Shown one piece after another: positions 1 through 64,000 of a stretch of 64,000 nucleotides of DNA. The notes beneath the pieces are model-generated. The model did no database searches and was not told the DNA's origin. It saw only the letters and a program-made list of their open reading frames with translations. Position numbers and translations under genes: made by a program. The DNA is from Sclerodactyla briareus (Eukaryota; Echinodermata; Holothuroidea; Dendrochirotida; Sclerodactylidae): the NCBI GenBank assembly GCA_026419785.1, contig JAODTK010005873.1, positions 243,744 to 307,743 of the forward strand, given 5' to 3'. Every line of letters begins with the position of its first letter. The first letter of the stretch is position 1.

Positions 1-44
1 GTTCTGTGACATTCTTAAAATAACGGGCATGAAGACGGTTAAGG
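1..44. other. Flank left of the Polinton terminus
   Basis: Short flank before the left inverted terminus. The six bases next to the terminus (39-44, ttaagg) do not match the six bases after the right terminus (18039-18044, catact), so no target-site duplication is visible. Decay, sequence error or a later rearrangement could each explain that. Confidence 0.4.
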
Positions 45-112
45 AGTAGTAGTAAATTGGGGTACGACCCCATTCACCCAAAAAACCCAAGGTCTCTCTG
101 AAAATAAACTAG
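45..112 (+). repeat. Left terminal inverted repeat of the Polinton
   Basis: Begins AGTAGTAGTAAATTGGGG and continues with a CACCCAAAAAACCCAAGG block and a TCTCTCTGAAAATAA block. Read on the opposite strand, 18038 down to about 17969 shows the same blocks in the same order, with a few substitutions and single-base gaps. Similarity fades after about 66-70 bases. Confidence 0.75.
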
Positions 113-114
113 GG

Positions 115-950
115 GCCCAAGGTCAAATCCAGCGCACTCGTACGTGTGAAACACAATCCTTCGTGTATGTACCTATTGGTATCCAACGGAGAGAGGGCTA
201 CCTTGGTCACATGTGAAGCAAGATGAATGAATCGGGATAAAGGAGGGGTCTTTCATTCTGACATCTATAATCGATTTTACCTGTTACGACTGAATCATAA
301 CTTTGAATCAGCTCTTTGTGTTCACTGAGTTTGCTTGTACAGTTTATCATCTTCTCGTAATACATTACAGAATTTTCTGCGTTGGGAGCCAGGGACAAAT
401 GCAGGGCGATAGGCCAAAAAATACTCGTAAAAATATTGTGATCAGCCAAGATAATAGTACCACCAAAGCCACAAAACAGCTGCAACTGAAGTTTTATGGA
501 CTACTGGCAGGTACGCCTAGTGGCGAGTTCTTGACTGCATACAAAAAATAAGACTGGGGTTTTTGGGCAAATCTGACAGAAGATAATGAACTGTTGGGTA
601 GGTAGACCCATGATGTGAAGCTGTCTGAATTTTCCAAAAGACAAAAATAATAGCCTTTATAATAATAAAATCGACAGTTAGGCAGTCAAAAGAGGCCACC
701 GCGGGGGACACGCATGGTTAGATAGTGCAGGCAATGGGTAGATTCAATGACTGCTGGGGAGGGTTGCTCCCAGACGTGGGTAAAGTTTGACATTCCTCAC
801 CACACATGAAGGTGATTAAGAGGTCCACCTTCCAAACGTCAGCAATTCGTAAGACTTTCTTTCATTTCATGGACTTGGCCCGTTTTTTTGGTAAAAGTAG
901 AAATTCTTCTTGAATGATGCACCATTCCTCCAGAGTTGTGAAATTCACAA
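115..950. other. Polinton interior, unassigned
   Basis: No family was recognised. The minus strand is open for 92 codons at 207-485, with another open stretch in a different frame up to about 711. The overlapping plus strand is open at 303-551. Members of the group often carry an integrase or protease near a terminus, but no zinc-binding, DDE or cysteine-protease motif could be read here. Confidence 0.3.
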
Positions 951-2510
951 ATAGTATTTAGTTTTGACTAAATTCTAATTTCATTATGTTTTTTAGTTTT
1001 AGGTTTTTCAGTGAAAATATTGTTGCCAACACAATAACACCACAGGCTAATAACAACACATTGACCAGAGCAAAATCCAAACGGGTGAAGGAATAGCTCC
1101 ACCCAATAGCGCAATACTGAAGCGCAAGTACAACTCCGCACACCTCTGAAAAGGTTTCTAGTGTAGTTATAGTAGTAATAATTTGTGTTATATTTTTATA
1201 CAGGGAAACTCTTTTATCTCTTCAGCTTCTATTTTTTTTTAAGATCAATCAATTTTCTTGGTCTGAAAGTACCCTCCTTCTGCGGTAAATTCGGATAAAT
1301 GTTTTTTGTAGGCTCCGTCATGATAAGTATCGGTTTATTTTTAAATAGTCGTATGTTTATTTTGTAATACATACCAGATTAGCCCTAAAACTAGGTGCAC
1401 AATAAACATTCATACCCTCATTGGTCGACACAACACAGACCACACAATATGAACATAATGTAGTATCTGAACCATTCATTCGGATCTATAACAATTTTCA
1501 GAGAAATAGTATGGTGTATTATTTGTAAAATCAATTTGTGCAGTAATCCCATTGGTCCTAGTGGGTTTGTATCCATATACCAAACATCATAACATTATGA
1601 TCCACCTAATTCAACTAAACCATAGGCTGTTGATTTAAAATCATCCCAATAATAGTTATCCATGATAGTCATTACAAGAATTGTGTTCCATCAGTATTTG
1701 GTACAATTTTCCCAATGAAGATTTTCCATATTCACTAATCATACTATTCATACTCTCATGGATATTTTGAATATATATTGCAGGTTGCTAATGTATTGGA
1801 ACTGCCAAATATACTAATGTATGGTTAACATTAGTTTATTCTAAAGTAATTATCAGTGGCAGCCTTTATTATTAATATCATTACATCTGAATCTTTGATG
1901 ATGAATTTCATTTCATAGTTATTCCAACGGTTTTTTCAATTTTAGTGCTCCTTTCTGTAGTATGCTACTTATAGTATGGGTCATTAACCCAATTGAATGA
2001 CACCCAACATCTTAGATGGTTTTTCCGTTAAATATATAATTGGTGGAAGATCATTTGATCACAATGTAAATAAATAGCTTTGACTGGTTGCATGTCCACT
2101 TTTCCAATGGGTTCACCATCAAAAAAACCTCTGTCTTAAGTGAAAAAAGTTGCCAATCTCAGAAAACTTAATAGAATATTTTCTGGAACTCAAGTTTCAA
2201 ATTCCATGGTATTTATTGACCCTAATCGCCACCCAAGATAAATCACTGTCTGGTGATCAAATTGCACCAGTCGATCACATTGTAAAGGCCCAGCGGACAA
2301 TGGAAAATTCACAGTAATCACTAACAACCCTATACTTATGTTTTCAACCTTTATGACTTTGTAATAACCATATTCCAAAAATATAGCTGATTTCAACGTC
2401 ATTTGTAAATTTCCGACCTATTGGTATTAGGATTGTGTTCCAAGTCAAATTACTTTTCAAATGTTTCAATTTCATAAGTAGGATTCCATTCATTTAAAAT
2501 ATATGATGTT
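951..2510 (-). pseudogene. Frameshifted minus-strand coding remnant, possibly a capsid gene
   Basis: Reads as protein on the minus strand when frames are followed across several breaks. Near 2480 a frame gives NEWNPTYEIETFEK. It passes into an open 70-codon stretch at 2402-2190, then near 2100-2070 gives AIYLHCDQM, near 1660 gives YYWDDFKSTAYGLVELGG, and near 1590 CYDVWYMDTNPLGPMG. Near 1420 there is NVYCAPSFRANLVC. At 1143-958 a 61-codon frame carries a hydrophobic stretch (VNVLLLACGVIVLATIFSL) that could be a membrane segment of a separate small protein. The beta-rich, aromatic composition and the size (about 350-500 codons) would suit a Polinton structural protein such as the double jelly-roll capsid, but that is inference from family content. 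It could also be an unrelated Polinton gene. Confidence 0.4.
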
Positions 2511-2517
2511 TTAACCA

Positions 2518-3045
2518 ATGAAAATAAAAAACATGTTACCACAGCATTTCAAAGCAATTATTAAAAAGATACAAAGTTTAGTAGTATATTTTCACCACCA
2601 GACAATAAAGAGCCTTGAGCAAAACAAGACCTTGCGAAGTCAAACTATACGTTTATCAAATACTGACACATTTGACATCGATCTACCAAATTTATTTAAA
2701 TTAGGAATACAAACGTCAATTCTGATGAGGTATATAACGATTGGAACTCAAACCGGATGCAATTTTGCAAATAGAACTCAAAACTTTGTAATTGGGAGCA
2801 ACCTCAGGATTGGTGTCAGCTATGACCACCCCCAACATACAGACAGTAGAATCAAAAGTTTCATCGTTTCAGTCTATGATCTGTGTCGAAGGCTGCTAAA
2901 AGCAAGGAGTTGTCCCAACCATTCAAAACTAGACAAATGTCGGGTAAACCGCCGGACGTATATATTCCCCGCATCTATATTCAAGAAATTGGGAACATGG
3001 AACCGACAATATTCGTGGGAAAAAGAAGACATTATTGACTTGTGA
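2518..3045 (+). CDS. 175-codon open frame, unknown; may be antisense shadow
   Basis: Longest unbroken frame in the window, opening with ATG and ending at TGA (3043-3045) at the edge of the satellite array. No signal peptide, membrane segment or known motif is visible. The C-terminal third is rich in Lys and Arg. The opposite strand also has protein-like stretches here (91 codons open at 3149-2874, and GIYTSGGLPDICLVLNGWD in another frame), and the adjoining 0.95-2.5 kb reads on the minus strand. This frame may therefore be only the complement of an upstream part of that gene. Unusually long for such broken sequence, but of unknown function. Confidence 0.3.
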   Translation: MKIKNMLPQHFKAIIKKIQSLVVYFHHQTIKSLEQNKTLRSQTIRLSNTDTFDIDLPNLFKLGIQTSILMRYITIGTQTGCNFANRTQNFVIGSNLRIGVSYDHPQHTDSRIKSFIVSVYDLCRRLLKARSCPNHSKLDKCRVNRRTYIFPASIFKKLGTWNRQYSWEKEDIIDL

Positions 3046-3109
3046 CGCGACAACGTGTATGGTGAAAGGTCATTCAAAGCCCTGTAATCGGGATGGGCAC
3101 CCCATACAG

Positions 3110-5820
3110 CCCCGGCCAAGGGGGTCCCGAAATAAGCACATGTATTCAAGATTCGACCTTAAACCCATGGCCCACCCGAAGAGGTCAAATCAGGGCAGAG
3201 GTCACACACATGCGGTCAACAATTATTATCACAATGGTGAACCAATCAGCCTTCGCAGATATTCAATTCTCCGATATAGCCAAAAAAACCAGTTTTGACC
3301 CCTAAGTGACCTCGAATGACCTTTAATGAATGACAGTTTTATTGAACATTGTTACTCTCCATTGTGATACATCCACTCCCTAGGAGCATTTGAAGTCTGA
3401 TGAACACACCCAGTGCTTATTGCAGAAAAAGTACTAAAATCCGTTTTTGACCCTAAGTGACCTGTAATGACCTTCAATGACATGGAAATTTTTAGGGTGA
3501 AAAATTGTTCACTCCATGTGATGCATCCACTCCTCGAAGATATTGCATTTCATAATGATACAGTCCAAATGTTATTGCGGAAAAAGGGGTATAAAATTGA
3601 ACTTTGACCCTTGTAACTACCAAAGTAACCGATCGAAGCGGGAGTTGTTTTCTCCATCAGCACACGAGCTCTAATCCACATATCCACAAAATAACCAGGT
3701 TCTACTTTTTTGCCCGTAACTCCTTAAATAAGCACAATTTATTCAAGATTAGACCTTTAACCACTTGACAACCCGACAGAGGTCAATTCAGGTCAGAGGT
3801 ACACACATGGAGGCAACAATTATATCACAAGGGTGAAACCATCCAGCTCGCAGATATTCAATTCTCCGATGCTAGCCATTAAAAAAAAAAACATTTTTTG
3901 ACCACTAAGGACCCCGAATGACCTTTAATGAATGACAGGTTTATGAGAATTGTACCTCCATGTGTAAAGCCACTCATAGGAGGCATTTTGCATTCTGATG
4001 TGTGTGTAACACAACCAGGCTATTGCCGAAAAAGTACTAAAATAGTTTTTGACCATAGGGGACCTTTAATGACCTTCAATGGAATGGCGGTTTTTATGAA
4101 AATTGTTACAATCCATGTGATGCATCATCCTAGAAGCATATTGCCATTCCCAATATCACTAATGGATGAACCACCAGCCTTCGCAGATATTCAATTCTCC
4201 GATTATAGCCCCAAACCAGTTTTTGACCCCTAAGTGACCCCCGAATGACCTTAAGATATGAAAGTTTTTATGAGGAATGGCTACTCTCCAAGTGAGACAA
4301 TCACTCCTAGGAGCATTTTGCATTCTGATGGACACCCAGTGCTATTGCAAGAAAAAGTGACTAAATCGTTTTTGACCCCTAAGTGACCTGTAAGACCTTC
4401 AATGACATGGCGGCTTTTGAGTAAAAATTGGTACACTCCATGTTATGCAATCACTCCTAGAAGCATATGCATTCCAATGAAACATGTCCAATGTATTGCG
4501 AGAAAAAGTTAAAATTGAACTTTGACAATTGTAACTACCAAATAAGGTCGATAGAGCGGAGTTGTTCACCTCATAAAGCACCACCAAGCTCTATCACATA
4601 TCCAAAACTAACCAGTTTCTATTTTTTGCCCGTAAGTCCTCAAATAAGCACATTTATTCAGATTCGACCTTTTCAACATGACCCACCGACAGAAGTCCAA
4701 TTCAGGTCAGAGGCCACACACATGGAGGTCAACAATTAGATAACAATGGTGGAAACCATCCGACGTCGCAGATATGCCAATTCTCAGATTATAGCCAAAA
4801 GGACAGTTTTGACCCCAAGGGACCCCGAAGGACCTTTAATGATAGACAGTTTTTATGAGAAATGGTACTCTCCATGGTACTCACTCCTAGGATGCATTTT
4901 GCATTCTGATAACACACCCAGGGCTATTGCCGAAAAAGTACTAAAATCAGTTTTGACCCTAAGGAAACCTGTAATGACCTCACTTGACATGGCGGTTTTT
5001 ATGAAAATTGTTACACTCCATTGATGCCATCCACTCGAGAAGGCTAGGGCATTCCAATGAACATGTCCGATGTAATTGAGAAAAAGGTATGAAACTCATC
5101 ATTTTGACTGATCAGGACACACCACCCCACATATGCAAACTCAGTCCACATTACCTCATGTGATCTGAGCTGAGTGAAAAATTATCAGGCTGGTAGTAGG
5201 TTACCTATTCAATGTTTCGTCAAAATCCCTAAAAGTTGAGAAAAATAATTGCAATATTATTCTAATAAGCTAACGAATATGTAAATTAAACACACATAAT
5301 GACCTACAGTGATTTCAATGCAATTCAATAAATTTATCGGGGGACTGTTAGAAGTCTACTCACAAAGTTTCGTGAGAAATCCAACAAATTTATAAATTTG
5401 CTAATTGCTATTGGGCCAACTATTATGACAATTAGTTAGCACGATAACCTCCAGTGACATCGGCCACATTAGGAAAAATTGTATCGGCAAGATAGTTGCC
5501 CTATCAACCAAGTTCATGAAAATCCAATGAAGTTTCAAATATCACATACATTCTGCAGAATTAGGCTACTTGCCAAAAAGAATGCAAACTTGACCTCGGA
5601 TGCGACCTTGTGAAATGTCACCATGTTTTTCGGCTCAACAACTACCCACAACACACCACACGTTTCGTGAAATCGCACGAACTTGAAAATTTGCGAAAAA
5701 CCTGCAAATAGAGGGCAAACAAATATACGATATAGCCACTTTCGAACTTATCCGAGATTACTCATACGGACTGTGTACCCAGGTTTTGGGTCAATCGGAT
5801 AAACTGTTAAAGAATGAGAA
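3110..5820. repeat. Satellite-like tandem array, about 150-bp period
   Basis: A landmark block (TTTTTGACCCCTAAGTGACC followed by an AATGACCTT block) recurs near 3293, 3448, 3597, 3895, 4047, 4218, 4370, 4518, 4807, 4953 and 5101. Most steps are 146-155 bases or about twice that. Longer units also repeat: the AAATAAGCACA/TTATTCAAGATT block occurs near 3133, 3725 and 4645, and a TTCGCAGATATTCAATTCTCCGA block near 3250, 3850, 4175 and 4765. From about 5200 to 5800 a second motif (GTTTCGTGAAAATC-like) recurs near 5215, 5370, 5510, 5665 and 5785, again about 150 bases apart. Copies differ largely by one-base gaps. Short frames here are not credible genes. Confidence 0.85.
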
Positions 5821-5833
5821 CGCTAACGCCTAA

Positions 5834-5885
5834 AGTTTCCGGCGGCGGCGGCGGCGGCGGAGCCGGCGGCGGCGGAGACGGCGGG
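5834..5885. repeat. GGC-rich simple repeat
   Basis: A run of GGC/GGA trinucleotides, strikingly GC-rich against AT-rich surroundings. Translation gives poly-Gly on plus and poly-Pro on minus. The short frames through it (plus 5814-6086, minus 6043-5807) owe their composition to the repeat and are not treated as genes. Confidence 0.8.
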
Positions 5886-6156
5886 CACAACGGCCAAAAC
5901 CATAATATCCCGAACCATTCAAGGGTTGCGGGGATTATAATCTTAAATGCAATTGAATTAATAATAATAGAAATGTCAGCGTATGGAGGACCTATGTCAT
6001 CGGTTTCATGGTCACAGAAATCAACTGGAAGGCAACACGTCAATACCCATAGTAATTGTTTAGCACTGATTATGCTGGGAATTTAATTTTATTAGACGGT
6101 AATTATGACACTCGTAGTTTACACATACACATGAAGGGTACACAGCTGCAACTGTA
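5886..6156. other. Unassigned spacer
   Basis: AT-rich sequence between the simple repeat and the next open frame. No motif was recognised. Confidence 0.3.
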
Positions 6157-6453
6157 ATGGCTTTTGGTAAAAAGCAACCTCGTACAGCTAGATCCCACAG
6201 TTTCTCAAACTTTCTCAGTAAAACAAGTAGAAGGGCTGGACGGGGTGTCATACCACAATCAGACGGTCTAACAGATATTGGCACGGAGACACTTCAATGT
6301 GTAGGCATGAGAACTTTGTTCTTCATTGTATTTTCAGAGGCACAAACTCAAACAAAAACAAGTATTTCGACACCTGGCACATCTCGAGATGCTAAACGAC
6401 ATGTTGTCTATATTAGAGGATTGCATGAATTCTCCAGTAGATTTACAAAGTAG
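6157..6453 (+). CDS. 98-codon open frame, unknown
   Basis: ATG-initiated frame inside the presumed Polinton. The first 45 residues are basic and Ser/Arg-rich (starts MAFGKKQPRTARSHSFSNF), as seen in small DNA-binding or virion-core proteins, but no family was recognised. The minus strand is also open over much of it (6284-6060). There are no neighbours in the same frame. Could be chance. Confidence 0.2.
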   Translation: MAFGKKQPRTARSHSFSNFLSKTSRRAGRGVIPQSDGLTDIGTETLQCVGMRTLFFIVFSEAQTQTKTSISTPGTSRDAKRHVVYIRGLHEFSSRFTK

Positions 6454-6876
6454 TTGAAATCGTATCAAGCTCACTGCAATTATGACTCGAGCACAAAGTG
6501 ACTTGTAGGCGCCGTAAAATTTAACATGATGCTAAGATCAAAATTGAGGATTGTTACCCATATAGGTTATAATGAAAAAATGAATAATGAAAACTTTCCC
6601 ATTACAGTTGCAATGCTTTTTAGAAGATCTTTAATCGTTGTTTAATACCACCACTCGGGTTGGACCTGGTTTGGGTGGCACAACACTTTAACACCTGCAA
6701 GGATGTATGTAAAAATATGCTAATAGCTAATGCTATAGCAGTTAATTACTCACCCAGGCGCGGCGAAATGTATTTTGTATTGGGGGGTCTAAGTGGCTTG
6801 TTTACTAGCTAAGCGTAGCGCCACCATTGGTTGGCAGCGACGCGGTGCACGAAATTTTTGGGTTTCAGGCCTCTAG

Positions 6877-7128
6877 ATGGCGAAAGCATTTGACGAGTGG
6901 CATGTGCTAGAATATCTAGGCATAAATACAGGTTCATGTGTGAAATTGATGAATACAAGAACAAATCAGAGAGAAAAATGCAATTTGAATAAAGTTTCTA
7001 CAAGTGGAATAAAAAAATGTCACTCCGTACGAGGTATTCATCGATCCAGCCTATTTACATTTAAAACACCCTTTCTAGTATGGTACGTGTTACAGGTTGA
7101 GATGCGCTGTCGTTTCGTGAATGTATAG
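6877..7128 (+). CDS. 83-codon open frame, unknown
   Basis: Starts with ATG after a CG-rich stretch. It contains EWHVLEYLGINTGSCVKLMN and several cysteines, with no zinc-binding spacing that can be read with confidence. It lies within the presumed Polinton. Not recognised; it may be a piece of a broken element gene. Confidence 0.2.
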   Translation: MAKAFDEWHVLEYLGINTGSCVKLMNTRTNQREKCNLNKVSTSGIKKCHSVRGIHRSSLFTFKTPFLVWYVLQVEMRCRFVNV

Positions 7129-9800
7129 ATATGCCCATGTGCATATACTTAAGCATATGTTAAAACAAACATTTGAAATTGCAAAATTTGAAGATTGACC
7201 GACCAAAAGAATTCGTACACTGTGTGGATGAGGGATGTTCCCACCGAAATTTTTATTCTTTAAATTTGGTATGCTCTTTGCTGAAAATATAGCTAACCAA
7301 TTATGGACACACATACATTACGTTTTTCAAAATGGCTCTTCATAATCGTTACTTAATTTTTACATATTCTTAACCATCTGAAGAAGAAGCATGAAGAACC
7401 GGCTGAGTAGGAACATATTTTGTCTTGAATTAATTCGAAATAGTTTCCGCCTTCGGTAATCACGTGACAAGGCATAGTACCAGCGAAATAATAAAAGGAA
7501 TAATACTGCCACCACTGTGTTAAAACGCGTAGCCTATATATACACCGAAGGGTACAATTGTTAAATTCATTTTAATTGAATCTAGACTTGTCATATTTAG
7601 TAGTAAGAATGGCTCTACGTATGACCGAATCGCAACTCGATTGATTTGATTTGATGGCGGTTGCCTGGAGCAGGATTACCAACGGGCTATGGTAATGATG
7701 TGGATATTCGACATATTGTGTGTACTAGGCTACAGTGATGGTTGCCATGGTGAGGAATGCAGAACAAGCCGTGAATATGTCAAACCGATGCGACGAGCAG
7801 TACAGGCCTTCTGCTCACGAGTATCACAGTACGGCCTTACGGGGCCGCAAAGATGCAACTGGTAGATGACTCATAGCTATAAATAGCCTCCAGAGTGCTT
7901 ATTATGATTGATTGGCACTATCAAGAATATTCTTGAAATGTTGAAATATTAATTTAACAATCAGGCGATAGCAATCTAAATACATAAATGAATGTTTTTC
8001 GAACACTCTGCAAATATGGGGGGGGGGGGCCTACACAAGCGTGCCTCCTCCATTTTTTCAATGGGGGGGCTGAGCCCCCAAGGGCCACCCCCCCCCTGGT
8101 TACGCCCCATGCCGCCACACCCCCATATTTACGACCCGGATGGAGGATATCATGCGATTAAATTCAATGATATCATCAGCTAAGCAGGATCCAACTTATC
8201 TAAGAGGGGAGACAAAACACGTTGCTAGACAGCTTTCTCGGACAAGCCCATTGAAACGCACGTCGAAAAAGCGGAACATTTGACGATCATTTGTCGCAAT
8301 TATAGCCCAGGACAGCGCCACTCAGTCGGCGTTATTTTATTTATTTACCGTTTGTTTGGAGGGGGGGGGGGGTAACACCTAACAATGCAGAGGATCATCG
8401 CGGTACTTTCTTTTGATGGTGGGCCCTTTGACTAACTTTCCTTTGCATACAAGCGAGCTTGGCGCAGTGCCATTTGCCGTCTCCATTTTTCGAGGTTAGA
8501 TCATGCTAAAAAGCGTATGATATAACTTAATTTTCATCTGTTTGGGTCCTTCTAGTGTCTACTTACTTCATTTTGTATAACGAACCGATCGCTACAACTG
8601 TCTTGTTATTTTATTCTCTGAATTGGTGGATCGGTAGTGCTCCCCACCGAAAAAGTTGGTAAAAAAAAAAAAAAGAAAAAATTGGGGCTTGTGTAAGCTC
8701 TCACTCACTTCCTCAATCCGGCAAAAACAAAATTGGTTGCTTTTTATACATTTTCTGCTTGAAAAAAATTCTCGCTTAGATTTTCTTAGGGGGCGCGCGC
8801 CGTGGGTGCGCCCCGTGAATCAGCGCCTGTTAAAATAGAAGGCAATGAAATTTATTTACGGATCGAGTCATCTTCTGCAGATGTGTATCACGGCTATAGC
8901 GATTCCTGGTTGCCCGGAGAAGGACATCCACAATATGGCGTACGAGGCCCATTTGTAATTTTTGGGGGAAAAAAATAATACATTGAAATTGAGAGTTGAC
9001 GCTGCGATAAGGACATCAACAACCGATGGTAAAGATAAAGCTATTGCCGATGTATGGGAGGACGATTACCATTCCTCCGGAATTTGAGCGGTGACAATCA
9101 TTATGACCTATTACCGAGCCGCGCCTCTATGACAGTTGAGTTATGATAACATGTAATGATTATGGTCGTGTGATTAAAGGCACAGACACGGCGCTAGTTA
9201 CGAAATGTTATAATGCAGAGATAGCAGAATGAGAGCAACCAGTCTCAAACAAAACTGGCTGTACTTATATGACAGAGTTAATTGAGACACAGAACAATTG
9301 CATTAACAAAAGGATCCACTTGGAATATAATGGAACACCCAGCAAAAAGAATTGAAGGGTATACTAACGGTAGTGCGACCCCATGAGGTGGTGGTAAGTA
9401 TGGTAGAGACCACGTAAATTGTACAATCCAAATCCATAAAGTACCACTACTAGCTAAGGCATTCCGAATCAGGTATGCGCAAAGCATGCAAAGTATCAAC
9501 ATTGGGAGAAATTGAAAACATTCGCAGGTAAGGCATGGGTGAAGAACTGATCATTTGCGGAGAAACTCTGTGGATTTTGTGAAAGAGAAATACGCTCTTT
9601 GGTTGAGACAGAGAAGAGTGATGTAATACAGATCACGGTAGTGGTAGGAGAATTGAATAGTGTGTTCGGGAAGGGTTACTACAATTCGCACTGGAAAAAG
9701 ATTTAGAACTAGGCGGTAACTCTAAATCTGTTAGATTTATGTTGTCGCATGGAGCACAGCTCAATATTAAGAATGGTAGATTTAGTTCAGCCATTTTAAC
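7129..9800. other. Polinton interior, no recognisable gene
   Basis: No frame longer than about 75 codons and no recognised motif. Contents noted: a G/C hairpin at 8012-8130, a 12-base G run near 8360-8372, A-rich runs near 8660-8680, and a phrase at 9700-9775 (SKSVRFMLSHGAQLNIKNG) that resembles half an ankyrin repeat but stands alone. Confidence 0.4.
8012..8130. repeat. Short G/C-run inverted repeat, MITE-like
   Basis: AAATATGGGGG at 8012-8024 is matched by CCCCCATATTT at 8119-8130. Between them lie further G and C runs (8068-8074, 8086-8095) and the phrase GGTTACGCCCC. It could fold into a hairpin about 119 bases long. Similar G-run/C-run pairs occur at 34219-34303 and 37662-37805, so it may belong to a short non-autonomous family. 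Confidence 0.45.
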
Positions 9801-10040
9801 AAAAAAAAAAAAAAAAAAAAAAAATAGCTATAATGATAGAGATATTATATATATATACTATATATATATATAAATTATATATTATATATATATAGATATT
9901 ATATAGATATATATATATATATATCTGTATATATATATATATATATATAATATATCCAAATATATCTATCGTTATTATATCTCATATTTAATATATATAC
10001 TATATATAATATATATCTATATATATATATATATATCTAT

Positions 10041-10071
<31 letters not shown>

Positions 10072-10074
10072 TAG
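9801..10074. repeat. Poly(A) run followed by an AT microsatellite
   Basis: A 24-base A run (9801-9824) is followed by (TA)n with interspersed ATC/GATA steps to 10074. Slippage and sequencing error are likely, so the length is unreliable. Confidence 0.9.
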
Positions 10075-13000
10075 CAATGTTTGTTCCCAACGTATCTCAT
10101 TCGGCACTCGTATGTGGTCAAAACATGGTGGGAAAACAGCGTTTTTGTTAATCTATTATAAATGAATACAAAATTACTAATTTGACCATCGTTATCGATT
10201 CGTCCACGCTAGCAATGGAATAAAGCTTATACAAACAGAGAATGGTCCGGCAAGATTCTGAATTTTATCTCTTGATGCTAACCAAATTACATTACTCTAT
10301 CAAAGATATTACGACGTTTCAAGGTGATGAAACGTATATATCATCATAGATGATTGTGCTGCACTAATGATTTGCATATGAAAACACTAAAGATTCTATA
10401 TGCATGATCAGTGAATTAGCGTTTAATGGTAGACATGCCAATCAATTTGTTGGATTTTGTCAAAAAATATAGTGTTATAAAGATTTAGAGAACAGACGAA
10501 TGTTTGTGTTTATTTTATTGCAAAGATCGTGCTTCATACGACATTACTTGAAAGAAATGATTTCAGTCGGCTAAACACTAGGAGTCAAAATAAATGAAAT
10601 TAAAGGCAAAAAAAAAAAACATTCAAAACCTTCTACTTAAAACAGCGATCAACCTACAACTTACCAAGGGTTGTTCGTTGTTAAGAACTTATCAGGTTTT
10701 GAATAAGAACCTATCAGTTATTGTAATAAGAAGTTACAATGTTATTGTAATAAGACTTATGAGTTTATTGTAATAAGTACCTTGTTTAACCACAATTATC
10801 AGCTTGATCATACATATAATTTCAGGTACAGTATTTATATCAAATACACGAAACCTTATCAATCTTATTTTTGGTAAATATATCTATCCCTCTATAACGT
10901 ACAAACCAATGGATGAAGTTAGCACAACTTTTAACAACACTAAGATGTAGACATTGAATGTGAAGCTGGGAACCAAAAGCTTTGTTGAAATAATAGATTA
11001 GCACATGTCATTAGTGGTGGTGATTTCGTTAAATATTTTTGGAAAACATTATTCCCTTGAAAGTCTCGACTTAGATATTAGAAAAACTTCAAAATTACTT
11101 CGAGATAGAGCGAAAATTTGGCTCATGAAATGATCAGTCATTGGTTCGACATACACTAACAATTTTGTTAATTCTCTATGTATGGATTAGCAGGAATTAA
11201 TGCAGAATTGATGATGTTGAAGCTTTATCGAAAGAATTAGAGAATGAGCACTAGTCTCAAATGCTCATCACATTTTTTGTTGTGAAGCTATATAAATTTT
11301 GGAGTAATCTAGCTCCACGTGCTGCTTTGACTTATAACTGCAAGACATGTTTCCTTTAAAATATAGTGATACCTCATCTAAATGAACCAATTGGAAGAAG
11401 GAACCTCAACAATGAAACAACAGTACTTAAGTACAAAAACAGAAAACCCAGGTAATTTGCTGCAGGAAAAAAACTGCCAACCCAATAGAAACAAAAGGAA
11501 AAAATACTGACCGAACCACAACATCTTCAGATGATGGGTGAAGTTGATTACTTGCCTTACATAAGGTTAACTGCATTTGCAGTTGGAGTGGGTGTTTATT
11601 TATTTATCACAGTTATAAAACTCCCGATGAAACCTAACGTCAATGTAGTGTCTGAAACATTCGACCTTTTCATTTGAATATTATTCAAAAAATAAAGAAT
11701 AATAAAAAATTGTTCAATCAGTACTGATTAGATACGTAAACAAATACTGTTATCACGGGAGCATTGGTTGGGGGGATAATTATTGCATTAGCATGCTTCA
11801 GTAAAATGCTAAAAATATAAACCCGCCGATCTTGGTAACTGGACGTCACGACGGTTTCAAATGACTGCTACAACTGTTAGTCATCACTTACAACACAAGG
11901 ATGTTGGATGAATCAGGGTATACTACGGAGACAGGTAAGAAATTAGAAGGCCAAACGGACTTAGAATAGTTATAAAAATGGGACAACAGGTAGCTATAGC
12001 GGTATTGGTGGGCGATTATAAATGCCGTAGCTTTATTGGTAACAAATTTCTAATTTTCTAATCTAAAAGATGGTTGCAGAGGCTCAAGAATAAAGAAAAA
12101 GGCACGATTGGCTTAGACAACTCATCATAGATAAACAAAATGACTTAGTCGTCGATGAATACTCGTCCATCTGGATTTAATACATGAAATCTAGTGGGGT
12201 TTGGGCGCCAACGTACTGAAGGTGCAACTCAAAGCTGACTGTTTCGAACTACGATCAAGAAGACATAAAATACGTGAGCCGAGTGTGTCTTATGCAGTTA
12301 TCCTCATCATGACTGCGTGAACCATGCTGTGCATTCTACCTGAGAATGCTGGTAAGACGCTATAAGCAGATAGCGAAGAAAGTGTGTAGGTATTCATACT
12401 AAAAGCCACTCACCCAGGCTCGAAAGTCCAATAAAGGTGTCAATATATCTGTCATCAGTTATAATTGGCATGGTGTTGTCGGCATTGCACAGTATGAATT
12501 ACTTAAACAGTAACAACACAGGATTATCAAGAGGATCAAAGAACTGAAATACATTAAAACGGTATACTACTCCTTCTAGAGGTTATTGGAAATAGTGAGG
12601 TGCAGGTACAAAATTAGCAAAAGCCACAAAAGTCCCAAGAAAACGCCAGAGCATGGCATCAAGCAGGCTCAATGTGGCAAATTTACAAAGTCACCGCTCA
12701 AAATATTCCCAGACCAAACAGTGTAAACATTTTTCAATGCATTTCAAAAGATATGCACCAGACAATCTTTTATGTTTACCTCATGATCATCAATTGGTAC
12801 GAAACCTTATAAGTAGCCTTTAAACGTAGTCGACGTAGCCAGTAATACAAAGAAGCCGAAGCACTTAACGGACAAAACTGCAACCCATCATCAGTCGACT
12901 CACTCGAAAGAATCTAGTAAAAGAAGCCTCTGAAGGCGAGCCCTAAAACAATCAAGTAGATCCTGAAAGTCATTTCAATATGAGGGATCCAATACACTCA

Positions 13001-13657
13001 TGCCGTGTAGAAATGGTGTATCATAGTAGCAAGATGTGTAGAAGTCAAGTGGAAACTACTACAGAAGAGCGTCGAGTGGTATGGTAGTAGAACAGCTTCC
13101 CTGATATACACCAACTCATCACAGTAACGCTAGCATGTGATAATGCTAAACGTGTACAGATTATTTTCACAACAATAGTGGCTCAAGAAAGACCTAGATA
13201 GGCTAAAAGTCACAAGCTTTCTGGTAAACAAACAGTTACCAGAGAATTGTTGCGATCAGCATTAACATCATGAAAATAACTCTAGATGTACTAGGCGCCT
13301 GAAAGCCTATTGTGCATAGAGAAAAAATCTGTCGAACAAGATTCAGCTACAACCATTATGTAAAAGAAAGGAAAAATACTGATGGTCGAAGCTTTAGGTA
13401 CATTGTCGGCCCCAGGTTAGGCTGAATTCACGTATCCAGAAAGAGATCACAGACCCATTGAGCTCTGAATATAAAACATCTGGTAATACGACCACTATGC
13501 CTGCACGAGAAGCTGACAGCCAACCGTTATTACTTAGGCAGATGTTATACAAATTATAGCCTTCATCAAGATGACGGATACTGCTAGAGTATACCACCAC
13601 ATTAATCATAATTACCGCCGACACTGGTCTATATGAAATAAAAGTGGTTTTAAATAA
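10075..13657. other. Polinton interior, broken coding, unassigned
   Basis: No frame over 60 codons except an antisense-like 97-codon frame on minus (13687-13394). Some plus-strand stretches look protein-like for 30-50 codons: 10180-10345 (contains LLMLTKLHYSIKDITTFQGD), 11008-11135 (MSLVVVISLNIFGKHYSLE) and 11540-11640, where LTAFAVGVGVYLFITVI could be a membrane segment. Integrase, ATPase and protease signatures were looked for and not found. Repeated frameshifts make this inconclusive. Confidence 0.3.
10680..10790. repeat. Minisatellite, about 23-bp unit, four to five copies
   Basis: Units of the form AAGAACTTATCAGTTATTGTAAT repeat four times with small changes, starting near 10682, 10704, 10727 and 10751 and fading after 10775. 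Non-coding. Confidence 0.75.
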
Positions 13658-13870
13658 ATGAAAGTGGCTATAGCTAATAATGGACATTTTCCTCTGGATT
13701 CAAAGGATCAAAACCGAATGGACCCTTTTAAAAAGACCGAGGGCTATGCGAAGATGATTGTCCACCTGCATAACCGGAAAATAGATTACAATGGTGTGAA
13801 AAATACATGTTCATGGAATGTAGTGGGACATAGTGATAAAAAAGTATCTCAAAGACACTTGCAGTGGTAG
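13658..13870 (+). CDS. 70-codon open frame, possible gene fragment
   Basis: Reads MKVAIANNGHFPLDSKDQ and later NTCSWNVVGHSDKKVSQRHL, with a protein-like composition and no low complexity. It lies within the presumed Polinton, upstream of the polymerase and on the same strand. The upstream frame at about 13560-13640 (FIKMTDTARVYHHINHNY) may belong to it across a stop. No family was recognised. Confidence 0.3.
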   Translation: MKVAIANNGHFPLDSKDQNRMDPFKKTEGYAKMIVHLHNRKIDYNGVKNTCSWNVVGHSDKKVSQRHLQW

Positions 13871-14335
13871 CTAACTGTATCTGAACACAAGAGAGCCATT
13901 CAGTTCGCTAAAAGAGCCTCCCGGCTTGTAAAAAGTTTGGAAGTTTATACAAAAAGTAAACCCTCATTATGTAACAATTGGGGCGTAATAATGCCATGCA
14001 AGCCTCTTTATTATCACGAGAAAAATCTAAAAAACATACAAAAAAAAGTATAAAAGACTTTTGGAAAATTTAGGGAGTAAATATTTTCTAGAATAGCAAT
14101 GCATTTTGGAGAAAAATAATCTAAAAAAAAAAAATCTTGGTGGAAAAAACATGGAAAGAAAATTCTGGAAAAAAAATTGGAAACAGAATTGTTGGAAAAT
14201 TTTAAGGAGTAATATTTTCTATATGTAAAAAAGTGAATATAAAATGGTGAAACGAATGAAATATTACTGAACGATGTAGTCCCTTATCAAATTGACAAGC
14301 TTTTACAGATGAAAGTTGCAATTGAAGTCATATTT
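13871..14335. other. A-rich spacer with a diffuse direct repeat
   Basis: A phrase like TTGGAAAATTTWRGGAGTAA followed by TATTTTCTA occurs near 14062-14090 and again near 14183-14222. The rest is A-rich without a usable frame. Confidence 0.4.
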
Positions 14336-14336
14336 T

Positions 14337-14560
14337 GAACACAATAATATTGGTTTAACAGAGACCCCATCTGGGAAGAGAGGATTCATTAAAACAGATT
14401 ACCTCAAAGCATAGTTGCCCATTAAATCTAATCAGGCAGTTTATAAGGGGGAATCTGCAGATCTGAAATCCGATGTTTAACACAATAATATTGCTTAACC
14501 AGAGACACCATCTGGTAAGAGAGGATTCATTAAAACAGATTACCTCAAAGCCATCATAGG
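14337..14560. repeat. Tandem direct duplication, about 142-bp step
   Basis: The block ACACAATAATATTGG, then GAGAGGATTCATTAAAACAG and ATTACCTCAAAGC, starts near 14339 and again near 14480. The second copy is recognisable for about 82 bases. A 121-codon minus-strand frame (14720-14355) is open across both copies and so repeats CFNESSL. Whether that frame is a gene cannot be decided. Confidence 0.75.
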
Positions 14561-15360
14561 TTGAACACAAGAACTCATATTTGTGATAAAAGTCGGACAT
14601 TGGGTGGTATGCTGAGAACTTGGGTAAGGGATGTGCCAACAATCCACTAAGAGTAGATCCAAATGTTTTTGCAACAATGTACAAGCACAGTAAAAAGAAC
14701 TGATTGAAGATATGATACATTAGGAAGTTTCAAGTGTCACAAATTTTTGAAAATAAACTTCAAAAAGATAAACAAGATGGAACTACTGTTGTTGAGGCGT
14801 TTTTTTTAAAATTATTTTCAAAGTGATTTTAAAACCAGGGTGAATTGAATGCTAAAATACACACAGCAGAATCTGTAATACGCGAACATATTAAACTGGC
14901 CAAATCAAGTTCGGGTTTATAGTCGAAAGAGTTTTAAATTGACTCCTGAACATTAGTAAATTGCCCATTTAAAGGGTGGCCTTACATTGATTTACCTACA
15001 AAATTGACATAAAAAATCTATTATTAAATGTGAAAAATAAAGATGATGCTGTTTTAGGTGGGCCTTAAGAGTTTTCTATTTCCAGTATGTAAACACATAT
15101 ATACCCACAGTTATCCAATAGATGATGTTTAAATTTTGATGATATAAGTTCTCCAACTCCTATTTCACAAAAACCAAAGTAGAAAGACAAACGATTATCT
15201 ATACTGTATTTGTGGGAAGGTGGGCGGTTGTGCCATATCATAATTCGAATCATCTTGAGTACAAAAGAGATTGATTTACTAATGCCAATGATCAAGATAA
15301 TAATATCATTACCATGATAAAAAGTCTCAGCTTTTATTGTACACTTCAAGCAACACAAGA
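14561..15360. other. Region upstream of the polymerase, unassigned
   Basis: It may hold the missing N-terminus of the polymerase or another Polinton gene, but no motif can be read. A 97-codon minus-strand frame at 15358-15065 is most likely a shadow. Confidence 0.3.
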
Positions 15361-17910
15361 GGCAATGTTATCCTTGTCGAAAAAGCCTACAATTTTCTGT
15401 AAGGAGGTCTTCTTGAGGGGTCATCAAGGAAGACTGTAATGGAATTGGAGACAGGCACAAAATTGTAATGCCGTAAGAATGGTGCGTGATAACATAATTA
15501 AATTTCTAAATCAAGCTAGACGGATGAAACTTCCATATGTCATTTATCTGATTTTGAATGTAATCTACGAGATTTCGGGGTGGTGCTTAATCCCCGATAA
15601 ATCAAATACCAGAATAATCCACAAACATGATGTTTTCTAGTTATTGTTACATCATTGTACGATGGCTTGAAAGTTGGTAGCCAAAGGTATACAGAGTACC
15701 AAATGTTTGCGGACATTTTTCTAAAATCCTTGAAAAACCAAAACCTATTGTTATGACATCAGATTTATATGTGAACATGAAGTGCAACACATTGTCATAT
15801 CTTTAAAAAGAATTTTACAGATGGGGAAAGTGGAAAGACCATGTCCGTCACGTAGAATTAGAGGCGCAGCTCACGATACTGTAATCTAAAATAAAAATAC
15901 AACCGGATACAACTGTCATTCCCGTCATTTTTCACATCTTCGGGGTTATGACTCTCAATTATCATGCAAGCTGGTAGTACTTCAAGTGGGAAAATTGGTT
16001 GTATTCCAACAAAAGGAAAAATATTTGTCTTCAACATTGGGCAATTAAGATTTATAGCACCTCCCTTCAATTCCCCCATTCGTCATTAGACATTTGTTAA
16101 GAACACCGATAAAAATGCCTTGAGCATAACTAGGAGATGGTCTCAGAGAGTAATAAAATTGACTTGGTGACTAGAACGTGTGTATATCCATATGATTACA
16201 TGAATAGTCCGGGACCTTTGAGGAAAAATACCGTTCACCTAACGAAGCATTTACAGTTCGTGTGAATTATCCAACCATCACTGATGATTCGTATGACATT
16301 GCCCGAAATGTGTGGAATACTTTTAAATGTGAAAACTCGGGTGAATATCACGATCTATACTTGAAACGATGTGTTGTTATTGGCGTGATTTTTGAGATTT
16401 TAGAAATAATCTTAGAAACGTTCACAAAGCTTTAGTAGATCCTTTTTCTTACTATACTCTCCCCGGTTTTGGTTGGGATGATCTACTTCAACATTCTGAA
16501 ATAGAAGTATGAGTTTACTCACTGATGCGACCACACTTGGTTGTAGAAAGAAAGGTATTAGAGGCGTTATTTCAATGGTTAGTAAGAGGTATGGCAAAAG
16601 CTAATAATAAATACATACCCGAATATATCCTATGTACTCTACCAGTTTTATTCAATATCTATATGCGAATAATCTTTATGGTTGGCTATGAGTCAATACT
16701 TACCAGTCAACGATTTCAAATGGACTGCTGTTACCGAAACCAAATTGGAATAAAACGATTAAACCCGAAACCATATTCTATGTTGGGGTATATTAGAAGT
16801 TGATTTGGATTATCTAAAAATTTTTGCATAATCACATAATGATTATCCTTGGGCTCCAGAAAAAATTTGATTCCCAAAAAGGATTGGTTCTCAGATTTGA
16901 GTGAATTCTTACTAACAATTGTTGGTGAATCACCGCTCCAATATTAAATTAACTCCTAATCTAATGAACAAAGAAAAATTCGCATTATAGGAACTTTCAA
17001 TTGACACCCTGACCGTGGGCCCACGTTGCAAAACTCTCGTATACGGGATTCACCAATCTCCTTGGATGAGTCATCCAAAGATTAAATACAAACTTACTCA
17101 AAGGAGCTAAGAGTGACTTCGAGAAAGACATGTTCAAACTCAAGAACAATGCTGTGTTTGGAACACTTGGAAAATGTTAGTAAAAAGGATCGTGTGGAGT
17201 TGGTTTAAAGCACATGAAATTGAAATCGCAACCTAATGCAAACCCACTTTTTGCTAGTCATAAAATTATTTGCTGATGGATCTAGGTGCTGTGCACATGC
17301 ATAAACAACGACTTTTTTGAATAACCAAGAACTGTAGGTATGGCTATTTTGATCTTAGCAAGTGGTTCATGTATGATTTTTACTACTACAACTTGAAACA
17401 AAAATCATGACAATGTTATTTATTATATACAGATACAGATAGTCTCCATTTTGGAAATTAAAATAAAATATATACTCCTGATATGGTGAAGATAGTAATG
17501 ATGTATTACACTACTAACTACACCACCTTGCAAACAAACACTTCAGGTTCGTCGACATTAATAAAAGTTGTAGGGAAATGAAGATAGTGGAAGGTCTCCA
17601 ATTTTTTTAGTATATCGGTCTAAGACCACAATGTATTCGATACTTAGCTTGAATGATGCTCATAATGCAAGAAGGCAAAGGGTTTGAAGGGTCGGTCACT
17701 AAAAAATAAAGTTTATAACCCATTTAAACTACCACAGAGCACTCTTTGATAAGACAACTTCGTGTGCGGTATGAACCTTTATTGAAGTGAAGGTCCTTTA
17801 ATCTTTAGTCAACATGTGAACAGGGGGATACCCTCTCTCCGTAGATTACCACGAGGTCATACCGAGGATGTGTTCACACAGTGCTAGGGATTTAAGGAGC
17901 CGGGAGGCCA
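15361..17910 (+). pseudogene. Polinton-type family-B DNA polymerase, frameshifted
   Basis: Would copy the element by protein-primed replication. Signatures appear in order across several frames. DFE at 15550-15558 fits exonuclease motif I. A DHV/HVE-type metal-binding stretch lies near 15835-15860, followed by TVIPVIFH near 15915. GEYHDLYLKR is at 16340-16369 and YYTLPGFGWDDLLQH at 16450-16494. AKANNKYIP is at 16594-16620. Motif A, YANNLYGW, is at 16662-16685, and NLMNKEKFAL lies near 16956-16985. DLSKWFMYDFYYYNLK is at 17351-17398 and motif C, YTDTDS, at 17427-17444. LRPKMYSILSLNDAHNA, near 17620-17670, marks the C-terminal region. About 850 codons are covered, against roughly 1000-1200 in the family, so the N-terminus is missing or unread. 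The motif A position normally Asp reads Tyr (tat, 16662-16664). The family is clear; the exact ends are not. Confidence 0.9.
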
Positions 17911-17925
17911 CCAATTTATACATAT

Positions 17926-17997
17926 AAGTATTTTTCAGAGAGAGACGTTGGGTGATTTTGGGTGAACCCAAGTTATTTTCAGACGAGACCTTGGGTG
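17926..17997. repeat. Subterminal direct repeat inside the right terminus
   Basis: A block reading AAGTATTTTTCAGAGAGAGAC then GTTGGGTG (17926-17954) is echoed by AAGTTATTTTCAGACGAGAC then CTTGGGTG (17970-17997), 44 bases apart. Only the outer copy takes part in the clear inverted match with the left end. Confidence 0.6.
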
Positions 17998-18038
17998 ATT
18001 TAGGGTGAAATAGCCAGAACCCCCATTTTACAACTACT
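17969..18038 (-). repeat. Right terminal inverted repeat of the Polinton
   Basis: Read on the minus strand from 18038 it begins AGTAGTTGTAAAATGGGGG and continues with CACCC and GAAAATAAC blocks in the same order as the left end at 45-112. Confidence 0.75.
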
Positions 18039-18499
18039 CATACTTATAATTATGTATGTATGTTTGCATAACGGAGTTTGAGGAATCCATAATCTCTTTC
18101 CCGCTAATGCACCTGATGGTATGTTCCATACCAGTCCAATATCAAGTCTACAAATTAATATCCCCTAAGCTATTTCCTGACCACCACCGAGTTTAGCTAT
18201 GCAGGAATTGGTCCCTCGACAATCCGGAAATTCCCTGTTTCGAAGATATTTTAAATATTTTATGGACTGCCATATTGTATAGTCAGTGACGTAGGATACA
18301 TGCATTCTTACCCCTTTTGAGATTGTCCCGTCCGAGTGTTAAATTTGGTTTATTGCATATCAGGACTTCTTGTTGTCCCCAACTACCAAAAAAGTTCGTT
18401 GGATTGATCGCTGTCCTAAGATCCCGATTCCGGGAACTGCTGTTCAGGTGAAGTCCCACTAGTCTAAAGTCGCGATTTGTGGCATTCTCCCTAGGGTGG
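18039..18499. other. Spacer between Polinton and LINE copy A
   Basis: No recognised gene or repeat. A minus-strand frame (18549-18283, 88 codons) crosses into the LINE ORF1 remnant and is not credible. Confidence 0.4.
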
Positions 18500-18754
18500 G
18501 GGTGTGGGGGGTTTGACGGTCTGTGCAGGTAGGACGATAGCGGTCTCACAGGTGGTTAGATTGTAGAGGCGCTGTGAGGGGCGGTCAGGTTGTGGATGTT
18601 TCGTTTTTCTGGGGAAGGAGTGGTCTTTTCGCTAGGGGGGAAGGGGGGGGGGGGTGGGTTGGGAGGGGGGAGGGGGGGTTTGAGAGGGGAATGGGATGTC
18701 TGGCGAAAAAGGTCACGTAGCGATAATATGTTAGCAGTAGCCATTTTGATGATG

Positions 18755-19500
18755 TGTAGATGTTTAGTCCAGGAACCAACCTGACTCCCTTGGTATGACA
18801 GAGTCGTGGGTTGAACAGTGATCTTTCCACACCGAAGTCACCTTCCTAGGTTATGTTGTTTATAGGCAAGGATAGGATAGATACTCTCCGTGGCACTGGT
18901 GGTGGAGTTTTGTTGTATGTGAGGTCTGACATTTAAAGTTTTGAGAAGGCCGATATTGGTGTGAATTTTGTCAACTCTGTTTGGTGTGAGATTCCGTCGA
19001 ACTCTCTGGTATTCCCAGTTCTTTTTAGTGGGCGTTGTGGTACCGTTTCTCCAAATAGCTCTGAGACACACCTCTGCTTTTCCGACAGGCTTTCGAAGTT
19101 TCTGGGAAGAGTACAATTATTATGGTTGATTTCCACTTATCCAGATCTTTTCTTGGTCTATTGGTATAGTGGCAGTCATGGATCTGGCCTTTATTTCAAT
19201 GTCACGCGGATTGTTTTCCTTCTCAGCATATTTTTTCTACAAAGACATAATATTTTGGATTTATTTGGAGCATGATCCAGATTCTGTATATATGTAGAGA
19301 TCTGGGTAAGCTCGGTGCAAGTGATCACGATATGTTTAGCCTTCAATGTGTCTTGTTTATGTCAGTATCGCCACAGAGTGTAGAGCTTGTTCCTTCTTTC
19401 GCGAAGGCCAATGTCGATTGCATTTCCAGGTTTTTTAGCGAGGTGGATGGTATAAATTGTTGGAAGGACGAATGCGTCGCCTCTTGGGATGGTTTTCATT
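18755..19500 (+). pseudogene. LINE copy A endonuclease domain
   Basis: Apurinic-like endonuclease that nicks target DNA. The 104-codon frame at 18961-19275 contains NSVWCEIPSNSLVFPVLF and LSKFLGRVQLLWLI. The next frame (19272-19502) carries GASDHDMFSLQ near 19316-19345, the C-terminal SDHD signature of this enzyme class. Upstream, VVEFCCM/LLYVRSD-like wording near 18905-18930 matches copy C (GGGVLVYVRS). At least three frame changes. Confidence 0.75.
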
Positions 19501-19999
19501 GAAAATGTTACCGAGGGTGTTATGAGAGTTTACCTTCCTTGGAGGAAACGGTCGCAAGTAAGAACATGGGCCTTTTTTGGATGAAAATGGAAGTTTTTCT
19601 GGCCATGAAACGTAAGCGACATTTATCGCGACTTTATCGTTCTTCTGGGTCAGTGTCTGAGCTTGAGCATTTCAAAGTTCAGCAAAGCTTCCACGTTTAG
19701 TTTCTGGGTGCTAAACTTGGTGATTTTGAGAGCAGATTGCCTCTAATAGTCAGAGAAAGCCTCGTGCATTCTCTCTTATGTGAGGGGGAAGCAGAAGTCA
19801 GGACGCATTGGTCCCTTCACTAGAGGTCCGACTCGGGTAGTACAATCAGCGATAGCCAGGCTATTGGCTAAGGTTCTAATAATTATTTCTCTCTTTTTAC
19901 TCATGAGAACTGGATAATTTTGGTGACCTAGATGTCGGGGTTTCTCCGCTAGATTGAAATATGGTTTGTTCGCCTGGTTTAGTAAAGGAGAAACTGCAG

Positions 20000-20800
20000 A
20001 AGAGCAAAGTGAAACCCTGGTCCTGACGGATTTTTATCCTTTCTTAACTAAATCCTTTGCCGACGAGTTGTCGGCTCCCTTAGCTATTATTTTCACTGAG
20101 ACTCTGCAGAAGTATTGTTCCGGATGATTGGAGGAGAGCAAATTTTTCTCTTATTTTCAAGAAAGTGTAAACGGTCTCTTCCTTGTAATTACTGCCAGTC
20201 AGTCTTACTATTGTGTCTGCCAAGGTAATGGAATAATCATTCTGGATCATATGGGTTATTTTTTAATGAGCATAGTCTGATTAGGGTTTCTCAGCATGGG
20301 TTAAGGAAGAATCGTTTCGTGTTTTCACTAATCTCTTGGGATTTATGGAAGAAGTTTACATGTTCTGTTGACACGGCAATGCTGTTGATATATTTTCCGG
20401 ACTGCAGAAGCTTTTGACAAGTTTCCCCATACGCCTCTGCTCAAGTTGTGAAAGCTTTGGGCCTTGAGGGGAATTTCCCGTAAGTGGATTCGTGAGTGGC
20501 TTCATACTATGGAAAAACGAGTTGTCATTAATGGGCGGTCGTCTTCTGTGCAAAAGGTCACTAGTGGTGATTCAAAAAGCAGACCCAGGGATCCGGTTCT
20601 CGTGGCCATTACTTTTTCTGACGTATATTGTCGATCTTGAAGGTTCTGTTCTCTCCAGGGTGAGAAGTTCGCAGACGAATACCAAGTTTTCAGGGAGGTC
20701 GTGTTCGAATGATGAGTGCTGCGAATTTTCAAAGGGCTCTGGATATAATTTCCAAATGTCTTCCGACTGTCAAATGTTTTTTCATGTCGCCAGTGCACGT
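20000..20800 (+). pseudogene. LINE copy A reverse transcriptase core
   Basis: NPGPDGF near 20010-20032, KRSLPCNY near 20170-20195, EAFDKFPHTPLLKL near 20410-20450, then REWLHTMEKRVVINGRSSSV near 20490-20550. The YxDD-box region near 20665-20690 reads FADE, so the second Asp is lost or misread. The order and wording match copies C and D. Frameshifts separate each block. Confidence 0.75.
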
Positions 20801-21570
20801 TATCTGTTGTGTTTTCACAATCGCAACGCTTTCTTCAGTTAAATGGCCAAAATATTCAGGTGGTGATTTCAGAAAGAGATCTTGTGGTTTGTTTGGATTC
20901 TCTTTTGAAACCTTCCAAGCAGTAGTTGCCCGAATCTGCATAAGAGGTAATTGGATGTCTTGGCTTGATTATAGACGTCACTTCATTTCCTTGATCATAT
21001 ATTGTTGTCAGGCTTTTTAAGCAACTGGCGAGACCGCACCTTGAATTTCTTTACACGTGTGGAATCCTTACTTGGTCCAAAGACAAGCATGTTTTTGAAA
21101 AACGTTTCAGCGTCGGGCAACAGAATATCACTGTCTGAAGAATTTTTCCTACGAGGACTAGGTCTAAGGTGCTTCTCGGTCTAACTACCATGGAGCTGAG
21201 GCGAATTCGGGGTGACTTGAGCCAGGTGGTCAAAATTTTCCATTGACTCGATGGCCTTTCCTTCCCTACTTCTTTGAATTTCCAAATTTTAATAAATAAG
21301 TCCCACTGTTCAAGCTCGTGGCAAGCGCTGCAGTTGGCCTTCGTAATAAAATTTTTTCTTCTCGCAGAGAGTGGATCCTAGAGTGGAATTGTCTTCCTGT
21401 AAATTTTGTTCTCTCTAAGAGTTAATTCGTTCAAGAACGTCTTGATTTATTGTTCGAGAATCACGGGCGAATTAAAAAAATTTTAGAGTTTTGGTTCATT
21501 TTCTGTCCTGAAAGTGTGGCTCCGGGGTCGTTGATGAGGATTAGTCCTTCCTTACCCTTATTCATAAACA
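20800..21570 (+). pseudogene. LINE copy A C-terminal region and 3' end
   Basis: Contains LLKPSKQ, VRLFKQLARPHLEF (near 21010-21050) and TTMELRRIRGDLSQVVKIF (near 21187-21243), the C-terminal pattern of CR1/Jockey-type elements. The nucleotide block from ATGGAGCTGAGGCG on is shared with copies B, C and D. Confidence 0.75.
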
Positions 21571-21580
21571 CCTAACCTAC

Positions 21581-22399
21581 AGACAACATGACACAAACGT
21601 AACTGTCATCACAACCCAAGTTTAATATCCTCAAACAACCAGGGTGTCATAACTTTGGAACGACCGTTTTGTGATCTATGGTCGAAAGACGAATGTTTAT
21701 TCATATCGGTATTAACACAACGATTCTCCCAACAGGAAAAATCTCAGAATTGCCCTAAACAAGGGGCTCTCTCGATTCCCTGACCACCCTCCACTTATGT
21801 TCCAAGTCAGTCTCTTCTCTTTTCGCAGCTCCAATTTAACCAAGGATTCTGTGGTGCTTAACACCTCTTCATAGACCTCACCTCCCTGCCCCACATATCG
21901 TTCGCTGAACTAACCAACCTTCTGTATACCTTAACTCTGTCTACCATGCTCTTATCTCATGCTACCATGCTTCCTATCTAGCTCTCATCCGCACACGCCC
22001 CGAAAGTAGTGATAGAGCTGCAAACATACGGGTAAGCTACTGATTGAGACTACTGATAGTGCTGATTAAAGCATGCCCTGGTTGCAATAACAATACAATA
22101 CCTAATTTCTAGTTTCTTTTGAAAATAAAATCATTAAATCTGGGGGTTGGGGTCATATGAGCGACAACTCACGAACGGGAGACATGTGGCAATCATGATA
22201 CTACTGGAGAATATCTTGGAAATACAGGACGACAAAAGAACCACGGTGTTATAGCTAAAATATCCGTTGGATACTTATGATAATCAAACCACATTACCAT
22301 TTAATTCCGGAATAATTCAACTTGATTTTCTCTTTATCTGATTTGAATTCTACGAATTCAGGAGCAGAGAAAGGCCATCAAGTAACCCTGGCCCGTATT
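21581..22399. other. Spacer, nothing recognised
   Basis: Mixed-composition sequence with only short frames (a 60-codon minus-strand frame at 21894-21712). No repeat partner was seen in the window. Confidence 0.4.
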
Positions 22400-22790
22400 G
22401 ATCGTGGATAACTCTTCTCGAACATGTCAAATGATGTCGCGCCTGTTAACAATCGCAACCTGCTCCTGGGAACGTCCTCATTTTGGCGCCTTCCCCCCCC
22501 CCCCCCCCTCCCCCCAAAACCCTATCAGTGATCTCCAGAACCCAAACCTTCATCGAAAGCTGAGGATCGGAATATTGGGTACCCATCCGACTGACGAGAC
22601 TATGGCAAATAAGCCCGTAGCAAACGCAGTAGCCCCAGAAAGTCCACCGCACCGCAGCGGAACCACATCGGAAACCTTCGTTGCACTGCAATAACCACCC
22701 TGAGAAAAAAGTCCAATAACTGCTAGAATTCGAACCCGGAATATTTGCCTGCAAAGCGGTCACTGATATCACATGCTATACTTCCGCCCC
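22400..22790 (-). repeat. tRNA-derived SINE-like piece
   Basis: On the minus strand near 22770-22725 a TAGC block is followed by CGGGTTCGAATTC, resembling the A and B boxes of a tRNA-derived polymerase III promoter at roughly tRNA spacing. A body of about 230 bases follows, then a C/G run (22492-22516). The 108-codon minus-strand frame (22772-22446) and the overlapping plus frame follow from lack of stops in this GC-rich body. No second copy is visible in the window, so SINE status rests on the promoter-like boxes. Confidence 0.4.
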
Positions 22791-23225
22791 AAATTATTTT
22801 GCACGGCTCACTGCGTCACATATGGCGTTACTACCACTGCTATTTTAGTTCGGTTTCGTCATTATACGATTTTGAACCAAGGTTTAACAAAATTGGAACA
22901 TTAATGATTGAACCGACAATCGATAGACTAAATCTATCCTTAGCAGCATACAAACATCGATATGAATCCCGTTTAAACAAGTACCGTAAAATACTTCACA
23001 ATTCACCTCAGTCGTTTATTGTTTATTACCAACCTGCTGTATTCTTTCCGTGATTGATTCGCGAGTTTTATCACTTATGACTAAGTTCAAACTTGACAAA
23101 CTAGTTGAACATGAGAGGTGCTTCCTTCGATCTTTTGTAATCGTGTTAATAACTGTCATTTTGAGATAAATGTCAAATATTGGGATTATGAATCGTGTGA
23201 AACCACAAACACAGGGACTCGTTGA
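22791..23225. other. Spacer, nothing recognised
   Basis: Up to the start of the 2.6-kb duplication. A plus frame at 22745-23053 is open but contains no known motif. Confidence 0.4.
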
Positions 23226-23368
23226 TCTCGCCGCAACTCTGAAAATGTAACAGCTTCAATGTATTCGGACGACGAACTGCGGACTTGCCTAATCTCTCAA
23301 TTAACCGTGTTTCATTGAAAGCTCACACCGACAAATTCTTGTCTTGAGTTGGGTAGAAGAATGGACCA

Positions 23369-23885
23369 ATGGGCGAACATGTCAATGGAATCGTGGTAGA
23401 GCAAACAGCGCCCCACATGCCTATTTGGTTCAGAAAGGTCAGGATCCCTTCGCGTGATTTACTTACTGTGTATAAGTTCTATAGTGCGCCCTGCATTGAA
23501 TATGCTGCTTCCCGGTGGCATCCTGGACTGACATGCTCAGTAATCGCAAGGACTCTGGAGAATATCCAGGGCGAGCGTTACGTATCATTCTATGGTGGCG
23601 GACTATCATCATACCCCCAGCTATGGAAATCATTAAATTAGACTGAGGATCGCAGAAATGAAATCTGTGCTAAGTTTGCTTCTTGCCAGAGCTCCGTGCT
23701 GTATCGTCGGGTTTGAGCCCACCCGTGGGCAGCATGTTACGCAAATTACGCAACATCGCAGATACGTGAACCTCGGGAAAAAAAGCAGGACCGTATGCCG
23801 GTACAATATTTCAAGTCCCTCTTTACCAAGAGCCTCCTCAAGTGCAAGTTCTTGTCTCTGCTGCGGGGTTGGATTTGCGTGAGTA
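23369..23885 (+). pseudogene. C-terminal fragment of a LINE reverse transcriptase ORF
   Basis: Frame 23369-23641 reads DLLTVYKFYSAPCIEYAA then SRWHPGLT, followed by a REERYVSFYG-like block. It then shifts to RRNEICAKFA near 23650-23680 and to PVQYFKSP near 23800-23820. This is the wording of the last part of ORF2 in several non-LTR clades (thumb and C-terminal tail). The family differs from the 18.5-kb LINE. Only the 3' end is present, as expected from 5' truncation. Confidence 0.75.
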
Positions 23886-25570
23886 CATTATATAATCATA
23901 TAGTTAATATGTAATTTTGTTACATTATTTTTTATTTTAATTGTAAATTCATTCGATTTAATTTTTTTAGCTGTCGAACTGAATGTGAATAATAGATGAA
24001 TACAGAAACTGCTAATTGTAACATACCGGCAAGCATTGGTGAAAACCAGTCAGCGATGTAGTTACATGCACCTTTCTAATTGAGCCCATAATGGCATTCC
24101 AAGACAAGGAATAACGCAGTGCCCTGACTACACACTCGGGGGCAATGGCCTTACGGATATCAATGTAGAATACAAGAAAGTCGTTTCCTGCATCGGCATA
24201 CACGTAGATAAGATACGAGTAGCCATGTACGGTCATGGTCGTGGTGGCACACTACTTCTCAGAGCGGGGATCGATGCGCAATTAGTTGGTGCGGAATTCT
24301 GTTCAAGATTACTCCAGTGGTTCCTGCAGGTGCAGAAAGGAATCCCTATAACTATTGTAGCCCCGAACATCATCTATCAAGGTCAGTCGTATAACCGCAG
24401 AAGCTGAGGCTGATCCGAAAGTCCATGAAACTCGAGTAAGCTGGCCCACCACCCCTGACCCTCTTATGGATGAAATCCTAGCATAAAATAAAATAATCCC
24501 GCTCTTCCAGTTGATCAGCCTCCAATGCCTTCTCGAATCACGCTCCCCACCCCTTGGTCCGTCCCTGAATTATTGCTTGTGATAAAACACCATCCACGCC
24601 ACTTGTTACTTAGGGCGCCTCGCCCAATTAAATAAATTATTTTGTTGTTTTGTGGCCACTGTTAGTAGAGTAGCTCTCAGTATATGGAATCACAAGATAT
24701 ATAACAATTGTGCAAATTTTTTTCAGGATGCATTTTTGACTGAGGTAGCCGAAATCTATTCATGTCGATTTCTATTATAAGTCGTGTGACCATCTATAGT
24801 TATGTAACACTCCTCAAACGCCTCTGTTGCAATAAGCGCTCTCGCGGTTACAGCAAATGATATCATGATTCGATTGTGGCCAAAGTCATAGGGCTACACT
24901 GGCTGTTTGACGTTTGGCCAGTACATCCTTTCGGAACCACCTCCAACAAATTCCCCATCCATCCTTCAGAAAAACTTTGAAGATCCCCCCCCCTCTCGTC
25001 CATACTGATCAACAATAATATCCGAAATGATGGGATGAATTGTTGGCGTTCTCAAGAGTGGTGACAGTTCAAAAGGCCGTGATGCAAGAGCTCTGAAAAT
25101 ATTTTTCTTTACCCCCGAGTTGTTCAGTTGATGAACAATGTTCATTCACACATGAAAAGGCTGCTTAGCCTCAAGGCAGATAGCCTTAAAACTGTTGGTT
25201 TGGCAGCCGTCCTTGCATGAATGTATACAATTGGTGCTTTGCCATCAACCATCGATTTGCGTGCAATAAGCCGTATCATTTTTAGATGACAAAAAAAAAC
25301 CTCGATAATTCATGAACAACTGACCCTCGCCTTCATAAAAGAACCTGTCATTTTGTGTTTTTGTACCGCCGTTCAGAAGTCCGGCCCTCTCAATCTGCCG
25401 TCTTTTTGCAGTTTCAAAGCTAGCTAGCCATTCCAGCAGCCCTATGCATACCACGTTCCCCGCACATTCTTTGACCGATGATTAGACTGAACAATTGGGA
25501 GTCATTGCAGTTACAGGCAGCAGACAAACAACAGACAGATAAAGAGATAGAGTAGAAAGGGTGACCCACA
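23886..25570. other. Unassigned interior of duplication unit 1
   Basis: Minus frames at 24236-24012 (GYSYLIYVYADAGNDFLVFY) and 25454-25245 have counterparts in unit 2, but those counterparts are broken differently, so coding is not supported. No motif was recognised. Confidence 0.35.
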
Positions 25571-25582
25571 GAACTCACTTAG

Positions 25583-25605
25583 CTCAACCAGCATAGCTGG
25601 TTGAG
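25583..25605. repeat. Perfect 10-bp inverted repeat with 3-base loop
   Basis: CTCAACCAGC, then ATA, then GCTGGTTGAG. The same hairpin appears in unit 2 near 28161-28186 with one arm altered. It could form a short stem-loop; no function is shown. Confidence 0.7.
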
Positions 25606-25974
25606 TTCTTGAATTTTTAAAAGGTTTTGGACCAAATATTCAGAAAGCTGCTTTGGAGATATTCCCCAATACTCAACTTAAATAATTTTTCAATAAGCAT
25701 TGGCAGAACAAGTGAACAATTTATGACACACGACAATCATTTCGAAAGACAACCTGACCATTATGATCTAAACAGAAAAATGAGGCAAAAGCAGAATTTT
25801 GTGATACGCCTCTTTTTAGATACCCTTTGCTTCTCGCCGCAACTCTGAAAATGTAAACAGCTTACACATGTATTCAGACGACGAAATCGATGCCTAATCT
25901 TCCATTAACCGTGTTCATTGAAGCTCACACGACAAAATTCTTTGTCTTGAGTCTGGGTATTATAAGATGGACTC

Positions 25975-26480
25975 AAGTGGGGAGAACATGTAATGGAATC
26001 GTGAAGTAGGAGCAAACAGCGCCCCACATTCCTAGTGGTTCAGAAAGTTCAGGATCCCATTCGAGTTATTTTACTTACGTGTAAAGTCCTAAGTGCGCCT
26101 GCAATTGAATATGCTGCTCCCGTGTGGCATCCGGACTGACATGCAGTAATCGCAAGGCTCGGAAATATCCAGAGGCGGGTTACGTATCATTTGGTGCGGA
26201 CGTTATCATCCCCAGGCTAGGGAAATCAGTAATATAATGAGAGATCGCAGAAAATGAAATCTGTGATAAGTGTCTCTCTGCAGAGCTCCGTGCGGTATTC
26301 GGCGTGGTGAGCCCAACCGGGGCAGCATGGTACGCAATTAGCCACAATCGCAGATACGATTGAACCTCGAGCAGACCAGTTTGTAGCGGTACAATAGTTC
26401 AATCCCTCTCTTACCAAGAGCCTCCATCAAGTGAAGTTCTTGTCTCTGCTGAGGTGTTTGATTTCGTGGTACAGTTATAT
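25975..26480 (+). pseudogene. Second copy of the LINE C-terminal fragment
   Basis: Same sequence as 23369-23885, with blocks coding for an IEYAA-type phrase near 26105-26120 and RRNEIC wording near 26240. It is more heavily frameshifted, and no frame exceeds about 60 codons. Confidence 0.7.
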
Positions 26481-28160
26481 AAATATATATTATATGTATT
26501 TTGTTTACATTATTTTTAGTTTAATTGTAAGCGTTCTGCGATTAAGTTTTAGCGAGAAATCGACATGGCATAATAAGATGAATAAATGAACTCTAAACTG
26601 TAACATACGGAAAGCAATTGGGAACCAGTCAAGCGATGTAGGCTGAACAGGGAGCAATTTCTAAGTTAGCCATAATGGAATATAAAAGACAAGGATGAAC
26701 CGCCGTGCATGATCTACACCTCGGGGGCAATGGCCTAGGATTATCAATGTAGAATACAAGAAAGTCGTTTCCTGCATCGGCATACACGTAGATCAGATAC
26801 GAGGAGCAATGGACGTCATGTCGTGGACCACTACTTCTCAGAGGCTTCGCGCGCAATTAGTTGTGCGGATTATGTTCAGATTACTCCAGTGGTTCTGCAG
26901 GGCGGAAAGGAAAGTGCCCCTATAAATATTGTAGCCCAAACATCACTCTATCAGTCAGTCGGTTAGAACACCAGAGCTGGAGGATGTGATCCGAAAGTCC
27001 ATGTTAGACTCTTTTTGCGTATCAGCCGGGCACCCTGGCCATCTATGATGAATCCTAGGCAATACAAAAAAATAATTCCCGATCTCCAGTTGATCCAGCC
27101 TCCAATGCCTCCGAATCCCAACGTCCCCACCCCTGTCGTCATGACGTATTGCTTGATAAAACATCCACGCCAACTGGGGTTACATTAGTGGCTCTCGCAC
27201 ATTAAATAAATTATTGTGTTGGTTGTTGGGCCATGTTAGTAGTAGCTTCAGGTATATGGAAATCAAAGATAATATAACAATTGTGCAAATTTTGTTCAGG
27301 AATGCTTTGACTGAGGGTACGAAAATCTCATGCATTTGTCGATTTCTATTATAATCAGTGTGACATCTATGACGAGACACAGCGTAACACCGCACGCAAA
27401 CGCCTCTGGCAAAAGCGCTCTCGCGGTTTCCAGGAAATGATATCATGGATTCTTTGTGCAAACGTCATAGGGCTACCAGGCAGTTTGACGTTGCAGGGTT
27501 TTTTTGTTTTGAACAAGTCTTTCGGAACCCTCCAACAAAATACAAATCCTATCTCAGGAAAACTTTGAAGATCCCCCACCCCTTCTCCATACTGATCAAC
27601 AGTAATATCCGCATGAGGGGAGATAAATGGTGGCGTCTCAGAGAGTGGTGACAGTTCAAAAAAGGCGTGATGAAGAGCTTGGAAAATATTTTCATTTACC
27701 CCCGAGTGGTTCCGTGATGACATGTGCTTCCCAACCATGAAAGGCTTCTTAGCTCAAGGCAGATGCACTTTACGTTGGTTGGCAGCCGTCATTTGCATGA
27801 TGTAGACATTGGGTGCTTGGCAATCAAAACCTAAGCGAAATTGCTTGCAATAGTCGTATATTTTTAGATGAAAAAAAAAAGACAAACCTCGATAATTCAT
27901 AAACACTGACCTCGCCGTCATAAAAGAACCATTCATTGTTGTTTTTGTACCCCCGTTCAGAAGTCGCCCTCATCAAAATTATGCGTCTTGCAGTCAAGCT
28001 AGCTAGCCATTCCAGCAGCTATGCAGAACGTCGCACATTCTGTGCCGATGATTAGACTGAACAATTGTGGGAGCCCAATTAGCAGAAAGGAGGCAGACAA
28101 ACAACAGACAAGATGATAAATAGATAGAGTAGAAAGGGTGACACACAGATCACATGATAG
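26481..28160. other. Unassigned interior of duplication unit 2
   Basis: Counterpart of 23886-25570. Minus frames at 26856-26629, 27461-27180, 27738-27367 and 27936-27754 are partly different from those of unit 1 because of indels, which argues against genuine coding. Confidence 0.35.
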
Positions 28161-28186
28161 CTCCCAACCAGCATAGCTGGTTTGAG
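28161..28186. repeat. Second copy of the short inverted repeat
   Basis: CCAACCAGC, ATA, GCTGGTTTGAG: same hairpin as 25583-25605 with one base inserted in one arm. Confidence 0.6.
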
Positions 28187-28687
28187 TTCTATGAATTTTT
28201 AAAAGGTTTTGACCAAATATTCAGAAAGCTGCTTGGAGATATTCCCAATCTCAACTTAAAATAATTTTCAAGCACTTGGCCAGAACACGTTGACCATTTA
28301 TGAAACAAGACAATCCTTTCGGAAAGCCACCTGACCATTATGATTCTAAACAGAATGAGAGAAAGCAGAATTGTGATACTGCCCTTTGTAAACCTCGACC
28401 TCAAATGCTGAGCACTCATAATCACGTACTTTGGTCAAATGAGCTACTTGATCAACTATATGACATACATGAATCTGTGGAAGCACTTTGTTACTTGTTC
28501 CTCAGGAATGCGATTTTCAGATAGCACCCCTTAACGAACAACAAAATGTACAATGATCATGATGACATGACCAAGTTGTTGATGGTGTGAAATGCAGATT
28601 AGAAAGGAGAAGCCTTTTTCACTTTGATATTTCTGGGAAAGGAGAATACTGCCCCTGACGCAGTGCGACACTATAAACACAGTATTA

Positions 28688-29026
28688 TTGGCCTCCAGAG
28701 TTGGAATTGTCAAACCCATTTACTCCAACGTATCAGCAATCAGGAAAACCGCCTTCTTTAGGTACATACGTATACATGTGTGGTGTGTGTGGTGTTGTGA
28801 AATTTGTCGACTTGTGTGCCCTCAGAGATTAGTTTTATCCAAAACAGTTCGTGTGGGTATATGTAAAACAATCCCTGACCTTCTCACAGCTTATAACCCG
28901 TTATTCATGACCCACTCTCAAACTTGGGAGTCCCTCAAACAATTGGAAAAAAGGGCCACAATTCAGTTCGGGCCAACAAAACGCCCCTTACTTGACCTTA
29001 CACCGAAATCTCTGGACACCCTGTAG
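28688..29026 (+). CDS. 112-codon open frame, unknown
   Basis: ATG-initiated. The N-terminal half is Cys- and hydrophobic-rich (IHVWCVWCCEICRLVC). The C-terminal half (LTAYNPLFMTHSQTWESLKQ, then RATIQFGPTKRP) looks protein-like and continues after the stop as NHYTDQLRGDPTETCEEEK (29038-29095). The C-terminal half plus this extension may be a fragment of a transposon or host protein. No family was recognised. Confidence 0.25.
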   Translation: MASRVGIVKPIYSNVSAIRKTAFFRYIRIHVWCVWCCEICRLVCPQRLVLSKTVRVGICKTIPDLLTAYNPLFMTHSQTWESLKQLEKRATIQFGPTKRPLLDLTPKSLDTL

Positions 29027-29095
29027 GCAGCACTGGTCAACCATTATACTGACCAACTCCGTGGTGATCCGACTGAAACTTGTGAGGAAGAGAAG

Positions 29096-30440
29096 GTTGC
29101 CATTTTTCGGCTAAATGAGTGAAGACCTTAATGACTGACCGCAACTCACAATGGCCGCATATCAAGGTTTATCCGAACTATTTCTCTAGTAGGAGTTGTT
29201 GCGGTTTCCACAAAGTTGGCCTGTTCTCAACAACGGTCAAAGAACGAACATTTGAAGCCCTAAAAGGATTGTCAAAGGAGAGGAAAAAACCTGATAGCTA
29301 GATATATAGATAGATATCTGACTTACATGTGTATACAATGTTCATCATCAATGCGAAAAGAAATAAAGTGTTTTCAACATCCGAGATATTCACGAAGATA
29401 AAATAATTAGTACGCAGAGGGTAGGAAAGTCTCCAACAGCTAGAAAAGAACTGTGGATCATCGTCATATGTTCATTCATCATCTAAAATTATGAGGACGT
29501 GTATGTATGTCCCAGAATGACGTTCCAAGGTTTCTGTGGAATCGTCTGCAGAATTGCAGTATATGAATTCCTATTCAATGAGAGAGATTCATTGTCAGCA
29601 GGTTGTTTAAGAACTACTGGAATATTTGATCTTAGAATCAGAAACGGAATACCAATGCATTTGAAAAAAATAATCTCGATGCATTAGTTTAAAAGGACGA
29701 TGGATATTTTGAACTGCAGTGGGCGTTTTGCTATCTCCATCAAATATTTTTGTTCTTTTTTTTTTTTTTTTTTTTTCCATGAGTATTTGAAGAAAGCTGT
29801 ATTCTATGATGGTCTATGATAAAAATGAAAATTATAATTACAAATGTTCCTTCCATTGTAAAGAAATCTCAATGAACATATATGGGTACCACGAACTCCC
29901 AACTCACTTCAATTCCAGGAGTACCCATACATCGACCCCCAATTTTCAGTGACTGGATAATATGGCATTACAAATGTCCAACTTTGGCCGTTATATAATT
30001 CAGTTCAAGAAAAATTTGGTTATTATAACACAACCGATCGATGTCAGTGTTCTCTGAAAGGAAAGAAGTATAGTGCATTTAGGTCGAATTGCACCCTTTT
30101 GAGTTTCAGGGGGAAACCATATTTCAAGATTCTGGCGACGCTGAAATGACTGAATGTTTCCCAATTTTGAAACGTTACCGGGCATGGGCCTAGCGCTCTT
30201 TCAAAACCTACTTCATGTTGTGTACTGTGTATTGATCATCAAAATGAGGTGGTGGAGGTATTAATGTGGATTTGTTAGCATGGGGATGAGCAAGCTTCGG
30301 GCAATATTAAGGCAGGGCTCTTTGATCTGGTTCCAGCAGGCTCTTTAGAATAATAAAACACGTTATTTATAGTAATGGATCTGTATATACGATACAGGGA
30401 TGAATGAGGCCGGTATCCGAGGCCGGGGCCACGAATATTG
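29096..30440. other. Spacer with a poly(T) run
   Basis: A 21-base T run at 29756-29776 could mark a minus-strand retroposed 3' end, but no element body was recognised beside it. Short frames at 29119-29301 and 29499-29687 show no motif. Confidence 0.35.
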
Positions 30441-30459
30441 AGTCCACTAGTATATATAT

Positions 30460-30516
<57 letters not shown>

Positions 30517-30528
30517 ATATAATATATA

Positions 30529-30561
<33 letters not shown>

Positions 30562-30750
30562 CTATATAGATAATATATATATATATATATATATAATACT
30601 ATATAATATATATCTAATAATATATAGGATATAGATATATTTATTATAGATAATATCTATATCTATATATAAATATATATTTATACATATATATATTATA
30701 CATATGGATATATATATATATATATATATATTATATCTAATATATATTAT

Positions 30751-30801
<51 letters not shown>

Positions 30802-30870
30802 TAATATTATATATATAATATATATATTATATATATAATATATATAAAATATATAGATTAATATATCAAT
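30441..30870. repeat. Long AT microsatellite
   Basis: About 430 bases of (TA)n broken by short steps such as ATAATAT and GATA. The Ile/Tyr-rich frames it produces on both strands are artefacts of composition. Confidence 0.95.
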
Positions 30871-31789
30871 ATTATACAATGATGGTGAAGAATAGACAAA
30901 TCGGTAACACAGCCAATTACACAAAATAATAGACAATAGGAATAATTATGTTCTATGCGCAGGGGTTGCCAGTGTCATAACCCCCTCTCTGTAGGTCGAT
31001 AGTAAACTGCCTACATCTCCCTCCCCGTCACGAAAATGCTCGCTACGCCAATGTAGCAAACGTTCTCCTTCGACCAACTGTTACGGTACCCTCTCGTTAT
31101 CTTTTACCGGGATAACACAGGGGACCTTGATGGGGGGTCGCGACGCTTTCACTCCGCGCAACCGGAAAGAACAGGAAGAAATGGGCAAGCTCAAACCAGA
31201 GACCGTTCAATCGATACCTCCTCCTACGTGTTATGCGGGTACACACTATGGAAGCATTCACCGTCGGAAACGCGGGATTATGACATGTTGACAATTATTT
31301 TAACAAACACGACTTTAACTATTCAAAACTGTTCCTAATATACTACGACGTGACGTAATTAACACAAACCACTAAACAAGTAACGCGAAATTGGTATCAG
31401 TGGTTTTTCTTAGACATGCAGTAAGTATTTGCTAGGTGTGGCGTCGTCAGTTCTAGGAGTCTCCAGCATCTATCCCTATCATCTGTGTAGCATCTCTGCA
31501 AGCAGGGAGGTGAAAGAGAGAACTCTTGAACACTTAGCTTATCTATCTGGAAAAATGTTGTGGACTACTTGGCTCAGTGACTGAAGCGCACTGATGTGCT
31601 GCCCACCTATGTTTCTAGTTTTCTGGGTGATACATCATATGCAATGTTGTTGAAAACTGAATAGGGACTGCAAAGCCTATAATAAGCGAAATAGGGTGGG
31701 CATACAACAGGTTAAAAGGAGCTACGGGCTATGTGTTGACAGAGCAATGTTCACTATACTCCCACTGCTCATGGGTGAAATGCTGTGCT
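30871..31789. other. Spacer, nothing recognised
   Basis: A 65-codon minus frame at 31294-31097 has no motif. No repeat partner was seen. Confidence 0.4.
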
Positions 31790-32340
31790 AACCCGGAGCA
31801 GGTGTGTGTAAATTCCAAACTGTAAGGGCGGCCTTGATTGAATTGTTGGAATTCTTGAAGATGTGTATAATGTCTGGGTGGTGAGTCTGTAGCTGTTTGC
31901 AGATTGGATGCAAGTTATAGGGTTTGAACAGTAACATTCTGGTTAAAGAATTACTATGGGCATCGAACAGGCATTCTTGGTGGGTGTTATTCAAACTTGG
32001 ACACAGTGTTCTTGATCCTGGCCAGGGAAGTCAAGTGTTCGAGGTCATTAAAGGGGAACACTAGGCCCATTGGGTGTGAAATTACAGATGGTTTTCTTTC
32101 TCCTATAAAATGATCTGGATATTGGAACTATTGTCATAATGTTCCGTGGGCAGTGATTCTTTCAGTTTGTTCACAGGTTTTGGATGCGGCCTCGTATAAT
32201 GCATTTAGAGTTAAACAGGGGCAAAACATTCTGGTTTGAGAAGAACTATTATGGGAATCAAACAATCAATTCGATGGTGTCAACCTACAATTGGATACAA
32301 TGTTCATTGACCCCTGGGACACTTTGACCTGTGACGGTCA
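31790..32340. repeat. Decayed direct repeat, about 315-bp step
   Basis: AACATTCTGGTTAAAGAATTA, then ATGGGCATCGAACAGGCATTC (near 31934-31976), is echoed by AACATTCTGGTTTGAGAAGAA, then ATGGGAATCAAACAATCAATTC (near 32226-32275). Each is followed by a TTGGATACAATGTTC-like block. Confidence 0.65.
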
Positions 32341-33560
32341 TGTTCAAAGGTCATTGAAGGAGCGGGTAGGCCATGTTGTGAAAAGTGTTTTTCATTCCGT
32401 TGATCGTTCTGGATGGATGTTACGTGACAATGTTAATGACTTGCCAGGTACATCTTTGGCCATGCTAAGTAAGGTCAAAAGTCGTCAAAGTGGCACTATC
32501 AGCCATTGTGTGAAAATTGATTTCAAGCCCCGATTCTGGTCATGTTGGAGGATGTTAGCAAACGGAGTACAATGTCATTGACTGATGGCGGCAAACTTTG
32601 AATTGTGAAGGTCAGGTCAACAGGCGATGAAGGGCCACAATGGCCATTGTGTGGAATGTCTTTTCCATCCCAGCCTGGATATTCTGTGATGGATGTGAAA
32701 TCATAAACGTGATCGACTGCCAGGGCCAACCAAGGCCATGCTAAGGCCAAAGGTCGTTAAAGGGACCATCATCACTGGGTGGAAGATGGCGTTTTGCCCG
32801 TGGTCATTCGTTGATGGATGTTGGACAAACCGTAGTCTACTGTTCATGACTGTGACGGCATCCTTGACCTTTGTGAAAACCGCAGGGTCATAGGTCATCA
32901 GAGAGACAACAATAGGCCATTTATCTATCCAGTGTGTCAACAATTGCCGTCTCGCCCCAAACAGTCATTCTGTGATGGATGTCGAATGAAACGTGAAACA
33001 CAATTCTATGGGCCCCATGCGACATGTTGACTTTGTGGATGTCATGGTTGTAAAGGTCAGTGAACGGGCAAAATACGCCCTTGTGTGTAAAATTTCGAAC
33101 GAAATGTACCTTTCCTTCCAACTAATTTTGGTGCACAGTGCTGAGTTCCAGGTCATAATGAAGGTCTGACAGCCGTACCGTCACGGTGCACAGGATTTAG
33201 TAACAAGGCCCAGCGTGGCCATGGGCCCCATATGTGTAATTACGCGAAATTCGTGACATTCGGCCAAACGATGGTCTAGCGCTGTACATTCGGGGGTTCA
33301 GGAATATTTTGTTCAAGGCAACTTGGGCCCGGAGGACCTTTTATGAAAGGGTACTGAAATGCACAAAGTAAAATGTCCCAGGGTTATAGAGGGCATTGGG
33401 ATTGTTCGGAAGTGTGTTGGCAAAGGGTCCAGTTGTGCCCTTAGGGCCCATTATATGGTCACCACAAAAACATGGTGATCTCCTCACGATTCGGGGTTCA
33501 GGGACCGAAAGGCCCTGTGTGACCAGGGACATCATGTGGAATGTATGACTAGCTAAGCAC
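32330..33560. repeat. Decayed tandem array, about 140-160-bp period
   Basis: The phrases AAAGGTCATTGAAGG, GGCCATTGTGTG and TGTGATGGATGT recur with changes: TGATGGATGT-like near 32411, 32690, 32811 and 32971, and AAGGTCA/AAGGTCG-like near 32345, 32470, 32613, 32750 and 33056. Minus frames through the array (32750-32523, 32943-32701, 33121-32921, 33607-33341) share repeat wording and are not credible genes. Confidence 0.65.
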
Positions 33561-33762
33561 TTTGGCCATATGGTTCCCGGATCGAATCGAAAGATAAAGG
33601 GGCGCAATAGGTATTGTTTTATCTGCCCTTATGGCCTCATGACTTGGAACATTGATCACATAAGTGTCAATTCGCCTTGGTACATATGTGCGGTTTGGGC
33701 TACAGCACCATTGGGGCTCTAGTTTGTTCTCGTTTTTCAAGCAGAGAGAAGCTTGCTAGGGT

Positions 33763-34146
33763 TTGTTCTTCCTGGTTGTCAGCAACTGTCCTCCTATCGA
33801 CAGTGATCAGTACTACAGAGCGGGATTACCACTATACAGAATAGTACTCGGTATTGCTTGTGAATTCCGCTGGTCGGGAGCAGATCCGCGATTCTGCGAA
33901 AAATCCCGCCGATTCGTTTGTTTAATTGCCAGTGACCTCGATCGACGAGAGCTAAAGGTAGGGTCCATATCTCTGATGAAATCTGTGTGGTTTGTCCGTC
34001 TAGCCATGGATGCACATTTGAAAGTATCATGGCGAAAGACATTAGGAGCGCACATCCCAGGGAATAGGGGGAATGTCCAAGTTCAGGGGCGGGGTGTCAC
34101 ATTCCACCAGAGTTTTCAATTTGATACATTATTTTGTCTCGCCTGA
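33763..34146 (+). CDS. 127-codon open frame, unknown
   Basis: ATG-initiated with a hydrophobic start (MFFLVVSNCP). The body contains LDRRELKVGSISLMKSVWF. The minus strand is also open for 80-82 codons across the same bases (34055-33794), so lack of stops may reflect GC content rather than coding. No motif and no coding neighbours. Confidence 0.2.
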   Translation: MFFLVVSNCPPIDSDQYYRAGLPLYRIVLGIACEFRWSGADPRFCEKSRRFVCLIASDLDRRELKVGSISLMKSVWFVRLAMDAHLKVSWRKTLGAHIPGNRGNVQVQGRGVTFHQSFQFDTLFCLA

Positions 34147-34218
34147 ACCTTTGTTCAAGTAGAGAGACATAGTAGTAAATTTGCAGGGTACATACAGGGC
34201 GTGTTACCAAGGGGGCGA

Positions 34219-34303
34219 TAATGGGGGGGGGGGGGGGGGGGACGGCGTACCCCAATCATTTGTGGGGGGGACGCAATGCATTTTGTCCCCCCCCCCCCAT
34301 ATC
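34219..34303. repeat. G-run/C-run pair, potential hairpin
   Basis: A G run of about 18 (near 34224-34241) and a second G run (34264-34270) face a C run of about 13 (near 34287-34299). Resembles 8012-8130 and 37662-37805. Confidence 0.5.
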
Positions 34304-34724
34304 TTTGAGCCCGACTGCTATTTCGCGACACTGTATCCGACATATCTAGCACAACATGTTTAAACAAAGCATAATGACAAAAATGATCAAGTTGAGTGAA
34401 TTTGCTGCCCATTTTCGATTTTTGCGCGACTACGCGCGCGGGGTATTCCAGGTATCGGTTAGAGTAGTCGGACGAATATGTGCCTTGTGCAGACATATGA
34501 TGTGTCCGTAGCAAAGCATGCCTGCAATTTACTCGTGGACACTGTTCTTATATAATCATCCAATGAAAGAAGGGTTCTCTTCAATCCTATCGTTTGCATA
34601 AGTTGGCTTTACCAGCTTGGGTGTCGCTCCCTCATTGGACGTGTCGTTTTCGCAAGAAGACCAGTTTGGTAGAATAAAACAAAAACACTAAACAGACGAG
34701 ATCGCTATCTTGAGGGTTGTAGGG

Positions 34725-35310
34725 GGTTGAGGGCGACGGGGGTGTTTTAGGGGGTAGGTCTACCAAATGGCGGGATCTGTTGATTTTTTTTAGATATGTG
34801 CGAACACTTGTTGAAAAGTTGGGCATGGTGAATGCAATACTGTCATATGAAACCCCGGTGCGGCTTCGAAAATGCAGCCAGGGACCGTCACAAATTTGCG
34901 TTGTCAAAAAGACATGATCAAATCAAGTGAAGGGTGAGAGGCTGTCAAAAAGGTAAGCCTGAATTTTCGATGAATGCCAAAAAGTGTAAAAGAAGTTGAG
35001 GCGACGGGGGTTAGTCTACCACTGGCGGGACCTATGGATTTCGGGCAAATATGGGTCTATTTGCAAATTTAAAATAGAGTATGCAGCAATCAATTTATGG
35101 GTGCGAACACTTGTTGAAAGTGGGTGGCGTGCACGGTGCAGCCTACTAAACGGCGAGGTGCGGTTGGATACCCTATTAAGAGCCATCGAAAGATGCGGCA
35201 GGGCACACCCCACAATTTCGTGACGAGTCATGATTCCAAAATTCAGGTGAAGATAAGTTTACATCCAAAGAGTGCCGACTTCGATGGAATGTCCAAAAGT
35301 GTGTAAAAAT
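34725..35310. repeat. Tandem duplication, about 270-280-bp unit
   Basis: Shared blocks in order: GGCGACGGGGGT (34732 and 35002), TCTACCAAATGGCGGGATCTG versus TCTACCACTGGCGGGACCTA, GTGCGAACACTTGTTGAAA (34798 and 35101), GGTGCGGCTTCGA versus GGTGCGGTTGGATA, and CAAAAAGTGTAAAA versus CAAAAGTGTGTAAAA. The second unit carries an extra segment near 35045-35095. The 71-75-codon frames in unit 2 are on both strands and not convincing. Confidence 0.75.
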
Positions 35311-36484
35311 TTCGCGCCGCGCTCCGCTCGCAGTTGCGGTTTTACTTTTTATTATTACTCATTTGACTACGGTCCGGGCCCCCAATTTAGAAGTGTCCCT
35401 CCCATGGCCGGTGGTCCGGAAAAGGAGATGAAAATGGGGGCCGCACTCTTGAAGTAACAAACTCAGGCCTATCTAAGTGATAGCGTCAAGACAGGGGTGT
35501 CAGTGCAATGGAGAATCGTTGGTAAAAAGTTGGATCCGGCACAAAATCTCGCCGCTTCCGCGCGAAACTGGACGTATAGTGGGTGTTGCCATGCCAATTC
35601 CATTGTTCCTTTCAAGACCGTAACTCACTTGCATCATACTTTAGAAGGCACAGCACCAAACCAAACGCAAGACCAGGAAGACCCAGAAAGTTTTGGAGAA
35701 CCTTCCCTGAAATAATTTTTTCAACAATTTAGGAATGTTGCACTGTCCCATCAGGATGGGAAAGTGCCGTTTCTGCAATTAGGGGGGGTCGTCAAACGAA
35801 AAAAGTTATTGGGCGCTACGCGCCAACCCGTGGTGGCGCTCCGCTAGATAGTTCATATTGTCGCCCCCCCCAACGCCCACACAAATCGCCGCCTTGCGTG
35901 GTATGTGTGTGTGTGTGTCGTAGGCTATGTACGTGGCCTTATTCCTGACGAAATATTTCATGACAACTATGATGTACACGGAAAAACTGTTTGGGAATTG
36001 GGCGCAAATGTATAATGGAGGAGTCTAAATGCATAACTCGATTTTCCAAAGTCTGCTGAAATTTCATGAAACTCCGTGGTAAGGTCATCTTTGGGACTAA
36101 TTTGCATGATTTACGTATTTTCATGAAGTTTTTGCGGATCAGAATTACAAATTGTGATGTGATCATTTGGTTGTGAGAATTTTAAAGGTACAACATACCG
36201 GAGGTCATTATTATGTCTAGGTTGGCATAATTTAGGCAATTCATTAGATTGTTTTAGTTACATGTATTGCGTGACGGAATGCCAGCATGCCAAAATTTGT
36301 GCAGGATGCATGTAATTTCCAGAAGATACTCCGTTATGAATGTGTTATAGCTAGTGTTGACGAGCCCCGGACATGCTTGTACTGAAGACTCCTAACAAAA
36401 CCGAAGTCAGCGTGGAACCGTGTTGCTAGACTGAGACAGCGCCCCCACTTATAGGAGTGTTATAGTGAATGATTCGGGCCGACA
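35311..36484. other. Spacer with CG-rich patches and a short TG run
   Basis: CGCGCCGCGCTCCGCTCGC at 35311-35329 and GGGCGCTACGCGCCA at 35811-35825, followed by GGCGCTCCGCT, are self-complementary patches. A (GT)n run lies near 35904-35917. No gene was recognised. Confidence 0.45.
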
Positions 36485-36742
36485 TTGAGTCGCCATTTCG
36501 TCGAAGATTTGATATGTTCCGTTGACAGCCTCTCTAATGCGAGCTTAAACAATATTAACTCTGGTTCAGTCGTTGATTTCATACTTACGCCTAGATGGGG
36601 TTTCTGCAGACGCAATCGATTCGGATTCCCCGAAATTAATTATGTTGTTCTGTGCTCCCGTAACAGATCGTCTGACTTTCTCGCGTTTTCTGAAACCGTA
36701 ACAATCACTGAAGGATGTTGCAGAATCTGTGCAATATGGTAA
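36485..36742 (+). CDS. 85-codon open frame, unknown
   Basis: Contains SVDSLSNASLNNINSG and a Cys-rich end. The minus strand is open for 120 codons over the same stretch (36928-36566). Neither shows a recognised motif, and they cannot both be genes. Confidence 0.15.
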   Translation: MSRHFVEDLICSVDSLSNASLNNINSGSVVDFILTPRWGFCRRNRFGFPEINYVVLCSRNRSSDFLAFSETVTITEGCCRICAIW

Positions 36743-37251
36743 CCACTGTGATACTACTATGGAGCAACAAAGGTATTTTCGGGGGGGGGGTCTATGGTCG
36801 AGGAAATTCGCAAATAGAGAGGTTGTAAACCAAACTGAATGTATTTTTACGATGTACACACAATAGGGCGGGCCTCCGCAATTCGAGTTTGGGTTTCTTG
36901 ACGGGGAAAATGAACAGGGCACAAACAATATACGCCGCTTCTAATGTCAGTCTCCAGGTACCTAATAGCTCATGGTTGTTGCTAGTGATGGAATTGAAGG
37001 AGGTTGTAGGTTATTAGTAGCCTATAGTTACATAATGATTGCCAATAAGTCGTATTAGTTCACATAAAAACTTGGTCAATGTGGTAGGCCCATAATATAT
37101 TTATCGGTAATGAATGAAAACATACTAAACGAAATAAATTTCTAGAGCGCCACAAATCCAGTACTGCACTGTTCATGGCGCTGTGCATGAAATAGGAAGA
37201 CAAGAAGTATAGTTTCAGGAGTCGCTTGAACAGTGAAGGTGGTGTGATCAG

Positions 37252-37548
37252 TTGGGGCCGATTGACATGACGCGAGAAGCGACGCAGAGAGAGGGGGCCC
37301 GCCTAAGGAAGGCTTGTGGGGGGTTGCTGAGTATGATTGCCAGGACTGGTTATGTTCCGCGAGACAATACGAGACGACGTGCAGCGTATGAAAATCTGTT
37401 CTACTTTTTAGACACTGTTGATGATTATTCCAGTTACCAATATATGGAAATGTCTCGAATGAAATTGGTGAAGGGCCATCAGCAATCTGATTGTGATATC
37501 ATTACATTCATGTTGATATCATCAATGATCATGATGATATCTCAATGA
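37252..37548 (+). CDS. 98-codon open frame, unknown
   Basis: Begins MGPIDMTREATQREGARLRK, with a charged, helix-prone first 50 residues, then VDDYSSYQYMEMSRMKL. The last 25 codons run into the GATATC/TGATCA repeat that starts near 37495, so only the first part could be real. No family was recognised. Confidence 0.2.
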   Translation: MGPIDMTREATQREGARLRKACGGLLSMIARTGYVPRDNTRRRAAYENLFYFLDTVDDYSSYQYMEMSRMKLVKGHQQSDCDIITFMLISSMIMMISQ

Positions 37549-37635
37549 TCATGATGATATCATCAAAATATTCGGTGATATTGAGATATCTTTTACAAAA
37601 ATTGATTTTTTACCAATTGAATGATATGATATCAT
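37495..37635. repeat. Palindromic GATATC/TGATCA direct repeats
   Basis: CAATGATCATGATGATATC occurs at about 37525 and 37550 in tandem, flanked by further TGATATCAT and GATATTGAGATATC words to about 37635. Dense in six-base palindromes. Confidence 0.75.
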
Positions 37636-37661
37636 AGGCGTCACTCCATCTTCAGAAGGTG

Positions 37662-37805
37662 GGGGGGCATGGCCAAAGTGGGGGTGGAGGGCATGACCTC
37701 GTCGCCAAAAAATTACTGTGTGAAACATGAAAGTCAACGGGAGCACCTAAATGTGGGGGGGGGGGGGACACGTCCCCCCTCCATCTCCACACCCCCCCCC
37801 CAGGA
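37662..37805. repeat. G-run/C-run flanked block, MITE-like
   Basis: G runs at 37662-37668 and about 37755-37767 face C runs at about 37773-37779 and 37791-37801, with GGGACACGTCCCCCC at the centre. Same style as 8012-8130 and 34219-34303. Confidence 0.5.
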
Positions 37806-40300
37806 TTGAAGCCCATGTTAGATTATAATCAATTGTGTGCTTTCTGTCTTCGACATCATTATCTCCTCGGAGGTTGAATGGAGATATTGCAGTCAGTGGT
37901 TCGGTTTGCCATTTTACCTATATTCAATGTTGTTGTTTGTCATAGCAAACGGTTGCAATGGCTAACAATTGAGGTGTGGTCAAAAAGTATCGACTGAAGG
38001 GACCCATCAAAGTGCTATACACTTTTGCGTACGATACGCTGATTTATCAGATGGAGTGTTCACACTAGTACGATAAAAATGTCATCGATAATTTTATACG
38101 ACGTCTGGGCACCTATACAAAATCGGAGAGTGGAGTTTAGTTGTGAAAATTGCGAGTTTTCTTCTCTTGTCACCTCAGACAGTGAATAGCTTGGTCTGGC
38201 CAGTTTTCATCAAGAATTGTAATTTCAAAGCTTGAAAATTCGCAGCTGTGTCTATCTCAGTGCTTGTAGGAGACGTTGAAATGAGTATATTTATTCGACC
38301 CATTATAAAGCAAGCACAAAACAGTACAGCATTTTATGTTAGTCGTGGAGGAACGTGCACGTTGCAAACTAGGGAACCTGATTCACCCTGTTTTCGGACA
38401 TCACTGACTTCATCAATTCATCCTATACATACATTTCCTCAAGATTCATTTTGCCCAAAACACTTATGCATGGCAGCGTAGGCCTGAAAAAGCACGTAGC
38501 CCATCACCCGACAGCTTCCAATAATCCAGTCTTCTTTGGAGCAGAGACCAGGCCTGACCCTTACCCCTAAATCTCCGACGTCACGAGCAGCTGCGCGCCC
38601 TGACAGACGGGCCCTTATCCCAAGGGTCCCGTGGAGACAACACAGTGGACGGGATCGTCCACTGAAGCGCTCCATATGCAAGAAGCACAGGATAGGAAAT
38701 AAGGCATCCAACATCGGCGATTCACCGCCTCCCCGGTACCTAGGGGGACGGCGAAAGTGAGGAAGCCAAGGAATCATCAGCTCCGCTTCAAGTCCAACAG
38801 GACCATCCATGACACACTGGAGTATAATAGAGAGACGGGAAGCACAGTTGAGCGAGAAACACGGAGCTTGGATGACTCTGCTTGAAACAGCATGTAGAAA
38901 TGATGCGCACGGCTCAAAATATGTACCCTGCTCATGTTGTCATTACCTACCGGCCATTATTATAAGATAAGAGTTAGATTGACATCCCCCCCCCCCCATA
39001 GCTCATTACCGTTGCCTTCTTTGTTTCTTTTCCCGCCTCCTCATTCACTTAGGGTTAGGGTGAATTTCCCGTCAAGACGTCAAGCTCTGAGGGAATTAAA
39101 TCCTGAACGATAAACTTGTCTCCCTGCCCCAAAAAGAACTGGCAACGTTGCCGCCTCCGGCGTCATATGTTAAAACTGTTCCTGAATCGAAAATATGACA
39201 ATTATACTAAACTGTAGGCTGATTACTAAAAGATAGCACTTGCCTCGGGCAATTTCAATGCTGCCCAAGTTAATATTTGTCCAGGATGGAGCTGTTAGAC
39301 AAACTAACGGACGAGGTCCCCGGTCCAACCAGCCTCTGGTTCAACCTTTTGGACGTCATAGACCTGGCAAGACTATTTTCGATGAAAAATATCTAGTAAA
39401 GCCTATTGTATAACCAACGTACGTGGGCCTATTCAGGATCAACGTACTTGGGCCTACTTGGTCTCGATGTAAAATTGTCAAAAGCAAACTGGACAATCCC
39501 GGGCTTTCGTTTTAGAGCAGTTACCTTTATGAAAAAATCTTGGCAATTTCGAATTTAAAAGGCCTCTGGCTGTATCTCCCTTAATTCCTACTGTTTGACA
39601 AAGATATCTCAATGAAGCCTCTAGTCCCTTTTTGATCGGCAACATGATGTTTTCGATACTACATTTTCTACATTACTTTTGCAGCATGAACATCCTCCTC
39701 TCCATAGATGACAGTGTAAATTTGGAATTCGTCTTTCAAGGCTTTTAAATTGATATTTTAGACAAAGCCTTGCATTAGTTAACTCCACTTCACAAACTGC
39801 GGTCAGTGTGTTTCCAGCTGGCATATCCATGTGCCATCACGTCTTCCTTTGACCCTGCCCTGGCCTTTCCTTTTATTTTCACGATTCACTTCACATCCCA
39901 GCCCCATGTCATTAGGGTCATGCTATCCGTAGTCAGAAGCTTACAATGTCCCATATATACCACGTTTTCAAGTTGAAGAAACAGCCTTCCTCCTCTTCTG
40001 GGGCACCTTACCCTTCAATCGATGTATTGGTCTATCTATTTGTTTTCTTTTCAGTTGACGAGCATTCTACACCAACCCACAACCCTGAACTCTGTTCAGT
40101 CTGTCCACTTTCACACCATGAAGGTGAATACATCACACCATAATACTAAGCTGTTTTGTCTTTAAGTTTTAGGCTGGTCTCTTTTTTGCCTCCCATACAG
40201 TCCAATTACTATTACCACCTAGCAAAATCTCCGATTAGCCTCCACTGATCTCTATAAACTATTGAGCAAGGAACAAAGAGGTTCATTGAACAGTCGTTCG
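37806..40300. other. Gene-poor stretch
   Basis: No recognised gene. Both strands are open over 38439-38810 (123 codons minus; 74 codons plus), a GC-rich patch. A C run lies near 38987-38997. Two TTAGGG words at 39050-39061 are too few to call telomeric repeat. Shorter frames (39946-40143 plus, 39830-39621 minus) carry no motif. Confidence 0.4.
38439..38810 (-). CDS. 123-codon open frame in a GC-rich patch, doubtful
   Basis: Reads MDGPVGLEAELMIPWLPHFR and later RARLSGRAAARDVGDLGVR. No motif. The plus strand is open over most of the same bases and continues past its stop as AQLSEKHGAWMTLLETACRN (38838-38897). Either strand could be a fragment of something real; there is no way to choose from the sequence. 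Confidence 0.15.
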   Translation of the reverse strand: MDGPVGLEAELMIPWLPHFRRPPRYRGGGESPMLDALFPILCFLHMERFSGRSRPLCCLHGTLGIRARLSGRAAARDVGDLGVRVRPGLCSKEDWIIGSCRVMGYVLFQAYAAMHKCFGQNES

Positions 40301-40379
40301 TAGAGAACATCGATGCTCAATGCATTCTGGAATGCAAAGTGGTACAGGCGCATGCCATACCGAAGAGTTTCAACACTGA

Positions 40380-40690
40380 ATCATCTCTTCTCAGACGCGG
40401 AAAGAGCATTGATCTCAAGTACAGTAATTCTGCAGTCCGTGTATCATATTCTATTTCAACAAGTACTGTCTTGTTTTATCAGAGGAAGCAATTCGCCCCT
40501 ACGGTGCACTGAACAGTCATACTGAGCATTTCATTCTCAGACAGCGAAAGAGCTTGCTCTCAAATACAGTAATTCCTGCAGTTCCGTGTACATCATTTCA
40601 AACAGAGTAACTTTCTTTTATCAGAGGAAGCATTCACAATACGGTGCACGGAACATCATACTGAGAATATCTCATTCATAGACGTATATT
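40380..40690. repeat. Tandem repeat, about 140-bp unit, two copies
   Basis: Unit 1 from about 40385: TCTTCTCAGACGCGGAAAGAG, CAGTAATTCTGCAG, TATCAGAGGAAGCA, TACGGTGCACTGAACA. Unit 2 from about 40527 repeats these in order, ending TACGGTGCACGGAACATCAT near 40640-40660. An upstream partial may begin near 40265. Confidence 0.8.
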
Positions 40691-40784
40691 GTCATCTATA
40701 ATGCTATTTCCAGGGGAATAGATTTCCAATCATGCATCTCTGCTAAATTGTTCTCTCCATGTGCCTAATTTTTAGGAACGGAGT

Positions 40785-41365
40785 TTGTCAATGTGGGATG
40801 AAATAATCCTAACCGATTCATCGCTGTTACGCTCCGACCGATCAACGATTATTATTGAAAGAAGGGTTCTTCTACGCCACTCATTTGCGTTCGGTGGTGC
40901 GGTGCTGCTCCCAGTTGCGAAATCGAAGTTCTTCTGGGCGGTCCCAACACTTCCACTGTTCTCAAAAGGATGCTACGAATCGTTTCCTCGGCCCTGGTAA
41001 TCTGACAGCCAGGATGACAGCAGAGCTCTTCGCGAAGTTGCCTGGATTCTGGTTCATGATTTAAAAGATCCATGTACGAAACGCTGGGTGTACTCTATGA
41101 TGTGTCACTGTCAGAGAGATCGACCTGGACTCTTAGATGGTCATGGGAGGATGGCCATGAACTGCGGGGTCTCCAGGAGTACCCAATGCCCATGCCGTTC
41201 TCGGCTTAGTCTTCACATTCCGAGAAAAGCTACACGAGCGTCCGAAGCTGATGTGAGCCTAATTGGTAGAATTGAAGATACCACATTGAAAATTAGTGAG
41301 AAATTAATTATACTTTGGGAGCAGGATCGTCAGGCCTCAAATCCTGCAATTTCTAGGGTTTGATC
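40785..41365 (+). CDS. Open frames of unknown nature
   Basis: Plus frames at 40785-41000, 40855-41064 and 41088-41363 overlap or abut. The last reads LIGRIEDTTLKISEKLIILW near 41255-41315 and looks protein-like. The minus strand is open at 41073-40852. If coding, this is a frameshifted fragment; no family was recognised. Confidence 0.2.
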
Positions 41366-42449
41366 CATCAAATGTACTGCGCCAGGCTAGATTTATCGTA
41401 AGACTAATGATGGATGGGCTGCGTCACTGTGAGTCCGTCTTACAAGGTATCTGGGTACTACTGCGTAACCTAACCGCGCCAACTGTAACGCGATGCACAA
41501 CTGTAAAGGCAAATGACGGCCTGTATCTTTTACTGGGCTGGGTACCTCGACGACAAGCTCGGTAAAAATCAGATGGATGGTTGTGGCTGCATCCCCGGTG
41601 TCTGAACCCCTTAGATGTGACACTGGCCCCTCATCTCGATAAACTGCCCTAGTGGTCCAGGTCCGTCCTCTTCTTTTTAGGGCCAGTCTCGGAAAAGTTT
41701 TTTTTTTTTTTTTCTTTTCTCATTACTGGTCTCCCACTCTTTGTTTTTGTCTAGACAACATAATGTTATTGTAGCAACTACCTGAGATTTGAGAAAGAGT
41801 GGTGAATAACTTGAAACTGAGTGCCACTGTTCCTTCTGTTCGGTGTTGATTCTGTTTTTTCCCACTAACTACTGGATCTCCGATCTGGAGAGGTAGGTAA
41901 CTGGGAACTAAACAATGCTTAACGAAGGCCCACACTCCTCCAAGTCCCCGGCAAAAGGCCTTGCTAGGATAATTCTGAAAAGTCGAGCTCACTTCCTGAG
42001 AAGTTCACTGTGGATCGCACCATGGCTCTCGGTGTCCTCTCTGAGCGGATGCAGGGATTCGATAAGTTTTTGTTTTTTTTCTTCGTTGCCTATATCGACT
42101 TCCACAATGATCGACTCGTGTATGTGTTTATTCGGAATAACCCGAGCAGTTTACCGTGTAACAACCAGTCAACTTGCGTTCAGAACATGGAATAATCAAT
42201 CCAGTTTACACCACTCAGGAAAACGGGAATTCCCTCCATGTGACGCTTGAGGAGCAGGGGAACAAGGTCAACATTCTGTGGGATACTGACGGATATCGTG
42301 TGATCGCTCGCACCAGCTTACTGATGTTGTCAACATTGACTCCTGAAAAGGACACTACTAAGAACGAAATCCAATATGTTATGCTCTCTTTAGTAGGGAA
42401 ATGTACATGTTGAAAAAGGAAGCAGCATGAGTGGGCCTTGAAAGAATCA
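41366..42449. other. Spacer with overlapping open frames and a poly(T) run
   Basis: An 18-base T run lies at about 41696-41713. The plus strand is open at 41915-42250 and 42174-42413. The minus strand reads KHIHESIIVEVDIGNEEKKQ near 42135-42080. Several frames look usable and none carries a known motif. The right part may be the decayed 3' side of LINE copy E. Confidence 0.3.
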
Positions 42450-42800
42450 GAGTACCATGTTGAAAACGATCCATGAATTAGTCATGATAAGGCGTTATCT
42501 GCAGAACCGTTAGGAGAACGATAAAGAAACAACACAAACTGTTAGCTGCCTGGAATACCCGGGATGAATTGAGAAGGAATGTGGCACCCACACAGGATTG
42601 GCCCCAAAGCTGACCCATTGATATCTGGACTTCAATCTGTTCAAGTCAGACCTGACAAACAACGATAACCCCACCACCAATTACCACGAGTAGTTTTCGG
42701 ACGAATCCTGCCTTAGGACAAAACATAAAACGGAATAATAGTAAACTCATAGTTGAAATGTCCTGGTCTCAACCATAACTCTGTGATGCCAACTACGTCA
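42450..42800 (-). pseudogene. LINE copy E endonuclease start
   Basis: GITELWLRPGHFNYEF is read from 42790 downward. The ITE core is the catalytic Glu block of the apurinic-type endonuclease. Next come IPSQFIPGIPGS near 42590-42550 and LYRSPNGS near 42530-42505, which match the order in copies A and C. Two frame changes. The C-terminal SDHD block is not found. Confidence 0.65.
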
Positions 42801-43049
42801 GGCGTGCGTTCCTCCACTAAAATCTGGGATCATCGAACTTGTTCTTGATACTCTGAACATAGCACAGAAAAAGACAACGTGCAACGCCTAATATGAATAG
42901 CACTAATACTATCCTCACATAGGCTATGACTATAACTAACGCAGTTCTTCCCCCGAGACCCTCGCATCTCTCATCTAATGTAACAATAACTCTTCGACAC
43001 AAGCGTTAACCAACTTGCCCAAAACTGTAGCCACCACTGCCTGTTAAAT

Positions 43050-43520
43050 TAAGACCGTCCCTAGCAAAAAAGAAAAGAAAAACATCAACAAGTGAACCCC
43101 CTTTGAGTGCACTCCTCGCTCAGCGCAGCGTTCAGACCCTCTATCATCTCTCAGCAAACGCGACCGTCCGAACCTGGGTAGGACCACCGACGCTGATAGC
43201 GTCTTCGATCTTGTTGACTTAGCCTGCCACATAACTCGTTGAACCGGAGGCTCAAGACTCCCTCACTGTCTTCTCGTTAAATTCATTCGTCCCAACCTAC
43301 TACCACACCACCACCCCCTCGTCATTCACCAACCATTTCACTCAAACCATTTTCACCCTCTCACTTATATCCCTTCCTCCTCCGCCTATCCATCCCCCAT
43401 CCTCCTCCCCCTACACCCGGCAGACAGTAACCGCGTACGCCTTTCATCTTAACCAGCCTGGCTGAACTCGCGGTGTCCACATACCTGACAATCGAGTCGC
43501 CTATTAACATACACTTACCC
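43050..43520 (-). pseudogene. LINE copy E ORF1, SGNH/GDSL esterase-like
   Basis: From 43525 downward the frame reads MAGKCMLIGDSIVRYVD (GDS at the start of an SGNH hydrolase fold), then LVKMKGVRGYCLPGVG. After a frame change it gives VLPRFGRSRLLRDD near 43175-43135, and RCAERGVHSKGVHLL near 43120-43075. A GDS start, a mid block ending in P-R-F/G and a late D/G-V-H block is the pattern of the esterase domain in ORF1 of several CR1-group LINEs. The proposed role there is lipid or membrane interaction of the ribonucleoprotein. The late His is visible; its Asp partner is not certain. Confidence 0.6.
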
Positions 43521-43960
43521 GCCATTTCCGGTTCGCCCCAAAATCCATCACCGCCTGTCGCGCTCCCCTTGTCGCCCCCCCCCCCTCCCCCACCCCCCCT
43601 CTGTCACGCAGTAATCTGATGGCACCTCTTCTACCGACAGCACGCTGAAAGCATCTCTGTTACAGCACCTTGATCACTTCGTATCAGCAAAATGGCCATC
43701 CCCGTTTGCTACCCCCCAAACAGCGCCAGTTTTCCCTTCCAGCTCTGTAACCTATCACGCACACTTTTCTGACACTTGTAACCGAACTAGGACTCCTAGC
43801 CTCTTCATCAAACGCTACCCCCTTGCAACTAGCCCCGTCTACGATACTCCGACTCCGCCCACATATCACAACCCCCCCCCAAAAAAAAAAAAAATAATAA
43901 CTAAAGCTTTTCCACCATCCTGAAATATCCAAGAACACTAAATAATAGCCTTAGGCCGTA

Positions 43961-45330
43961 TGCCAAGCTAAGTTATCATAATATACTTACAAGGGAGAGC
44001 TGTGAACGAGTCCAACGAGACACTATACACATACACACACGCACAAACACACCAAACGCCTACACAGTCGTATGCTAGACGATACGGACAGTGCCTGACA
44101 CAAAGTGAAAGAACAAAACGAGGAACGAGAAGTAGGCGGACAGAGAAACAGACATGAGCGGACAATAGACGGATCGATGTGCACGCGTCGTTCAGTGGAA
44201 ATGACAATCGTCTCACTTCAATGCTGGGTCCCAGTAGTCGGGTAGCCTAGGCTCTTTACTGTTAGGCTACAGTGGATGGACGAAGGGATGACGTGAACTC
44301 AACTTGAGACAAAAATGACCGTAACACAAGGAGGAAATCCGCCTGAGAAGCTCCTGGAATCCAGGAAGGAACAGAACATCCACAAAAAACGAGAAAAACG
44401 AAGAAACTTTCGAGCGAAATCGAAGAGAATTGGTGACACTGGGAAGGGAAGGGTTGCCAAAATCCACCATGCATACAGGAGTTCAGTTTTGTGGACGTTA
44501 ATTCATTAAAGTATATCGTGGAATGCATTAACAGTTATCGCCAGTGTCCCCTCCATGCCCCATTGTGTACTACGTGGTGAGTTTGCCCATATCCGTATTG
44601 GGTCCATTATTATTTCGTGAATGTTTGCCTCTATGAAAACATTATACAGGAAATTCTTGCGCATCCTACTCCGGATCATACGTAATCTCGCGTTCACTCC
44701 AACCAATGTTACACGCGGTTCTTCAAGAATCTAAAATACACGAAAATTTTTCCTGCTAACTGCGTTCATGTGGTGCCTGGCATGGTACGCACTATTTTGC
44801 CAGGTCCAGAGATAAATTTCTCATTTGTTGAACAATCTTTTAGTTTTGATGTTGCGCGTTTACAACGTTCCCTATCTTATAAACTCGACCTTCTCAGAAT
44901 AATACATCGGGTAAACTACCCATCCAATATTGTGGTTGTAGTCCATAACACACTCTGCTGGTTATCCCCGTTATGAATACACAGCTAGTTAGGCTGGGAT
45001 ATTTGGTGACATACCACCCAAAGGCACAGTGGCCCTTAATTCGAAGCTGTGTTACTTCCAGTTCTGACTCGAGAAGGAACAATTAGAGTACGTTTCTTCT
45101 AATACCCATGTCAGTTTTGAGACAATATTACCGCTCTGTCAAAAATAAAGTAGTAAAACATGTTCATATGGATATGACGTATTAAAAAAAAGTTACATTC
45201 CTGATGGGTATGAACCCATTACTTTATGTTTCACCGACCATGGCTTGTTAAAACTTTTGTAATGATTTGGCGTATGTGAATGTATGTATGTGATGGTCGA
45301 ACATCGGAATGGGAGTAAATTGGATTTAAT
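43961..45330. other. Spacer with unassigned open frames
   Basis: CA-rich patch near 44018-44052. Frames at 44528-44262 (minus), 44315-44509 (plus), 44706-44506 (minus) and 44770-44976 (plus; VEQSFSFDVARLQRSL) have no recognised motif. The left part may be the 5' untranslated region of LINE copy E. Confidence 0.35.
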
Positions 45331-45760
45331 TACTAAATCAATGGAATCTCCGAACTAATTTGATCTGATATTTGGACTTATTTTGAAGACAGTTTGAAAA
45401 TTTTGTTATGGTTCTTGCCAAGCAGAGGCTGAAACTTGTTACGGCCCCCCCAGGCTGCCGACCTAAATACTGTACCTTATTGTCAGCTGCGAAAATCCTC
45501 CACCGGGTACCCGGAATAAGGCAGTTCCCTCTCTGGCGGTGCTTCATGGGGGGGTCGGGGTAATCCACACAGACGGCAACTTGCAAATTGCCACCCCTCG
45601 TTGTGTCTCTGCTTCCAATTTATGTGGTGAGCGCCCAACGAGAGCAGCAGGTTCCATTTTTAAAATCTTCGATATGACTACGCTGAGATTCGATCCCGGT
45701 CTCTGATGGAATGGCCGACGCTCTGCTAACTGTGATACACCAAATTGATTCTACGGAGGA
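45331..45760 (-). repeat. tRNA-derived SINE-like element
   Basis: Read on the minus strand from about 45744, a tRNA-like head carries an A-box-like CACAGTTAGCAGAGCG and, about 30 bases on, a B-box-like CGGGATCGAATCTC. A body of about 340 bases follows. The head resembles a whole tRNA in length and box spacing, but the arms do not pair well enough for a functional tRNA. The 82-codon minus frame 45586-45338 lies in the body and is probably not a gene. Confidence 0.55.
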
Positions 45761-45804
45761 TATTTGTGTCTAATGATTACGGGTTGATGGCAGAGCGTGT
45801 GGAT

Positions 45805-46170
45805 TAAATATGGAAGCACTCATATTGGGTTTAAGTTTCCGATTTCGATCTCGTTGTTGTTATAAGGAAATAATATCCTTTCATAAAATTATAAAGAGCG
45901 TTACAAACGACAACAATACCTTTGCCAACAGTCAGTTGAGAACCCTCAAGATATGGGTTGAAGTGCAGAGCCGTGTGAAGAAAAATAAACTATGCAAGCA
46001 ACCATATTAGGTTTAGGTCAATTCGATCCGTTTGTTTGTTTTATAATGAAATTATAGCCATTCAAGAGAATCACACAAAAGTTTTTTTACAAAAGACAAC
46101 AAAATCACCTGTTGGCAACAGTCAGGGAGAAACCGTCATTCAAGATATCGAGTTTGAACGTTTCGATTTC
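45805..46170. repeat. Tandem duplication, about 190-bp unit
   Basis: Shared blocks in order: CATATTGGGTTTAAGTTTCCGA versus CATATTAGGTTTAGGTCAATTCGA, ATAAGGAAATAATATCC versus ATAATGAAATTATAGCC, ACGACAACAATACC versus AGACAACAAAATCACC, then GCCAACAGTCAG and GGCAACAGTCAG. Unit 1 starts near 45815 and unit 2 near 46000. Confidence 0.75.
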
Positions 46171-48490
46171 AAAATACTGGAAATTCAGACCAAAGCCAAG
46201 ACGGTAATGAAATGAGGTTCGAACAAAGGGAACTATAAAGGTAATAGGCAAAGGTAAGTTGGTCAACGATATTAGTGATTGTATAAAAAAAAGCACCCCT
46301 AAACAAGATGCGCGACAGACTTCTGTGAAATTTGTTTTTTGTTAAACGACAGGGCAGCAAGTACAATGGTACTAGACCATTATATATTAACTTCATGCGC
46401 GTCATACGTGGCTTTGAATTTTTAAAAATGTTCAAAAAACTTTCAAATGAGTAAATTGATTTAGCCTTAAAATTTATATTTTGAATACGCTGTTACTAGG
46501 CATAGTCGGAAAAGTCTATATACACCGACTTCGACCGTTATTTTTTTCTTTCTTATAAATACCCGCATTTGAACTTTTCAAAGGAACTGATTCAAATTTA
46601 TTCGGATAAGCATAAGACAAGCATATTACGTCGGTGGCTTTTTAATAAATAACTATGTATGTCACCAATACTACCAGCCGTTATCAGGCCCACGACTTAA
46701 AAAAAAAAAACAGAGGTAATACCTTAGTACTTGTGTAAAATAATATGTTGCATTTTAACTGTTCTTTTAACGTGTGTGCCTTCATTGTTTGTTTGACATG
46801 ATACCGGTTAGTGTAGTGTAATGGCGAATAACAAAATATTGCGAAGTGATTAACCGATCAATTATTATTTGTGCAAGAGTCGAGACAGTTTATGAGACAT
46901 AAAAGTGGTTAAAAGGACCGCATTGAAATAACGAAAGCAACGTTTATTTTAAATGACGAATTGGGTTCTCTGAAGAATTTCTAAACACGAGCCGCCTCGG
47001 CAATTTCAGTCAGTCAGTTCTTCAAAATTACACTGTAGCAAAATAATGCGTACCATGCCATGCTACGCACAAAAAAAGGTTGGATAGTTTAGAAAAATTA
47101 AGGCATGTGTAGGATTTCGTTGATGAGCTAGTGTAAACATGGTCTGTTGGAAGTGGGATGACTCTATATGTGCGGATATGAGGGGCGGCATGCATTCATG
47201 AATATGTTCCTATAGAGCCAAAACCCAATTTATTGAATCATAATGAACCAAACACACAATAGGTGAACTGACCACGTGTACCAAGCAGCATGGATACACG
47301 GCGCATAATGATTCCACTGAATATACTTCTGAAAAATTAAACACCATGTACATGAATGTTGTATTTCATTAGCATAGGGCAGCAGCATACATCTGTTGTT
47401 CTTTCTTTTTACAGTTTACGTTATCCTTTCGAATGCTAGGCCTAGAACATATGGCGCGTTTAGTGGTAGATACACTCACAAAACCACTCATGCGAGACCC
47501 AGCAGAAGTTTTGATTACCCGCTTCTTCCGAGCGAAGGCAGTCACCAGACCTCTAGCAATGCAAACACCAACCAAACACCACCAGAAACAGCACTTTAAG
47601 TCAGGAACACAGGAAGGATATCAGGTGCATCGAAACGGGTAGACACACCCTGCTCGATTTGACTTTTCTTAAGCCGCAGGAAAATTTGGATTTTCAAACA
47701 GACTGCATGAAGATAATGGGTATGAATAAGAAATGCTAGTCAACTGAACAGATTAGATAGACCACTGTATGGGCTCAGACAAAGGATAAGCGTCTAGAAG
47801 AGAAAAAAGGGTCGCTTGCGCAACCTAAATCGAGGGAGCTTGCCATATATGAATCGGAAGCGCTGCCAGAATATCAGTTAAGAGTGGAAGGGGAGAGCCT
47901 GGGGTCAAAAGAAAACGGGATGGATTGAAAAAACTTCCCCAAATGGAATTGATGGATATTGAAAGGTGGAAGGAAACAGGTCACTACGGCCCCGGAAGAC
48001 TCACTAAGGGGCGTTCCGAGGTGAGTGCTTCTCTAAATATTCGGTTGTCAGCCTCAAGCAAATTCAAAATACAGTTTCATCCATTGGGATGAAGTGTTCA
48101 AACTGACCAACAGAATAAACAGTAATGTGGATTTTTTTTTTTTTAACAGCTAGAGGTCTTGTCCAGTTAGTTACATGGTGGCCTATATGTACCAAAAATT
48201 AGCCCAGAGCTCAAGCGACCGGAACCTTCGTTCGATATATTATTGTCAACGAGTGGACTACAGACATATCATCCAGAGGCCTTGTCCAGATTTTTAAAAA
48301 TTGCTCATAAAAAAGAACTTGCCTTCTTGGGATGCGAAAAATGATTAGTACAATATGTGTCGAGGCAAAGCTCAATGTTTTATATTGAATAACAATGAGA
48401 ACTTGTTCAATTCCACGACAAGCTACGATTCAGTAACTATTGTTTCCATGTCACTGCCGCTTAACAGCGCAAGTTGAATACTTGTTAAGT
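46171..48490. other. AT-rich spacer, nothing recognised
   Basis: Short frames only (minus 46435-46169 and 46296-46105; plus 47396-47599 and 47433-47642, the last two overlapping in different frames). A T run lies at about 48131-48143. No motif. Confidence 0.4.
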
Positions 48491-48905
48491 AAACATGGCA
48501 GTGACATGGAGCTGAGGCGATTAGGGGACTTGTACAGGTTTTCAAAATTGTCCCATGGACCGATGGCCTGGCTTCACTACTTTCTTTGAATTTTCCAATG
48601 TTACTGCAAATCGAGGCCACTGTCTCAAGCTCTGTGGCAAGCGCTGCAGATTGGACATTGTAAATATTTCTTCTCGCAGAGATTGATCAATGAGTGGAAT
48701 TGTCTCCTGAAAATCTTGTTTGCTCAAGAGTGTTGGGAATGCGTTCAAGAACCGTCTTGATTTATTTTTCAGGAATCAAGGGCGTATTATTTAGTTTAGG
48801 TTTGGGTTCATTTTTTCTTTCCTGGGGTGTTGTGGCTTCGGGGTCGTTTATGAGGAATCTGTCCTTCCTGACCCTTATTCACTAAACTAAACTAACTAAA
48901 CTAAA
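48491..48905 (+). mobile_element. LINE copy B, 5'-truncated 3' end
   Basis: Starts at GACATGGAGCTGAGGCG and runs through GACCGATGGCCTGGCTTC and CGCAGAGATTGATCAATGAG to the family 3' end CTGACCCTTATTCACTAAAC at 48870-48890, followed by a degenerate (ACTAA)n tail. It matches the last 400 bases of copies A, C and D. Codes for the end of ORF2 only, with frame breaks. Severe 5' truncation is typical of target-primed reverse transcription. Confidence 0.85.
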
Positions 48906-49633
48906 ATAAAACTATAACTAACTAAAAGAAAACAGGTGTATTCCCAGAGGACTGCCAAAGATACGCTAAATTATGCCGAGCGCACGGAATCGGACGGTAA
49001 TGTCTGATTGGCTAGTGACATGTATTGTATCGATTATGTTCTTTGTTAAACCAGAGGTTATTACCAAGCCACGGATTCGTCCACACGTACATGGAACAAT
49101 GTTCTTGGATTCATTCAGCCTTGTAGGCTATTCATATCAAATATTAGGTTTGCTTTATAGGTGACAGTGTGAATTTTCCTTAATACGCATTATTGCTATG
49201 TAGACGTGTATAGTCAATACGGTTTAAACCAAGGGCCAGTACCACAACAAGTGTTGGGAGCATGGAAAAACCACATATACGACACGATAGTCGATGTGTC
49301 TGTGGTGAACTGTACACAAAACCAAGATATATAACTGCCAAGTTATTCGTACTACTATGCCTTGCAAACTAGCTATAAACTTCTTTCGGAGCGAACCTCC
49401 TCGATGGGTATCACTGGATGTAAGGAGATGGAACCTCACACACGAGAGACACATTATCAACATTCTGTGTTATAGATCACATATTCTATAGACCCATGTT
49501 CAAGGGTGTACAACATCAGACACTCCATTGGCTGTCTCTCTTGATAACCTGATCTACCTTCATGTACAACGTTGCGGATGCAGTACATCGGGGAAACCAA
49601 AAACACCCTTAGGCCTTAAATATAAGGAAAGAC
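48906..49633. other. Spacer, nothing recognised
   Basis: A 79-codon minus frame at 49463-49224 and a 63-codon plus frame at 48973-49164 show no motif. Confidence 0.4.
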
Positions 49634-49739
49634 TTTTTTTTTTTTTTATTTTTTTTTTTTTTTTTAAACAAAAGTGAACCGAGGAAGGGCGAACCCATAA
49701 TTGCCTAAAAGAAAAGGGCAACCCCCAAAGCACAAGAAA

Positions 49740-51000
49740 CTAAAAGAAAGAGGAGAGAGATCCAGCTTGTGAATTCTACTCTGAACCGCTGGAGGTCAAA
49801 ATCGGAGGAAAATACATCCCGAGGAAGCCTATTCATGGCACGCGAAGTGCGAGAAAAAGAGAAGCGAGCATTAGGTTTCAGGTTCGATGACGGAATTGCA
49901 AACCGAAAACGGTGTGGCTGGAAGAAAGAGAGCGAGTATGGCCGAGTAACTGAGTAAAGGAGGAACAGATCCCCAAGCTCAGAAGAACATTGACCATAAA
50001 AGTAACGGTAAGGAGGCAGAGAGATGATAAAGATCTGCGATGGGATAGAGATTCAAAGTGAGGAAGTGAGATGCTCATCGTTGATGAGACGATGCCTTTC
50101 TTGGATTAACGATCAAGGCACCTGAGAGAGGATGGCGATAAGCCCCACCCCAAAATGGCAACCATATTCCATTAGGAAACGAATTTGGGTTTTGTAAAGC
50201 AGAAGTAGCTCTTGTGGGTGTGAATTTGACAGATTCCTTGTGCGGAATAAGAAGCCCAACTTTCTAGAACATTAGTAGCGATAGATTGAAATGGGAGTGC
50301 CAGAGACAGGGTTTGGTGATTTCCATACCAAGGAGATAAGAGAAGTAGCACTGAGGGAGGATCTGGTCAGCCATGAAAAATAGATGGTGCATCAGAAACA
50401 CGCCGACCAGAAATCCAGCAAGTCTGAGTTTAATTGGTTGAAGGTAACCAGAGTAGCAGTGCCCCAGTTCAAATGAATGAAGATCATTGTTCAGGATGAT
50501 TGCAACTAGGGACCGGTCGTAGACAATCGTTCCGCTTCCGGGGCGAGGAAAGCACCAGAGAGTGTGATGTGAAGGGTAGTAGAATCATCAGCACATGAGT
50601 GGAATACTATAGGAGTGAGCTAAGAAGATCATGAAAAATGAGAACAGTTGTAGGAGCAGGAGAGAAAACACAACCTTAAGAAACACCAGCATTGATACGG
50701 AAGGTCTCGAGAGAGAAGAGAGCACAACAACCCTAAGAGAGATTAGGAGCGACCGGTAAGGAAAACTGGGCAGTCAAGAGGTTAGAAGGGGGCTGGAAAC
50801 CAAATGAAAAGTTAATTGGCAAGGAGTCCGGCGTGCCAAAACACGGTCAAAGGCATGCTAGAGATACAAGGGCACTAGCCCTCTTTCCCCGAAAAACTCA
50901 TGGCTTGGGGCCCAGATTGGGACAAAAGATAGTAGGTCCACAGTAGATCGGCATGCCGGAAACCATACTGGTTGGTAACTGAAGAGAGAAGTGAAACTCA
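49740..51000 (-). pseudogene. LINE-2 reverse transcriptase
   Basis: Reverse transcriptase core blocks on the minus strand: QYGFRHADLL near 50970-50940, AFDRV at 50839-50853, FRINAGVS at about 50676-50700 followed by CVFSP, and SCADDS at 50581-50598. The last is the YxDD catalytic box, with both Asp residues present. The C-terminal end near 49870-49750 gives SRMNRLPRDVFSSD-like wording and HKLDLSPL just before the stop. Several frame changes separate the blocks. Confidence 0.75.
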
Positions 51001-51849
51001 AGAACGTTCAAAACATGCTGGTTACCTATAGTTCCATTAACTTTGAGAGGACAGAGGGTGATGGCAATCGGCTCCTACGTAAGTGGAGGGTGTTGGATTT
51101 TGTCACCATTTTTAGTGACTGGGCAGACATGAGCTGTTTCACACACGGAAGGGTAGCATCCCATAGAAGAAACAAAGGCGTAAGCTTGCTAGGATAGGCG
51201 CAAGTTAGGGGGCACACTTAGGAGGACGAAGGAGGAGGAAGGCCATCAGGACCAGATTATAATGTCTTAAACTATTGAGGTTTGGCGGACATGCGAGTAA
51301 AGTAGTGAAAACAACATCCAAGATCGTTCACAAAAAGCTGGCAAAAGATGGGGGAGGATGAGATCTGTGTTCATAGGTGAATTAGAAGAGAATAGCTCGG
51401 CCAAAAAAGTATTAGCTTTAGAGGGTGGCATCCACTATCCAAAGAGCCATCGGTTGACCAGCGGAGGGAACATTTTGGAGAGAACAGAAATTCTGGGATT
51501 CAGATTTGGCCAGCGACCAAAAATGACGACTACCAGAAGGGCAGGATGAAAGCCCATTAGCCACACGTGAAATGAAAGAGTTTTCTGCCTCATCGCTAGG
51601 CTCAGACACACATTACGAGCCAGTAACATTGGCAATGACGGGGACTCAGGTGAAGGGAAGATAGCCAAGCTCGATTATAAAGGCGGTTTCTTCTCCTGGA
51701 CGGCGTAGTACATATGATGGTTTGACACCATGAAGGTGATGAAGAGGAGCTTGATCTTTAAAGTGTAGGGATAAAGTATTGTTCATTCTAAAAGAATAAT
51801 TCCGAAAAATAGCCGAAGCAGAGGTAGAGGGGTCATTAGAGGTAGGGGA
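51001..51849 (-). pseudogene. LINE-2 region between endonuclease and RT
   Basis: Protein-like minus frames in pieces: MCPLTCAYPSKLTPLFLLWD at 51217-51158, and MSEPSDEAENSFISRVANGL with CPSGSRHFWSLAKS at 51609-51500. It probably codes for the connector and N-terminal part of ORF2's RT domain. Plus-strand frames at 50991-51197 and 51358-51549 are shadows. Confidence 0.5.
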
Positions 51850-52800
51850 GTTTCATCCCAGGAAGACTGAAAAAATCCCGAAGACAAACCAGTAAGCTTT
51901 GGAGTAGTTCCAAAGTTCTGCCTTTGGTGGGGAGCTTGCTTATAGGAGTTAGATTGATGAGGACAGGGTAATGAGGCAAGGTCAGAGAGCCATAGGGCAG
52001 AGACGTGATGGACTGTAAAATAAGGGTCGGAAGCTGCTGAGTAGTGAGAAAGAGAGCCAACAAGGTAGCAGAGTCCGAGCCCGATCTGGATTACCGGTGG
52101 AGAATGATGAGCTGTGTGAGAGCTGTAATAGCAAAAGACTCAACTTCGACACCAGCTCTATCAGAAGCCGTTAGAGTGTATGAGCCATCTGCGTTATGCC
52201 ATTGCAATCACCCAGTATAGCAATTTTCACAGTCGATATCGTGGACTTAGTAATTCAACAGCAGAGGTGAGTTGCGAGAATAGAGCCTCGTGATTATTAC
52301 AATGGAGAGAACGGTAAACACACCGAAAACACACAAACTTAGTCAAAAGGGGAAAGAGAGGACTTTGAGCCAGAGAAGTGTGAAAGTCATCACAACCGGG
52401 ATCAAATTCAGAAAGGAGGCTGACAGGGATGCTGGAGTGTACAAAGGCGCCACACTCCAGCTCTTAAAATGAACACCAATCATGAAGACTATATAGTGTG
52501 ACACTGGAGAGCTGTGTTTAAATCAGAGGTGATTTAATCTGTTTCAGTTAAAAAAAGGAGATGAGGATGCTGAGCCATGGAGGAGTGGAGTTGGTGGACA
52601 TGGTTTGAGGATTGCGGTGTAGACGCGATATTCGCGAAAGGGACAGAAAAAGAGAATCAGATGTCACGTGAGGGGCCTTGGGCCAGTAGGTTGTCATATG
52701 AGAAACTGAAATAAACCATGATAAAAGGTAGTAGTAGTAAGAAAGGAGGACAAAGGAAGGGCAAGTGGACAACCCATGGCATCGACCTGACACCAATCAA
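51850..52800 (-). pseudogene. LINE-2 endonuclease and 5' part
   Basis: Minus frame 52063-51836 reads TLLALFLTTQQLPTLILQSI, preceded by DGSYTLTASDRAGVEVESFA near 52190-52130. Further upstream, near 52320-52260, there is a YRS-type block. The order resembles the second half of an apurinic-type endonuclease. The 82-codon minus frame 52796-52548 may lie in ORF1 or the 5' end. Catalytic residues could not all be located. Confidence 0.45.
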
Positions 52801-53384
52801 AGACTAATCGGAGAGCAAGACTCGACGTGCGTGGGACACGCCGAAACACCGAACCTAGGGTGACACCTAGTGCAATCGCAGAGAGGTGCTCGGGATTTTA
52901 CGCCAGCCAGATGGAAAGGCAGCCTCCCCAGGCGTTACCCCGGGGTTTGGGCCTCTGCACTATCTGACTGCCAACGGAAAAATAGTTGGTGCTATTGTTT
53001 GGGGCTTTGTCCTCTGTCATTTTCTAAATTAGCACATCATTATAAGTTATAACTCCCTTTATATCACCGGCATTACTGAATCATCACCAATTCCCAGACT
53101 GTACCAATAATTCAATCAGTAGCTACAGTAATTGCTGTTTAAAGTCCATTAGCCTTCGACATATTCGAGAAAAATTGGATCAATTATATTTGAAAATGAA
53201 TGCAGTGTTCATGTTCATCTAGCTTAAATAAGATTTTCAGAGTCGAAATTACACACTAAAATCGTTCTATTTGGAGGAAATGTGATCAATCCGCGAAAGG
53301 ACGGCCGGCTGTAAAACATGTGTAGAGTTAGCCACTCGAAACCTACTTCCACGAAATCACGAATTTTGACCTGATATATGTTAC
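52801..53384. other. Spacer, nothing recognised
   Basis: A 60-codon plus frame at 52870-53052 has no motif. Confidence 0.4.
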
Positions 53385-53880
53385 AAAGAAACTTTTTTTG
53401 TCAATTGTAATTTGTCATATCCGTCGATACAGTAGCTTAATACGATGGGTATCTCATGGCTGAAGAGGGGGAGGGACATGAATAAAGTCTGAACGGAGCT
53501 TTAATATGCTAACATCAAATACACATTCATCGAGCTTCAAAATTAGGATGGTTTGACACACCAACAAAAAGCATAAACAATAGGTACGCAACGGGACCGG
53601 GTAAATAGATAGCAGAGTGGGATTTTTGAGTCGTTCAAACAGATTTTTTCTTAATAGTACTTGTCAATGCGTCTATACAGTAGTACTACAGTATGGGTAT
53701 TTTCATGGCTGGAAAGGGGGTCAGGAATAGAGGCTGAAAGGTCTGCGATATGCTAATAATTGATACCTCTCATTCGACCTCCAACACCAGGATGGTCTTT
53801 TAACACCACAAAAAATAATAGTAGGTACTCAACGGGAACAGGTGAAGGGATTCTGCAAAATGGGAATTATAAGGGCGGCA
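53385..53880. repeat. Tandem duplication, about 250-bp unit
   Basis: Unit 1 (from about 53390) and unit 2 (from about 53640) share, in order: TTGTCAATTGTAATTTGTCA versus AGTACTTGTCAATGCG, ATACAGTAG, ATGGGTATCTCATGGCTG versus ATGGGTATTTTCATGGCTGG, GGATGGTTTGACACACCA versus GGATGGTCTTTTAACACCA, and AATAGGTACGCAACGGGACC versus AGTAGGTACTCAACGGGAAC. Confidence 0.8.
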
Positions 53881-54211
53881 AGAAAAGACACATACGATGA
53901 ATGGACAAGTTACCTCGCACTCGCTGATAAGTACAGTGAGTATCGCCAACCTGACACCACGGCGGATAGAATAGAATGAGCATATTCGAACCAACTCTCT
54001 CGAGCGGACTTGTGAGATCAGGTACTGTTAACATTAAAAGGAGGATAGTGAGGGCTCGTCTGTACATGACATCGGAGGGGAATTGAAATGAAGTACGCAC
54101 CGTCCATCCCAATTAGCTCTAAAAGGCAGCAATGACATTCCATTAACCATTTCAGAGTGTACGCCACGTGGTCCCCACATGCGGAAAAAAGCTTTTGCAG
54201 ATGAATTGTAT

Positions 54212-54290
54212 TCTACAACAACAAAAACAACAATAATAATAATAATAATAATATAATAATATAATAATAATTAATAATAAATAAAATAAT
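54212..54290. repeat. AAT microsatellite, 3' tail of LINE copy C
   Basis: (AAC)n then (AAT)n on plus, which is (ATT)n on the minus strand directly after the 3' end of copy C. CR1-group elements often end in a short tandem tail rather than poly(A), so this is probably the element's own tail. Confidence 0.7.
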
Positions 54291-54309
54291 ATGAGGAACC
54301 ACAATCATG

Positions 54310-54900
54310 TTGTTAGTTTGTTTGTTTAGTGATTTGTAAGGGTCAGGAAGGACATAATCCTCACTAACACGACTCGCGAAAGAGCACAAAACATCTCAGG
54401 AAAGAAAAATGAACCAAAACTCGAACTAAATTAATACGCCCCGTGATTCCTGGAGAAATGACTCACATGTTCTGAACGCATTAACATTCTTAGAGAAAAC
54501 AACATTTTCGGGAAGGCAAGTCCACTCATTGATCAACTGCTCTGCGACAGGAGAAAATATTTACACAAGGTCCATGCTGCAGCGCTTGCACGAAGCTTGA
54601 GACAGTGGCCTCTATTGCGTAAAACCATGGAAAAAATTAAAAGAAAGAAGTAGTTGAAAGACAGGCCAACGAGTCCATGGACAATTTGAAAACCTGGATA
54701 AGTCACCCCGAATTCGCCTCAGCTCCATGGTAGTTAGCCGAAGACGCCTTAATCTGTCCTCGTAGGATAAAAGTCAGACACGGCAATATCTAGTTTTGCA
54801 TAGCTGAACGTTTTCAAGTACCGGCTTGTCTTTTGCAAAGTAGGGCTTCCACACTTGTCCTAGACTAACTATAGGTCGGTTCACCAGTTATGGTTAAACA
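54310..54900 (-). pseudogene. LINE copy C C-terminal region
   Basis: Minus strand reads MELRRIRGD-like wording near 54727-54705 and PHLEY-type wording near 54820, then the 3' block AGGGTCAGGAAGGAC (plus 54340-54354), shared with copies A, B and D. Confidence 0.7.
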
Positions 54901-55149
54901 GCCTGAACCATATATTATCAAGGAAACTGAAGTGTCGTCTTACTCAAGCAAGAATTCCAATTACTATTCTGGCAGGTTCGGCCACTGCTTGGAAGGTTTC
55001 AAACGAAGAATCAAACAAAACCCTCCTCCCTGAATTATTTGGCATTCAACGTGAAGGAAGCGTTTCGATCGTGAAACAACATGAATAACTTTGCACTTGT
55101 CGACATTGAAAAAAAATTGCAGGTCGAAAAGACCATTTGGAAATGATAT

Positions 55150-55950
55150 CCAGATCCCTGTGAACAATTGCAGCATCACCATTGAACCGACCTCTGATAC
55201 AACTTAGTATCATCTACGAACTTCTTAACCCTTGCATGAACAGAACCTTCAAGATCGTCAAAAATATACGCCGAAAAATTAAGGCCCAAGAATTGATCCC
55301 TGATGGAACACCACTAGTGACTTTGGCCAAGAAGACGACCGCCATTAATGACAAAACGTTGGGTCTATTAGAAGACACTCACGAAATCCACTTGAGGCAA
55401 ATTCTCAGCAATGCCAAAAGCTCGCCAACTTGAGCAAGATAAGCTCATGAGGAACCTTGTCAAAAGCTTTACTAAAGTCCAGGAAAATACATCAACAGCT
55501 CTGCCGTTGTCAACTAGTAACATCTTCCAAAATTCCAAGAGATTAGGCAAACACGAACGATCTTTCAAACCATGCTGAGAATCCCTATCAGACTATGCTC
55601 ATTGAAATAATCAACCATATGATCCCGACTGATTGATTCATTAACTGCAGACAACAATAGTTAAGCGCTGACTGGCGTACTTACCAAGGAAGAGACCGTA
55701 GTTTTCCTTCTTGAAAATAGGAGAAAATTTGTCTCCTCCAATCATCCGGGAAAACAATACCTATTGTTAGAGTTTATTGAGAAAATAGCTAGTGGAACAG
55801 ACAAACTCGTTGGCAAAGGATTTTAGTAAGAAAAGGATATAAACTCCGTCAGGACCAGGCGCTTTACCACTTTTGAGCTCCTACAGTTTCTCCTTTATCA
55901 AACCAGGGACCCACACCATTATTACCAATATATGCGGAGGAAGAAAGGAA
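55150..55950 (-). pseudogene. LINE copy C reverse transcriptase core
   Basis: FLDFSKAFDKVPHE at 55444-55488. SGVPSGINSWALIF near 55330-55290 is the G-x-P-x-G-S block, slightly altered. KKFVDDTKLYQ at about 55199-55231 is the YxDD box, with both catalytic Asp present (codons at 55209-55214). The plus-strand frame 55182-55433 is a shadow of this region. Confidence 0.8.
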
Positions 55951-56399
55951 ACCCCGACAACTAGGGTCCAAACATTATCCAAGTTCTCATGAATAAAAAA
56001 ACAGAAGGAGAATAATTATTAAGAACCTAGCCATCTCTGCGCTATCGTGAATTTATACCCGAGTCGGAAGATATCAAGGACCAATGCTGTCCTGAAAAAT
56101 TTCTGCTTTCCCCCTCACAATAGAGAAAAACAATGCACGAGGATTTTTATTTAGCGGCAATCTGCCTCTCAAAACAGTTAGCACCAGAAGAAAAAACAAT
56201 GCTCGACAAGCTTTGCTGAACCTTTGAAATGCTTAGATCAGACCACACACAGAAGAAACGAAAAGGACGCCATAAGTGTCGCTTAACGTTTGAATGGCCA
56301 GAAAAAATTCCCTTTCCATTCAGGAAGGCCTTTTCTTACTGCGACGTTGCCGCCAAGGAAAGTAAACTTTCATAACCTCGTTCACCTTTTCAATGAAAA

Positions 56400-57140
56400 C
56401 ATTCCAAGAGTCAACAGCATTCGTTACTTTCTAACAATTTACCCAATCTACATTTGCTAAAAAAAAAACCTGGAAATGCCATCCACATCAGCCTTCGCGA
56501 AACAGGAACAAGCTCTACACTCTTGTGGGATATTGGACGGAAAAGACACATGAAGCTAAGTATCGTGATCACTTGCAACCGCGCTACCCCAGGCTCTCTA
56601 CAATTATTACATAGAATCTTATCACTACTCATAAGTAAATCTAAAAAATTATGCTTTCTGGTAGAAAATGTACATGCTGAGCAAGGAAACAATCCTGCGT
56701 GACATTGAAAAAGCCCAGATCATGCCTGCCACTATTACCATTAGAGCCAAGAAAGTCTGATATGTTGAAATCACCCATAATAATTATACTTCCCAAACTT
56801 CGAAAGTTTGTCGGAAAGAAAGAGTTGTTGTCTTCGTATTGGAGAACATACACAACGCCAACTAATAAAGACCTTCGGAATACCGGATGAGTTAGACGGA
56901 ATTTCACCAAACAGAGTTGACAAACTCACACCAATATCGGCTTCTCAAACTTTTTCAAGTCAGGACCTCACATACACCAAAACTCCACCACCAATCCCAC
57001 GAAGAGTATCTGTCCCATTTTACCTATAAGCAACATAACATGGAAGGTGACTTCGCTGTGGAATTCCACTGTCACCACGACTCTGTATACCAATGACGTC
57101 AGGCTTGGCGTTCTGGACTAAAATCTGCAACTCATCAACT
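56400..57140 (-). pseudogene. LINE copy C endonuclease
   Basis: Begins near 57130 with VQNAKPDVIGIQSRGDSGI, where the usual ITE catalytic block reads IQS. Next come GGGVLVYVRS near 56975-56950, FGEIPSNSSGIPKVF near 56920-56880, and SDHDTLSF at 56552-56576. Frames 56910-56641 and 56692-56411 cover the middle. A broken copy; the early Glu appears lost. Confidence 0.75.
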
Positions 57141-57159
57141 TGTTCCTGATACTTTGAAC

Positions 57160-57960
57160 ATTAGCTCAGCAAAAAGACAAGCTGGCTAACTAACTATCGC
57201 TACTGTTGACCTCGCCAGACCTCCCACTGCGATGCTTACTATTAACAACCCTGCCAGTAAGCCAACGGACACCTGAACCCGCGCCCGCAAATTTAAGTTT
57301 AAAACACAAACCCTCCACACAGAAATTGACCAACTTGCCAAACACTGAAGCCCCGCCCCATTAAGCGAAGACCATCTTTGGACAAGATTCCTTCTTCCCC
57401 AGATAACACGAACCATCACAAACTGAACGCCCTCCCCAGCGATCCACTCTCCATTTAACCACCTATTGAGACCCTCTATCGTCCTACCAGCACGCGACCG
57501 TCAAACCTAGGGATAATGCCACAAATCGCGACTTTCGACCTGTGGACTTCAGCCTGCACAGCGTTCACGGAATCGGGAATCTTAGGACGTCCTGAACTGT
57601 CACCCCGGAGATTATTATGCCTATCTCGACAACCACCAACTCCTCATCCCCCACGATCCTGTTTACACTCGCACTAATATCCTCCACCCTGCTCCCGGCA
57701 GCAAACCCGTAGCTTCGAGCTTATCTACTCGACAATTCCCTGTCAACATACCGCATCGAAGCCTCCCCCAACCAGCACACCATCCCTTTCACCTTATCCC
57801 TCCCCCACAGCCCACTTCTCCCTTCCATCCACCGCGACCGGAACCACCGGCTCTGACTGCCGCACTCCTCTGACTCTCTCCCGCCCCCACCCCCTCCAAC
57901 TGAACCTCTGCAGCACGCCTCCTCAACTGCCATGCACACTAAAACTATTCCTAGTGTCAA
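57160..57960 (-). pseudogene. LINE copy C ORF1, esterase-like
   Basis: Frame 57960-57721 ends MVCWLGEASMRYVDRELSSR, aligning with GDSIVRYVD of copy E; here the GDS reads GEAS, possibly from an indel. Downstream blocks include CSKYQEQVDELQIL near 57170-57135, which bridges to ORF2. A G-rich tract near 57885-57900 resembles those of copies A and E. Confidence 0.55.
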
Positions 57961-58100
57961 GGGCCCTGATCAACCACTACTTCCGTTGTATCCGGCAGCA
58001 GCACCCCTCATAACCTTTTCTCCCCACTGACACTCCGTGGGTCCCAAGCCTCGTTTCAAGCTCATCCTAGTCATGGCACGTCTTCATCTATAATATATCT

Positions 58101-58754
58101 ATCCGCCTTAGTGTCCTCAAAGTCTCACTCGCCTAAAACTCGTCCCGACTCATTTCAGATACTCAATCCACATATCACAACCCTGACAGGCTAGCAGCCT
58201 ATCTCCCTCTCATATCAGCAATAAAATAGAAGACAAAAAAGTACAAAAATGATAATAATAGGGGCCTACCAGTGAAATACTAATGCAAGAAAAAAGATAG
58301 AAGGAAAACACTCACACCACTAGTTTCACCCTCACTGTTATTACGCTCGCATAGACCGGATGGGCGGTATAATAATCAGCATATATGATATAGGATCGGG
58401 TGGTTATGAAGAGGCGGAACGTAGTGATGAGAACCTTAGAATTATCTTCTGCTCACAGGCAGTCAATACACTAATCAAAGCCATGTAGTATCGGTCGAAG
58501 CTTCGCCCGCTAAGATTTCCGTTAACAGAAGTTACGGAAGTCCACGGTAGAAGCATGAACTCAATGTCACTTAACCTCAACGTTTAGGTATGGACGGATC
58601 TTACTATTATTACGCGAGTAGAATGGGGCAGATCCACACTTAACGGACGTCGATAAAATCATTACTAGATCGATGACATCAAATCATGACTCCCGAGTTT
58701 TTCTAGCTGAAGTGAAGAGATGTTCTATGTCATCCAGACAACTACTTATTCGTT
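58101..58754. other. Spacer between head-to-head LINE copies
   Basis: May include 5' untranslated sequence of copy C. No frame and no repeat match were recognised. Confidence 0.4.
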
Positions 58755-58756
58755 AT

Positions 58757-59480
58757 GTGAGGCTTGATGAGTTCCACATTTTGGTCAGGAACGCAAGCCT
58801 GACGTAGTTGGATTGACAGTCCTTGATAGACAGTGAAATTTCCACAGCCTAAATTCACATTCCGGTTGATGTTGCTTATAAGCAAGATTGGACAAATACT
58901 CTTCGTGGTATAGGTGGTGACAGATTGTTGTATGTGAGGTCTGAGCTTCTGACATTCATGAGAAAACAGATAACTTGGTGTTAGTTGCGTCAATTCTGTT
59001 TGATGTGAAATTCAGTCCAACGCTTCCGGTATTCCAAGATCCTTTATAGTCATTGTTGTATATCGTTCTCCCCCAGCTCTGGAAGCAACTAACTCGCTTC
59101 TTTTCCGACATGTATTTAAATTATCAAGATATTACCCTGGTCTGATGGTAGTAGCGGCAAGGCAAGGATCTGGACATTTCCAATGTCACTCAGATTGTTA
59201 CCTCTCACAGCAGACTCCATTCATTCTACCAGAAAGCATAATAATTTAGATTCAGTTCTGAGTAGTAATCTAGGTTCCTCCGTGGATAAATTGTAGAGAG
59301 TTTAGGTAGGCTTGGTGGGCAATGATTACGATATTACAGCTTTCGATGTGTCTTGTTCTGTCAATTTTCCACAAAGTGTTGAGCTTGTTTCTTGTTTCTC
59401 GGCCGATTTGGATGGCATTTCTGCTTGGTGTCTGAGTAATGTCGATTGGTCTATTTGTTAGGAGTTGGAATGCTGTTGAA
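58757..59480 (+). pseudogene. LINE copy D endonuclease
   Basis: DELHILVRNASLT near 58765-58803, then LLYVRSE-type wording near 58930-58955, NSVxCEI-type wording near 58995-59015, and a DHDI/DYDI-type block near 59320-59335 (SDHD position). Frameshifted at each step; the early catalytic Glu is not visible. Confidence 0.65.
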
Positions 59481-59789
59481 CTCATGAAGGTTTTTTAGAA
59501 AAATCACGAGATATGAAAGTTTCAAAGTTCAGCAGAGGCTATTCCAACGTTTAGTTTCTGGTAATAAGCTTCGATTCCGCGTGGCAATTGCCTCTATTAT
59601 AAAGTGATAATCCTCGTGCGTTTTCGCAGATGTTAGGGGAAACGGAAGTCAAGGACAGCATTTGTCCACTGTTAGTGTCCGGAGAGCTTGGATTACCTTT
59701 TCAGTGCCGCTTGTGGTTGGTGTGCCTCATGATATTATTGGTAATACAGCATTTTCGACTGATGTGATAAAGGATAAATGCAGAAGCTC

Positions 59790-60480
59790 AAAAGTGGTGA
59801 AGTCTCCTGGTCCGGACGGAGTTCACCCCTTCTCGTTGATCTATTTTGCCTACCAGTTGTCTGTTCCATGTAGTTCTAATTTTCAATAACACCTTGCAAG
59901 AAGGTGTTGGTCCGACGATAGAGGAGAGAAAATGGTTCTCCTATTTTCAAGCAAGGCACCCTTCTCTCGCTTGTAATTACAGGCCAGTGACTCTTACTAG
60001 CGTCTTACTAGTTCTTCCAGAAAGCTCGTGACAAGGTTCCTCATGAGCGTCTCTTGCTCAAATTGAAAAATTTTGCATTAAGGGGGATACCTTGAAGGAT
60101 TTGACATTAGGTTTCTCAATAAGGAACACGAGGGTCCATCAATAAGCTTTCGTCTCCTGGCAAAAAGGCCACTGTGGTGTTCCCCCGGAATCGGTTCTGG
60201 GCCTTTACTTTTTCTGCCGTATATGGCGAGCTCGAAGATTCGGTGCATCCCAAAGTTGAAAGAAGTTTGCCAGTTGTATCGAGAGGTTGTTTCGAACGGA
60301 AATAGTCTGCAATTGCCCAAGGGGTATTGTTACAATCTCCAAATGCGCATGATAGGCAAATTTTCCAATGTCGATTAATGACAAATTATGAATGTTGCTG
60401 TCCACAATCAAAACGCTTCCTTTGAAGTTGGAATGGACAAAATATCATCGGTGATTTCAGAAAAGGATCTTCGGAGTTCA
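59790..60480 (+). pseudogene. LINE copy D reverse transcriptase core
   Basis: KSPGPDGVHPFSL near 59800-59840 in the 75-codon frame 59662-59889. Then NYRPVTLTSVLL near 59978-60013, and DKVPHERLLLKLKNFAL at about 60030-60080, where the first part of the motif reads AR instead of the AF seen in copy C. The YxDD box cannot be located with confidence. Confidence 0.7.
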
Positions 60481-61165
60481 TTTTTATTGTTCTTTGGAAC
60501 CTTCTAAGCAATGTGATGAAGCTGAAAGGGAAGGGTAACGAATTTTGGCTGATTAGACGTCACTTCATTTTCATTGATAAAGATATAGTTGTCAGGCTTG
60601 TTCAAGCAGCTGGTGAGACCTCACCTGAGGTATTCTGTCCAAGTATAGAATACTTATTCTCAGGCAGGTAAGTGAAAACGTTCATCGGAGGGTCACAAAT
60701 TAATCCACGTCTAGAAATTTACCTTGCGAGGACAGATTAAGGCGCCTCGGTATAACTCCATTGAGCTGCGACGAATTGAGGTGATTTTTTCTGGTTTTCA
60801 AATTGTTAATGGAGCGAGGGCCTTATCTTCCACAAATTGCTTCGAGGTTTTCCGAAGTTCCACCAATAGGGGTCATGCTTCAGATTTCGAGTTCAAAACG
60901 CCGTTCGTAGTTGGTCAAATAAAATAGGTCTTCCCGAGAGAGGTATTAATTATAGAATAGCCTTCACGAAGATGGTGGTTCTGTCTAAGTGTCGTGAACT
61001 CGTTCACAAACAGTTCGTGATTATTTTCAAAGAACTGCGTGTGGAATTATTTAGTAACCCGGGTATTTTTATTTTTACTGTTTTGAGGGTGTTGTTGGCG
61101 TCAGACTCTTTCAGAGGATTTGTCCTCCTTGACCACTTTCACGAAACTAAACCTAAATTTGTTGC
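60481..61165 (+). pseudogene. LINE copy D C-terminal region
   Basis: Frame 60724-60927 reads NSIELRRIEVIFSGFQIVNG, matching the ELRRIRGD block of copy A. Frame 60972-61169 reads SKCRELVHKQFVIIFKELR and ends at the family 3' block. Confidence 0.65.
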
Positions 61166-61303
61166 TTGAAAAACGCAATTCAGATATAAAATATGACAAT
61201 CTCTCTGTTATGTATGAAACTGTATTTTGAAAAAAATACAATGTGAACCCAGTACTAAGACGGCTGAAGGATAGCAATTGAAGAACAGGTGCCCTAAATG
61301 TAT

Positions 61304-61741
61304 TTAGGATTCACCAGGTGTGTTCGTTATGTTCCATAGCCGTGAACCATTTAGTGAATCGTCTACAAAGAGGGTGAAGCTGATTGCGAGGACTGGAGCC
61401 TGGGCATTTTTAAAAACACTCATTGCCTCTTTGAATAACTCATTATCTATTTGGTTAAACTCGACATGTCGGTTACAGCGATGATGATGGTATGTAGTGT
61501 CCCTTTTACTATGTGAAATTCTATGTCTATTTAATATTCCGTTTTGTGTTTGGCCATCACCGAATTTTGTCCTAAATGTCAACATTATGTTTCGGGTATG
61601 GTATTTTGTGGCGTGGTGTAATGTTAACGGACGTTCCCAAAACGAGTGGCAACCTCTCCTCTCACTGAAAAAATATGTGTATTTTAGTGGGCTGCGTTGT
61701 GAAATTAGTCGCAGGGAGCAGGCTAGAAATTTGGTTTCCAA
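61304..61741 (-). CDS. 145-codon open frame, unknown
   Basis: Opens with METKFLACSLRLISQRSPLK and includes RDTTYHHHRCNRHVEFNQID and FKNAQAPVLAISFTLFVDD. Longer than expected by chance in this sequence and not low complexity. A His/Cys cluster (HHHRCNRH) is noticeable but does not form a clear zinc finger. The plus strand is open for 92 codons over part of it (61497-61775). No neighbouring coding on either side. Could be a lone exon or a piece of a mobile element. Confidence 0.3.
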   Translation of the reverse strand: METKFLACSLRLISQRSPLKYTYFFSERRGCHSFWERPLTLHHATKYHTRNIMLTFRTKFGDGQTQNGILNRHRISHSKRDTTYHHHRCNRHVEFNQIDNELFKEAMSVFKNAQAPVLAISFTLFVDDSLNGSRLWNITNTPGES

Positions 61742-64000
61742 TAGAAAATATCATAATAAACCCCTATGGAGTTAAAGTAAGTGGAAGGAGAGTGTTGTTT
61801 TAAGCAGTTTGTAGCAAACGTCCGCATTAATGTAGGTTATGAAAGAGTTGTATGAATGTGCGAGAAATGGTAGCCGTTCTCATGATAGCCAGGCTAGGAC
61901 GAGAAATGTTTCCCGTTCCAATTTCCGCTAATGTAATAAAATCCTGAATACAATATTGGTTCAAAGGTTTTCAGCCCAAAAAAATGACGACGAACAATAA
62001 TAAATCAGCTTAAACTTGATTATATCCAACGTAATTGTTAACTCTCAAACTTACATTGTTGTAACTTAAGGAGGGGACATTCTAGATGTAGCATGACCTA
62101 TGATACTATTTTGCAAGCTATACTCCATTCCATAATTATTCGAAAAGACATCGATTGGGATGGGGTAACGTCGCCCCGTAATTTTTGCAAAGGATGGTCT
62201 TCCCCGGAAAAACATAATAATATATTCCTAAGTTAACTATAGGGCTGATGAAGCGGGTTTATTCAGCCGTTCGTACAAAAAACGTGCTTAGGGTGATCGG
62301 AAGTGTATTCACGCGTTTTGCGTCAATTTGCCGGCCGTTGCTATGATAGCCCAGGCCTATGGATAACGAAGTTTACATCCCATTTCCCGCGTTAATGGAC
62401 AAAATCCCTGAAATGGAACAAACTTCAGTTTACAACCTACGGCCGCCATTGAGAGGAGCATTCTAGAGCAGATTAATTTATGTACTTTTGCATGTGAGAC
62501 TAATTTCACATATTCGAATGAACTATTCGTAAACCAAATCGTGGTAGAACACTCACCGTAGGTCCAATAGTCAGAGTATAAAGTTGTTTTGTCTGAAACT
62601 TGTTCATCATACACTCCACAGCAACTCACTGACGCTTACATCCGAGTCAGTTGAAACTCATCACAGATGTGCTACCTGGAAGTTGAATGTCCTTGCGTGA
62701 TGTTGAATGTTCGTCAGCAATTATATGTCCACTTACTCGCCATATTGGGCAACACTCGGCCAAGCGCAGTCCGTGTGCGGTTGCAAATCAGTATCAAACT
62801 CTTCACAACAGCCTGTGGTGTATATATAGGATGAATGATGGTTTTGCTACCGTCGCTTACTACATCCACCCATATGGGAAATCGTTGGTAATGTACTATA
62901 TCAGATGAAGAACTTTAAATATACGAGTCCACCGGTGGTATGCGGGTTGAAGCACTGGTAAAATAGTAACACACAAAATACCACACAATCAAAACCTCGT
63001 ATGATAATATAATACAACATAGTTATCAATTCGAGAAATAGGAACTATATGCAGCAGAGCACAATCTGGCAGGAAGCAGGTGTTCAGTGTGATTTATCTT
63101 TGATCATGTGTCCCAGGTGGGAAACATGGATTAGGGATTGCCACCATTCATCTGTGAAAGTGATGCCACGCGTGTTGCACTCTTGCAACACTTAGGCTAA
63201 TGATAAAATCTCCCGCAAATCGAGACTGAATACCGAATTCAGCCATGGTAATACTGCCCTTTCTGATGTTCACGTTTCCACAATATGAATGATTTAGCGT
63301 AATGAGAGGGCACTATAGCGGTATGAGCATTGGACCGATTTTGTTTGAACCTCGGTGTGGCATTGGAATGATAAGCATGAATCGGTAGTCTGGCTGAAAT
63401 CACATGTACAATCACCCGAGGCCAAACTCGTGGAATGATGAGAAATTGAATGTTAGGAATTTAAGAAACAACAGCTAAACAACAATGAATAGGACAACAA
63501 TTACAAGGAAGGCTGGCCGGAATGCGGAAGTACCAGCGAGGTGTGATAGATAGCAGGTGTGATAGGTATTTAGTAGAAGGTGTGTGACAGGTAGAAGAGA
63601 GAACATCGACATGAATCAAGGATATGCTACATAAATGCACGTCTTTGATCAATGTTAGCTAAATTACTGATTGCGCCTTCGTGGATGGCTTGCCCCCCAG
63701 GTGGTTGGTGTGTTTAGGCGTTTCTGGGCCATCCTATAGTTAAAAAGAAAAGTAATAATTTTTCAAAATTCCTCATTTTTTTCCCGAAAAACAATTTCGA
63801 ATTCTCGTGCTGTTCACGAGGGAGGCTTTATACCAAATTCAAGCCGGTTTGAATTCCGGCTTCTGATCTTACCGTGGGTTAACAAATTTCAGACGTTGAC
63901 ATCTTTTTTTTACTCAGGACGCGACTGGACTTGACCCCAAGAGCAAAATGGATTTGTTCTCATTATGCGAGGATTACGACTGGATTCATTCGGTGGGGTT
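61742..64000. other. Right end of window, nothing recognised
   Basis: A 90-codon minus frame at 62629-62357 and a 73-codon plus frame at 62687-62908 have no known motif. No repeat from elsewhere in the window was seen here. Confidence 0.4.

What the first reader, a model, noticed from the sequence alone, without database searches (positions are those of the whole stretch)
45..18038. An 18-kb Polinton/Maverick with both inverted ends and its polymerase
The inverted repeat opening AGTAGT at 45 and closing at 18038 encloses a Polinton-type family-B DNA polymerase placed just inside the right end. Together these outline a whole element rather than a fragment. Such elements blur into adintoviruses, so a nearly complete locus is informative even if damaged.
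Basis: partly seen in the sequence, partly recalled or inferred. Interest (0 to 1): 0.75.

Follow-up and report, generated by a model that had tools for sequence, protein, structure and literature searches.

The report
Polinton/Maverick mobile element copy
This is one copy of a virus-like mobile element of the known Polinton/Maverick kind, with both ends and its own DNA polymerase gene, one of several dozen copies in its genome, and it is ordinary apart from details of its ends and the noisy assembly.

Summary
Confirmed, and ordinary. The inverted repeat is real: 45-228 pairs with 17797-18038 (core score 66; best of 50 shuffles 32). Its outer ends, AGTAGT and ACTACT, are the commonest end motif of vertebrate Mavericks (PMC8097293). 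A Polinton-type PolB lies on the + strand: all 120 listed of 367 relatives match 15395-17896. The last PolB codons run into the right repeat and recur in the left one. The genome search scored 40 places for the left end and 40 for the polymerase, lower bounds; 11 pair on one contig in the same order, the window included. Window 2929-5938 is absent from 13 of 13 copies that span it, and about 480 bp at 367-849 from 15 of 17. The window copy shows no target-site duplication. Integrase, protease and capsid were not found, but the Pfam test also missed the polymerase. The frameshifts need not be decay: copies differ by nearly as many gaps as mismatches, with transversions in excess, and host actin genes change frame too. 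New member of a known kind.

The parts
45..228 (+). left terminal inverted repeat, outer end AGTAGT
   Evidence: boundary shared by other copies
160..219 (-). piece resembling the PolB C-terminus (P0001 residues 563-582) inside the left repeat
   Evidence: 65% identity over 20 residues, E 3.7e-6 in a search of the two repeats only; not reported at E 1e-3 in the whole window
367..849 (.). about 480 bp not present in 15 of 17 copies that reach both sides; the other two have longer DNA there
   Evidence: some junctions printed
850..2928 (.). block shared with other copies of the family; no gene recognised
2929..5938 (.). about 3.0 kb extra DNA, absent from 13 of 13 copies that span the point; holds a degenerate tandem array at about 3130-5090
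   Evidence: array
5939..6758 (.). block shared with other copies
8828..9810 (.). block shared with other copies
10130..10440 (+). candidate packaging ATPase: GGKT piece (10130), DDCAA (10349), LAFNGRHA (10416), in two frames
   Evidence: motif level only, family label recalled, no profile match over cut-off
14169..17966 (+). polymerase-side block, collinear with the C2018 copy
15395..17896 (+). family-B DNA polymerase of Polinton type, broken over three frames; last codons lie inside the right repeat
17797..18038 (+). right terminal inverted repeat, outer end ACTACT; about 60 nt longer than the left arm, mainly by a second copy of a short unit

Best explanation
A single Polinton/Maverick (endogenous polintovirus) copy of about 14.5 kb, enlarged to 17,994 bp by at least two pieces of extra DNA, and belonging to a family of several dozen copies in this genome (probably an animal's; inferred from coral-like polymerase relatives and actin exons). 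Shown: paired inverted ends with the Maverick end motif, a Polinton-type PolB, collinear copies with the same boundaries. Inferred from the known biology of the family, not shown: the linear element was copied from its ends by its protein-primed polymerase, an integrase (not found here) placed copies at scattered sites, and the inverted repeats, which include the last codons of the polymerase gene, are the replication origins and integration ends. Whether this copy or the family can still move or make particles is not known.
For: Inverted repeat above chance. End motif (AGT)2//(ACT)2, and size and repeat length within the ranges given for intact vertebrate Mavericks, 12,723-24,620 bp and 46-1,447 bp (PMC8097293, section 7 read). 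PolB match of 120 of 120 listed relatives; of 5 that I scanned, 2 have DNA_pol_B_2 and 4 Endonuclease_7 over cut-off, and the closest, P0001, has neither. 40 scored places for the left end and 40 for the polymerase, of 125 and 87 candidates; 11 pairs in the expected order and distance, the window included, and 3 arms lying 68-122 bp past a polymerase end. Exact AGTAGT at the boundary in 12 of 17 left ends read, with flanks that differ by eye. Of 10 right ends looked at in other copies, 4 have exact AGTAGT in inverse orientation, 3 near forms, and 3 were unclear or not located.
Against: No 6-bp target-site duplication at the window copy: best match of the flanks is 2 of 6. Integrase, protease and capsid genes not recognised, although that test also missed the polymerase. 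PolB points outward to the end, whereas most vertebrate Mavericks have both modules pointing inward. Most of the 40 left-end places could not be paired with a polymerase.
Confidence: 0.93

Rival explanations
1. The frame breaks are mostly errors of the assembly, not decay, so the copy may be less damaged than it looks.
For: In 9 of 9 comparisons copies of the family differ by about as many gap openings as mismatches (ratio 0.89-1.07) with transitions to transversions of 0.35-0.54; a 2.6-kb tandem pair elsewhere in the window gives 1.76 and 0.20. Five actin exon comparisons of the same genome give gap ratios of 0.07-0.24 and transitions to transversions of 0.83-2.1, yet the actin matches on C1260 and C2792 themselves change frame between neighbouring stretches.
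Against: With a heavier gap cost the ratio for the polymerase block falls to 0.50, transversions still in excess. The 88-bp pair at 14323/14464 has 2 gap openings and none of one base. Actin breaks are rarer than those in the element, and the broken actin matches could be pseudogenes. The polymerase keeps one frame for some 50 residues in places.
Confidence: 0.65
2. A genuinely decayed fossil, as is usual: PMC8097293 reports 96% of vertebrate Maverick loci eroded.
For: Frame breaks throughout, extra DNA of about 480 bp and 3.0 kb, no target-site duplication; passage.
Against: The error-like spectrum of differences between copies.
Confidence: 0.35
3. The two end blocks are unrelated dispersed repeats that happen to flank a stray polymerase fragment.
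For: The end sequence matches 40 scored places, most not paired with a scored polymerase; no duplication of the target site at the window copy.
Against: 11 of 40 places have the polymerase on the same strand at 11.1-17.7 kb; the inner repeat codes for the PolB tail; the C2018 copy has the same order of blocks between two ends.
Confidence: 0.03
4. It is better called an endogenous adintovirus than a transposon.
For: All names shown among the listed relatives are of Montipora corals, and a Stylophora coral adintovirus is treated together with polinton polymerases in PMC11071308 (passages).
Against: Integrase and virion genes that would place it were not identified; no labelled reference polymerases were at hand for a tree.
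Confidence: 0.3

Closest known systems
Vertebrate Mavericks with (AGT)2//(ACT)2 ends (PMC8097293)
   Same: End motif, overall size and length of the inverted repeats
   Different: PolB points outward; no target-site duplication seen in the window copy; other core genes not recognised
Coral (Montipora) Polinton-type PolB proteins
   Same: The polymerase matches them between 15395 and 17896; the named rows have 71-75% identity over the 55-residue probe taken from the C2018 copy
Adintoviruses
   Same: Same broad group with PolB (recalled; cited in PMC11071308)
   Different: Not testable here without integrase and capsid genes; the defining paper is not held

Membership tests
Polinton/Maverick | terminal inverted repeats | tested here: met
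Polinton/Maverick | conserved 6-bp end motif | tested here: met
   AGTAGT/ACTACT; motif from PMC8097293; exact in 12 of 17 left ends of other copies
[quoted passage not shown]
   for the polymerase; protein priming itself not tested
Polinton/Maverick | size about 12.7-24.6 kb | tested here: met
   17,994 bp, about 14.5 kb without the extra DNA
Polinton/Maverick | 6-bp target-site duplication | tested here: not met
   window flanks match 2 of 6; over 10 elements, small shifts allowed, 3 own pairs reach 5 or 6 against 2 of 90 foreign pairs, one of the 3 lying in a TACA repeat; C2459 left out because its right end was not located
Polinton/Maverick | retrovirus-like integrase | tested here: inconclusive
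   no Pfam match in six frames, but the same test missed PolB; genome search for PF00665 not answered
Polinton/Maverick | packaging ATPase | tested here: inconclusive
   GKT, DDCAA and LAF.GRHA pieces in the window and partly in 3 other copies; no profile match over cut-off
Polinton/Maverick | cysteine protease, major and minor capsid proteins | tested here: inconclusive
   no match, test without power
Polinton/Maverick | multiple dispersed copies with the same boundaries | tested here: met
Adintovirus | position in a polymerase/integrase/capsid tree with adintoviruses | not testable with these tools
   no labelled references in the collections reached

The most novel reading that the evidence does not exclude
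A recently expanded Maverick family, probably of an invertebrate, whose apparent ruin is largely sequencing error, and in which the inverted repeats carry the last codons of the polymerase gene at both ends, so that the tail of the replication gene and the replication origin are one sequence kept alike by copying of the ends.
Probability: 0.3. Interest if true: 0.45.

Novelty: new member of a known kind. Interest (0 to 1): 0.3.

Why it matters
It adds a well-delimited multi-copy Polinton/Maverick family, probably outside vertebrates, with the vertebrate-type end motif. It also warns that in noisy assemblies profile searches miss such elements (one PF03175 match in the genome, which has no DNA match to the element, against 40 scored polymerase places by DNA) and that frameshifts there should not be read as decay.

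Tried and rejected
Pfam over six frames of the window element with X at each stop gave nothing at E 1, and pieces around the polymerase nothing at E 10; since the polymerase is there, this test has no power and absence of other genes means little. Pieces of other copies gave only weak matches under cut-off: Borrelia_orfD E 0.017 for the ATPase candidate, ICAM_N and DUF7602 about E 0.04, and the PDB one match at E 1.1; I take these as chance. In IMG/VR one stretch encoded a relative of a polymerase piece but no locus was returned; pattern searches of IMG/VR and GTDB contigs gave loci (49 in all) whose open frames hold no clear relative of the element (two family-B polymerases match only around DTDS at E 0.11 and 0.14). 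Two protein searches with window pieces gave no hit; the third, with a better preserved piece of the C2018 copy, gave 367. Counting open-frame length per strand over the copies did not separate coding strands. A 10-bp direct repeat, AACCATTCAA at 2917-2926 and 5913-5922, looked like a duplication flanking the 3-kb insert, but comparison with uninterrupted copies puts the right junction a little further on, so I did not claim it. The Endonuclease_7 domain of the homologues was not shown on its own in the window. Papers: PMC8097293 passages and section 7; PMC11071308 and PMC6431247 passages; all others search listings only.

Full report
Observation. The window is C3116:243744-307743 of an unnamed 319.5-Mb genome in 3171 contigs. 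AGTAGT begins at 45 and ACTACT ends at 18038. The two ends are inverted copies: 73-227 pairs with 17798-17966 at score 66 against a maximum of 32 in 50 base shuffles, and with the outer parts the arms are 184 and 242 nt, 136 of 154 aligned letters alike with 23 gap openings. The right arm is about 60 nt longer.

Polymerase. Three-frame reading shows pieces of a family-B polymerase on the + strand. A protein search with a 55-residue piece from the collinear copy on C2018 found 367 proteins at E 1 or better, of which 120 were listed; all names shown are of Montipora corals, and many rows carry PF03175 (DNA_pol_B_2) or PF02945 (Endonuclease_7). Of five that I scanned, two have the first and four the second over cut-off; the closest, P0001, has neither. 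All 120 match the window, only between 15395 and 17896, with best E per protein from 5e-38 to 1.3e-9. PolB proteins with inserted homing-endonuclease domains are known from polintons (PMC11071308, passage), so that feature of the homologues is not new.

The polymerase tail and the repeats. The last part of the 597-residue homologue P0001 matches inside the right repeat (residues 547-593) and, on the other strand, inside the left repeat (residues 563-582, 65% identity). The E-values, 8e-7 and 3.7e-6, are for a search of the two repeats alone; at E 1e-3 in the whole window the left match is not reported. The tail of P0001 also matches 11 of the 20 loci fetched, 17 of which hold a left end, with E 3e-14 to 0.005. 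I conclude that the inner half of the inverted repeat is polymerase 3' coding sequence. I did not search the literature for whether this is known in other Mavericks.

A family with fixed ends. The left end was scored at 40 places (125 candidates, 44 matches) and the polymerase DNA at 40 (87 candidates, 46 matches), the window included; both are lower bounds. In 11 of the 40 left-end places, the window included, a polymerase lies on the same strand 11.1-17.7 kb on, and 3 further arms lie 68-122 bp past a polymerase end. The rest are not so paired; several lie on short contigs, and on C628, C1564 and C2477 scored polymerases lie in other arrangements. Of 17 left ends read, 12 have an exact AGTAGT at the boundary and the sequences outside differ by eye. 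Of 10 right ends of paired copies, 4 have it exactly, 3 (C1636, C3005, C3065) nearly, and 3 (C1327, C821, C2459) were unclear or not located. Compared with these copies the window has about 480 bp extra at 367-849 (15 of 17 copies that reach both sides lack it; L062 and L071 have longer DNA there) and about 3.0 kb extra at 2929-5938 (13 of 13 copies that span the point lack it). Without them the element would be about 14.5 kb.

Target site. Intact vertebrate Mavericks have 6-bp duplications (PMC8097293, passage). The window flanks match 2 of 6. Over ten elements including the window, small shifts allowed, own flank pairs reach 5 or 6 matches in 3 of 10 cases and foreign pairs in 2 of 90; one of the 3 (C821) lies in a TACA repeat, where a match is trivial; C2459 was left out. 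So the feature is at best weakly visible in the family and absent in this copy.

Other genes. Around 10130-10440 the window has a GGKT piece, DDCAA and LAFNGRHA; L065 has GGKT, DCAA and LAFSGRHA, L090 GKTGCGKT and DDCAA, L089 only CGKTEFVL. I read this as the packaging ATPase from recalled motifs; profile and PDB searches do not confirm it. Integrase, protease and capsids were not recognised; the profile test is uninformative because it misses the polymerase as well.

Noise or decay. Nine of nine comparisons between copies gave gap-to-mismatch ratios of 0.89-1.07 and transitions to transversions of 0.35-0.54; with a heavier gap cost the polymerase block gives 0.50 and still 152 transitions to 336 transversions. 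A 2.6-kb tandem pair in the window, unrelated to the element, gave 1.76 and 25 to 127; other repeat pairs in the window gave 1.05-1.80, except a short 88-bp pair with 0.29 and no single-base gap. Five actin exon comparisons gave ratios of 0.07-0.24 and transitions to transversions of 0.83-2.1, but neighbouring actin stretches on C1260 and on C2792 lie in different frames and one on C1260 holds a TGA, unless those are pseudogenes. I conclude that indel error is widespread in this assembly and probably worst in repeats; how much true decay underlies it cannot be said.

Mechanism. By established knowledge of the family, such elements replicate linear DNA from protein-primed ends and integrate by a retrovirus-like integrase; here only the ends and the polymerase are shown, and the rest is inference. 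Name: Polinton/Maverick, confidence 0.93; adintovirus status open.

Noticed in passing
23226-25818 and 25832-28390: Two head-to-tail copies of 2.6 kb that differ mainly by single-base gaps and transversions; a recent duplication or an assembly artefact.
   Followed up: partly
18413-21591 and 54305-57588, with partial copies at 48505-48899 and 58764-60813: An inverted pair of a further dispersed repeat, starting 375 bp outside the right end of the element.
   Followed up: no
L078 (C1756:139567-139674): The only PF03175 match in the genome search is a different family-B polymerase with no DNA match to the element.
   Followed up: partly
C628:186489-197070 (partly L061): Rearranged copies close together: a left end next to an inverted inner piece, and two polymerase places.
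   Followed up: no
3130-5090: Degenerate tandem array with a unit of about 0.9 kb inside the 3-kb insert.
   Followed up: no
14323-14410 and 14464-14551: An 88-bp direct duplication in the polymerase-side block.
   Followed up: no
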